Source: an uncultured Lentisphaeria bacterium
GTDB taxonomy: Bacteria; Verrucomicrobiota; Lentisphaeria; Victivallales; Victivallaceae
Direction: 5' to 3'
NCBI GenBank assembly: GCA_949298075.1
Contig: CASFVA010000008.1
Span: 1 to 44,727, forward strand
DNA length: 44,727 nucleotides
Shown here: piece by piece, positions 1 to 44,727 of the stretch
Layout: each line of letters begins with the position of its first letter
How positions within the stretch are numbered: position 1 is the stretch's first letter
Notes under the pieces: model-generated
Databases searched by the model: none
Seen by the model: only the letters and a program-made list of their open reading frames with translations
Told to the model about the DNA's origin: nothing
Translations under genes and position numbers: made by a program

Positions 1-2
1 GA

Positions 3-2777
3 AAAACCGGCTATATTGAGATGGACGGCAAAAATGTTGAGCTTCCGGAAAAATATCAAAACCACACCCTCCTGTCCCGGCCGGCCGAAAAAATCCGGCT
101 GCAGATCGGACCGGCGGCCTACACGATCAGCGGTCAGCTTAAATGCGCACTTCAGGACCTGCGTAAAATGCGCAAATCCGATTCCGGAAAAATCATGAGG
201 CTGGTCATTCAAAGTGACGGAAAACTTAACATCCGGCGGGAAATTCCGTCTGCCCGCCCGGTAGACATCTCCGCCGCCGTCAACACCGGCTTCACCGCTC
301 CCGAAGGCTGGATGAATCAAGGCCCCGGCCGGGATTTGACCGGACTCAAGCCGGGAAAAAACCGGTTTGCCGGAGTTGATTTCACTCTTGTTGATCCGGC
401 CGCCAATTCCGGCAAAGCGGCCCTGGTGATGGCGTGGGAGAACCCGCGCTTTGCCGCAACTGCGCAAATCCCGCTGCCGGAACCCTCTTCGGCCCGCTTT
501 ATTCATCTGCTGCATGCGTCGTCCCATGGTCCGCGCCACGGCGGACAGCTGGGATCCCTGCAGATCAACTACACCGACGGCACAGCAGACACCATCGCCA
601 TCCGGCGCGGCGTCAATTGCGGCGACACCTGGAATCCGAGTATTGATTATCCCAATGCCAAAATCGGCTACCGGCAGTCCATCGATGGTACCGACTACGG
701 TTTGTTTGTGTCATCGTTCCCACTGGTACCGGGTAAAACCCCGGCGTCGCTCAGCTTCAAGGTCGATAAATCCATGTGGGCAATTGCCGGAGTTTCGCTC
801 GGCGACTGGCCGGTGCCGGTCAACGCGGAGCCGCCCTATGTGGTCCGGGCCGGACGGGAATGGATTCCCATAACCCCGGTCGAAACCATTATTCCGGGGT
901 CTCCGCTGGATTTTTCCGGCAATCTTGACGCTCCGGCCGGCAAATACGGGCGGGTGACCGTCGGTAAAAACGGCCATTTTGAATTTGAACGGCGCCCCGG
1001 CCGGCCAGTGCGTTTTCTGGGAACCAATCTGGTTCAGACCGCACTGCGACCGAATCAGGCCGAAGCCGACAAGTTGGTCAGACGCCTGGCAGCCGAAGGC
1101 TTCAACGCAGTCCGGCTCCACGCGCATGAAAATCAGTTTCTGGTCAGAGGCGCGGACAATACTCTGGAACTGAACCTGGAGGAACTTGACAAATTTGATT
1201 ATCTGATCAGCCGGCTGAAAGCCGCCGGATTCTATCTCACCATCGATCTGCTGGGCGGGCGGCCGATCCGTCCGGGCGACCGGATTGCCGAAGCCGAACA
1301 GGGGACTGTGGTGTTGCGCAAAGCCATCGGTGCGATCAGCCCCAGCGCACTGGAAAACTGGAAAACCTATGCCCGGAATTTTCTGACCCGGAAAAACCCC
1401 TATACCGGCCTGAGCATCGCCGAAGACCCCGCTTTCATCTTTGTCATAACCGACAACGAGGGGACAATTCTGCAGCGCTGGACGGCGGGGCGGCAGCCGG
1501 TAATCGAAGCTTATCACCGCTATCTGCGCGAACACCAGCGCTTCACTCCGGAACTGGCCGCCGCCCGAACCGGGGAGTTTTTCCGTTTTCTGGTGCAGAG
1601 CCAGCGCCGGGAACAACGGGAAAAAATCCGCTTCCTCAAAGAAGATCTACAGCTGAAATGCCTGGTTTCAAGCATAAACAATCTTTCCGCCGACCTGAGG
1701 GCCGCCACTCTGCGGGATGACTTTGATCTGCGGACCTTCAATATGTACATGAATCACCCGGTGTTTCCGATGCAGCGCTTCCGGATGCCCATCATGTGTC
1801 CGCAGCTTTCCGGCATCGGAAACGGTTTTCCGCAGCTTGGCCCGGTTGCCGCCTCCCGTCTGCTGGGCAAACCCTGCGTCGGAACCGAAATCAACTGGTG
1901 CTCACCCGGACGTTACCGGGCCGAAGGCGGTCCGCTGGTCGGCGGTATCGCCGCACTGCAGGGCTTTGACGGACTTTTCAGCTTTGCCTGGACGCACCAC
2001 ATCGAGGACGTCCGCGGCCCCCGGCCGATGAGTACGCTAAATCTCGCTTACGATCCGCTCAACGCCCTGATGTGGAAGACCATCGGTTTTCTTTTCCGGC
2101 GCGGCGACGTCGCAGAGGCGTCGGAAATCCAGTCAGTGACTCTGACTCCGGAGGATGAGCTTCGCAAAGAAAACTTCCCTGCCGATTTCAGAACACTGGC
2201 CGGATTCTGCCGGATCGGCATGACCGGCCGGAATTTTCCTCAGTCCGCCCGGGCCGCCGGAGCCGCAGATTTTGTCGCGGCCCTGAAAGCCGGCGGACCG
2301 GCGGTCAGCTCCACCCGGGAGCTGACGTTTTACCCGTCCAGAACGGCCATGACGGTCTGCACCGACCGATCGGAATGTATCACGCTGGCTCAGGGCCGGC
2401 TTGCCGGCCGTTTCATGAGCGTCGCCGCTCCCAGCACATTCACCACGGTGTCACTGCATGCGCTGGATGGACGGCCGCTCCGGGAAAGTTCCCGGATGCT
2501 GCTGTTTCACGCCACTGACGCGGCCAACTCGGGAGTCTCGTTCACCGATTCCTCCATGAAGCTGCAGGTTTCCAATGGCCGCCATCCGACCCTGATCCGG
2601 CGCGGCACCGCCCGGATCGTGCTCGCCGCCCCGGGGCTCAAGGCGGAGCGGCTGGCACTGAACGGCGCCAGTCTCGGTCCGGTCAAAGTCGAATCGTCCG
2701 GGAACTCCTCCTCTTTTGTCGCCGACATCGGAGTCGATCCTACCGAAGCCACCGTATGCTATCTGATTACCCGTTGA
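3..2777 (+). CDS. Glycoside hydrolase, clan GH-A-like TIM barrel (5' truncated)
   Basis: Large putative carbohydrate-active enzyme. The frame is open to the first base and the first in-frame ATG (21) has no ribosome site and reads like mid-protein, so the true start lies outside the window. The first ~300 residues look like beta-rich, carbohydrate-binding or accessory sequence. A TIM-barrel-type segment follows, beginning FLGTNLVQTALRP with GFNAVRLHAHENQF. Counting from the ATG at 21, Asn479-Glu480 (TDNEG) fits the acid/base pair of clan GH-A, and Glu623 (GTEINW) fits the nucleophile. These assignments are inferred from pattern only. The C-terminal ~250 residues look like a beta-sandwich. It is followed 27 nt later by two alpha/alpha-barrel hydrolase-like genes, suggesting a shared glycan substrate. 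The family number and substrate cannot be fixed by eye; GH5-like is the closest guess. Confidence 0.75.
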   Translation, partial: KTGYIEMDGKNVELPEKYQNHTLLSRPAEKIRLQIGPAAYTISGQLKCALQDLRKMRKSDSGKIMRLVIQSDGKLNIRREIPSARPVDISAAVNTGFTAPEGWMNQGPGRDLTGLKPGKNRFAGVDFTLVDPAANSGKAALVMAWENPRFAATAQIPLPEPSSARFIHLLHASSHGPRHGGQLGSLQINYTDGTADTIAIRRGVNCGDTWNPSIDYPNAKIGYRQSIDGTDYGLFVSSFPLVPGKTPASLSFKVDKSMWAIAGVSLGDWPVPVNAEPPYVVRAGREWIPITPVETIIPGSPLDFSGNLDAPAGKYGRVTVGKNGHFEFERRPGRPVRFLGTNLVQTALRPNQAEADKLVRRLAAEGFNAVRLHAHENQFLVRGADNTLELNLEELDKFDYLISRLKAAGFYLTIDLLGGRPIRPGDRIAEAEQGTVVLRKAIGAISPSALENWKTYARNFLTRKNPYTGLSIAEDPAFIFVITDNEGTILQRWTAGRQPVIEAYHRYLREHQRFTPELAAARTGEFFRFLVQSQRREQREKIRFLKEDLQLKCLVSSINNLSADLRAATLRDDFDLRTFNMYMNHPVFPMQRFRMPIMCPQLSGIGNGFPQLGPVAASRLLGKPCVGTEINWCSPGRYRAEGGPLVGGIAALQGFDGLFSFAWTHHIEDVRGPRPMSTLNLAYDPLNALMWKTIGFLFRRGDVAEASEIQSVTLTPEDELRKENFPADFRTLAGFCRIGMTGRNFPQSARAAGAADFVAALKAGGPAVSSTRELTFYPSRTAMTVCTDRSECITLAQGRLAGRFMSVAAPSTFTTVSLHALDGRPLRESSRMLLFHATDAANSGVSFTDSSMKLQVSNGRHPTLIRRGTARIVLAAPGLKAERLALNGASLGPVKVESSGNSSSFVADIGVDPTEATVCYLITR

Positions 2778-2804
2778 ATCAAATTTTTCCGGAGTATGTT
2801 CCAC

Positions 2805-4991
2805 ATGAAATTAACCTGCACCAGCAAAACCGGCAAAACCAACAGCTATGTGCCACCGGTACTTGGCAACGGCAGCCTCAGCACCCAGATTGACTTCCGC
2901 GGCGAGCAGCGCCAGTACACCTACTTCAAAATGGTTCCGGGCCTCTACCGGGCGGGCCGGCGATACGACAACCGGTCCGGCGCACTGTTTCCCCACGGCT
3001 GCTTTTTCACCGCCGCCGACCCCGGCCGGCTGCTTTCCTGGAGTGAAACGCTGCACTGCGACGACGCCATGGCAACCACCAGCTGCCGCTATTCCGGAAA
3101 TCGCGAAATCCATACCGCGGCGTTCATCCACTGGGGCGGCGACCTGCTGGCGGTGCGCAAGGAACTGGTGAACATCGACGACTTCAAACTGGAATACGTT
3201 TTCGGCTGGTCACTGCCCGAAGAACTGCATCAGCACGGAGAAGCCCGGCAGTCCCGCAATCGTCGCCTGGTCCCGGTCCCCCCCTGGGGCATGCAATTCA
3301 GCGCCGAATCCGCCGGAGGCCGGCTGACCATCAACTACCGGATTGCGGACAAACGGAATTTCCGGGGCCGGATTCTGGTCGTTTCCCCAACCCCAGGTGC
3401 GGAGTGGCAGATCGACGGCAACCGGTTTAAACTGGCTCTGCCGCCGCATTCCACCCGGCTTGATCTGCTGATCGTTCCGACCGACATGCTCGACTCTCCC
3501 CGGGAGCAGCGGCGGGCGGAAGAGTGGAGCCATTCGACTTTTGACGAGCTGCTGTCCGGACACCGCCGGATTGCCGCAGCCTACTGGCGGAAATCCAGCA
3601 TCAACATTCCCGACCCGAAGCTCATGAGCACTTACTGCACGTCGCTATATTATCTCAAGTGCTGCTCAACCCGCTGGGGGATTCCGGTCGGAATTTTTCC
3701 CTCGCACTGGAACGGCACTTATTTCGGATTCAACAACTTCGTTCAGACGCTGTGCGCCGCCGGCCATTTTCAGGAGGCGCACAAAGTGCCGGAGTTCCGC
3801 CGCCGGGTGCTCGACCACGCCATCCGCCGGGTCTCTTCAAAGACGTCCTGGGTGGGCGCCCGTTTTGCCTGGATGTCCGATGAAAACGACAACGAGTGCA
3901 CCAGTCACGGCCACTGGTGCGACCATATCTTTCATCTCGGCTGCATCGCGGAGGAGGCCTGGCGCTATTACCAGTTCCGCCCGGACACTTCCTATCTGAG
4001 GGAAACAGCTTATCCGCTGCTGAAAAACTGCTCGGAGTATTTCCTCAAAATGAAAATTTACGAGCTGAAGGGCGGCCGCACCATCGTCGCCGCCTGCACC
4101 GACATGGAACGTCTCGGAGCCGGGCGGCGCAATGCCTTCCTGACCACCTGCCTGGTCATCGGCACCCTGGAGTGGACGGCGAAGGCCGCGGAAATTCTCG
4201 CCTGCGACAGCGACACCGCCGCCGTCTGGCGCGACACCGCCAACCGTCTGCGCCGCGCCCTGCCGTCGGATGGGCACAAATACCTGCCGTACCCGGACTG
4301 CGACAGCTCCAGCATCGCCATTCTGGGCGGAATTTATCCCTCCGACGTTCTGCCTGAAGATGATCCGCTTCAGCTGGCCGCAGTGGAGGATTTCTGCCGC
4401 CGCTGCAATGAAGTCGGCAACATGTACCGGGTCGGCGGAGGACTGTGCACCTGGTATGCGGCGTTTCTGAGCATTGTTCTGCTGCGGCTCGGCGACCGCA
4501 GGGCGCCGGAATTCATTCGATTGGCGCAGCAGGTTACCGGATGTTTCGCAGAACCATTCGAAATCAACGAACCGGGGCGACATGTCGGAGTTCCGTGGTG
4601 CACCGAACCGGCAACCTGTTATGCCCGGGCAATTCAGGAACTGCTCATGACGGTGCGGGGCCGGGATATTTTCATCGGCCGGTGTCTGCCGCCGGAATGG
4701 AAAAGCTGGAGTTTTCAGCTTTTCGCCGATGACGATCTTCACGTTTCAGCTCAGTTCCGCTCCGGGCGGCTGCGGCTCCGGATCCGGGCCGGCCGGCTGC
4801 ACTCCGGAACTGAACGGGTGCTGCACTCGCCGAATGGAAAATCTCAGAAAATTCAGCTGGCGCCCGGCGATTCCATCACCCTTTGCCCGGGGGAGACGCC
4901 CCGGGCGGGCCTGCTCTGCTCCCGAGGCGCAACGGCGGCGGCCGGCCGGCCGGTTCGCAAAACAGCTGCACATTGGAAAGTTCAATCATGA
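2805..4991 (+). CDS. Putative alpha/alpha-barrel glycoside hydrolase, paralogue A
   Basis: A 728-residue protein beginning MKLTCTSKTGKTNSYVPPV. I chose the ATG at 2805 over that at 2796 because GGAG at 2791-2794 is 10 nt upstream and because the next gene starts at the equivalent residue. The N-terminal ~270 residues look beta-rich. The remainder has helical-hairpin sequence (PSHWNGTYFGFNNF, YYQFRPDTSYLRETAYPLL, CTDMERLG, EINEPGRH) resembling (alpha/alpha)6-barrel hydrolases such as GH65, GH95 or GH63. No family is certain. Acidic residues in the conserved CTDMERLG and EINEPGRH blocks are candidate catalytic residues. No signal peptide is seen, so it is probably cytoplasmic. The stop overlaps the next start as ATGA. 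Confidence 0.72.
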   Translation: MKLTCTSKTGKTNSYVPPVLGNGSLSTQIDFRGEQRQYTYFKMVPGLYRAGRRYDNRSGALFPHGCFFTAADPGRLLSWSETLHCDDAMATTSCRYSGNREIHTAAFIHWGGDLLAVRKELVNIDDFKLEYVFGWSLPEELHQHGEARQSRNRRLVPVPPWGMQFSAESAGGRLTINYRIADKRNFRGRILVVSPTPGAEWQIDGNRFKLALPPHSTRLDLLIVPTDMLDSPREQRRAEEWSHSTFDELLSGHRRIAAAYWRKSSINIPDPKLMSTYCTSLYYLKCCSTRWGIPVGIFPSHWNGTYFGFNNFVQTLCAAGHFQEAHKVPEFRRRVLDHAIRRVSSKTSWVGARFAWMSDENDNECTSHGHWCDHIFHLGCIAEEAWRYYQFRPDTSYLRETAYPLLKNCSEYFLKMKIYELKGGRTIVAACTDMERLGAGRRNAFLTTCLVIGTLEWTAKAAEILACDSDTAAVWRDTANRLRRALPSDGHKYLPYPDCDSSSIAILGGIYPSDVLPEDDPLQLAAVEDFCRRCNEVGNMYRVGGGLCTWYAAFLSIVLLRLGDRRAPEFIRLAQQVTGCFAEPFEINEPGRHVGVPWCTEPATCYARAIQELLMTVRGRDIFIGRCLPPEWKSWSFQLFADDDLHVSAQFRSGRLRLRIRAGRLHSGTERVLHSPNGKSQKIQLAPGDSITLCPGETPRAGLLCSRGATAAAGRPVRKTAAHWKVQS

Positions 4992-7111
4992 AATTCACCT
5001 GCACCGATCAAACCGTCAAAACCAACTGTTACGTTCCACCGGTACTGAGCAACGGCAGCCTGACCACTCAGATCGACTTCCGGGGAGAACAGCGCCAGTA
5101 CGCCTACTGCCGGATGGTCCCCGGCATTTACCGGGCAGGCCGGCGATACGATACGCTCCGGGGCGAACTCTTTCCGCTGGGCTGCTTTTTCTCTGAACGG
5201 GATCCCGGCAAACTGCGCTCCTGGAGCCAGACCCTCGACTGCGAAGAGGCGCTGGTCCGCGCCCAATGCCGTTACTCCGGCCGGAAAACCATCACCACCA
5301 CGGCATTTGTCCACTGGAAATACAATGTGCTGGCCGTCCGCAAGGAGTTCAGCGGCCTTGATTCCTATGAACTGAAATATGTGCTGGGCTGGTCGATTCC
5401 GCCCGATCTGCATGCGCACGGCAAGTCCGCACAGTCGGTACGCGGAATCATGACTCCGGAGCCCCCTTACGGCATGAACTTTTCTGCCGTGTCCGCCGGC
5501 GGCGAATTGATCATTGACTACCGCCTGACCGACAGGCGCGGACTGCGGGGGCGCACCCGGCTGATCTCGCCGACGCCGGGGGTCTCCTGGCGTCAGCAGG
5601 ACAATGAGTTCACGCTGGTCTGCCCGTCCGGATGTTCCGGATGCGACCTCCTGATCGTGACGACGGACGATCTTGATCCGGCCGCCGAAACGGCGGCACT
5701 CGACCGCCTGACGGACTTCTCCTTCGACCGGCTGCTGGATTCGCACCGCCGGATCACCCGGAAATTCTGGTCGTGCAGCCGGCTGGAAATCCCGGACAAA
5801 TCCCTGGAGGGCCTGTATCAGACTTCCATGTACTATCTGCGCTGCTGTTCCACCCGGTGGGGGATCCCGGCCGGAGTTTTCCCGTCGCACTGGAATGGCG
5901 TTTATTTCGGATTCAACAATTTTTCCCAGGCGCTGTGCGGCGCCGGACACTTCCACGAGGCGCTGAAAGTAGCCCGGTTCCGCCGGAACACATTGGATAT
6001 GGCGATTCGCCGCGGCTCCTCCGGATCTCATGCTGCGGCCGGCGCATATTTCGCGCATGAATCCGACGAGGACGGCCGGGAACGCAGTTCTCCGGGCTTC
6101 TGGATCGACCACGCCTTTCAGGTGGGATGTGTGGCGGCCGAGGTCTGGAACAATTATCAATACCGGCCGGACCGGCGGTATCTGGACGAAACCGCGTATC
6201 CGGTTCTCTTGAATTGTGCGGAGTTCTTCCGCCGCCGCATGGTGGTGGAACTCGGTGACGGCCGGGTCATCATCGGCCGCTGCACTGATCTTGAACGGCT
6301 CGGTCCGTTACGGAGCAACGCCTTTCTGACCACCTGCTTTGCCATCGCCTCCCTGGAATACGCTGCGGCGGCCGCCGACGAACTCGGCCGCGATCCCGAA
6401 TTGCGGGAACTCTGGAGCCAAACCGCCGCCCGTCTCCGGCTTCATCTGCCCGGGGACGGCGAAAAATATCTTCCGGCCCCGGACTGCACGGAACCGAGTT
6501 TCGGACTGAACGGTGCGTTTTACCCCTGCGACGTGTTGTCCCCCCGGGACCCCAGACTGCGGGCGGCCATTGACGATCTGTGCCGCCGCAGCCATCAATG
6601 CGGTAACATGTACCGGGTTGGCATCGGCATGTGCACCTGGTACGCAGCCTGGCTGGCGCTGTCACTGCGGCGGATGAGAGATGAACGGTCACATGACTTC
6701 CTGCGTCTGGCGGCGGCCAACGCCGGGTGCTTTTCAGAGGTCTTTGAAATCAACGAACCGGGACGGCACTCCAGCATTCCGTGGTGTACTGCTCCGGCCG
6801 GAACCTATTGCCGGGCAGTGCAGGACATGATGCTGGGGATCGACCGTGAAGAGCTCAGCATCGCACCCGGAGTGCCGGCAGCATGGACAGAGTGGAGCTT
6901 CACGCTTTTCGCCCACGACGACCTGCGGATCAGCGCCACCCGCCGCCGGGAACACATCCGGATACAAATCCGTGCGGGAAAACTTCACTCCGGAATCCCC
7001 CGGTTGGTAAAAGGCGCCGGCAGCCAGGCCAGGATGGTAAAACTTCACCCCGGAGAAACAGTTCGTTTCACCTTCTCCGCCACTGATTCGGCCGGATTGC
7101 CGGGGCAATGA
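4988..7111 (+). CDS. Putative alpha/alpha-barrel glycoside hydrolase, paralogue B
   Basis: A 707-residue tandem paralogue of the preceding gene, collinear from end to end; blocks such as VPPVL.NGSL.TQIDFRGEQ, PSHWNG.YFGFNNF and EINEPGRH are shared. The start at 4988 is set by GGAAAG at 4975-4980 and by the ATGA overlap with the previous stop, which implies translational coupling. The open frame extends upstream to 4883, but that stretch is antisense-free shadow over paralogue A. Middle-region differences (FAHESDEDGRERSS versus FAWMSDENDNECTS) suggest the two copies have diverged in specificity. Two enzymes of one family joined to a GH-A-type enzyme suggests stepwise breakdown of one oligosaccharide; this is inference. 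A hairpin terminator candidate follows about 50 nt downstream. Confidence 0.72.
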   Translation: MKFTCTDQTVKTNCYVPPVLSNGSLTTQIDFRGEQRQYAYCRMVPGIYRAGRRYDTLRGELFPLGCFFSERDPGKLRSWSQTLDCEEALVRAQCRYSGRKTITTTAFVHWKYNVLAVRKEFSGLDSYELKYVLGWSIPPDLHAHGKSAQSVRGIMTPEPPYGMNFSAVSAGGELIIDYRLTDRRGLRGRTRLISPTPGVSWRQQDNEFTLVCPSGCSGCDLLIVTTDDLDPAAETAALDRLTDFSFDRLLDSHRRITRKFWSCSRLEIPDKSLEGLYQTSMYYLRCCSTRWGIPAGVFPSHWNGVYFGFNNFSQALCGAGHFHEALKVARFRRNTLDMAIRRGSSGSHAAAGAYFAHESDEDGRERSSPGFWIDHAFQVGCVAAEVWNNYQYRPDRRYLDETAYPVLLNCAEFFRRRMVVELGDGRVIIGRCTDLERLGPLRSNAFLTTCFAIASLEYAAAAADELGRDPELRELWSQTAARLRLHLPGDGEKYLPAPDCTEPSFGLNGAFYPCDVLSPRDPRLRAAIDDLCRRSHQCGNMYRVGIGMCTWYAAWLALSLRRMRDERSHDFLRLAAANAGCFSEVFEINEPGRHSSIPWCTAPAGTYCRAVQDMMLGIDREELSIAPGVPAAWTEWSFTLFAHDDLRISATRRREHIRIQIRAGKLHSGIPRLVKGAGSQARMVKLHPGETVRFTFSATDSAGLPGQ

Positions 7112-7159
7112 ACAGCGCCAGTCCCCGGTCGACCGTCTGCCGGCGGCGCGGCGGTTCGC

Positions 7160-7178
7160 CGGCACGGGTGCCGTTTTT
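7160..7178 (+). terminator. Candidate intrinsic terminator after the hydrolase genes
   Basis: CGGCA (7160-7164), a 4-nt loop and TGCCG (7169-7173) are followed at once by five T (7174-7178). The stem is short but all-strong except one pair, and it lies 48 nt after the stop of the last hydrolase gene. Confidence 0.5.
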
Positions 7179-7572
7179 GACGTTTGCCGCTTCCACGCCG
7201 GAGACGGCATCCTGAAGTCAGACAGGATCGCCGGCCAGTCACTTCGATTGGAGTATTTTCTCCTGTCGTCCGATCCATGCGGTATCGCCCGTTCCGCAGT
7301 ACCGGATGACGGGAGTTTTCTGCTGCGATTTTTGCAGTCATCTGCCGAATGGTCGGTAAATCCGGCCGCAAACTCCGGGGAGGCCTTTCCGGAGCAAGTG
7401 CGCCTTTCCGCTGTACCGGTCCAGCTGCGGCAATTGCCGGCACCGCCACTGGAGAGTCCCGGGATGGCGGCCCGAACCGCCAGACCGCCGAAACTCCCGG
7501 CGGACGGAACGCGGATTCGACGCAATTGCCCCCCGCCGGTGAAAATTATTCGCAAATACCCCGGTCCTCATG
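7179..7572. other. Spacer with no supportable gene
   Basis: About 390 nt between the terminator candidate and the uvrB promoter. Reading frames here are arginine/proline-rich shadows with no ribosome sites or family resemblance. Short hairpins such as TGCGG/CCGCA near 7280-7300 are visible, but I recognise no RNA family. It could be decayed coding sequence. Confidence 0.4.
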
Positions 7573-7605
7573 TTGCCGGGAAGCCCGCCGGCCATTATAT
7601 TATGA
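7573..7605 (+). promoter_or_regulatory. uvrB promoter
   Basis: -35 TTGCCG (7573-7578), 17-nt spacer, -10 TATATT (7596-7601). The predicted start near 7608 leaves a leader of about 68 nt before the uvrB ATG. The 21 nt at 7585-7605 are identical to the core of the guaA promoter at 27851-27871. Confidence 0.7.
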
Positions 7606-7675
7606 TATCTGGGGCGGCCCGAACCGTTTCACTCCATGAACAATTTCAATTTTAAACCGACTGCCGCCGGAAAAA

Positions 7676-9703
7676 ATGGGACTCTTCAAACTTCACGCGC
7701 CTTATGCCCCGGCCGGAGATCAGCCGGAGGCCATTGCCCGGCTGACGGCCGGCTTCGCCCGGAGGGCTCCCGCTCAGATTCTGCGCGGAGTGACCGGTTC
7801 GGGCAAGACATTCACGCTGGCCGGAGCCATAGCCTCACTCGAGCGTCCGGTACTGGTCCTGTCGCACAACAAAACCCTCGCGGCCCAGCTCTACAGCGAA
7901 TTCAAGAGCTTTTTCCCTGAAAACGCGGTGGAATACTTCATCAGTTACTACGATTACTACCTGCCGGAGTCGTATATTCCGCAGACCGACACCTATATCG
8001 CCAAGGACGCCTCCATCAACGAGGAAATCGAGCGGCTCCGGCTCTCGACCACCACCAGTTTGGTGGAGCGGCGCGACGTGATTGTCGTGGCCAGCGTTTC
8101 CTGCATCTACAGTCTGGGCGCCCCGGAGGAGTTCACGGAAATGTGTCTGCACCTGAACGTCGGCGACACCATCGGCCGCGATGAACTGCTTCACCGGCTG
8201 GTTGACATTCAGTATTCCCGCAACGACATGGCGCCGGAACGGGGTGAATTCCGGGTGCGCGGCGACGTGGTCGACGTATTCGAACCCCAGCGCGATGATT
8301 TCGTGCGGGTGAGCTTCTGGGGGGATGAGATCGAATCCCTGGAACGCCGGGACGCCCTGACCGGGAAAGTCAACCTCAAACCCGACCTCGCCACCCTGTT
8401 TCCCTGCAAACAATTCGTACTGCCGCAGGACCGGATTGAAAGCGCCGCCGCCGGAATTCTGGCGGAAATGCGCGAACGCATCGCCTGGTTTGAGAAAAAC
8501 AACCTGCTTGTCGAAGCCCAGCGGCTGCACTCGCGCGTCACCTACGATCTTGAGATGATGCGGGAATTGGGGTACTGCAGCGGCATTGAGAACTATTCCA
8601 TGCACCTCTCGGCCCGCCGGCCCGGCAGCCGCCCCTACTGTCTCTTCGACTTCTTTCCGGAGGACTTTCTGACCATCATCGACGAATCGCACGCCACCCT
8701 GCCCCAGCTGCAGGCCATGTACAAGGCCGACCGCCACCGCAAGGAGGTGCTGATTGAGCATGGTTTCCGGCTGCCGTCGGCCCTGGAGAACCGGCCGCTG
8801 CGTTTTGAAGAATTTGCCGCCGTGACGCCGGAGCGGGTGTACGTGTCGGCCACCCCGGGAGATTATGAATTGTCCGGCGGCTGCGAGGTCATCGACCTGG
8901 TGGTGCGTCCTACCGGTCTGCCGGATCCGGTGATCGAGGTGCGCCCGCTGGAAAACCAGCTCGACGACATTATCCACGAAATCCGGCTGGCCACCGCCAA
9001 AGGCGAACGGACGCTGGTTACCACGCTGACTAAAAAAAGTTCGGAACGACTGGCCCAGTATCTTTCCGACCTCGGAATCCGGGCCAGCTATCTGCACTCC
9101 GAACTGGATGCACTCGAACGGGTCCGGGTGCTCAATCAGCTGCGCGACGGCAATTTCGACTGCCTGATCGGCATCAATCTGCTGCGCGAAGGCATTGATT
9201 TGCCGGAAGTGGCGCTGGTGGCGATTCTCGACGCCGACAAGGTGGGTTTTCTGCGTTCCGACCGGGCGTTGATCCAGACCGCCGGCCGGGCCGCCCGCAA
9301 CGTCAACGGCCGGGTGATCCTGTACGGAGACACCGTTACGCCCAGCATGCAGACCCTGCTGGATCTCACCGCCAGCCACCGCGACCGCCAGCTGGCCTAC
9401 AACCGCCAGCATCATATCACCCCGGTCACGGTCAGCAAGGAACGCAAACCAACCATCAGCGAAGTAATTGCCGCCGGCAAGAAGCGTCAGAGCAAAAAAG
9501 CGCCGCCGGATCTGGCGGCGCACTGCCTTGACGCCGAGGGCCCCCTGGATCTGAGTAAACTCAAGCTTTCCGGAACCGAGCTGCAGGGACTGCTGGACGA
9601 ACTCTCGGGAGAGATGTTCGCCGCCGCCGAAGCACTGGAATTCGAACGCGCCGCCCAGCTCCGGGACCGTATCCGGGAACTGGAAAAATCCCGGCGGAAG
9701 TGA
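7676..9703 (+). CDS. uvrB: UvrABC system protein B
   Basis: Excision-nuclease subunit B: receives damaged DNA from UvrA, opens and verifies the lesion, and recruits UvrC. At 675 residues it matches the usual ~670. Walker A is GVTGSGKT (residues 38-45). The beta-hairpin region carries FISYYDYYLPESYIPQTDTY. Helicase motif II reads IIDESH, then VYVSATPGDYE, the LLREGIDLPEV block and QTAGRAARN. The C-terminal UVR domain (about residues 630-670, EALEFERAAQLRDRIRELE) binds UvrC. The ribosome site is weak (CCGG seven to eight bases before ATG), but conservation starts immediately at MGLFKLHAPY. It is monocistronic, from a promoter at 7573-7601, and converges on dapL; no clear terminator is seen in the 82-nt gap. 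Confidence 0.97.
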   Translation: MGLFKLHAPYAPAGDQPEAIARLTAGFARRAPAQILRGVTGSGKTFTLAGAIASLERPVLVLSHNKTLAAQLYSEFKSFFPENAVEYFISYYDYYLPESYIPQTDTYIAKDASINEEIERLRLSTTTSLVERRDVIVVASVSCIYSLGAPEEFTEMCLHLNVGDTIGRDELLHRLVDIQYSRNDMAPERGEFRVRGDVVDVFEPQRDDFVRVSFWGDEIESLERRDALTGKVNLKPDLATLFPCKQFVLPQDRIESAAAGILAEMRERIAWFEKNNLLVEAQRLHSRVTYDLEMMRELGYCSGIENYSMHLSARRPGSRPYCLFDFFPEDFLTIIDESHATLPQLQAMYKADRHRKEVLIEHGFRLPSALENRPLRFEEFAAVTPERVYVSATPGDYELSGGCEVIDLVVRPTGLPDPVIEVRPLENQLDDIIHEIRLATAKGERTLVTTLTKKSSERLAQYLSDLGIRASYLHSELDALERVRVLNQLRDGNFDCLIGINLLREGIDLPEVALVAILDADKVGFLRSDRALIQTAGRAARNVNGRVILYGDTVTPSMQTLLDLTASHRDRQLAYNRQHHITPVTVSKERKPTISEVIAAGKKRQSKKAPPDLAAHCLDAEGPLDLSKLKLSGTELQGLLDELSGEMFAAAEALEFERAAQLRDRIRELEKSRRK

Positions 9704-9785
9704 ACTGCGCCTCCGCCCCGCGCCCGGTGTTCAGTGCGGCCGCATTCCGGAGAAATTTTCCGCCGGACCGCCCCGCCTTCCCCAA

Positions 9786-10970
9786 TCACCACCGCAACCG
9801 TTCAACGATCCGGCCGACCGCCTCCCGGGTCCGCTCCCGGTCGCCGAACGCAGTTAGCCGGAAACAGCCCTCGCCGCAATGTCCGAATCCGATTCCGGGG
9901 GTTCCAACCACCTGACAGCACTCCAGCAGCCGGTCGAAAAACGGCATTGATTCAACCCCTTCGGGAAGTTTCCACCAGATATAGGGAGCGTGCACCCCGC
10001 CGTAAACCGTAAAACCGGCTTCGCTCAGGCCACGGCGGATGATTTCGGCGTTATCCATATAGTAGGAGACCTGAGCGGCAACCGCCCGCCGGCCGGCTTC
10101 CGAATACACCGCCCGGGCAGCCCGCTGCACCACATAGGACACACCGTTGAATTTGGTGGTCTGGCGCCGCTGCCACATCCGGTTCAATCCTCCGGGCAGC
10201 TCCCTGGGAACCACACACCAGGCGCAGCGCACTCCGGTAAAGCCGGCGGTCTTGGAAAAGGACCGGAATTCAATGGCCACTTCTTTTGCTTCCGGAATCT
10301 CGTAGATGCTGTGCGGCAGTTCCGGATCCCGGATGTACGCCTCGTAAGCGGCGTCAAACAAAATCACGCTGCCGTGTTCCCGGGCGTACTCAACCCAGCG
10401 CGTCAGCGCCGCCCGCGACAGCACGGTGCCGGTCGGATTGTTGGGCGAACACAGATAAATCAGGTCCGCCGGCTCCTCCGGAGGCTCGGGCGAAAAACCG
10501 TTGCCGGCGGTGAACGGCAGATAGCGCAGGAACGCTCCCCGGCCCGCCATGAGGTTGCTGTCCCGATAGACCGGATAAACCGGATCACCGATCAAAACGG
10601 TGGAATCAGCGGCAAAAAGTTCCTGAATATTGGCCACATCGCATTTGGAGCCGTCGCTGACAAAGACTTCATCGGGATCCAGCTCCACACCGCGCGCCCG
10701 GTAATCGTGTTCGATAATGGCGCTGATCAGAAAACCGTACCCCTGTTCCGGACCGTATCCGCGAAAGGTCTCCGGACGCCCCATTTCATCGGCGGCAGTC
10801 CGAAGCGCGGTCACCACCGGCTCCGCCAGCGGCAGCGTGACATCTCCGATTCCCAGCCGGATGAGATCACCGTCGGGATGGCCGGACTTCCAGACGGCCA
10901 CCCGGCGGGAGATTTCTGAAAAAAGATAACCGCCGCTCAACTCGGCATAATTCGCATTTACTCTGAACAT
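9786..10970 (-). CDS. dapL: LL-diaminopimelate aminotransferase
   Basis: PLP enzyme converting tetrahydrodipicolinate directly to LL-diaminopimelate with glutamate as amino donor, in lysine and peptidoglycan synthesis. It is 394 residues. The start at 10970 ([11 protein letters not shown]) is set by GAGGTG inside the end of dapF, 8 nt upstream; an earlier ATG at 10979 would overlap dapF further and lack a site. Fold-type I aminotransferase marks: [15 protein letters not shown] (about residues 175-182) and the Schiff-base lysine K240 in [13 protein letters not shown], which is the DapL form of this motif. It is last in gltB-gltD-dapF-dapL. Pairing with DapF and with glutamate synthase, which supplies its donor, supports DapL over other class I/II aminotransferases. 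DapL is typical of Chlamydiae, Verrucomicrobia, Lentisphaerae, plants and some anaerobes. Confidence 0.93.
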
Positions 10971-10972
10971 GA

Positions 10973-11758
10973 TCAACACACCTCATAATCACCGGTGAAC
11001 ACCTCGCGGGCATCACCTGACATGTACACGTGCCGGTCGGCCTGGCTCCATTCAATGAACAGCGTGCCGCCATCCAGCCTGACCGCGGCCTTCCGGTCAC
11101 TGCGGCCGGCCAATACGCCAGCCACCGCGGCAGCACAGCTGCCGGTACCACAGGCCAGCGTGACGCCGCAGCCGCGCTCCCACACCCGCATGCGCAGGGT
11201 GTCCCGGTTGAGAGTCTGCACAAACTCGACATTGGTCTTTTGGGGGAAAAACTCATGGACCTCGATTTGCGGCCCCCATTCGGACAGCGGCACCGCGGCC
11301 ATGTCCTCCACCGGAATGACAAAATGCGGATTGCCCATTGACACCCGGAGACCCTGAAACTTCCGTCCGCAGCACACCACGGTTTCCGGCACCGCCGACC
11401 AGACCGGCTCACCCATGTCAACCCGGACCTGGTCGCCGTAAAGTTCCGGACGAATCACACCGGCCCGGGTATCGAGCTCGAAGCGCGTTCCCGCCGCCAG
11501 CCCCCTGGAATAAATGTACCTGGCCATGCACCGGGTCGCGTTGCCGCACATCTCAGCCTCACTGCCGTCGCTGTTGATGATCCGCATCTCGAACCGGACG
11601 CCGCCGAGTCGGCGCAACGTCACCAAACCATCGGCTCCGATGCCGAAATGCCGGTCGCACACCCGTGAGGCAATGGCGTGAAAATCAATGCCGGTTTCCG
11701 CATCGGCATCGACAAAGACAAAATCATTGCCGAGTCCCTGCCACTTGGAAAACTTCAT
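10973..11758 (-). CDS. dapF: Diaminopimelate epimerase
   Basis: Cofactor-independent racemisation of LL- to meso-diaminopimelate, the precursor of lysine and peptidoglycan cross-links. It is 261 residues, slightly short but complete. The N-terminus [17 protein letters not shown] is typical. The two catalytic cysteines are C71 (EMCGNATRC) and C203 ([10 protein letters not shown]), related by the family's internal duplication. The start overlaps the gltD stop as ATGA (11755-11758), and its 3' end carries the ribosome site of dapL, so the three genes are probably translationally coupled. Confidence 0.97.
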
Positions 11759-13116
11759 CGTCCGGCCTCCAGCAGAACTTTTTCCACTTCTCCGGCCACC
11801 CGGCGCCCGTCGGCAACAGCCCGCACCACCAGCGAGGGTCCCCGGGCCGCATCTCCGGCGTGGAAAATCCGGCCGGACACCGGCTCCGGAACCGGTTCCG
11901 GTTTGAGGAATCCAAGTGCAAGAAACACCAGATCACAGGCGATAATCTCTTTTCCGCTTTCGTCCGGTACCGGAATCATCCGGCCGTCGGTACCGCGGCG
12001 CCACTCCACCGGGGCGACTTCCGCCCCGGAAAGCCGGCCGTTATCGCCAATGAAGCGCAACGTGGAAAGACTCCAGCGCCGTATGCATCCCTCCTCGTGG
12101 CTGGAGCTGGTGCGCATGATCCGGGGCCAGTCCGGCCACGGATTCGACGCCGGACGTGTTTCAGACGGCCGGGGCATGATCTCAATCTGCGTCACCGCCG
12201 CGGCCCCCTGCCGATTGCAGGTACCGACGCAATCGCTGCCGGTGTCGCCACCGCCGATCACCAGAACCCGGCGCCCTTTCGCCGAAACCGGCAGTTCGGA
12301 CAGCTCCCCGGAGTTGAACCGGTTCTGGCCGCTCAGCAACTCCAGAGCCAGATGCACTCCGGACAGCTCCCGCCCCGGCACCCGAAGCTCCCTGGCCGCC
12401 GGAGTACCTCCGCACATGATCACCGCATCGAAAGTCCGGGCCAGGTAATCGACGGCAATATCCTCGCCAACCACCGTGTTGCCGATGAAATTTATGCCGG
12501 CGCCTTCCATCAGCTCTATCCGGCGGTCGATCAGCGCCTTGGGCAGCTTGAAATCCGGAATACCGTAACGCAGCAATCCGCCCGGCGCCGCGTTCCGGTC
12601 ATAAACCGTCACCTGAAAGCCCCGCCGGTTCAACCGGGCGGCAGCCGCCAGACCGGCCGGACCGGCACCCACTATCGCGATGGTCCGGCCGTTGCGTGAG
12701 GCCGGCGGCGGCATCCGGACATAGCCCCGTTCAAACGCGGTGTCGACAATGGCTTTTTCAATCTGGCGCACCATGACTGCGCCGAAATTTATCGACGCGC
12801 TGCAGCTGCCTTCGCACAATGCCGGACAGATCCGACTGGTGAACTCCGGAAAACTGCTGGTGTGTTCCAGAATATCCCAGGCATTTTTCCAGTCTCCCCT
12901 GACCACCGCCGCGTTGAAATCCGGAATCGCGTTGCCCAGCGGGCAGCCGCAGCCCTGGCAGAAGGGAATTCCGCAATTCATGCAGCGTACGGCCTGTTCG
13001 TGCAGAGCTGCCTGATCCAGCGTCATCTCGACCGCGTTAAAATCACGGCGCCGTTCCTCAACCGGACGGTAGAGGTGGTCAATCCGTTGAATTTCCAGAA
13101 ACGCCCGATTGGCCAT
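11755..13116 (-). CDS. gltD: Glutamate synthase small (beta) subunit
   Basis: Takes electrons from NAD(P)H and passes them through FAD and Fe-S centres to GltB, allowing glutamine plus 2-oxoglutarate to give two glutamates. It is 453 residues, a little shorter than the usual ~470-490. An N-terminal cysteine cluster (RCMNCGIPFCQGCGCPLGN, about residues 44-62, and RICPALCEGSC) fits the 4Fe-4S sites. FAD motif GAGPAGLAAAARL, NAD(P) motif VIGGGDTGSDC and the C-terminal GDAARGPSLVV complete the family pattern. It starts 2 nt after the gltB stop, with GGAGGG just upstream, and overlaps dapF by 4 nt. Confidence 0.95.
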   Translation of the reverse strand: MANRAFLEIQRIDHLYRPVEERRRDFNAVEMTLDQAALHEQAVRCMNCGIPFCQGCGCPLGNAIPDFNAAVVRGDWKNAWDILEHTSSFPEFTSRICPALCEGSCSASINFGAVMVRQIEKAIVDTAFERGYVRMPPPASRNGRTIAIVGAGPAGLAAAARLNRRGFQVTVYDRNAAPGGLLRYGIPDFKLPKALIDRRIELMEGAGINFIGNTVVGEDIAVDYLARTFDAVIMCGGTPAARELRVPGRELSGVHLALELLSGQNRFNSGELSELPVSAKGRRVLVIGGGDTGSDCVGTCNRQGAAAVTQIEIMPRPSETRPASNPWPDWPRIMRTSSSHEEGCIRRWSLSTLRFIGDNGRLSGAEVAPVEWRRGTDGRMIPVPDESGKEIIACDLVFLALGFLKPEPVPEPVSGRIFHAGDAARGPSLVVRAVADGRRVAGEVEKVLLEAGR

Positions 13117-13118
13117 GA

Positions 13119-16100
13119 TTACCTGCCCTCCATGTTGGCGCTGCGCTGCAACGCGGCCTTGTATTCAAAGGGAATTACCTTGACGAAGCTGCTGCGGAAA
13201 TCTTCCCAGCGCTCCAGTATCTCACGACCGAACGCGCTGCCGGTGCCGGCAACATGTTCGCGGATCAGCTCCAGCAATTCGGCTTCGTCGGCGCTCCCCG
13301 GCTCAACGCTCTCCAGATCGACGGTACCGACGTTGCAGCGCAAATCAAAATCGTTGTACTCATCGTAAACGTAGGCGACACCGCCGGTCATGCCGGCAGC
13401 GAAATTGACTCCGGTGGAGCCGAGCACCACCACCCGGCCGCCGGTCATGTATTCGCAGCCGTGATCGCCAATACCCTCCACAACCGCGGAAAATCCGCTG
13501 TTGCGGATGGCGAAACGCTCGCCGGCCTGCCCGTTGAGGAAAATCTTTCCGGAAGTGCCGCCGTAACCGATGACGTTGCCGGCAATGCTGTTCCGCCGGG
13601 CTTCGCAGTTACTGGAAGCCGGCGGACGGATCACAATCCGGCCTCCGGAAATGCCCTTGCCCACGTAGTCATTGGCTTCGCCTTCAAGCACGAAAGTGAT
13701 CCCCGGCGCCAGAAATGCGCCGAAACTTTGGCCGGCCGTGCCGGAAAAATGCACCGTCACCGTATCTTCCGGCAGTCCGGTGACGCCAAAGCGCCGCACC
13801 ACCCGGTTGGAGAGCAACGCGCCGGCGGTCCGATCCGCGCTCCGGATCGCGCACCTGATTTCTGCGGCCCGTCCGGATTCAAGCGTCTCGGTCAATTGCG
13901 GCAGCAGTGCCTTTTCGTCAAAGGCCGCCAGCGGCTCCCGCTGACCGTTGTAACGCACTTCGCCGCCCTCAGCCCGCTGGAAAATCCGGCTGAAATCCAG
14001 GTTGCGAGTCTTGTAAAACTCAATGGCCCGGTTCATCTGCAGCAGATCGCTGCGGCCGACCGCCTCGTCAAGAGTACGGAAACCGAGCCGGGCCAGATAT
14101 TCCCGGACCTCGCCGGCCAGCATACGCAGAAAGTTTTCAATGTATTCCGGCCTGCCCCTGAAACACTTGCGCAATTCAGGATCCTGAGTCGCCACGCCGA
14201 CCGGACAGCAATCCTCATGGCACTTGCGCATCATGATGCAGCCCAGGCAGACCAGCAGCGTCGTGGCAAATCCGAACTCCTCGGCTCCCAGCAGCGCTCC
14301 GATAATCACATCGCGTCCGGTCTTGAGCTGGCCGTCAACCTGAAGGCGAACCCGGCCGCGCAGCCTGTTGAGCACCAGCGTCTGCTGGGTTTCAGCCAGA
14401 CCGAGTTCCCAAGGCAGTCCGGCATGCTTGATGCTCGTCAGCGGCGACGCTCCGGTACCGCCATCGTGACCGCTGATCAGGATTACGTCGCTGTGCGCTT
14501 TGGCCACGCCGGCGGCCACCGTGCCGACACCGACCTCGGAAACCAGCTTGACCGAAATCCGGGCTTCCGGATTCGAGCACCGCAGATCGTAAATCAGCTG
14601 AGCCAGATCCTCAATCGAATAGATGTCGTGGTGCGGCGGCGGCGAAATCAGCGTGACGTGCGGCATGGCGTGACGCACCCGGGCAATGTCGTCGTTTACC
14701 TTGTGACCGGGCAGCTGACCGCCCTCGCCTGGCTTTGCCCCCTGAGCCATTTTGATCTGCAGCTCCCGGGCATGAGCCAGGTAGTCGATGGTGACGCCGA
14801 AGCGTCCGCTGGCCACCTGTCGGATCGCGCTGGACCGCACTTCGCCGTTCGGTCCGGGAATTTCACGTTCCGGATCCTCTCCGCCCTCGCCGCAGTTGCT
14901 GAGCGCACCAAGCCGGTTCATCGCCACAGCAATGGCCTCGTGGGCTTCGGGACTGAGCGCACCCAGACTCATGGCGCCTGAGACAAAGCGGCGGATGATG
15001 CTGTCCACGCTTTCCACCTCGTCAAGCGGAACAGCCTTGGCCGGCACGAATTCGAACAATCCGCGCAGAGTACACAGATTACGTTCCTGCTCGTTGATCA
15101 GCCGGGCGTAGGCCCGGTATTTTTCCGGATCGTTGCCCTGCACCGCCTGCCGGAACAGACTCAGGCTTTCCGGAGTCCACAAATGGTGTTCCCCAAACTT
15201 GCGGTACCTGTACTGGCCTCCGGACAGCAGCAGCGACCGGTTTTCCACCATTTCCGCCGCCTGGTACCGCTCCCGGGCCTCGCGGGCGATTTCCGGCAGG
15301 CCGATGCCGCCGATCCGGGAGGCGACCCCGGTGAAATAGCGGTCCACCACGTCCTGATTGAGTCCGAGCGCCTCGAAAATCTGCGCCGAACGGTAGCTGC
15401 GCAGCGTCGAAATCCCCATCTTGGACATCACTTTAAGCAGTCCCTTGTCCACTGCGGTGATGTAGTTTTCAGTCGCCCGGGCCGCGGAAAATCCGATCCG
15501 TCCGGACTGCGCCAGCGCCGAAACCGTCTCCAGCGCCAGATAAGGGTGAATCGCCGTCGCACCGAACCCGAGCAGCAGCGCGTAGTGCATGATCTCCCGC
15601 ACCTCGCCGGACTGTACAATCAGGCCGACCGGCGGCCGCAGATTCGCCCGGATCAGCGCCCGGTTGACCGCGGCGGCGCCAAGCAGCGCCGGCATTGGAA
15701 TCATGCCTTCGGGCAGATCCCGGTCGCTCAGAATCAGAATATTGTGGCTGCGGCGCACTTCGCTCACCGCGGCGGCGCACAGATCATCCACCGCCTGCCG
15801 GAGATCGTCGCGCCAGCCCAGCGGCAGCGTCACCGCCGAGACCCGGGTCTCATGCACCGCGGCCAGCCGCCGGATATCTTCGTCGGTAAGTACCGGCCGC
15901 TCCAGCCTGATCAGCCGGGCATGCTCGGGAGTTTCCGCCAGAATGTTGCCCTGGTTGCCGATGTAAGTGGTTAGACTCATGACCAGTTCCTCCCGGATCG
16001 GATCGATCGGCGGATTGGTCACCTGCGCAAAAAGCTGCTTGAAATAATTATAGAGCAGCTGCGGTTTTTCTGAAAGCACCGCAAGCGCCGCGTCGTTGCC

Positions 16101-17588
16101 CATGGAGCCGACCGGTTCATGTCCGGTCTCGGCCATCGGCTGGACAATAAGATCGACATCCTCGCCGGTCCAGCCGAACCGCCGCTGCCGGCAGATCAAA
16201 TGTTCGTTGACCTCCGACGGATTCACGGAATCAAACAGACCGCTCACCGCGATGCGATTCTCCTCAACCCAGCGCCGGTAAGGCCGGCAGCGGGCAATCC
16301 GGTTCTTGATCTCGGCGTCGGTGACCAGGCGGTGGTGCTCAAGGTCACACCAGATGATTTCACCCGGACGCAGCCGGCCGCGCTTCACCACCGTTTCCGC
16401 CGGAATGTCCAGCACCCCGGTCTCAGAGGCCAGCACAAACAGGCCGTCGCGGGTCAGCGTATACCGGGCCGGACGCAATCCGTTGCGGTCCAGCATGGCG
16501 CCGAGATTGACGCCGTCGCTGAACGCCACCGCCGCCGGACCGTCCCACGGTTCCATCAGAGCCGAATGGTAATTGAAAAACCCCCGGACATCGCGGCCGA
16601 GGTGATAATTTTTACCCCAGGCCTGCGGCATCAGCATCAGCATGGCGTGCGGCAGACTGCGACCGGCGGCGACCAGCAGTTCCAGCATGTTGTCCAGCGA
16701 GGCGGAGTCGCTCTGCGCACCGTCGATCAGCGGCAGCAGTTTTTGAAGATCGTCGCCGAAGAGCGGCGACTCCAGAAACGCCTCCCGGGCCCGCAGCTGG
16801 TTGAGGTTGCCGCGCAACGTGTTGATCTCTCCGTTGTGAGCCAGATAACGGAACGGGTGCGCCAGCTTCCAGGTCGGAAAGGTGTTGGTGCTGTAACGCT
16901 GATGCACCAGCACCAGCGGACTGGTCAGGTCGCTTTCGCTCAGATCCGGATAGAACCGGTCGATCTGAGTGGCCAGTAGCAGTCCCTTGTAAACAATGCT
17001 GCGACTGGAACAGCTGGCAATGTAGCAGTCGGGACAGGACTTTTCAATCAGCCGCCGGATGACGAAAAGCTTGCGCTCAAGCTCGTCCCGGCCGGCATAG
17101 TTTTCGCCGCCGATGAACAACTGGGTGATCCGCGGCATGCTCTCCCTGGCGGTCCGCCCGATGGCTTCCGGACAGCAGGGAACCGCGCGGCAGCAGATCA
17201 CCCGAGCTCCTTCGGATTTGACAATGCCGGACACCACCGTCAAGTCCCAGTCTCCGAAAATCATCGCCACCGCATAGCGCCCCGCCTCCGGCAGCTCCGT
17301 CCCCGCCACCCGCCGGAAAAAAGCGTCCGGAAGCGCAAACAGCAGGCCGGCGCCGTCCCCGGTCTCCGGGTCACCGCCGGCCGCTCCGCGGTGCATGAGG
17401 CGCTTCAAAACCGTGATGCCCATCTCAATGATCCGGTGAGACGGACGGTTGTTGAGATCGGCCACCATGCCTACACCGCAGGCGTCATGCTCGTTGGCAA
17501 AACTGTACAGGCCGCTCTCCGGCGGCAGTTGGAGTCCGGCCGCGCCGCCGCGCTGTCGAACCGCATCTCCGGATTCACGATGTTCCAT
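13119..17588 (-). CDS. gltB: Glutamate synthase large (alpha) subunit
   Basis: Glutamine amidotransferase/FMN synthase: releases ammonia from glutamine and channels it to 2-iminoglutarate. It is 1489 residues from the ATG at 17588, chosen because AGGAGG (17597-17602) lies 8 nt upstream; the frame extends to 17651 without a site. Domains: class II amidotransferase with nucleophile Cys37 (HDACGVGMVADL) after a 36-residue propeptide, a central domain, the FMN synthase domain (GAMSLGALSPEAHEAIA; PGEGGQLPGHKV; ISGHDGGTGASPL), a 3Fe-4S cysteine region (CLGCIMMRKCHEDCCPVG) and the C-terminal GXGXG beta-helix. It heads the gltBD-dapFL operon and has a sigma-54 promoter at 17730-17746 giving a leader of about 130 nt. 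Confidence 0.97.
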   Translation of the reverse strand: MEHRESGDAVRQRGGAAGLQLPPESGLYSFANEHDACGVGMVADLNNRPSHRIIEMGITVLKRLMHRGAAGGDPETGDGAGLLFALPDAFFRRVAGTELPEAGRYAVAMIFGDWDLTVVSGIVKSEGARVICCRAVPCCPEAIGRTARESMPRITQLFIGGENYAGRDELERKLFVIRRLIEKSCPDCYIASCSSRSIVYKGLLLATQIDRFYPDLSESDLTSPLVLVHQRYSTNTFPTWKLAHPFRYLAHNGEINTLRGNLNQLRAREAFLESPLFGDDLQKLLPLIDGAQSDSASLDNMLELLVAAGRSLPHAMLMLMPQAWGKNYHLGRDVRGFFNYHSALMEPWDGPAAVAFSDGVNLGAMLDRNGLRPARYTLTRDGLFVLASETGVLDIPAETVVKRGRLRPGEIIWCDLEHHRLVTDAEIKNRIARCRPYRRWVEENRIAVSGLFDSVNPSEVNEHLICRQRRFGWTGEDVDLIVQPMAETGHEPVGSMGNDAALAVLSEKPQLLYNYFKQLFAQVTNPPIDPIREELVMSLTTYIGNQGNILAETPEHARLIRLERPVLTDEDIRRLAAVHETRVSAVTLPLGWRDDLRQAVDDLCAAAVSEVRRSHNILILSDRDLPEGMIPMPALLGAAAVNRALIRANLRPPVGLIVQSGEVREIMHYALLLGFGATAIHPYLALETVSALAQSGRIGFSAARATENYITAVDKGLLKVMSKMGISTLRSYRSAQIFEALGLNQDVVDRYFTGVASRIGGIGLPEIAREARERYQAAEMVENRSLLLSGGQYRYRKFGEHHLWTPESLSLFRQAVQGNDPEKYRAYARLINEQERNLCTLRGLFEFVPAKAVPLDEVESVDSIIRRFVSGAMSLGALSPEAHEAIAVAMNRLGALSNCGEGGEDPEREIPGPNGEVRSSAIRQVASGRFGVTIDYLAHARELQIKMAQGAKPGEGGQLPGHKVNDDIARVRHAMPHVTLISPPPHHDIYSIEDLAQLIYDLRCSNPEARISVKLVSEVGVGTVAAGVAKAHSDVILISGHDGGTGASPLTSIKHAGLPWELGLAETQQTLVLNRLRGRVRLQVDGQLKTGRDVIIGALLGAEEFGFATTLLVCLGCIMMRKCHEDCCPVGVATQDPELRKCFRGRPEYIENFLRMLAGEVREYLARLGFRTLDEAVGRSDLLQMNRAIEFYKTRNLDFSRIFQRAEGGEVRYNGQREPLAAFDEKALLPQLTETLESGRAAEIRCAIRSADRTAGALLSNRVVRRFGVTGLPEDTVTVHFSGTAGQSFGAFLAPGITFVLEGEANDYVGKGISGGRIVIRPPASSNCEARRNSIAGNVIGYGGTSGKIFLNGQAGERFAIRNSGFSAVVEGIGDHGCEYMTGGRVVVLGSTGVNFAAGMTGGVAYVYDEYNDFDLRCNVGTVDLESVEPGSADEAELLELIREHVAGTGSAFGREILERWEDFRSSFVKVIPFEYKAALQRSANMEGR

Positions 17589-17729
17589 TTCGGCATCCTC
17601 CTGTCTTATCTGTCCACCAATTCTGATCGATAATAATCTTAACCGGCTCAATTTTGCCGCCGGCGGAGCGTTCGGAACCGGTTTGAGATTCCCTCCCCGC
17701 CGGCGACGCCATCGCGTCCCCCCGCTGTA

Positions 17730-17746
17730 AGCAAAATGCGTGCCAA
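17730..17746 (-). promoter_or_regulatory. gltB sigma-54 promoter
   Basis: Reading the minus strand: TTGGCACG, four bases, TTGCT. This matches the YTGGCACG-N4-TTGCW sigma-54 consensus at every fixed position, with the canonical 10 nt between GG and GC. Predicted +1 is about 17719. No TATATT-type -10 is seen in this spacer. Confidence 0.88.
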
Positions 17747-17787
17747 ACCGCTTCCCGCCGGAACCGATGGCGGATTCGAATGAAAAG

Positions 17788-17805
17788 TTTTACAATTTTG
17801 TAAAA
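17788..17805. promoter_or_regulatory. Upstream activator site 1 (18-bp palindrome)
   Basis: TTTTACAA-TT-TTGTAAAA is a perfect 8-bp inverted repeat with a 2-nt centre. Its centre (17796.5) is about 77 bp upstream of the predicted gltB start and 108 bp upstream of the predicted glnN start, the range used by enhancer-binding proteins of sigma-54 promoters. The binding protein is unknown. Confidence 0.7.
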
Positions 17806-17819
17806 TTCATTGCCTCAAG

Positions 17820-17837
17820 TTTGACATTTTTGTAAAA
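17820..17837. promoter_or_regulatory. Upstream activator site 2
   Basis: TTTGACATTTTTGTAAAA matches site 1 at 16 of 18 positions in the same phase, 32 bp (three helical turns) away. Its centre is about 109 bp from the gltB start and 76 bp from the glnN start. It contains TTGACA (17821-17826), which with TTGTAT (17845-17850, spacer 18) could alternatively be a basal sigma-70-type promoter for glnN. Confidence 0.62.
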
Positions 17838-17852
17838 CTTTCACTTGTATTA

Positions 17853-17868
17853 ACGCCGTTTCAGGCGT
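17853..17868. promoter_or_regulatory. Small inverted repeat upstream of the glnN promoter
   Basis: ACGCC-gtttca-GGCGT lies about 52 to 37 bp before the predicted glnN start, between activator site 2 and the -24 element. It may be an operator or chance; no counterpart is visible on the gltB side. Confidence 0.3.
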
Positions 17869-17877
17869 AATTTAAAG

Positions 17878-17894
17878 TTGGCACAACTTTTGCT
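17878..17894 (+). promoter_or_regulatory. glnN sigma-54 promoter
   Basis: TTGGCAC, five bases, TTGCT: -24 GG at 17880-17881 and -12 GC at 17892-17893, with the canonical 10-nt separation. It departs from the extended consensus only at the base after TGGCAC (A for G). Predicted +1 is about 17905, leaving a leader of about 54 nt before the glnN ATG. Confidence 0.85.
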
Positions 17895-17958
17895 AAAACC
17901 AAATCGGAGTTCCCCGAACAGCCATCCCGGGGGCAAATATTTGAAAGGAGCAGTAAAG

Positions 17959-20094
17959 ATGAGCAACCTGAACCGGATTCACGCCGTCAATTCTGTGGCG
18001 GAACGTACCGTCGCCCCGCCCATGGCGGCGAAGGAGTTCTCCATCGGCTTCTATGGAGAGGACGTATTCAACGCCGAGGTCATCCGCCGTTATCTCCCCA
18101 AAAGCGTCGCGGAAAAGCTGCTTTCCACCATTAATGAGGGAGCACCGCTCGATCCGGCCATCGCCGGCGACGTGGCTCATGCCATGAAGGAGTGGGCCCT
18201 CTCCCGCGGTGCTTCACATTTCACCCACTGGTTTCAGCCTCTGACCGGCGGTACCGCCGAAAAGCACGACGCCTTTCTGGAATCCACCGGCCAGGCCCAG
18301 GCCATCATGTCCTTTTCGGGCAAAAACCTCATCGTCGGCGAACCGGATGCCTCCAGCTTTCCCTCCGGAGGGCTGCGCTGCACGTTTGAAGCCCGCGGTT
18401 ACACCGCCTGGGATCCAACCAGTCCGGCTTTCATCAAGCGCCATGCCAACGGCGCCACGCTGTGCATTCCCACCGCGTTCTGCTCCTACACCGGCGAAGC
18501 GCTCGACAAGAAAACTCCCCTGCTGCGCTCCATCCAGGCGCTGGGCAAGGCGGTCAACCGTTTCATGAAGGCTTTCGGACAGGCGGAAGCCCGTCCGGTG
18601 GTGACCCTGGGCGCCGAACAGGAGTACTTTCTGATCGACAAAAACTTCTATCTGCAGCGCCCGGATCTCGTCCAGACCGGACGCACCCTCTTCGGCGCCC
18701 CGCCGCCGAAGCATCAGCAGCTGGAAGACCACTACTTCGGCTCGATCAAACCCCGGATTCTCAATTTCATGAACGAGGTTGAAACCGAACTCTGGAAACT
18801 CGGCATCCCCGCCAAGACCCGGCACAATGAAGTCGCGCCGGCCCAGTTCGAGCTGGCTCCGATGTTTGAGGAGCTCAACCTCGCAGTCGATCACAACATG
18901 CTGATCATGGAAGTGCTCCGGCAGGTCGCCGAGCGCAACGGACTGGTCTGTCTGCTTCATGAAAAACCCTTCGCCGGCGTCAACGGTTCCGGCAAACACA
19001 ACAACTGGGCGGTGGCCTACGGGACGCACAACCTGCTCGACCCGGGTCATGATCCGCGCCAGAACGCGATCTTTCTGACCATGCTCTGCGCCATCATCCG
19101 GGCAATCGATCTGCACAGCGACGTGCTGCGCTCCGCCACCGCCAGCGCCGGCAACGACCACCGGCTCGGCGCCAACGAAGCGCCGCCGGCCATCATTTCG
19201 ATCTTCCTGGGCGAGCAGCTCGCCGACGTCATCGAACAGATCGAAATCGGCGCGGTCAAGGGCAGCCGGACGCCCGGGAAAATGCAAATCGGCGTCGACA
19301 CCCTGCCGCCGCTGCCCCGCGACGCAACCGACCGCAACCGGACCAGTCCGTTCGCGTTCACCGGCAACAAGTTTGAATTCAGGGCGCCCGGCTCCAGCCA
19401 GTCCTGCGCCGGCGTCAACGTGATTCTCAACACCATCGTCGCCGAATCGCTGGATTACATTTCCTCCAAAATTGAGAAGTTCAAGAAGTCCGATTTCAAC
19501 TTCGAACTCCAGAACCTGCTCAAATCGGTCATCAACACCCACAAGCGGGTGATCTTCAACGGCGACAATTATTCCGCCGCCTGGGCCGAGGAAGCCAAAC
19601 GCCGCGGACTGCCCAATCTGCGGACCACCATGGAGGCGCTGCAGCCGCTGCGTACCGCTGAAACCAAGGCGCTGTTTGAGAAGTACGGCGTATTTTCCGG
19701 AGCCGAACTGGAGTCGCGCTATGAGGTGTCGCTGGAGGAATACCACCGCAAAATCAAAATTGAGGGCGAGATTTCGCTCGAAATCGCCCGCAGCATGATC
19801 ATGCCGGTGGTCGCCGACGAATACAGCAAATTCGCTTCGGCCCTCCACACCGCCACGGCCGACCAGCTGAACACCGGAGTCAAAGGACTGCGGGCCGCAG
19901 CCGAGAAGCTCGGCGCCGGCCTCGACGAACTGGCCAACCGCTGCGAAATCCTGGAAGCCGCCCTCAAAGGTCAGCACGAGGATATCATCAGCGCGATGAC
20001 CGAGGTCCGCAAAATCGTCGACTTCCTCGAATATGTCGTGGACGACTCCCGCTGGCCGCTGCCCAAATACCGGGAAATGCTCTTCATTTACTGA
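17959..20094 (+). CDS. glnN: Glutamine synthetase type III
   Basis: ATP-dependent condensation of glutamate and ammonia to glutamine. It is 711 residues, the size of GSIII (~700-730) rather than GSI (~450). Family blocks: MSFSGKNLIVGEPDASSFPSGG in the N-terminal half, TLGAEQEYFLID carrying metal-binding glutamates, the ATP/substrate region KTRHNEVAPAQFELAP, and GSGKHNNW followed by SAGNDHRLGANEAPP. The start at 17959 is chosen over 17878 because AAGGAG at 17945-17950 is 8 nt upstream and the earlier frame would overlap the sigma-54 promoter. It is divergent from gltB, first of the glnN-purF-carA-pyrG-carB run, and ends 25 nt before the next gene. The GS/GOGAT pair thus shares one control region. 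Confidence 0.97.
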   Translation: MSNLNRIHAVNSVAERTVAPPMAAKEFSIGFYGEDVFNAEVIRRYLPKSVAEKLLSTINEGAPLDPAIAGDVAHAMKEWALSRGASHFTHWFQPLTGGTAEKHDAFLESTGQAQAIMSFSGKNLIVGEPDASSFPSGGLRCTFEARGYTAWDPTSPAFIKRHANGATLCIPTAFCSYTGEALDKKTPLLRSIQALGKAVNRFMKAFGQAEARPVVTLGAEQEYFLIDKNFYLQRPDLVQTGRTLFGAPPPKHQQLEDHYFGSIKPRILNFMNEVETELWKLGIPAKTRHNEVAPAQFELAPMFEELNLAVDHNMLIMEVLRQVAERNGLVCLLHEKPFAGVNGSGKHNNWAVAYGTHNLLDPGHDPRQNAIFLTMLCAIIRAIDLHSDVLRSATASAGNDHRLGANEAPPAIISIFLGEQLADVIEQIEIGAVKGSRTPGKMQIGVDTLPPLPRDATDRNRTSPFAFTGNKFEFRAPGSSQSCAGVNVILNTIVAESLDYISSKIEKFKKSDFNFELQNLLKSVINTHKRVIFNGDNYSAAWAEEAKRRGLPNLRTTMEALQPLRTAETKALFEKYGVFSGAELESRYEVSLEEYHRKIKIEGEISLEIARSMIMPVVADEYSKFASALHTATADQLNTGVKGLRAAAEKLGAGLDELANRCEILEAALKGQHEDIISAMTEVRKIVDFLEYVVDDSRWPLPKYREMLFIY

Positions 20095-20119
20095 GGCCAA
20101 TGGCGGAAAGCGGTCAATC

Positions 20120-21907
20120 ATGTCGGATGCGCTTCAACATGAATGCGGCGTTTCTCTCCTGCGGCTGCGCCGGAACCTGCGGTATTACGAACGCAAGTAC
20201 GGCACCGTATACTACGGATACCACAAGCTGGCGCTGCTGCTGGAGAAACAGCACAACCGCGGTCAGGACGGCGCCGGAATCGCCGCCGTCGGACTTGAGG
20301 CCCGCCCGGGGCGCCCGTTCTATCAGTTGGAGAAGTCCTGCAGTGAACTCTCGCTGGCCGATCTGCTCGAACGGATCGGTCGGCGGATTCAGGAAACCCA
20401 GTCCGGCCGGCAGTCGAATTTTTCCGATTCAGATGTGCTGGCCGAGGCTTATCCGTTCTGCGCCGAAGTCTATCTCGGACACCTGCGCTACGGCACGTTC
20501 GGCAACCGGACCCTGGCAGCCTGCCACCCTCTGGTGCGGGACAACTCCTGGCGCAATCACACCCTGCTGCTGGCTGGCAACTTCAACCTCACCAACACCG
20601 GTGTGCTCTTCGAACGCCTGGTGAACTCCGGGCACCATCCCCGCAGCCGTCAGGACAGCGAAATCCTGCTGGCCCAATTGACGCATTTCCTGGAAAAAAC
20701 GCCGTCAAACCAGTCTTTCGGCATGGCCTCCGCCGACATTCTCGGCATCCTGGAGCGGGCGGCCCGGGAATGGGACGGCGGCTTCAACATCTGCGGCATT
20801 TTCGGCAATGGCGATGCATTTGCACTGCGCGACGCCGCCGGAATCCGTCCGGCCTACTATTATTTTGACGACGAAATCGCCGTGGTCGCCTCGGAACGCC
20901 CGGCCATCCAGACCGCGTTCGACCTCTCCAGCGCCGAAGTGAGCGAACTGCCTCCGGGCCACGCCCTGACTGTCATGCGCAACGGCGATGTCAGTCTCAA
21001 ACGCTGTCTCGAACCGGCTCCGGTGCGACGGTGCGTTTTTGAGCGCATCTATTTCTCCCGCGGCAACGACGCCGATATCCACCGGGAACGACGGGCGCTC
21101 GGACGGGCACTGGCGCCCCGCGTACTCGACGCGGTCGGCCACGATTTCGAAAACACGGTGTTTTCCTACATCCCCAACACCGCCCAGATCGCTTTTCACG
21201 GTCTGCTCGATGAACTGTACAATACCGGGCACGGTCAACGGGTCCGCTTCGCCCAGATCGCGGTAAAGGACGCCAAATTCCGGACATTCATCACCGACGT
21301 CTCCCAGCGCCGGGAACTGTTTCCCCACGTCTACGACGTCACCTACGGCGTCGTGCGTCCCGGCTCCGACCAGTTGGTGGTGCTTGACGACTCCATTGTC
21401 CGCGGCAACACGCTGCGCAATGCCATTCTGCCGATGCTCGATCGCCTCGGCCCCCGGAAAATCGTGGTGGTCTCCAGCGCACCGCCGGTAAAATATCCGG
21501 ATTGCTACGGCATCGACATGGCCAGCTTCGGCGAACTGGTCGCCTTTGAAGCGGTCATGGCCATTTTGCGGCGCCGGGGTCGGGACGACCTGATCGCTGA
21601 ATGCGCCCGCAACGCAGAAACCGATCTCGCCGGAACCGATCGGGAGTGTCAGAATCGCGCCCGGCCTCTCTACGATGCCGTCACCGGGGAGGAACTCGCC
21701 AGGGAAATCGCCGACCGGCTCAAACCCGCGCAGCTGAGAGCGGACTTTGAAGTGGTGTTTCAAAGCTGCCGGGAACTGCGCTGCTGCTGCCCCAACCACA
21801 CCGGCGACTGGTATTTCACCGGAAACTATCCGACTCCGGGCGGCAACCGGGTCGTCAACCGGGCTTTGTTGAATTATCTGAATATGATCAATCAGAGGGC
21901 TTATTGA
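20120..21907 (+). CDS. purF: Amidophosphoribosyltransferase, long PurF-type
   Basis: Predicted first step of purine synthesis: PRPP plus glutamine to phosphoribosylamine. It is 595 residues, longer than classical PurF (~450-510) and like the long form seen in Bacteroidetes. The start at 20120 (MSDALQHECGV) has GGAAAG 9 nt upstream. Cys9 would become the N-terminal nucleophile after removal of an eight-residue propeptide. Class II amidotransferase marks: QHNRGQDGAGIA and YLGHLRYGTFG. The phosphoribosyltransferase PRPP loop is VVLDDSIVRGNTLRNAI, then SSAPPVKYPDCYGIDM. The C-terminus holds a cysteine-rich patch (CRELRCCCPNHTGDWYFTG) of unknown role. It lies between glnN and carA (4-nt gap). A related amidotransferase role is possible but less likely. 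Confidence 0.82.
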   Translation: MSDALQHECGVSLLRLRRNLRYYERKYGTVYYGYHKLALLLEKQHNRGQDGAGIAAVGLEARPGRPFYQLEKSCSELSLADLLERIGRRIQETQSGRQSNFSDSDVLAEAYPFCAEVYLGHLRYGTFGNRTLAACHPLVRDNSWRNHTLLLAGNFNLTNTGVLFERLVNSGHHPRSRQDSEILLAQLTHFLEKTPSNQSFGMASADILGILERAAREWDGGFNICGIFGNGDAFALRDAAGIRPAYYYFDDEIAVVASERPAIQTAFDLSSAEVSELPPGHALTVMRNGDVSLKRCLEPAPVRRCVFERIYFSRGNDADIHRERRALGRALAPRVLDAVGHDFENTVFSYIPNTAQIAFHGLLDELYNTGHGQRVRFAQIAVKDAKFRTFITDVSQRRELFPHVYDVTYGVVRPGSDQLVVLDDSIVRGNTLRNAILPMLDRLGPRKIVVVSSAPPVKYPDCYGIDMASFGELVAFEAVMAILRRRGRDDLIAECARNAETDLAGTDRECQNRARPLYDAVTGEELAREIADRLKPAQLRADFEVVFQSCRELRCCCPNHTGDWYFTGNYPTPGGNRVVNRALLNYLNMINQRAY

Positions 21908-21911
21908 AATC

Positions 21912-22991
21912 ATGCAACGCAAACACTTTCTGGCGCTGGCCGATGGAACCGTATTTTACGGCGGTTCCTGCGGCGCCCCCGTCGACGCCGTGGGCGAGGC
22001 GGTTTTCAACACCGGAATGACCGGCTATCAGGAGATCGTCAGCGATCCCTCCTACGCCGGGCAGTTCGTCACCCTGAGCGCTCCCGAAATCGGCAACTAC
22101 GGCTGCAACCGCGAGGATATGGAATCCCGCGGCCTTTTTTTGAATGGACTGATTGTACAGGAAATGAATCCGCCCTCCAATTACCGGTCGGAAGAGCCGC
22201 TGACCGACCTTCTCGGGAGGTTCAAGGTTCCGGCTCTGTGCGGAGTGGACACCCGGCGCCTGGTGCTTCATCTGCGTGACCACGGCACCCAGAAAGCCTT
22301 CCTGCACGCTTCCGACCGGCCGCTGGACCCTGCCGAAGCCGTGGCCCGCGCCCGCGCCTGGGAGGGGCTGGACAATCAGGATTACGCCGCCCGGGTCAGT
22401 GTTTCCGAACCGTTTTTCTGGAGCCGTTCCGGCAAATACCGCGTGGTCGCCTACGATTTCGGCGTCAAATACAACATCCTGCGCAGCCTCGCCGCCGCCG
22501 GATGCGCGGTCGAAGTGGTGCCGGCGTGGACAACGGCTGCGGAAGTGCTGTCCCGCCGGCCCGACGGAGTCTTTCTCTCCAACGGTCCCGCTGACCCCGG
22601 AGCTGTCAGGGGAGCCATCGAGGCCGCCCGCGAATTGATCGGCAAAGTGCCGCTCATGGGAATCTGCCTCGGACATCAAATCCTCGGGATCGCCTCCGGC
22701 GCCGTCTGCGGACGGCTCAAATTCGGACACCACGGCTGCAACCATCCCGTCAAAAACCTGCTGCTCAACACCATCGAAATCACCAGCCAGAACCACAATT
22801 TCGCCCTTGACGCCGGGAAACTGCCATCCACGCTGGAGCTGACCCACGTCAACCTCAACGATCACACCGTGGAGGGCGTCCGCCATGTCCGCGAACCCAT
22901 GTTCAGTGTGCAATACCACCCTGAAGCCGCGCCGGGACCGCACGATGCGGACTATCTGTTCTCTCAGTTCACCCGGCTTATGGAAAGGTAA
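21912..22991 (+). CDS. carA: Carbamoyl-phosphate synthase small subunit
   Basis: Glutaminase subunit delivering ammonia to CarB for carbamoyl phosphate (pyrimidines and arginine). It is 359 residues, normal length. The N-terminal domain has the typical GEAVFNTGMTGYQEI(V)SDPSYAGQ and GVDTRRL blocks. The class I amidotransferase domain holds Cys252 in MGICLGHQILG and the His-Glu pair in VQYHPEAAPGP. It starts 4 nt after the purF stop and is followed by pyrG after 6 nt; the natural partner carB comes after pyrG, an interrupted carAB order. Confidence 0.96.
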   Translation: MQRKHFLALADGTVFYGGSCGAPVDAVGEAVFNTGMTGYQEIVSDPSYAGQFVTLSAPEIGNYGCNREDMESRGLFLNGLIVQEMNPPSNYRSEEPLTDLLGRFKVPALCGVDTRRLVLHLRDHGTQKAFLHASDRPLDPAEAVARARAWEGLDNQDYAARVSVSEPFFWSRSGKYRVVAYDFGVKYNILRSLAAAGCAVEVVPAWTTAAEVLSRRPDGVFLSNGPADPGAVRGAIEAARELIGKVPLMGICLGHQILGIASGAVCGRLKFGHHGCNHPVKNLLLNTIEITSQNHNFALDAGKLPSTLELTHVNLNDHTVEGVRHVREPMFSVQYHPEAAPGPHDADYLFSQFTRLMER

Positions 22992-22997
22992 TCCATC

Positions 22998-24602
22998 ATG
23001 GCCAAGCACATCTTCATCACCGGCGGCGTCGTTTCCAGTCTCGGCAAAGGCATCACCGCCGCCAGCCTGGCGTTGCTGCTCAAGAGCCGCGGTTACCGGG
23101 TCGCCATGCAGAAGCTCGACCCCTATCTCAACGTCGATCCCGGCACCATGTCGCCCTATCAGCACGGAGAGGTTTTCGTCACCGACGACGGCGCGGAAAC
23201 CGACCTTGACCTCGGACACTATGAACGGTTCGCCGGAGTGACCTGCAGCAAGGCAAGCAACTACACTTCCGGCAAAATCTACAGCAATGTCATCGCCCGC
23301 GAACGCGCCGGCGAATACCTCGGCGGCACCGTACAGGTGATTCCGCACATCACGGACGAAATCAAACGCGCCATTCAGTCGGCGGCCGCGCCGGACATTG
23401 ACATTGTCATGACCGAGATCGGCGGTACCGCCGGCGATATCGAATCCCTGCCGTTTCTGGAGGCCGCCCGCCAGTTCAAACTGGAGTCCGGCGCCGGCAA
23501 TGCGATATTCATTCACCTCACGCTGCTGCCCTACATCCGGGCGGCAGGCGAACTCAAAACCAAGCCCAGCCAGCAGTCGGTGGCGGTGCTGAGAAACATC
23601 GGGATTTTTCCTGACATCCTCGTCTGCCGCACCGAGGTTCCCATGGCCGAAGAACACCGCCGCAAACTGGCGCTCTTCTGCAATGTGCCCCGCGACCTGG
23701 TCATTGAGGAGCAGGATGTCAAGCATTCGATTTATGAAGTTCCGGCGGAACTGGCCGCCCAGCAGCTCGACGCCAAGACGCTGGAAAGTCTGAGGCTTCC
23801 GGTTCCGCCCCTCCGCCATACCGACTGGGACAAGCTGGTTCCGACCGTGCTCCATCCCGAACGGCGCTGCCGGATCGCGCTGGTCGGCAAGTACGTGAGC
23901 TGCCGCGATGCCTACAAGAGCGTTTACGAGGCCCTGGACCACGCCGGACTGGCCGCCTCCGCCAAGGTTGACATCGACATGATCGAGGCCGAGGAACTTG
24001 AATCCGGCACCGCCCGGCTGAATTCCGCCGACGGCATTCTGATTCCGGGCGGATTCGGCAACCGCGGGGTGCCCGGCAAACTGGCGGCCATCCGTTACGC
24101 CCGGGAGCATGATGTGCCGCTGCTGGGAATCTGTCTGGGCATGCAGTGCATTGTCATTGAATTCGCCCGCGATGTTCTGAACTGGTCCGACGCCGACAGC
24201 ACCGAGTTCAACTCCGCCACTGCGCATCCGGTGATCGATCTCATGGACGACCAGCGCGGCGTCACCGCCAAGGGCGGCACCATGCGGCTCGGAGCCTATC
24301 CGTGCCTGCTGCGGCCGGGCAGTCTGAGCCTGAAACTTTACGGTGGTCCGGAAATCTCAGAACGCCATCGGCACCGTTACGAATTCAACAACCTGTTCCG
24401 GGAACAGCTGGAACGGGCCGGACTCCGGGTTGCCGGAACCAGTCCGAACGACAAGCTGGTTGAAATGGTTGAACTGCCCGGACTCCGCTTTTTTGTCGGA
24501 TGTCAGTTTCACCCCGAATTTAAATCGCGTCCCACCGCCGCTCACCCGTTGTTTTCCGGATTGATCCACGCCGCGCTGGAACGTCAGAACGAGAGAGGAT
24601 AA
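22998..24602 (+). CDS. pyrG: CTP synthase
   Basis: Converts UTP to CTP with ATP and glutamine. It is 534 residues, normal length. The synthetase domain opens with [20 protein letters not shown] (P-loop) and has [20 protein letters not shown] and the [14 protein letters not shown] block. The glutaminase domain carries Cys379 in [15 protein letters not shown] and FHPEFKSRP near the C-terminus. GGAAAGG precedes the ATG. It is inserted between carA and carB with 6-nt gaps on each side, so the three are surely co-transcribed. Confidence 0.97.
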
Positions 24603-24608
24603 GCCGTC

Positions 24609-27600
24609 ATGCCGAAAAGAACCGACATCAGGAAAATCATGTTGATCGGCTCCGGCCCGATTGTGATCGGCCAGGGCTGTGAATTTGACTATTCCGGAGT
24701 GCAGGCCTGCAAAGTCCTGAAAAAAGAAGGTTTTGAAGTGGTGCTGGTCAACAGCAATCCCGCCACCATCATGACTGATCCGGAATTCGCCGACCGCACC
24801 TACATCGAACCGCTCACCCTGGACAGCCTTCATGAAATCATCCGACGCGAACGCCCGGACGCCCTGCTGCCGACGCTCGGCGGCCAGACTGCGCTCAATC
24901 TGGCGATGGAACTGGCCGACGCCAAACTGCTGAAGCGCTATCAGCTCGAGCTGATCGGAGCCAACGCGGAGGCCATCCGCCGCGCGGAAGACCGCCAGCA
25001 GTTCAAGGAGGCCATGCAGGAAATCGGACTTGACGTGCCGCGTTCCGGTTCCGCCCATTCCATGGAGGAGGCCAAGGCGGTGGCCCGAACCATCGGCAGC
25101 TGGCCGCTGATCATCCGTCCCGGCTTCACGCTCGGCGGCACCGGCGGCGGCATCGCCCGCAACCTCGAGGAGTTCGAAACCATCGTCGCCCGGGGACTGG
25201 AAGCCAGCCGCAACAGCGAAGTGCTGATTGAGGAATCTCTGCTGGGCTGGAAGGAATTTGAAATGGAGGTGATCCGCGACCGGAACAACTCCTCGGTCAT
25301 CGTCTGCTCAATTGAAAACCTCGATCCGATGGGCATTCATACCGGAGACTCCATCACCGTGGCTCCGGCCATGACGCTGACCGACCGGGAGTACCAGGCC
25401 ATGCGCGACGACAGCTTGCGGGTCATGGAGGCCATCGGCGTCGAAACCGGCGGTTCCAACGTGCAGTGGGCGGTCAATCCCGCGACCGGACGCCGGATCA
25501 TCATTGAAATGAATCCCCGGGTATCGCGGTCCAGTGCGCTGGCCTCCAAGGCAACCGGCTTTCCCATCGCCAAAATTGCCGCGCTGCTGGCGGTGGGCTA
25601 CACGCTTGACGAACTGCGCAATGACATTACCCGCTCCACTCCGGCCTGTTTCGAACCGGCGCTGGATTATGTAGTGGTCAAAGTGCCGCGCTTCACGTTC
25701 GAAAAATTTCCGGCCGCCGACTCCACGCTTGGCACTCAGATGAAATCAGTCGGCGAGGCCATGGCCATCGGACGCAACTTTCAGCAGGCGTTCCAGAAGG
25801 CGCTGCGGTCGCTGGAAACCGGACGGGCGGGATTCGGTTCCGACGGCCGGGATGAACGTTTCGAAGCCATGAGCGACGCCGAACTGGCCGCTGAACTCGC
25901 CCGCCCCAACGCCGACCGGATTTTCGAAGTCAGAGCGGCGTTCCGACGGAACTGGAGCGTGGACCAGCTCTACGAACTGACCCGCATCGACCGCTTCTTT
26001 TTGCGCAAACTCGCCGAACTGGCCGCGTTTGAGGACCGGATATCACCGGATCCGGCCATCCTGCGCCGGGCCAAGGAACTCGGTTACAGCGACCGCCAGA
26101 TCGCTTTCCGGCTCGGTACCGATGAAAATTCCGTCCGCCAGCTCCGCAAGCGGCACGGCATTGTACCGGTCTACGGGACGGTTGACACCTGCGCCGGAGA
26201 ATTCACCGCGCCGACACCGTACTACTATTCGACCTACGCCGAATACGACGAGCCGGTGCGGGATTCGGGGGAACGCCGCCGCGTCATGATTCTCGGGGGC
26301 GGCCCCAACCGCATCGGCCAGGGCATTGAATTCGATTACTGCTGCGTCCACGCCGCCTTCGCCCTGCGCGAAGCCGGATTCGAGACCATTATGGTCAACA
26401 GTAATCCGGAGACGGTTTCCACCGACTACGACACCAGTGACAAACTTTATTTTGAACCCCTCACGCTGGAGGATGTGCTCAACATCTACGAACGGGAACA
26501 ATGCTGGGGCGTGATCGTTCAGCTCGGCGGCCAGACCCCGCTCAACCTGGCCCAGGCGCTCCGGGCCAGCGGCGCCAACGTCATCGGCACCTCGCCGGAC
26601 GACATCGACGCCGCCGAAGACCGGGATTTCTTCAAACAGCTCTGTGAAAAACTCGGCATCATGCAGCCACCCAACGGCATTGCCCGCAACGTCGACGAGG
26701 CGGTGGCGGTCACCGAACGGATCGGCTATCCGGTGCTGGTGCGGCCGTCGTTTGTGCTGGGCGGACGGGCGATGGTGATCGTCTACAAGGAAAAATACCT
26801 GCGGCAGTTCGTCGAAGCCGCCGAAGCCGTGAGCGAAGGCAAACCGATTCTGATCGACCGGTTTCTGGAGGACGCCGTCGAACTGGATGTCGACTGCATT
26901 TCCGACGGCACCACCACGCTGATCGGCGCCATTATGGAACACGTCGAGCTGGCCGGAATCCATTCCGGCGACTCGGCCTGTTCGATTCCAACCCGCAGCC
27001 TGTCGCCGGAAATTCTGGATCAGGTCAGAAAACATGCCCTGGCGCTGGCCGAACATCTTCACGTCCGCGGTCTGATGAATATTCAGTTTGCGGTCCAGCA
27101 CGACCAGGTGTACATCATCGAAGTCAATCCGCGGGCCTCGCGCACAGTTCCCTTTGTCAGCAAATCCATCGGGGTGCCGCTGGCCAAAAAAGCGGCGCTC
27201 TGCATGGTCGGTCAGACGCTCGAAGAGGCCGGATTCACCCGCGAGGTGCTGCCGACCTACACCTGCTTCAAGGAGGCGGTGTTCCCCTTCGTCAAGTTTC
27301 CGGGCGTGGACATTGTGCTCTCGCCGGAAATGAAATCCACCGGGGAAGTCATGGGCATCGACTTCGGAGTGGGGGCGGCTTACCTCAAGAGCCAGCAGGC
27401 CTCCGGCAATGCGATTCCGCTCCGGGGCGGCGTGTTCCTGTCGCTCCGCGATCCGGACAAGGAGCCGGCGCTGCCGCTGATCCGGGAACTGACCGAGCTC
27501 GGTTTCGAGATTTACGCCACCCGCGGCACCGCCACCATGCTTTACAATCACGGAATCCGCTGCCACGCCGTCTACCGGATCAGTCTGGGACGGCCCAATC

Positions 27601-27842
27601 TGCTCGACCTCCTGCAGGAGGGCAAAATCCAGTGGATCGTCAACACTCCGGAACAGGGTGCGGCGTCAATGGTCGATGAAATCCGCATGCGTTCCGGAGC
27701 CGTGGCGGCCGGCTGTCCGATCACCACCACGTTGTCGGCGTTCGCAGCGGCCATGGAGGGCCTGGAAACCACCATTGACTCCGGACGCATGACGGTCTGC
27801 AGTCTGCAGGAATATCACCGTCATCTGCGGTTCAAGGGTTGA
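24609..27842 (+). CDS. carB: Carbamoyl-phosphate synthase large subunit
   Basis: Synthetase subunit with two ATP-grasp halves: the first phosphorylates bicarbonate and forms carbamate, the second phosphorylates carbamate. It is 1077 residues, normal length. Duplicated marks: [18 protein letters not shown] near residue 12 and [19 protein letters not shown] in the middle; [14 protein letters not shown] versus [33 protein letters not shown] versus [18 protein letters not shown]. The C-terminal MGS-like regulatory domain begins near [18 protein letters not shown]. The stop TGA (27840-27842) lies inside the -35 of the guaA promoter. Confidence 0.97.
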
Positions 27843-27871
27843 GAAAAAGGCCGCCGGCCATTATATTATGA
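27839..27871 (+). promoter_or_regulatory. guaA promoter overlapping the carB stop codon
   Basis: -35 TTGAGA (27839-27844), whose TGA is the carB stop, 17-nt spacer, -10 TATATT (27862-27867). Predicted start near 27874 gives a leader of about 29 nt. The 21 nt at 27851-27871 are identical to the uvrB promoter core. Confidence 0.72.
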
Positions 27872-27902
27872 AGATAGTACCGCTGATTAACAAGGATTTT
27901 AC

Positions 27903-29444
27903 ATGTCTCAGGAAACCATAGTCGTTTTCGATTTCGGGTCGCAGTACAGCCAGCTTATCGCCCGGCGCATCCGTGAATGCCGGGTGTACAGCAAGGTGGT
28001 CCCGTACACCACCACGGCGGAACAGCTGCGGGCCGAGCGCCCCATGGGGATCATTCTTTCCGGCGGCCCGGCCAGTGTCTATGCCGACGGCGCACCCAAT
28101 GTTGATCCCGAAGTATTCCGGCTCGGCATTCCGGTGCTGGGCATCTGTTACGGCATGCAGCTGATGATGCACACCCTGGGCGGCCGGGTAACCCCGGGCC
28201 GGAGCCGGGAATACGGCCGGGCCGAATTGAACGTCTCCGCCCCTGATCCGCTCTTCACCGACCTTCCCGGTCGACTGACTGTCTGGATGAGTCACGGTGA
28301 CAAAGTGGCGGATCTTCCGGAAGGTTTTGCCTGCACCGCCGCCACGGCCGATACGGAGAATGCAGCAGTGAGCAACACCGCCGGCCGGCTTTACGGCATT
28401 CAGTTTCATCCGGAAGTGGTGCACACGGAACACGGTGCTGAAATCATCCGCAACTTCTGTCTGAACATCTGCGGCTGCGCCGGCAACTGGAACATGGCCG
28501 ACTTCATTGAGGAATCGATCCGGGACATCCGGCGCCGGGTGGGAACGTCCAAAGTCATCCTCGGTCTTTCCGGCGGAGTGGATTCCTCGGTTGCCGCGGC
28601 GCTGATCCACAAGGCGATCGGACGGCAGCTCACCTGCATTTTCGTCGACAACGGATTGCTGCGCAAAGACGATGCCGCCAAAGTCAAAAAACTGTTCGGC
28701 GACAATTTTCAGATGAAACTCTGCTTTGTCGACGCCTCCAACCGGTTTCTGGACCGGCTCTCCGGAGTGGAAGAGCCGGAACACAAACGCAAAATCATCG
28801 GTCGCGAATTTGTGGAGGTATTTTCCGACGCCGCACGGTCCATTGAGGGAGCGGAATTTCTGGCGCAGGGGACGACCTATCCCGATGTGATCGAGAGCAT
28901 TTCCATCAACGGCAATCCGTCGGCGGTAATCAAGAGCCATCACAACGTGGGCGGCCTGCCCAAGGATCTCAGGTTCAAGCTGCTTGAACCGCTGGCCTGC
29001 CTCTTCAAGGACGAAGTTCGCGAGGTCGGCCGGCGGCTGGGACTGCCGGAGTCGGTGGTCATGCGCCAGCCTTTCCCCGGTCCCGGGCTCGGCGTGCGGC
29101 ATCTCGGCCCCATCAACGCGGTGACGCTCAACATTCTGCGCGAGGCCGACGCCATTATGGTCGATGAAATTAAAAAAGCCGGATTGTACTACAAGATGTG
29201 GCAGGCGTTCGCCATTTTCATTCCGCTGCGCACCGTGGGCGTCATGGGAGATTTCCGCACCTACGACTACATCATCGCGCTGCGGGCGGTCGAGAGCATG
29301 GACGGCATGACCGCCGACTGGGTAAATCTGCCTCACGATCTGCTGCAGCGGATCTCCAGCCGGATCATCAACGAGGTCCGGGGCGTCAACCGGGTGGTCT
29401 ACGACGTAACCAGCAAACCCCCGGGCACCATCGAGTGGGAATGA
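27903..29444 (+). CDS. guaA: GMP synthase (glutamine-hydrolysing)
   Basis: Converts XMP to GMP with ATP and glutamine ammonia. It is 513 residues, normal length. The class I amidotransferase domain begins [19 protein letters not shown], with nucleophile Cys82 in [11 protein letters not shown] and [14 protein letters not shown]. The ATP-pyrophosphatase domain has the PP-loop [15 protein letters not shown], and the dimerisation domain ends [14 protein letters not shown] lies 6 nt before the ATG. It may be read both from carB upstream and from its own promoter. A strong bidirectional terminator follows directly. Confidence 0.98.
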
Positions 29445-29451
29445 AACTGCA

Positions 29452-29494
29452 AAAAAAACGCTCCGGAAAGTTGCCCTTTCCGGAGCGTTTTTTT
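29452..29494. terminator. Bidirectional intrinsic terminator
   Basis: CGCTCCGGAAAG (29459-29470), 5-nt loop, CTTTCCGGAGCG (29476-29487), flanked by eight A on the left and seven T on the right. The perfect 12-bp stem extends further through the A/T tails. It serves guaA on the plus strand and the Mrp-like gene on the minus strand. Confidence 0.93.
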
Positions 29495-29516
29495 ACCCTG
29501 GCCCGCTAAAATGGAG

Positions 29517-30371
29517 TTATTTCAGTTCGACCCCGGCAATCTGCCCGACAATCTTCCGGAAAACTCCGGCGGCGACGGAACCGCCCGCGCTGTTGATGAA
29601 GGGTTGCCCTGTGTCACCGCCCCGGCAGACAGCCGGGTCAATCGGAATCCGGCCCAGCAGCGGCACTCCGCAGCGGGCCGCCAGGGCTTCGCCGGCGCCG
29701 GAAGCAAAAATCTCCGTCAGTTCTCCGCACTTCGGGCAGACAAATCCGCTCATGTTCTCGATTATGCCGATCACCGGAAAATTGAGCCGCTTGCAGAAGT
29801 CCAGCGACTTGATGACGTCGGCGGCCGCCACCTGCTGCGGAGTGGTCACAATCACCGCGCCATCGGCGTCCGGAAGCATCTGACAGATCGACAGCGGTTC
29901 GTCGCCGGTGCCGGGCGGACAATCCACGACCAGATAATCCAGGTCTCCCCACTCCACATCAGCCAGCAGCTGCCTGATCACGCCGATCTTCATGGGGCCG
30001 CGCCAGATCACCGCAGCATCGGCATCCGGCAGCAGCACTCCGACCGACATGACTTTGAGATCACCGATTTCCACCGGCAGAATCCGCCCATCCTCCGTAC
30101 CGTACAAATTGCGCTCAAGATGCAGCATGGTCGGCACGCTCGGACCGTGAAGATCGACGTCGAGCAGTCCGACTTTTTTTCCGGCCAGGGTCAGCGCCAT
30201 GGCCAGATTGACCGCCACGGTGCTTTTCCCGACGCCGCCCTTGCCGGACATGACGACAATTTTATGACTGATCCGCGCCAGTTGCCGCCGCATTTCACAC
30301 TCTGCGAACTGCTCCTTTTCGCGGGAGCCGCATTCGCCGCAGTTGCCCGAACAGCTGTGATTTTCCGCCAT
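29517..30371 (-). CDS. Mrp/NBP35-family Fe-S carrier ATPase
   Basis: P-loop ATPase thought to bind and transfer Fe-S clusters (ApbC/Mrp family). It is 284 residues. The N-terminus has a cysteine cluster (C7, C11, C14, C25). The deviant Walker A is MSGKGGVGKST (about 41-51). DVDLHGPSVP and VVDCPPGTGDEPL are family marks, and CPKC (212-215) is the dimer-bridging cluster ligand pair. AAGGA lies 9 nt before the ATG. Monocistronic, with a promoter at 30432-30459 facing away from a C_GCAxxG_C_C-family gene, and ending at the bidirectional terminator. Confidence 0.94.
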   Translation of the reverse strand: MAENHSCSGNCGECGSREKEQFAECEMRRQLARISHKIVVMSGKGGVGKSTVAVNLAMALTLAGKKVGLLDVDLHGPSVPTMLHLERNLYGTEDGRILPVEIGDLKVMSVGVLLPDADAAVIWRGPMKIGVIRQLLADVEWGDLDYLVVDCPPGTGDEPLSICQMLPDADGAVIVTTPQQVAAADVIKSLDFCKRLNFPVIGIIENMSGFVCPKCGELTEIFASGAGEALAARCGVPLLGRIPIDPAVCRGGDTGQPFINSAGGSVAAGVFRKIVGQIAGVELK

Positions 30372-30431
30372 GGTATCTCATCCTTCCTGTTGCCGGAGGT
30401 CCGTGACCGCCGGGTAAATTCAAATTCGTTA

Positions 30432-30459
30432 AATATAACCCGTTTCGTTGAAAATACAA
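30432..30459 (-). promoter_or_regulatory. Mrp-family gene promoter
   Basis: Minus strand: -35 TTGTAT (30459-30454), 16-nt spacer, -10 TATATT (30437-30432). Its -10 with flanking bases (CGGGTTATATT) is mirrored by the same 11 nt in the divergent promoter at 30489-30499. Confidence 0.65.
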
Positions 30460-30470
30460 CCCGAAAACCC

Positions 30471-30499
30471 TTGCAGCTCCGCCAGCGTCGGGTTATATT
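30471..30499 (+). promoter_or_regulatory. C_GCAxxG_C_C-family gene promoter
   Basis: -35 TTGCAG (30471-30476), exactly 17 nt, -10 TATATT (30494-30499). Predicted start near 30506; leader about 62 nt with GAGGAG before the ATG. Confidence 0.7.
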
Positions 30500-30567
30500 A
30501 GCCGGGTCGTCGGCGGCGGCCCCGGAGGACGATCCGGAAAAAAACCATACAGAGGAGAAAGCCGGTT

Positions 30568-31032
30568 ATGAGCAGCAAATCCGAACAGGCCAGGGAACTT
30601 TTTTTAACCGGGGCCAACTGCGCCCAGGCGGTAGTCGCCGCTTTTCATCAGGAGTGCGGCCTAACCCCGGAACAGGCGCTGCGGCTGGCTTCCGGTTTCG
30701 GCGGCGGCGTGGCACGGCTGCGCGAGGTCTGCGGAACAGTCTCCGGCATGGTGATCGTGGCCAATCTGCTGCGGGGATATTCCGATCCCGGCGACAAGGC
30801 GGCCAAAGACCGCCACTATGCTCTGATCCGCAGGCTGGCGGAACGGTTCCGGCAGGAAACCGGCAGCGTCGTCTGCCGGGAGCTGCTCGGGCGGCCGGCG
30901 GATTCCGGTCCTGACACCCCGGTCTCCGAAGCCCGGACTCCGGAATACTACCGCAAACGTCCCTGCGCGGAACTGGCGGCGCTGGCCGCCGGAATTCTGG
31001 AATCCGAACTCGGCGGCAGCCGCGCAGACTGA
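30568..31032 (+). CDS. C_GCAxxG_C_C-family protein (putative redox protein)
   Basis: A 154-residue small protein of the C_GCAxxG_C_C family, recognised by its spaced cysteines: GANCAQAVVAAF (about residue 18), GGGVARLREVCGTVSGM (about 52), SVVCRELLG (about 100) and RKRPCAELAA (about 133). The family is thought to be redox- or metal-linked, but its biochemical role is not established. GAGGAG lies 10 nt upstream. It is read from its own promoter divergent to an Mrp-type Fe-S carrier, which hints at an iron-sulfur or redox connection. It converges on an FAD oxidoreductase with only 13 nt between stops. Confidence 0.88.
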   Translation: MSSKSEQARELFLTGANCAQAVVAAFHQECGLTPEQALRLASGFGGGVARLREVCGTVSGMVIVANLLRGYSDPGDKAAKDRHYALIRRLAERFRQETGSVVCRELLGRPADSGPDTPVSEARTPEYYRKRPCAELAALAAGILESELGGSRAD

Positions 31033-31045
31033 GCCGGAACCGAAA

Positions 31046-32350
31046 TCAGACCCGTACGCCGGCCTGTTCCAGCAGCTCCTGAACTTTTTTCACATCCACC
31101 GCCCGGGGCTCGATGTGCTCTCTGACCGCGATGGCCGCCGCAGTACCCACGCCCTGCCCCATATTCAGACAGATCGGCATGACCCGGTAGTTGGAATGCG
31201 CTTTGTGGGTTCCGGAAATGCTGCGGCCGGCCAGGAGCAGCGAATCAATCTTAACCGGCAGACAGGACCGGTAGGGAATCGTGTAAGCGCCTTTGGCATG
31301 GAAATGTTTCTGGGCGCCGTGTTCATCGAGTCCGGGACCCTTGAGGCTGTGGATGTCGAAGTTGAAATGATTCCGGGTGGCGATCCAGTCGTCAAATACG
31401 CGCGCCTCGAGAATGTCCTCGGCGGTCATGGTGTAGAGTCCCTTGAAATGCCGGGTCTCACGCACACCGACGTTGGAGGCGCACGCCACCAGATAACAAT
31501 TTTCATAACCGGGCGCGTATTCCCGCAGGAAGGGTATGATCGCCTCAATCTGCCGCCGGCAGACCTTTTCCGCACTGGTGAGCTGACGGACATCGGTTGC
31601 ATCGACATTGATGACATTGGTCATATTGACGCATACCTCGCCGGGCAGCCGGGTCCGGTACAGCAGAACGTGACCGGCCGGATGCGGCAGAATCGACTTG
31701 CCCAGGGCCTGAATTTCACCTTTCGGCACTTCGATGCAGGTTTCAAAACTGGGAGGAAAAATCGCCCGGGAATAATCCACCCCTCCGATCCGGAACATCA
31801 GCGTAACCGGCTGGCAGCGGTGATCCCCCTCGCGTCCCAGTTCATACTCCGCCCCCGCCCGCGCCGCGACATCGCCGTCCCCGGTGCAGTCAATCACCAC
31901 CCGGCTGAAAATCGCCTCGCGTCCGGATTTGCTCTCGGTAATCACGCCGGCAATGCGGCTGCCTTCCATAATGACGTCGACAATCCGGGTGTAAAGCTGC
32001 ACCGTTACTCCGGCTTCGTCGAGCAGGTCAAAAAGCGCGTTCTTGAGACTCTCATGGCTGATGGTCCAGCTGAACCCCTCGTTCGGGACCTTGGGCAGAG
32101 TTGGACTGGCACAGGCCCGATGCATGATTTCATCCAGCAACGGTGACGTCGTACCGCCGCTCCAGTGGGACATCATACCTCCGGTGGCCATGCCGCCGAG
32201 CGCATTGTCCTGCTCCACCAGCATGACCCGCGCTCCGGCTCGGGCGGCGCCAAGCGCGGCCCCGATTCCAGCCGGACCGCCGCCGGCGACCAGCACTTCG
32301 GTTTCAGCCGCTACCGGAATAGTTCTGGCTGGTTCCGTATAGGTCTCCAT
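31046..32350 (-). CDS. FAD-dependent oxidoreductase
   Basis: A 434-residue flavoprotein of the FAD_oxidored (PF12831-like) type common in saccharolytic PVC bacteria. The dinucleotide-binding motif is VLVAGGGPAGIGAALGAARAG (about residues 19-39), then an acidic VEQD and the glycine-rich GGMATGGMMSHWSGG. The ATG-type motif VVIDCTGDGDVAARAGA and the C-terminal LLLAGRSISGTHKAHS complete the FAD site. The substrate is unknown; sugar or sugar-acid oxidation is plausible from its neighbours. GGGGGA precedes the ATG at 32350. It has a promoter candidate at 32523-32550 and is transcribed separately from the upstream isomerase gene. Confidence 0.88.
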   Translation of the reverse strand: METYTEPARTIPVAAETEVLVAGGGPAGIGAALGAARAGARVMLVEQDNALGGMATGGMMSHWSGGTTSPLLDEIMHRACASPTLPKVPNEGFSWTISHESLKNALFDLLDEAGVTVQLYTRIVDVIMEGSRIAGVITESKSGREAIFSRVVIDCTGDGDVAARAGAEYELGREGDHRCQPVTLMFRIGGVDYSRAIFPPSFETCIEVPKGEIQALGKSILPHPAGHVLLYRTRLPGEVCVNMTNVINVDATDVRQLTSAEKVCRRQIEAIIPFLREYAPGYENCYLVACASNVGVRETRHFKGLYTMTAEDILEARVFDDWIATRNHFNFDIHSLKGPGLDEHGAQKHFHAKGAYTIPYRSCLPVKIDSLLLAGRSISGTHKAHSNYRVMPICLNMGQGVGTAAAIAVREHIEPRAVDVKKVQELLEQAGVRV

Positions 32351-32522
32351 TTTATCCCCCGATGTTCATTAAATCAGACTCCGATCCGCCGCATTCCGGC
32401 GGCGGAAGTGCGGAAGCATGGCACGCCGGCCCAAACGGCCCGGCGGCAAGCAAATATCATGGTTTCAGTACTGCCGGAACACTTCCGACACCCGGAATTC
32501 CGGAAAACTGCACATATTGTAT

Positions 32523-32550
32523 AATATAGCGGTTTAAAATGATTTTTCCA
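32523..32550 (-). promoter_or_regulatory. FAD oxidoreductase promoter
   Basis: Minus strand: -10 TATATT (32528-32523) with a weaker -35 TGGAAA (32550-32545), spacer 16. The leader would be about 165 nt; within it the palindrome CCGGAATTCCGG is seen near 32493. No riboswitch is recognised. Confidence 0.5.
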
Positions 32551-32575
32551 TGCCGGCCCATCGAAATCGGGGAAG

Positions 32576-32633
32576 AAAAACCGGCGCCGGAACCGCCGCC
32601 GGACCGGACACTCCGCCAGCGGTTCCGGTGCCG
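32576..32633 (-). terminator. Intrinsic terminator of the Gfo/Idh-isomerase operon
   Basis: Minus-strand transcript: 15-nt arms (32633-32619 and 32596-32582) pair with one mismatch around a 22-nt loop and run into five U (complement of 32580-32576). It starts 7 nt after the isomerase stop. Confidence 0.8.
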
Positions 32634-32639
32634 CCGCTG

Positions 32640-33509
32640 TCAGAACCGTGATTCCAGTATTTCAAGCTGCTCAACCATGAGTTCCGCCAACGCCGGGTCC
32701 GGCAGGACCAGATCGGGCAGACGCGAAAACGGAATCATTTCCACCGTATACGGACCGGTGTAGCCGCTCCGGGTCAACGCCGCAAACAAAGCGGTAAAAT
32801 CAACTTCGCCCTTCAGCAGATCGTCGCCGAAACCGTGAAGTCCGCCGCCGCAGTCGTCGGCGATGAAATTTTTAAGGTGCACCGCCTTGATCCGGGAACC
32901 GAGCAGATCGGCATAATCTTCCGGATTTCCCTGAAGACAGCAGTTGCCGACATCAAAATAGAGTCCGATCCTGGAGTCGTCCAGGCCGTCAAGGTAGTAT
33001 TTCCACTCCATCGGCGACAGCAGAAAGCGGTTCCAGACGTTTTCCAGGGCGATATTGACCTGCATTTCACGTGCCGCCGGCAGCAGTTCCCGCAGGGATT
33101 CCTGAGACCACTCCCAGGCTTCGCGATAGGAAACCGGCGGCCGCGCCGGTTCCCAGGCAACTTTGGTGTAACCGGGAATCACCAGCACGCTTTCCACACC
33201 GAGTTCCCGGCCGATCCGCAGGTAATTCCGGGTGAAGTCCAGCGCCCGGCGCCGCTCGCCAGCGTCCGGAGATCCCAGCGAACATCCCCAGTAGAATCCG
33301 GTGGCCAGGGTGCGCAGGGAAATTCCGCGTTTTGCGGCATACTCCCGGAGCTGCCGACACTCGGCGTCGGTTATGCTTTCCGGCAGCGCGTCACCGACAG
33401 TCAGCTCCACTCCGTCCAATCCGCGCTCAGCGGCAAAATCGATGAACTCCCGCGGGGAGCGCTCACCGGAAAAACCGCCGAACACCCAGTAATTCAATGC
33501 TTTATACAT
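32640..33509 (-). CDS. Sugar phosphate isomerase/epimerase family (AP endonuclease 2 fold)
   Basis: A 289-residue TIM-barrel protein of the xylose-isomerase-like family (AP_endonuc_2). Candidate metal ligands are in ALENVWN (Glu), YFDVGNC (Asp), KAVHLKNF (His) and TVEMIPF (Glu), the usual set for a divalent-metal sugar isomerase or epimerase. The start at 33509 (MYKALNYWVFGG) overlaps the Gfo/Idh stop as ATGTATAA, so the two are translationally coupled; the longer frame to 33629 is shadow over that gene. Such pairs often act together on oxidised (3-keto) sugars or inositol-like substrates, but the substrate is not visible here. Confidence 0.88.
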   Translation of the reverse strand: MYKALNYWVFGGFSGERSPREFIDFAAERGLDGVELTVGDALPESITDAECRQLREYAAKRGISLRTLATGFYWGCSLGSPDAGERRRALDFTRNYLRIGRELGVESVLVIPGYTKVAWEPARPPVSYREAWEWSQESLRELLPAAREMQVNIALENVWNRFLLSPMEWKYYLDGLDDSRIGLYFDVGNCCLQGNPEDYADLLGSRIKAVHLKNFIADDCGGGLHGFGDDLLKGEVDFTALFAALTRSGYTGPYTVEMIPFSRLPDLVLPDPALAELMVEQLEILESRF

Positions 33510-34554
33510 ATTCAACCTCAACAGTTCTTCCCTGCTCAATGGAGACTGCTTCCGCCAGCAGCAACTCATAGGAGTCAAAAATTGAATCCGGAGTCTGATA
33601 CCGGTCTGGCACCGTGCCACTCCGGACACAATCCGTAAAATATTTCAGCTCCCGGTGCCAGCCGGTGGGCAGCTCCGGCGGCACGGCGAAAGGCGTTTCC
33701 ACCGTGCCATCCGTTCGGAAGACATGATATCCGGAGCCATCCAATTTAAGGGTAGCCAGTTCGCAGACCAGCTGGAAACTCATCTCAAACGGCACGTTGC
33801 GGGCGGCACACCAGCCCCCCTCGGCGGTAACCAGCGTGTCGTCTCCAAAATCGTACCGGGTGAACACCTGATCCACGCCATGGTCGCTCACCACTCCGCG
33901 GACGCCGAAACTGGCAACCGCCCGGGGTCGCCCGAAGAAATGGCGCACCGCGTCGGTGTCGTGCAAATGCAGATCAAGTAGGGCTCCTCCGGAAAGCGCC
34001 TCGTTCATATACCAGTTCTGCCAGGAATTTCCGGCCACCGACGGCGACAGGCGCCGGAAATGCGCGGTGCGCAGCCGGCCGACCGCTCCGGACAGCAGGG
34101 TCTCCCGGGCATGGACGTATTCCGGCCACGCCCGAATGCACATGCCCACGTTGAAAAACCGGTCAGTCCGTTGCACCAGCGAACGGAGCTCCAACATTTC
34201 TTCACGCGACCGGCACAGCGGCTTTTCCGCAAAAACATGCCGTCCCGCCGCCAGCGCCGCCGCGACGTAACGGGCATGATCGGGTGTCGGCACGCAGATG
34301 TCCACCATGTCAATGTCGGCCGAGGCAATCATCTCCAGCGCATCAGCGTAAATCTTCACCCCGCTCAGATCAAGCGGGACGGAGTTGTCGCCACCGCCGA
34401 TGTTGCCGCAGACGGCGTGAATGTCGCCGCGCCGTTTATCCGGGTCGACATCCGCCAGGGCCGTGACTTTCACCTGCGGCAGCTCCTGATAGATCCGGAA
34501 ATGGGTCGTGCCCATGAATCCGAGTCCGACCAATCCTACGCGTACAGTTTTCAT
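33502..34554 (-). CDS. Gfo/Idh/MocA-family oxidoreductase
   Basis: A 350-residue NAD(P)-dependent sugar dehydrogenase-like protein. Rossmann motif VGLVGLGFMGTTHF at the N-terminus, PTPDHARYVAAALAAGRHVFAEKPL with the family EKP lysine, and the C-terminal beta-sheet domain with GGALLDLHLHDTDAVRHFFG. The start at 34554 (MKTVRVG) is set by AGGAGG (34560-34565) 5 nt upstream; ten in-frame codons further up are not used. It is first of a two-gene operon with the isomerase, divergent from the PocR-AraC regulator at 34668, which probably controls it. Confidence 0.92.
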   Translation of the reverse strand: MKTVRVGLVGLGFMGTTHFRIYQELPQVKVTALADVDPDKRRGDIHAVCGNIGGGDNSVPLDLSGVKIYADALEMIASADIDMVDICVPTPDHARYVAAALAAGRHVFAEKPLCRSREEMLELRSLVQRTDRFFNVGMCIRAWPEYVHARETLLSGAVGRLRTAHFRRLSPSVAGNSWQNWYMNEALSGGALLDLHLHDTDAVRHFFGRPRAVASFGVRGVVSDHGVDQVFTRYDFGDDTLVTAEGGWCAARNVPFEMSFQLVCELATLKLDGSGYHVFRTDGTVETPFAVPPELPTGWHRELKYFTDCVRSGTVPDRYQTPDSIFDSYELLLAEAVSIEQGRTVEVEYV

Positions 34555-34582
34555 AGCAGCCTCCTGAGTTGTTGCTGCCGCC

Positions 34583-34588
34583 AATATA
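34583..34588 (-). promoter_or_regulatory. -10 element of the Gfo/Idh operon promoter
   Basis: Minus strand TATATT (34588-34583), preceded at -35 only by a T-run (34611-34605), i.e. no good -35. This fits a promoter needing an activator; direct repeats lie just upstream at 34614-34644. Confidence 0.55.
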
Positions 34589-34613
34589 GCATGGAGTAAC
34601 CGGGAAAAAATGG

Positions 34614-34644
34614 ATTTTCCGGCATTGTGTTGAATTTTCCGGCA
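34614..34644. repeat. Direct repeat, putative operator of the PocR-AraC regulator
   Basis: ATTTTCCGGCA occurs at 34614-34624 and 34634-34644, 20 bp apart (about two turns), as for AraC-type sites. It sits about 38-68 bp before the predicted Gfo/Idh operon start and overlaps the -35 of the regulator gene's own promoter. Confidence 0.6.
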
Positions 34645-34658
34645 ATTTATGCTATTTT
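34630..34658 (+). promoter_or_regulatory. Promoter of the PocR-AraC regulator
   Basis: -35 TTGAAT (34630-34635), 17-nt spacer, -10 TATTTT (34653-34658). The ATG is only 9 nt after the -10, so the transcript would be leaderless or nearly so; no ribosome site is present. Confidence 0.6.
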
Positions 34659-34667
34659 ATCACCATC

Positions 34668-35480
34668 ATGAAAAACAATCCGGCTTCTGAATTGATTTTA
34701 CAGCCCGACGTCCGGCAGTTGCTCGACGCATTTGCCGGCCTGATGGGCCTGCAGGCGGTGTTCTTCGACGCGGAAGGACGGGAGATCGAGCGGGGACGCG
34801 ACGCCGCCGGCTCCGAATACTGCCGGCTGATGCAGAGCAAGCGGTTCGGACTGGAGGCCTGCCGCCGGACCGACCGGCTGAAACAGCGCGAATGCGCCGG
34901 GGACGGTAAAATTCTGCTGTATACCTGCCACGCCGGACTGGGTGAAATCATCGCTCCGGTCAAGGTGTCTGAAATTACGGCCGGCTTCATTATGCTCGGC
35001 CAATTCCGGGTGCGGCCCGAACCTCCGGAATTCAAACTGACTCCGGCTGAAAGCCGGGCCTATGCCCGGCTTCCGCTGCTGAATCCGCCGGAACTCGACA
35101 ATCTGATTCACATGCTCCGCATGCTGATCGAATACATCGTCGCCCACGGACTGGTCGGCTCCAAACCTCATGTCCGACTGCTTCAGTTGGAGCAATATGT
35201 AAAACGCAATCTCGCCAATCCCATCACGCTGCGCCGGACCGCCCGTTATCTGGCCTGCAGTGAATCGACGCTGACCCATTTCCTGCGCCGGGAATGCAAT
35301 ACCTCTTTCTGTCGTTTCGTCACCGCCAGGCGCATCGACGCGGCAGAACAGCTGCTGCGCAGCCATCCTGAACTGACCCTTGCGGAAATCGCCGGGCAAT
35401 GCGGCTTCCGGGACTACCACTACTTTTCCAGAGTATTCAAGGCGCTCCGGGGCTGTCCGCCGGGCAGTCTGCGCCGCTAA
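34668..35480 (+). CDS. AraC-family regulator with PocR sensory domain
   Basis: A 270-residue transcription factor. Residues ~12-125 resemble the PocR ligand-binding domain (LLDAFAGLMGLQAVFFDAEG; CHAGLGEIIAPVKV; GFIMLGQFR). Residues ~170-270 are a two-helix-turn-helix AraC domain (LEQYVKRNLANPITLRRTARYLACSES..., then LTLAEIAGQCGFRDYHYFSRVFK). PocR domains are known or proposed to sense small organic ligands. The gene is divergent from the Gfo/Idh-isomerase operon, with direct repeats between them, so it probably activates that operon and controls itself. It is probably translated from a leaderless mRNA. Confidence 0.88.
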   Translation: MKNNPASELILQPDVRQLLDAFAGLMGLQAVFFDAEGREIERGRDAAGSEYCRLMQSKRFGLEACRRTDRLKQRECAGDGKILLYTCHAGLGEIIAPVKVSEITAGFIMLGQFRVRPEPPEFKLTPAESRAYARLPLLNPPELDNLIHMLRMLIEYIVAHGLVGSKPHVRLLQLEQYVKRNLANPITLRRTARYLACSESTLTHFLRRECNTSFCRFVTARRIDAAEQLLRSHPELTLAEIAGQCGFRDYHYFSRVFKALRGCPPGSLRR

Positions 35481-35526
35481 CGCCATTCCGGCCATTATCG
35501 TGTGGACTGCGCCCGCCCGGTTCCGG

Positions 35527-36498
35527 TCATGACAATGCTGCGGTCGCCACCCCGATGCGCATATCGGCGCAGCCGTAATAAAGAAAGCGCCGGCCTTTGA
35601 ATTCGACGTATCCCTGGGCGAACACCGTATAAAACGAGATGCCGAAAATTTCATACAGACAGTCCGGGACAAGCACCGGTTCAGCGCTGCGGGCAATCAG
35701 CCGGGCCGGATCGCTGCGGTCAAACAGCGCCCATCCGGTCGAATAACAGGTCCACAGAATGTCGTGTACATAACACGGCATGACGCCGCGTGCAAAGCGC
35801 CGTGCGGGAAACCGGCCCCGGTCGCCGTTGTAAAACAACAAAATTCCATCATCAGTCAGCAGCGGCGGCGCGGCGCTTTCACACAACAATTCGTCAAAAT
35901 ATCCGCTCCGGGGACGCAATGCCGGTTCCTTCAACAGTTCCCAGGACCGCAGATCCCGGCTCCGGGCCAGAAACACGCTGCTGTTGCCCCAGTATCCGTA
36001 ATACCAGCCGTCGATCTTTTCGTTGACGATGGCAATGGCCCGTCCCGGCAGCACCTCGCCGCCCCACTCCCAATGCTTGAGATCACGTGAAAAGGCGATC
36101 AGTCCGGGCGTCCGGTCGAAATCACGAACTCCGGTGAAAGTCAGGACGTATTCATCCCCCGCTTTCACCAGCCGGGGATCCTCAAATCCCCCCTGATAGG
36201 GAGAATCCGGTTCAGGGTCAAACGCCGGAGCGTCGTCCAACACAAAATTGAACCCGTCATCACTCCAGGCCCAAACAAGGGTCGACACGCTCCAATTATC
36301 CGGACCGGAGGGCTTCCGGGTGAAATCGATTGCCCGGCAAAGCAGTCCGACGCGACCATTGTGTACGATCGCTGCCGGATTGAAAACCGCATCCGCGGCG
36401 GGACCGCCGCGCTGCGGCCGAATTATCGGATTACATCCGGCCTTTTCCAGTTTGCCGACCCAAGCCAGTCCCGACGGAAGCTGAGTTGATAAATTCAT
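35527..36498 (-). CDS. GH130-family glycoside phosphorylase/hydrolase
   Basis: A 323-residue five-bladed beta-propeller-type protein. Family marks are FNPAAIVHNGRVGLLCRA, GFEDPRLV (about residues 104-111) and the C-terminal FLYYGCADMRIGVATA. GH130 enzymes phosphorolyse or hydrolyse beta-mannosides; the individual substrate cannot be read here. It has no signal peptide, so it is cytoplasmic. GGAG (36506-36509) lies 7 nt before the ATG. It is downstream of, and in the same direction as, an AraC regulator (140-nt gap, no convincing promoter seen), so it may be read through from that gene. It converges on the PocR-AraC regulator. Confidence 0.9.
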   Translation of the reverse strand: MNLSTQLPSGLAWVGKLEKAGCNPIIRPQRGGPAADAVFNPAAIVHNGRVGLLCRAIDFTRKPSGPDNWSVSTLVWAWSDDGFNFVLDDAPAFDPEPDSPYQGGFEDPRLVKAGDEYVLTFTGVRDFDRTPGLIAFSRDLKHWEWGGEVLPGRAIAIVNEKIDGWYYGYWGNSSVFLARSRDLRSWELLKEPALRPRSGYFDELLCESAAPPLLTDDGILLFYNGDRGRFPARRFARGVMPCYVHDILWTCYSTGWALFDRSDPARLIARSAEPVLVPDCLYEIFGISFYTVFAQGYVEFKGRRFLYYGCADMRIGVATAALS

Positions 36499-36638
36499 AA
36501 TTTCACTCCTTTTTCAATAGACTGAAACTGACATCAGCCACTGCCGGAGATTCCGCCGGGTCCCCCCGGTTTTCATAAATCCAAACTGTTTCCGCTCGTC
36601 CGCGCTTCCGGGCGACTGGCCGCAAATGACAACTCCGG

Positions 36639-37469
36639 CTAAAGCGACTCCCTGGGCGGCGTCGAACGGCCGGCCGGAAATTCATGGCGGTAACGCAGCG
36701 GTGAAATCCGGTATTTCTCCTTGAACAGCCGGGAGAAATAAAAGCCGTTGCCAATGCCGCACTCCTCGGCCACCCGGCCGATCGGATACGGCGATTCCGT
36801 CAGCAGCCGGGCCGCCAGCTCCAGTCTGCAGTTGATCAGAAACTGCCGGGGCGGCAGTCCGGAGCTTTGCCGGAACAACCGCCTGAAATGCGGCAGGGTC
36901 AGATGACGCCGTTCCGCTTCGGCCGAAAAATCCCATTCCTGTTCCGGATGCCGCCTCACCTGCGACACCAGATGGCGGAAGTAGTTTTCCTGAAACGCCG
37001 GAAGCGCCGGCTGCTGCGCGGTCGATTCATGGAACTGCAGCAGCAGATCCTCGTAGAGCAGCACCGCCCGCGGCGGCGTCAGCGGAGAATAATCCCGGAG
37101 CAGTTTCATGATCCGCAGCATCGTCCCCAGGAAACGCTCCGGATCAGCGATGCGCCGGACCGAATCCGCGCCGTCCAGCGGAAGCAGACCACCGGCGACA
37201 TAGGAGGCAATCCGCGGTCCGTGGGAACAGATGAAATTGTGATGCCTGGTCTCACCCGGAAAATTTCCGTATTCGAAAAACGCTCCGGGATGGGTTATGA
37301 AGGCGTACGCCCCCTCGTATTCCTGCCGTTCCCCATGATCGACCGCCAGCCAGAACCGTCCGGCGTGATTATACTGCACACCGTAATAAACCGGAACATG
37401 GTGCGATTCCCCCCGGTGTTCCGGCTCGGAATGGTAAATACTGAAAGCATGACCGTTGAAAAATTCCAT
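36639..37469 (-). CDS. AraC-family transcriptional regulator
   Basis: A 276-residue regulator. An N-terminal cupin-like sugar-sensing domain (VPVYYGVQYNHAGRFWLAVD; GAYAFITHPGAFFEYG) precedes a C-terminal AraC double helix-turn-helix (about residues 175-265: LTLPHFRRLFRQSSGLPPRQFL, then PIGRVAEECGIGNGFYFSRLFKEKYRISPLRYR). It is divergent from the isomerase-ThuA-Gfo/Idh operon, with GTTCAT repeats between, suggesting it activates that operon and limits itself. GH130 lies directly downstream. The ribosome site is weak. Confidence 0.93.
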   Translation of the reverse strand: MEFFNGHAFSIYHSEPEHRGESHHVPVYYGVQYNHAGRFWLAVDHGERQEYEGAYAFITHPGAFFEYGNFPGETRHHNFICSHGPRIASYVAGGLLPLDGADSVRRIADPERFLGTMLRIMKLLRDYSPLTPPRAVLLYEDLLLQFHESTAQQPALPAFQENYFRHLVSQVRRHPEQEWDFSAEAERRHLTLPHFRRLFRQSSGLPPRQFLINCRLELAARLLTESPYPIGRVAEECGIGNGFYFSRLFKEKYRISPLRYRHEFPAGRSTPPRESL

Positions 37470-37494
37470 GATTCTTCGTTTTGTATAAAAAACG

Positions 37495-37515
37495 GTTCAT
37501 TTTGTTCATGTTCAT
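37495..37515. repeat. Three direct GTTCAT repeats, putative AraC operator
   Basis: GTTCAT at 37495-37500, 37504-37509 and 37510-37515. Relative to the plus-strand promoter (-10 at 37531) they cover about -47 to -27, where a consensus -35 is missing; relative to the minus-strand AraC gene they lie just after its start site. Confidence 0.5.
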
Positions 37516-37530
37516 TCCCTGAAATGCAAG

Positions 37531-37536
37531 TATAAT
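37531..37536 (+). promoter_or_regulatory. -10 element of the isomerase-ThuA-Gfo/Idh operon
   Basis: TATAAT with no matching -35 at 16-18 bp, suggesting activator dependence. Predicted start near 37543; leader about 28 nt with AGGAG 5 nt before the ATG. Confidence 0.55.
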
Positions 37537-37561
37537 ATAAGCAACGAAAAGTAAAAAACAA
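37534..37561 (-). promoter_or_regulatory. AraC regulator promoter
   Basis: Minus strand: -35 TTGTTT (37561-37556), 16-nt spacer, -10 TATATT (37539-37534). Its -10 overlaps the -10 of the divergent operon, so the two promoters probably exclude each other. Confidence 0.6.
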
Positions 37562-37570
37562 GGAGTTTTC

Positions 37571-38923
37571 ATGAAAAAGATGAAGATCGGACTGTTGTCC
37601 ATATCCAAGGCCAGCTGGTTGACTCCAGCCATCGAAGCTCTGGCCGACAAAACCTGCGCCAGCCTCAAGTCCCTGCCGGAAGAGGTGATCTTTCACGGCA
37701 TCACCACCACCGAATCCGAAGCAATCAACCGGGCGGAGGCGTTCCGGGCGGCCGGAGTTGACGCGGTCGTACTGCACCTGGCGACGTTTCCGGTCGGGGC
37801 AATCATTCCGGCGGTGGCGGCCCGGCTCGACGTACCCTTCCTGCTGGTCGGCAATCCGGAAAAACCCGGCCCCGGCAAAATGTGGGAACAGAACTCGTTC
37901 TGCGGATTGAACATGGCCGCCCACGGCATGAACCGCCTGCGCAAAATGTATTCCTACACCATGACCCGGCCGGAAAACACTGCCGAGGCCCTGCAGGTTC
38001 CTCTGGCCGCCGTCCGCGCCCGGCTGGAACTCCGCGAGCTGCGGATCGGACTGGCCGGCGGCCGGGTTCCCGGATTCTATACATCCAATTTCGATGAGCT
38101 CCAGCTGCGCCGGGAACTCGGTGTGACGGTGGAGGTCTTCGATCTGCTCGAAACCGTCAAAATCGCCGAGGCCCTGAGCGAAGAAGAGCTGACGCCAGGC
38201 CGGAAAGTGGTCATGGACAGCGCGGCCACCGTCGATTCCCTTTCCGAAGCCGATCTCGAACGGGCGGCCAGACTCTATACCGCGTTCCGGAAACTGGCCG
38301 AAAAATATGACCTCTCAACTTTCGCCGCCCGGTGCTGGCCGGAATTCCCGGACTATTTCGGCATCGCCCCCTGCGCGGTGCTCGGCATGCTCTCCGACAC
38401 CGGATTGATCACCAGCTGCGAAGGCGATGTCAATGGCGCCGTCACCATGAAACTGCTGGAATTTCTGGCCGGCGGCGGACTGCCGTTCTTTGTCGACCTC
38501 ATCAGCTGCGACGCCGCCTCCAACACCGGCGTGGTCTGGCACTGCGGTGCCGCTCCGGCCGGACTGTGCCGGAACTTCAGTGAAACCCGTCTGCGGCTCC
38601 ACATGCGGGTCGACGGCGGCGACAAGAAGGGCATCACCAACGATTTCTCGCTCAAAGCCGGACGCATCACCCTGGCCAAGCTTGATACCGATGTCAACGG
38701 CAAGCTGCGCATGCTGATCGCCCCGGGCGAAGCCATCGACACCGACCCCTTCATCCGGGGCAATCCGCTGACCATCCGCTTCGACGGGCAGGTTCCGGAA
38801 TTGATCGACACGGTCATGCGCCGGGGCTTTGAACACCATTACGCCGTAATCCACGCCGACGTCAAGGCGGCCCTGATTCAGTTCTGTGAATGGCTGGGAA
38901 TTGAAACGGTGGTGGTGGAATGA
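37571..38923 (+). CDS. L-fucose/L-arabinose isomerase family protein
   Basis: A 450-residue protein resembling the fucose/arabinose isomerase fold. The N-terminal Rossmann-like half has GVDAVVLHLATFPVGAIIPAVAA, and the middle CEGDVNGAVTMKLLEFL supplies acidic residues that could be metal ligands. A C-terminal FucI_C-like barrel has FSLKAGRITLAKL. The protein is shorter than FucI (~590) and is a member of the broader family, so the exact reaction is uncertain. AGGAG lies 5 nt before the ATG. It is first of three plus-strand genes with a ThuA-like and a Gfo/Idh protein, divergent from an AraC regulator. Confidence 0.82.
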   Translation: MKKMKIGLLSISKASWLTPAIEALADKTCASLKSLPEEVIFHGITTTESEAINRAEAFRAAGVDAVVLHLATFPVGAIIPAVAARLDVPFLLVGNPEKPGPGKMWEQNSFCGLNMAAHGMNRLRKMYSYTMTRPENTAEALQVPLAAVRARLELRELRIGLAGGRVPGFYTSNFDELQLRRELGVTVEVFDLLETVKIAEALSEEELTPGRKVVMDSAATVDSLSEADLERAARLYTAFRKLAEKYDLSTFAARCWPEFPDYFGIAPCAVLGMLSDTGLITSCEGDVNGAVTMKLLEFLAGGGLPFFVDLISCDAASNTGVVWHCGAAPAGLCRNFSETRLRLHMRVDGGDKKGITNDFSLKAGRITLAKLDTDVNGKLRMLIAPGEAIDTDPFIRGNPLTIRFDGQVPELIDTVMRRGFEHHYAVIHADVKAALIQFCEWLGIETVVVE

Positions 38924-38995
38924 GGGTTCCGCCCGAATCGGATCACCTTGAGTAGTTTCCAGTAATTTTGAGTTTGACAGGGAGAGCCATCTGCA

Positions 38996-39781
38996 ATGAA
39001 TCCGATAAGAGTCACCATCTGGAATGAATTTGTTCACGAACGGGATGTCGGTGCGGTCGGAGATTTCATCCGCTCCATCTACCCGGATGGCATTCACGCC
39101 CATCTGGCCGGACGCCTCGACGCCCCCGACCTCGCAATCCGGACCGCCACCCTCGACGAGCCCGCCAACGGCCTGCCCGAAGAGGTGCTCAACACTACCG
39201 ACGTTCTGCTTTGGTGGGGACATTGCGCCCATGACCGGGTGCCGGACGATCTGGTCACCCGGATTCAGGCCAGGGTGCTTTCCGGCATGGGCCTGATCGT
39301 GCTTCACTCCGGTCATTTTTCCAAGGTTTTCCGCCGTTTACTGGGCACCGACTGCCGGCTGCGCTGGCGTGAAATCGGTGAAAAGGAGCGCGTCTGGGTG
39401 GTCGCTCCCGGCCATCCGCTCACGGCCGGAGTGCCGGAGACATTCACGCTGCCCCACTCGGAAATGTACGGGGAACCATTCGACATTCCCGATGACGGCA
39501 AAGTGATTTTCATGTCATGGTTTGAAGGCGGCAATCCTTTCCGCAGCGGCGTGGCGTTCCAGCGCGGCGCCGGCCGGATCTTCTATTTTTCACCTGGACA
39601 CGAAACCTATCCCATCTACCACGACCCCAACATTCTGCGGGTGCTGGCCAACGCCATCCGCTGGAGCGCCGGTCCCACGCTGCCGCCCCGGGTGACGCCC
39701 CAGCCGGAGCCGCTGGAAAAGGTATCCACCCCGAATCCGCTGGCCGCCATCAACACGGCGGAGCTTCATTCCACCCGATAA
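38996..39781 (+). CDS. ThuA-like protein
   Basis: A 261-residue protein of the ThuA (trehalose-utilisation) family with a class I glutamine-amidotransferase-like fold. Marks are [47 protein letters not shown] and the C-terminal [20 protein letters not shown]. ThuA proteins occur with Gfo/Idh dehydrogenases in disaccharide breakdown through 3-keto sugars in other bacteria; that role here is inference. GGAG (38981-38984) lies 11 nt upstream. It is 72 nt after the isomerase-like gene and 26 nt before the Gfo/Idh gene. Confidence 0.9.
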
Positions 39782-39807
39782 ACCAAAACCGTCAGGGAAA
39801 TTCAAAC

Positions 39808-40884
39808 ATGGATTCAAAAATCAAAGTCGGCGTTCTCGGACTCGGCCGGGCCGGCATCGGCATGCACCTCAAGGAACTGGCCGAATATCCGGACCGGTTC
39901 GAAGTGACCGCGGTGGCCGACCATGATCCGGCGCGACTGGACGGACTGCCGGAAACGCTGAAAAATGTCAAACGTTACCGCAGCTGCGACGAGCTGATCG
40001 CCGACCCCGCAGTGGAGCTGGTCTCCATCGCGCTCCGGCATCCCGAACACACGCCGTACGCCATCAAGGCGCTGGAGGCCGGCAAGTATGTGAACATCGA
40101 CAAACCGATCGCGACCAACTACGAGGAAATCCAGCGTCTCAAAGCGGTGGCCGACCGTTATCCCGGCCGGCTGTTTCCCCGGCAGAACCGCCGGTTTGAA
40201 GCCCCGTTCCAGAAAGCGATGCAGCAGATTGCCACCGGGGTCCTCGGACGGATCACCATGGTCAAACTCCACCGGTCCTGCTACTACTGCCGCCGGAACG
40301 ACTGGATGACCATGACCGAATTCGCCGGCGGCCTGCTGACCAACTGGGGCCCCCACATCATCGATCAGGCGCTGCAATACATCGGCGCTCCCGTCGTGGA
40401 CATCTGGGCTGATGTGCGTTCAGTCATCAGCATCGGTGACGGGGATGACCAGATCAAGCTGATCCTCAAAGGAGCCAACGGCATCGTCGCGGACATTGAA
40501 ATTTCCGGCACCAACGCCAAACCGGGACGCGAACTGGAAGTCTGGGGCGAACGCGGCACCATGATCTATGATCCGCAGGTCAACGCGCTGGAAATGCGGT
40601 TTGTCGATCCGGCCTGCCAATTCAAACCGCTCAAACCGCATCCGGAAAATCCCCCCATGCAGTATGGCAACTTCGATGAAACGCTGACTTTCATCGAACA
40701 GAAAGTGGAAATTCCGGCCATACCGATGTCGGAAATCTGGAAGCATATCCACGCCGCGATGCGTGAGAACCGGCCGTTCCCCATCCGGCTGGAGGAATCG
40801 ATGGAAGTGGTCCGGGTCTGTGACGAAGCGTTTCGCCGCAGCAATTTCCGCCCGGCCGCCCGTTTCGTCAGTTTTCCCGACTGA
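39808..40884 (+). CDS. Gfo/Idh/MocA-family oxidoreductase
   Basis: A 358-residue NAD(P)-dependent sugar dehydrogenase-like protein. Rossmann motif VGVLGLGRAGIGMH, then HPEHTPYAIKALEAGKYVNIDKPIA with DKP in place of the usual EKP, and GGLLTNWGPHIIDQALQYIG in the catalytic half, supplying the His-Asp pair. It differs clearly from the other Gfo/Idh protein in this window. It is last of the AraC-linked operon and ends at a strong hairpin terminator. Confidence 0.92.
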   Translation: MDSKIKVGVLGLGRAGIGMHLKELAEYPDRFEVTAVADHDPARLDGLPETLKNVKRYRSCDELIADPAVELVSIALRHPEHTPYAIKALEAGKYVNIDKPIATNYEEIQRLKAVADRYPGRLFPRQNRRFEAPFQKAMQQIATGVLGRITMVKLHRSCYYCRRNDWMTMTEFAGGLLTNWGPHIIDQALQYIGAPVVDIWADVRSVISIGDGDDQIKLILKGANGIVADIEISGTNAKPGRELEVWGERGTMIYDPQVNALEMRFVDPACQFKPLKPHPENPPMQYGNFDETLTFIEQKVEIPAIPMSEIWKHIHAAMRENRPFPIRLEESMEVVRVCDEAFRRSNFRPAARFVSFPD

Positions 40885-40900
40885 ATCAAACTGATTCCGC

Positions 40901-40947
40901 CGCCGTCCGCCCGGAGTTGTTCGTGTTCTCCGGCCGGGCGGCGTTTT
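40901..40947 (+). terminator. Intrinsic terminator of the isomerase-ThuA-Gfo/Idh operon
   Basis: Two 16-nt GC-rich arms (40901-40916 and 40928-40943) pair with one G-U and one mismatch around an 11-nt loop, followed by TTTT (40944-40947). It lies 16 nt after the Gfo/Idh stop. Confidence 0.85.
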
Positions 40948-40955
40948 CACGCGCC

Positions 40956-41408
40956 TCAGAGCACCGCGCCGCCTTTCTGACGCGAGGTGAAGTCGATCAC
41001 TTCCGGCGTATGCTCGTTGACCCGCATCAGGCAGTTGACTCCCTCGCCATTGTACATCGGCCGGTCGGAATCCAGATTGCCGCTGAACTCCACCGTAATA
41101 TCCCGTTCCGCCAGGCGCCAGGTGAGCTTCGCCGTACCCCGGCAGTCGCCGGTGTATGAGAGGTCAATCTCGGGCTTCTGCGCCAGCGCGGCCCGGTAAT
41201 CCTCCCGCGACACCGTCTTGCTGTTGTGATACAGCACCAGCAGAGCCCGATAAACCAGGTCGTCAATCTGATCCCTGCTCAGCGCCCGGTAGCGGACGCC
41301 ATCCACTTCCACCCAGTCGTAATAACATCCGGCCGCCGGCAGCACCACCGCCGCCGGCGCCGCTGCGGCCATCACCGCCGCCATCAGTTTGACCAGCCGT
41401 TTCATCAT
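40956..41408 (-). CDS. Putative small lipoprotein of unknown function
   Basis: A 150-residue protein; I do not recognise its family. The start at 41408 has GGAGG 7 nt upstream; the frame extends to 41513 but would overlap recO, whose stop is at 41438. The N-terminus is a basic-hydrophobic signal (MMKRLVKLMAAVMAAAAPAA) ending in LPAAGC, a plausible lipobox with lipidated Cys28. The mature part begins YYDWVEVDGVRYRALSRDQID, has a patch of beta-type sequence and is mostly hydrophilic. It is predicted to be membrane-anchored outside the cytoplasm. It follows recO by 29 nt and is last in the gatB-recO run. Confidence 0.72.
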   Translation of the reverse strand: MMKRLVKLMAAVMAAAAPAAVVLPAAGCYYDWVEVDGVRYRALSRDQIDDLVYRALLVLYHNSKTVSREDYRAALAQKPEIDLSYTGDCRGTAKLTWRLAERDITVEFSGNLDSDRPMYNGEGVNCLMRVNEHTPEVIDFTSRQKGGAVL

Positions 41409-41437
41409 ACCTCTGCCTCCAGTTAACTGCGTCGCGG

Positions 41438-42052
41438 TCAACGCCTGAGCTGGTGGTAATCCAGCAGAGAGTTGAGCCACAAATGAAGTCGCCGCCAGTA
41501 TCCGGCATCGCATCGGGGCAGCTCGGAATTTTCAATTCCGGCAGCCACCAGATTTTCCATGAATTCATTCTGCTGCCCGGTACGTCCCTCAGGCAACAGA
41601 CCGTTTTCGTACAAATAAACGCTTTTAATCACCACCGCGCACTGCTCCGGAGTCCAGGCGGAGGCCGCCCCGGGCGCCGCCAGGTGCGACAATACTGAAC
41701 GCAGAGCATCATAGGTGAACGGCTGCGCCAGGTTGACCGCCAGGTTTTTCAGCAGAAACGCGGCGATTTTGCCCGCCAGCCGGAATGAACCGGCATGAGC
41801 GGCCAGCGCATCGAAATCCGTCAGCAATTCCAGGCGGTCGGCAGTGAACAGTTCGCTGCCTCCCTCGTCCCGGTACTCCACTTCCAGCTCCCGGAATAAA
41901 TCCGCCGCCGGCAGGGATTTTTCTGAAACTGCCTGCGCCCGGTGCGCCACCAGCGACAGACTGCCGCAATCCGGACTGATGCCGCGCAGCAGCAGCGCAC
42001 TCTCACGGTAAGGCCTTTTCTCCAAAACAATTATACTGGTGGAAACTATCAC
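41438..42052 (-). CDS. recO: RecO-like DNA repair protein
   Basis: A 204-residue protein whose N-terminus (IIVLEKRPYRESALLLRGISPDCGSLSLVAHRAQA) fits the RecO OB fold, followed by a helical region. RecO helps load RecA on SSB-coated DNA. It is shorter than the usual ~240 residues, and the zinc-binding cysteine set of many RecO proteins is absent, so the call rests on the first ~70 residues. The start is GTG at 42052, 18 nt after the gatB stop; the purine-rich stretch GAGGGGG overlapping that stop is 13 nt upstream, so initiation may depend on coupling. Confidence 0.62.
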   Translation of the reverse strand: MIVSTSIIVLEKRPYRESALLLRGISPDCGSLSLVAHRAQAVSEKSLPAADLFRELEVEYRDEGGSELFTADRLELLTDFDALAAHAGSFRLAGKIAAFLLKNLAVNLAQPFTYDALRSVLSHLAAPGAASAWTPEQCAVVIKSVYLYENGLLPEGRTGQQNEFMENLVAAGIENSELPRCDAGYWRRLHLWLNSLLDYHQLRR

Positions 42053-42070
42053 TTGATCTGCGCTGCCCCC

Positions 42071-43513
42071 TCAGCCGTCAAGCTGTTTTTTCAACTCGGC
42101 CACCACCAGCTGAGGATTGGCCCGCCCCCGGCTCAGTTTCATAACCTGACCCACCAGGTACTGCAGAATTTTAGCATTGCCGGCCCGGTACTCGCCGACC
42201 TGCCGGGGATTGGCCTCAATCGCCTCACTCACCAGTTGGACGATGGCTCCGGCATCACTGACCTGCGACAGGCCGCGCTCTTCGACAATGCTTTTGGGAG
42301 AACGCCCCTCCGCCAGCATGACGGCAAAAACCTCTTTGCCGATTTTGCCGCTGATGGCCCCGGAGGCAATCAGGTCGGTCAGTTCCGCAAGCGCCCCGGG
42401 TTTCACCCGGCACTGCTCAAGAGTGGTTTTTTCCGCGGAAAGCGCCGCCAGCAGTTCGGAAATCACCCAGTTGGCCACCAGTTTGGGCTGTTTGGCCTTT
42501 TCAGCGGCGCATTCAAACCACTGCGCCAGTTCCCGGTCGGCAGTCAGTACCCCGGCATCGTAGGCGGTCAGACCGAAATCGCGCTCGTAACGCGCCCGCT
42601 TGGCTTCCGGCATTTCCGGGAGCTCCCGCCGGAACTCCTCAATGTCGGCATCGGAAAACACCACCGGCATCAGATCCGGATCCGGAAAATAACGGTAGTC
42701 GTGGGCCGATTCCTTGGTGCGCATGAGATAGCTTTCACCGCTGTCATCATTCCAGCCGCGGGTTTCCTGCTGCAGAACCACGCCGCGGTCAAGCAGATCC
42801 GCCTGACGCCAGATTTCATAGTCAATGGCCCGGTGCACGGCCCGGAAGCTGTTGAGGTTCTTCAGCTCTATTTTAGTACCGAACTCCGTCGCCCCCGCCG
42901 GCCGCAGTGAAATGTTCACATCACAGCGCATCTGCCCCTTTTCCATGTCGCAGTCGCCAATTCCGCCATACTGCATGATCTCCTTGAGGCAAGTCAGATA
43001 GGCGTATGCCTCGTCGGCGCTGCGCATGTCAGGCTCGCTCACCACTTCCATCAGCGGTACGCCGGCCCGGTTGTAGTCCACTCCGCTGGCTCCGCCGAAA
43101 TGGGTGAGCTTGGCCACGTCCTCCTCCAGATGAATCCGGGTGATGCCAATCGCCTTCTCCGGCAGCGGAGCCCCGGAAAATCCGGTCCCGGACAGCCGGA
43201 TTGCTCCCCGCGAGCAGAACGGCAGATCGTACTGCGAAATCTGGTAGTTCTTCGGCATGTCAGGATAAAAATAACTCTTGCGGTCGAACTTGCTGAACCT
43301 GGCAATTTCGCACCCGGTCAGCAGTCCCGCCCGAACCGTCGCCCGGATCGCCTCGCGGTTGGGAGACGGCAGAACCCCGGGATACCCCATGCAGACCGGA
43401 CAGACATTGGTGTTCGGTTCATCACCGAACCGGTTGGCACAGGAACAGAACATTTTGCTGCGGGTCCGCACCTGGATATGCGTTTCCAACCCGATTACCG
43501 CTTCATACTTCAT
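42071..43513 (-). CDS. gatB: Aspartyl/glutamyl-tRNA amidotransferase subunit B
   Basis: tRNA-binding, kinase-transamidase subunit of GatCAB, which converts misacylated Glu-tRNA(Gln) or Asp-tRNA(Asn) with glutamine ammonia. It is 480 residues, normal length. The start at 43513 is the ATG of MKYEAVIGLETHIQV, the conserved N-terminus; the upstream TTG in the same frame is not needed. Marks: KMFCSCANRFGDEPNTNVCPVCMGYPG (zinc cysteines), KSYFYPDMPKNYQISQYDLP and the EIKNLNS-type KIELKNLNSFR; the C-terminal YqeY/GatB tail domain binds tRNA. gatA and gatC are not in the window. It lies 48 nt downstream of the DUF4432-like gene and 18 nt upstream of recO. Confidence 0.97.
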   Translation of the reverse strand: MKYEAVIGLETHIQVRTRSKMFCSCANRFGDEPNTNVCPVCMGYPGVLPSPNREAIRATVRAGLLTGCEIARFSKFDRKSYFYPDMPKNYQISQYDLPFCSRGAIRLSGTGFSGAPLPEKAIGITRIHLEEDVAKLTHFGGASGVDYNRAGVPLMEVVSEPDMRSADEAYAYLTCLKEIMQYGGIGDCDMEKGQMRCDVNISLRPAGATEFGTKIELKNLNSFRAVHRAIDYEIWRQADLLDRGVVLQQETRGWNDDSGESYLMRTKESAHDYRYFPDPDLMPVVFSDADIEEFRRELPEMPEAKRARYERDFGLTAYDAGVLTADRELAQWFECAAEKAKQPKLVANWVISELLAALSAEKTTLEQCRVKPGALAELTDLIASGAISGKIGKEVFAVMLAEGRSPKSIVEERGLSQVSDAGAIVQLVSEAIEANPRQVGEYRAGNAKILQYLVGQVMKLSRGRANPQLVVAELKKQLDG

Positions 43514-43544
43514 GACGTTTTCTATCAATACTTTAACAATGATT

Positions 43545-43567
43545 AAAAAACCGTGCCCGTGTCACGG
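43545..43567 (-). terminator. Weak terminator between the DUF4432-like gene and gatB
   Basis: Minus-strand transcript: CCGTG (43567-43563), 7-nt loop, CACGG (43555-43551), then six U. The stem is only 5 bp and overlaps the stop codon of the upstream gene, so read-through into gatB is possible. Confidence 0.5.
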
Positions 43568-44584
43568 CAGCTCCTCAAAGGAAATTTTCACGACGCACTC
43601 AACCACTTCTCCCGGCGCCAGAAACCGCAACAGGCCCCGCCGCGCCATGGCCTCCTGCCCCTCAGGAAAAGTGTTGGACGGCTCCAATCCCAGAACGTAT
43701 TCGCCCTGCCCCATCATTTTCCACTCGATCAGGTACGGCAGGCTCCCGACCGAATACTCCACCCGACAGGCCAGTTTCAGCTTGGAGTTGCGCAGCGTAA
43801 CGGCAGCCATGCCGTTCTCCGCCGCCGGAATTTCATGGTAAAAAACCTGCTCGACAAAATTACGTTCCGGATCCGTGAGATGATTCCACTCCGGATAATC
43901 CGCGGCCGCCACCTCATTCTGGGGCGTAATCCGGTGCTTGACCGCCTCAATCACCGCCCCGGCGTCCACCAGCGGCCAGCCCAGATTGATATGGTAAAGC
44001 TGCATTAGCGGCGTCTTGCGGAACCCCTGGTTTTCCACCCGGTCCCGGATGGTTATGGAATTGTCGCCCAGAGCGGTACGGATATTCCGGCGCAGGCTGA
44101 GATTCTTGCCGAAAACCCGGCTCACCCTCAATTCACCGCTGACCTCCAGTTCGTAGGAAGCCCCATCTCCGGTCCAGCGCGCCGTCGAATTAATCTCTTC
44201 GGCCGGAGTGTGCGACAACCGGCCATGCAGTCCATGCGATTCTCCGCCGGAGCAGTTGGCTCCGCCGACATTCATCAGGCCGCAGCCGGTGAGCAATCCA
44301 CCGCCCCAGGTGCGCAGCCACCCCAGGGAATCGGCCTCGTAAAACTGTGGAGCCACAGGGCCGTTCGGAGTAATCCAGGCCAGCGGAATCCCCTTGAAAC
44401 TGGCCTCGCCGATGTCCATGCCGCGATCGGGGTACACTGAAAAGCTCAGCCCGCTGCCGTTGGTGACCTCGAAAACGCGCATTCCGCGACCTTTGCCGTC
44501 GTCAATCCGCATCCGCCGGATTGAAGCCAGCTGACGCATGGATCCGAGACGTTCATGCAGATAAGATTTGTCCAAAGCCATCAT
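43562..44584 (-). CDS. DUF4432/aldose 1-epimerase-like protein
   Basis: A 340-residue beta-sandwich, galactose-mutarotase-like protein. Marks are FSVYPDRGMDIGEASFKGIPLAWITPNG, WLRTWGGGLLTGCGLMNVGG, LMQLYHINLGWPL and GLEPSNTFPEG, typical of the DUF4432 branch. It probably acts on a sugar or sugar derivative; the reaction is unknown. The start at 44584 is set by GGAG (44591-44594) 6 nt upstream; an ATG at 44581 is equally possible, and the frame further up to 44725 runs into the promoter at 44687-44715. It is upstream of gatB and separated from it by a weak terminator. Confidence 0.85.
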   Translation of the reverse strand: MMALDKSYLHERLGSMRQLASIRRMRIDDGKGRGMRVFEVTNGSGLSFSVYPDRGMDIGEASFKGIPLAWITPNGPVAPQFYEADSLGWLRTWGGGLLTGCGLMNVGGANCSGGESHGLHGRLSHTPAEEINSTARWTGDGASYELEVSGELRVSRVFGKNLSLRRNIRTALGDNSITIRDRVENQGFRKTPLMQLYHINLGWPLVDAGAVIEAVKHRITPQNEVAAADYPEWNHLTDPERNFVEQVFYHEIPAAENGMAAVTLRNSKLKLACRVEYSVGSLPYLIEWKMMGQGEYVLGLEPSNTFPEGQEAMARRGLLRFLAPGEVVECVVKISFEELP

Positions 44585-44686
44585 CAGCCACTCCATGCTG
44601 CGACGTACCGGACTTGCGTCACGGCCGGAACATCCGGCCGGACCGGCGCTTGTCAATACCGGTACGGGTTTTAAATATATTGGTAA

Positions 44687-44715
44687 AATATAGCATCGGC
44701 CCTGAACTTTTACAA
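44687..44715 (-). promoter_or_regulatory. Promoter of the DUF4432-like gene
   Basis: Minus strand: -35 TTGTAA (44715-44710), 17-nt spacer, -10 TATATT (44692-44687). A second AATATA (44674-44679) lies just downstream. Predicted start near 44680; leader about 96 nt. Confidence 0.68.
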
Positions 44716-44727
44716 ATGGCAGCAAGG

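Follow-up and report, generated by a model that had tools for sequence, protein, structure and literature searches.

A putative two-way sigma-54 control region with tandem dyads between the glutamate synthase and type III glutamine synthetase genes of a Lentisphaeria bacterium

The spacer separating gltB from glnN in an uncultured Lentisphaeria bacterium is very probably a two-way sigma-54 control region, at which a NifA-like GAF activator would bind shared dyads and switch on the genes on both sides, together with the gene for PII. The first-pass annotation had placed the GS/GOGAT cycle under one sigma-54 switch, a reading that our analysis supports and that the dyads, the activator and PII would extend. 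Support at the sequence level comes from the promoters and dyads and their geometry, from rpoN and the gene for the activator, from the dyads at PII, and from linkage and covariation in relatives. The window, by which we mean the whole stretch of 44,727 nucleotides analysed, contains the following genes on the two sides of the spacer:

9786..10979, minus strand: dapL, LL-diaminopimelate aminotransferase, final gene of the gltB side (TIGR03542, over cut-off)
10973..11758, minus strand: dapF, diaminopimelate epimerase (TIGR00652, over cut-off)
11755..13116, minus strand: gltD, glutamate synthase small subunit (TIGR01317, 496 bits, cut-off 447.7)
13119..17588, minus strand: gltB, glutamate synthase large subunit, 1489 aa (NF008730, 1689.7 bits, cut-off 1047; PF00310, PF04898, PF01645, PF01493)
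17959..20094, plus strand: glnN, type III glutamine synthetase, 711 aa (PF12437 GSIII_N, 250 bits; PF18318)
20120..21907, plus strand: PurF-like class-II glutamine amidotransferase/phosphoribosyltransferase (PDB PurF chains, E 1e-24; PF13522)
21912..22991, plus strand: carA, carbamoyl-phosphate synthase small chain (PF00988, PF00117)
22998..24602, plus strand: pyrG, CTP synthase (PF06418, PF00117)
24609..27842, plus strand: carB, carbamoyl-phosphate synthase large chain (PF02786, PF25596, PF02787, PF02142)
27903..29444, plus strand: guaA, GMP synthase (PF00958, PF00117)

GltB, GltD, DapF and DapL were called by scores exceeding curated NCBIfam cut-offs, and GlnN carries both the GSIII_N and Gln-synt_C-ter domains (PF12437, PF18318) by which type III glutamine synthetases are recognised. 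The glutamine synthetase catalytic family (PF00120) was found at a single place in the assembly (87% complete), corresponding to glnN. The PurF-like protein scored 135.7 bits for TIGR01134, under the cut-off of 350. CarA, PyrG, GuaA and the PurF-like protein have one glutamine amidotransferase domain each, and the gene content previously proposed, gltB-gltD-dapF-dapL on one side and glnN, the PurF-like gene, carA, pyrG, carB and guaA on the other, was confirmed. Short gaps suggest that the genes are co-transcribed on each side; from glnN through the PurF-like gene, carA, pyrG, carB and guaA, these gaps are 25, 4, 6, 6 and 60 bp long, the 60-bp gap making the membership of guaA in the operon less sure.

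The spacer is 370 bp long (17589-17958), with start codons (gltB ATG 17588, glnN ATG 17959) that we chose from the ribosome-binding sites. Two outward-facing sigma-54 promoters are predicted within it:

17731..17745, minus strand: sigma-54 -24/-12 core of gltB, exact match TGGCACGCATTTTGC, predicted start near 17719-17720
17879..17893, plus strand: sigma-54 -24/-12 core of glnN, exact match TGGCACAACTTTTGC, predicted start near 17904-17905

The core expected of a sigma-54 promoter, near TGGCAC-N5-TTGC, is thus matched exactly at both sites. The motifs lie where they had first been reported, on the minus strand at 17746-17730 (TTGGCACG-CATT-TTGC-T) and on the plus strand at 17878-17894 (TTGGCAC-AACTT-TTGC-T), and each displays the GG-N10-GC geometry. 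A scan of positions 17560-17980 detected no sigma-70-like promoter (shuffle mean 0.2). No other exact TGGCACN5TTGC match occurs on either strand of the window, in which matches with two mismatches were fewer (32) than the shuffle mean (51), indicating that the motif is not generally common there.

The sites might be chance matches in an AT-richer spacer, an explanation to which we attach a minute probability. The genome as a whole contains seven exact matches, and sites with at most one mismatch were not in excess (133, versus 145 in the reversed control), such that the motif alone constitutes weak evidence genome-wide. Dinucleotide shuffling of the spacer, by contrast, yielded one exact site or more in 15 of 20,000 sequences and both sites in none; nor were both sites obtained in any of the 20,000 with the looser pattern TGGCAYN6TGC. 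Furthermore, the back-to-back pattern (131-161 bp gap) recurs in relatives, at 18 places in 16 of the 137 genomes of the order, against 0 of 137 for the reversed-pattern control. The case for the promoters rests on position, pairing and conservation, rather than on the motif alone. A genome-wide motif search was dropped as a means of finding the regulon, as it gave no excess over the reversed control, and we disregarded one exact match, located before an acetyl-xylan-esterase-like gene (L010), because a TTGCAA-TATAAT-like pair, identified by eye, overlaps it.

Between the two promoters lie two tandem dyads that are absent from the first-pass annotation:

17788..17805, no strand assigned: dyad 1, TTTTACAATTTTGTAAAA, perfect ACA-N4-TGT palindrome, candidate enhancer site, centre 17796.5
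17820..17837, no strand assigned: dyad 2, TTTGACATTTTTGTAAAA, same ACA-N4-TGT core, candidate enhancer site, centre 17828.5

Their centres are 32 bp apart, and the midpoint of the pair (17812.5) coincides with that of the two -24 elements (17812); the dyads are consequently centred ~51 and ~83 bp upstream of the -24 T of each promoter, at roughly -77 and -109 relative to each predicted start. No such pair arose in 3,000 shuffled spacers. The pattern TTACAN4TGTAA-N18-TTACAN4TGTAA (up to two mismatches) was found twice in this genome (none for the reversed control): the gltB-glnN spacer and C63:5693-5738, upstream of the sole PII gene. Across genomes, it was matched in 10 of 140, and the control pattern was matched once each in four, suggesting that a few single matches, such as that in G090, may be due to chance. 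No NifA-type TGT-N10-ACA was seen by eye in the spacer.

The distance between the promoters also appears to be constrained. In 34 deduplicated spacers, the -24 elements are separated by gaps that group at 109-112, 120-122, 131-134, 142-146, 154 and 166-168 bp, with one of 137 bp, and therefore recur in steps of ~11 bp. When the period was scanned from 9.5 to 12 against a uniform null, this periodicity gave p values of 0.0002 for gaps of up to 150 bp (n=19) and 0.0016 for gaps of up to 230 bp (n=26), and was equalled in 0 of 5,000 null sets for gaps of up to 175 bp (n=22). These steps fit an enhancer and promoters kept on one face of the helix, as support only, weakened by the kinship among the genomes. 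The spacer could, instead, contain two independent back-to-back sigma-54 promoters, each with its own enhancer and with no shared control. This is unlikely, even though the dyads of two genomes (G039, G056) lie at the usual distance from glnN only and spacers with gaps of 196-353 bp occur: in this genome and four of the Victivallis genus code (G040, G070, G065 and G057, the last being Victivallis vadensis DSM 14823), only one dyad pair was detected and its midpoint lies ~0.5 bp or less from that of the promoters. A further back-to-back sigma-54 pair, away from glnN, was seen at G040:C62:685-859 and G136:C42:491-665, both genomes being of the Victivallis genus code.

The sigma factor on which the original reading depends is encoded by one rpoN gene in the genome, with activator-interacting, core-binding and DNA-binding domains (AID, CBD, DBD). 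There are two full sigma-54 activators, one with GAF, AAA+ and HTH domains (P0003) and one of the response-regulator type (L003), the remaining four PF00158 matches being weak (34.6 bits or less). The enhancer-binding protein gene and upstream site that a sigma-54 promoter needs would be provided by the GAF activator and the tandem dyads, a pairing to which covariation also points. The activator gene is located as follows:

G000:C25:23388-24911: GAF activator gene (P0003), GAF-AAA+-Fis-type HTH (PF01590/PF13185, PF00158, PF02954)

P0003 has the GAF, sigma-54 AAA+ and Fis-type HTH domains of NifA, contains a GAFTGA motif and aligns over residues 9-500 with the solved NifA 9qq6; its score for the NifA equivalog TIGR01817 (467.2 bits) is under the cut-off of 528.85. 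An NtrC circuit has an activator with a receiver domain at the glutamine synthetase enhancer; here, the activator that linkage and covariation associate with the dyads has a GAF domain and no receiver domain, and either activator might bind them. Among 71 activator sequences, GAFTGA was found in 52 and GSFTGA in 18, with neither in G076. The P0003 gene is flanked by a DeoR gene and a TauE-like gene (the latter by eye), on a contig separate from that of gltB-glnN. The 488 bp upstream of it contain no gene-facing sigma-54 site (up to two mismatches) and no exact ACA-N4-TGT, and the autoregulation implied in relatives is, therefore, not seen in this genome.

The named relatives are mostly Lentisphaeria and Victivallales, Oligosphaera ethanolica and V. 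vadensis being cultured. Sixteen of the 18 back-to-back places were taken as loci (L157-L172), and 12 of these, the window included, lie between gltB and glnN; one (L159, see below) lies between gltB and a PurF-like gene, and three (L157, L158, L162) are at genes other than gltB, glnN or the PurF-like gene. We surveyed 131 GlnN copies from 110 genomes, retained from 141 matches after the removal of nine without an N-terminus and one with 75 bp upstream, scoring a site as at most one mismatch within 400 bp. A glnN-facing site was present in all 27 copies with a divergent gltB, this one included, in six of seven with a divergent activator gene, and in 28 of 97 others. A gltB-facing site was found in 21 of the 27 divergent spacers, again including this one (24 of 27 within 600 bp), versus 11 of 97 others. 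The N4 dyad, present in 19 of 27 copies with a divergent gltB and 32 of 97 others, is by itself less sharp than the promoter.

The expectation that close relatives would retain the motif held in part. The back-to-back arrangement recurs, but the site is absent from 25 of the 31 genomes of the same genus code with a surveyed glnN. The GAF activator is missing from 23 of these 25, indicating that the module is missing, and not the motif alone. Overall, six of the 31 have the site and eight the GAF activator, which is kept in G011 and G030 with no site detected. With rpoN present in 116 of 120 relatives, this patchiness cannot be explained by the sigma factor. The GAF activator (scored as present if the best E was under 1e-120, a threshold of our choosing) was found in 54 of 61 site-bearing genomes versus 10 of 49 without a site; of the seven with a site and no detected activator, one (G034) has a divergent gltB.

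The activator gene is also linked to the genes that it is predicted to control. Among the 30 activator loci listed, it lies directly after dapL, on the same strand, in 16 (L174-L176, L181-L188, L190, L198, L199, L201, L202), after gltD in three (L189, L197, L200) and beside glnN in one (L196); the other 10, including that of this genome, had no recognised query-gene ortholog adjacent to them (flanks of up to 1.5 kb). In several of the 16 dapL-linked loci, the contig also carries a glnN match at 8-10 kb, the distance expected from the order glnN/gltB-gltD-dapF-dapL-activator. Two of the 46 activator genes used for covariation (see below) have an in-frame stop as assembled (G043, G119).

These data bear on a second alternative, according to which the sigma-54 promoters are genuine and respond to the AtoC/NtrC-like L003, in classical NtrBC style, the dyads belonging to L003 or another protein. 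L003 has receiver, AAA+ and HTH domains, scores 382 bits for TIGR01818 (ntrC) and is, apart from P0003, the only full sigma-54 activator that the genome was found to contain. However, its best score is to AtoC and it falls under the ntrC cut-off of 558.6; it is the presence of the GAF activator that predicts the sites, and the GAF gene that is linked to gltBD/glnN in relatives; and operator spacing, PII included, follows the recognition helix of the GAF activator (see below). Moreover, genomes of the same genus without sites keep weaker activator matches (best E ~1e-67 to 1e-77), presumably of the response-regulator type and possibly orthologous to L003, in which case such proteins alone do not predict sites. 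Control by L003 in place of the GAF activator is decidedly unlikely; L003 might, nevertheless, contribute beside it.

Several other arrangements were observed in relatives. In G096 (L159, G096:C17), gltB is back to back with a PurF-like gene, and the region separating them contains tandem dyads and two sigma-54 sites, indicating a rearrangement of the arms of the module; further tandem dyads not at glnN are present in G088:C15, G093:C10 and G117:C141, of the same genus code as G096. L091 and the GlnN loci of genus code g41 have glnN-facing and opposed sigma-54 sites ~250 bp apart and N5 dyads, with no gltB alongside; the next recognised gene at L091 encodes a glycosyl hydrolase of family 31. 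A possible CTC[AG]-type element precedes the -24 element at 15 of 34 glnN-side and 11 of 34 gltB-side promoters of relatives (for example, L053, L056, L225 and L233), a count made without a control; it was not seen at the two promoters of the window. Six GlnN loci (L077, L096, L098, L100, L104 and L105) 66-72% identical to the query come from MAGs named as Planctomycetia, Fibrobacter or Akkermansia, names that may be wrong.

The search for the motif at other nitrogen genes, suggested as a check in the first-pass annotation, led to one further gene:

G000:C63:5231-5740: sole PII gene of the genome, with the same tandem dyads (L042)

Its upstream region combines the dyads with a weaker GG-N10-GC site, CGGCACGCAATATGC, which has two mismatches and starts 56 bp before the ATG. 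A sigma-54 site (at most one mismatch) was present in 34 of 39 PII upstream regions of relatives and in none of the other five. The 40 PII regions considered came from 30 genomes (seven typed PII-bearing genomes, G034, G083, G086, G091, G092, G095 and G101, were left out) and 35 had a usable site, this genome's being counted at two mismatches; one of the 35, from G046, was untyped. PII was found in 53 of 120 relatives (E of 1e-15 or less), and no match was obtained in module-bearing genomes such as G010, G032 and G048, which are 94-97% complete, so PII is not an obligatory partner in all carriers, making a directly sensed ligand likely. Within its genus code, this genome was the only one of those searched to give a PII match at the cut-off used.

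We related the spacing of the dyads to the recognition helix of the activator. A dyad model restricted to ACA-N4-TGT seemed to fail in several spacers of the same genus, and was abandoned when inspection revealed N5 dyads in them. Operators were then typed blind to the activator sequences, by scoring spacings of 1-9; of the 61 copies with a site, 51 were kept (one per genome, score of at least 28, margin of at least 3), 46 of them from genomes with an activator sequence. ACA-N4-TGT was assigned in 32 genomes, all with R[VI] in the recognition helix (32/32), and ACA-N5-TGT in 14, all with RM[MI][NSH]YR (14/14); spacing class and helix class thus match in 46 of 46, a set that includes the five N5 spacers from which the idea arose (G005, G010, G032, G098, G113). 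On a tree of 67 activators, built with the HTH excluded and without the long-branch rows G030, G058, G069b and G073, the N5 group represents one change (SH-aLRT 80), so that the 46 matches amount to one event rather than 46 independent ones. Where the two are linked, an activator might simply be inherited together with its operator; in this genome they are unlinked, and separate contigs carry them in G007, G024 and, G098 excepted, the typed genomes of g41. The PII promoters provided new data for the spacing relationship, with 31 agreements among 34, three ties and no contradictions: the best dyad was N4 over N5 in 15 of 17 N4 genomes (two ties) and N5 over N4 in 16 of 17 N5 genomes (one tie). 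Many of these PII dyads are weak, and a single genus code, g41, in which one PII copy may be close to the activator gene, accounts for 14 of the 17 N5 cases.

The dyads could, alternatively, bind a different protein, such as a repressor or global nitrogen regulator, the link to the HTH being a by-product of common ancestry. As the N4/N5 switch is one event on the tree, another lineage-specific factor could have changed along with it. However, operator type cuts across taxonomy: it is N4 in this genome and N5 in five others of its genus code (G005, G007, G010, G024, G032), and family code f4 includes both types, each matching its activator. In addition, an enhancer-binding protein requires just such tandem sites, spaced ~30 bp apart and lying upstream of a sigma-54 promoter. 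We therefore consider a different protein highly improbable. This genome has an N4 operator and an R[VI] activator, as opposed to N5 and RM in the five other typed members of the genus; its N4 module and PII may be either a retained old copy or the result of transfer.

From these features, we infer binding, activation, looping, the serving of both promoters by one bound activator, and the sensed signal, as follows. Sigma-54 RNA polymerase would sit closed at both -24/-12 sites, and the NifA-like GAF-AAA+-HTH activator would bind, as dimers, the two ACA-N4-TGT dyads midway between them. The GAF domain would report nitrogen shortage, leading the activator to assemble into an ATPase ring that could open either promoter through a short DNA loop. 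Transcription would proceed one way into glnN and the glutamine-using nucleotide genes and the other way into gltB-gltD-dapF-dapL, with the PII gene under the same activator. The signal would be a ligand sensed directly, for instance 2-oxoglutarate, PII being optional, given that several module-bearing genomes have no PII match.

The proposed region defines a testable nitrogen-control circuit around a type III glutamine synthetase in a little-studied lineage of the gut and rumen, and the existence of a cultured carrier, V. vadensis DSM 14823, in which the module has exact sites in both directions, renders the claim directly testable. Because glnN is the sole glutamine synthetase gene found (in an assembly that is 87% complete) and no sigma-70-like promoter was detected before it, glutamine supply may depend wholly on sigma-54. 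The change from N4 to N5, matched by the recognition helix, constitutes a natural experiment in the joint change of a regulator and its site. We give even chances to a broader proposal: that ammonium assimilation in Lentisphaeria is governed by a one-component NifA-like activator replacing NtrBC, that one enhancer-bound activator serves two opposed promoters in helical register, that nitrogen is sensed directly, and that the operator changed once from N4 to N5 with the recognition helix, across the regulon and including PII.

In enteric bacteria, glnA is controlled by NtrC, acting from tandem enhancer sites ~100 bp upstream of a sigma-54 promoter; NifA controls nif genes through the operator TGT-N10-ACA; and NtcA is a CRP-family sigma-70 activator, with no involvement of sigma-54. 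The COG3968 group is presumably that of the type III glutamine synthetases. The circuit proposed here resembles enteric NtrC-glnA in its tandem candidate enhancer sites, sigma-54 promoter and glutamine synthetase target, but its activator is NifA-like and lacks a receiver, the dyad sequence and enzyme type are different, and gltB is directly included. It differs from cyanobacterial NtcA-glnN, a sigma-70 system, in its predicted sigma-54 promoter. As far as the sources used describe these proteins, P0003 shares the GAF-AAA+-HTH architecture of NifA, VnfA and AnfA, with near end-to-end similarity to NifA (9qq6), but differs from NifA in its score under the equivalog cut-off, in its presumed target, ammonium assimilation, and in its probable operator, ACA-N4-TGT. 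The VnfA1 motif in the part of PMC9542535 used here, GT(T/A)C-N6-GTAC, is also unlike ACA-N4-TGT. NtrC-sigma-54 control of glnA in enteric bacteria is named in the portion of PMC3162934 covered, in which Lentisphaer-, Victivallis, Verrucomicrob-, gltB and glnN do not occur. For cyanobacterial glnN and NtcA (PMC6316151, PMC4923085), the likeness to our case is a type III glutamine synthetase under nitrogen control.

Among the open-access papers listed, judged by title and abstract opening, we recognised none that deals with type III glutamine synthetase under sigma-54 control, whether in Lentisphaeria or elsewhere in the PVC group. The excerpts of PMC12316311 used here present glutamine synthetase COG0174 as a mainly Pseudomonadota sigma-54 target and mention glutamine-synthetase-like proteins as sigma-54 candidates of Planctomycetes, with no occurrence of COG3968, Lentisphaer- or Kiritimatiell-. 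The nearest precedent is the RpoN regulon of Geobacter sulfurreducens: according to the part of PMC2725144 considered, RpoN controls both routes of glutamate and glutamine synthesis, with glnB-glnA (glutamine synthetase with PII) under sigma-54 and the glutamate synthase operon so controlled by prediction. As far as that text goes, the two systems are alike in the actual or predicted placing of glutamine synthetase, PII and glutamate synthase under sigma-54, but in G. sulfurreducens glnA is with glnB and the gltB operon is separate, whereas here glnN is back to back with gltB, shares one candidate enhancer pair with it, and is accompanied by dap and nucleotide genes. Control of GS/GOGAT by sigma-54 is known elsewhere, and what is new here is the type III glnN/gltB variant.
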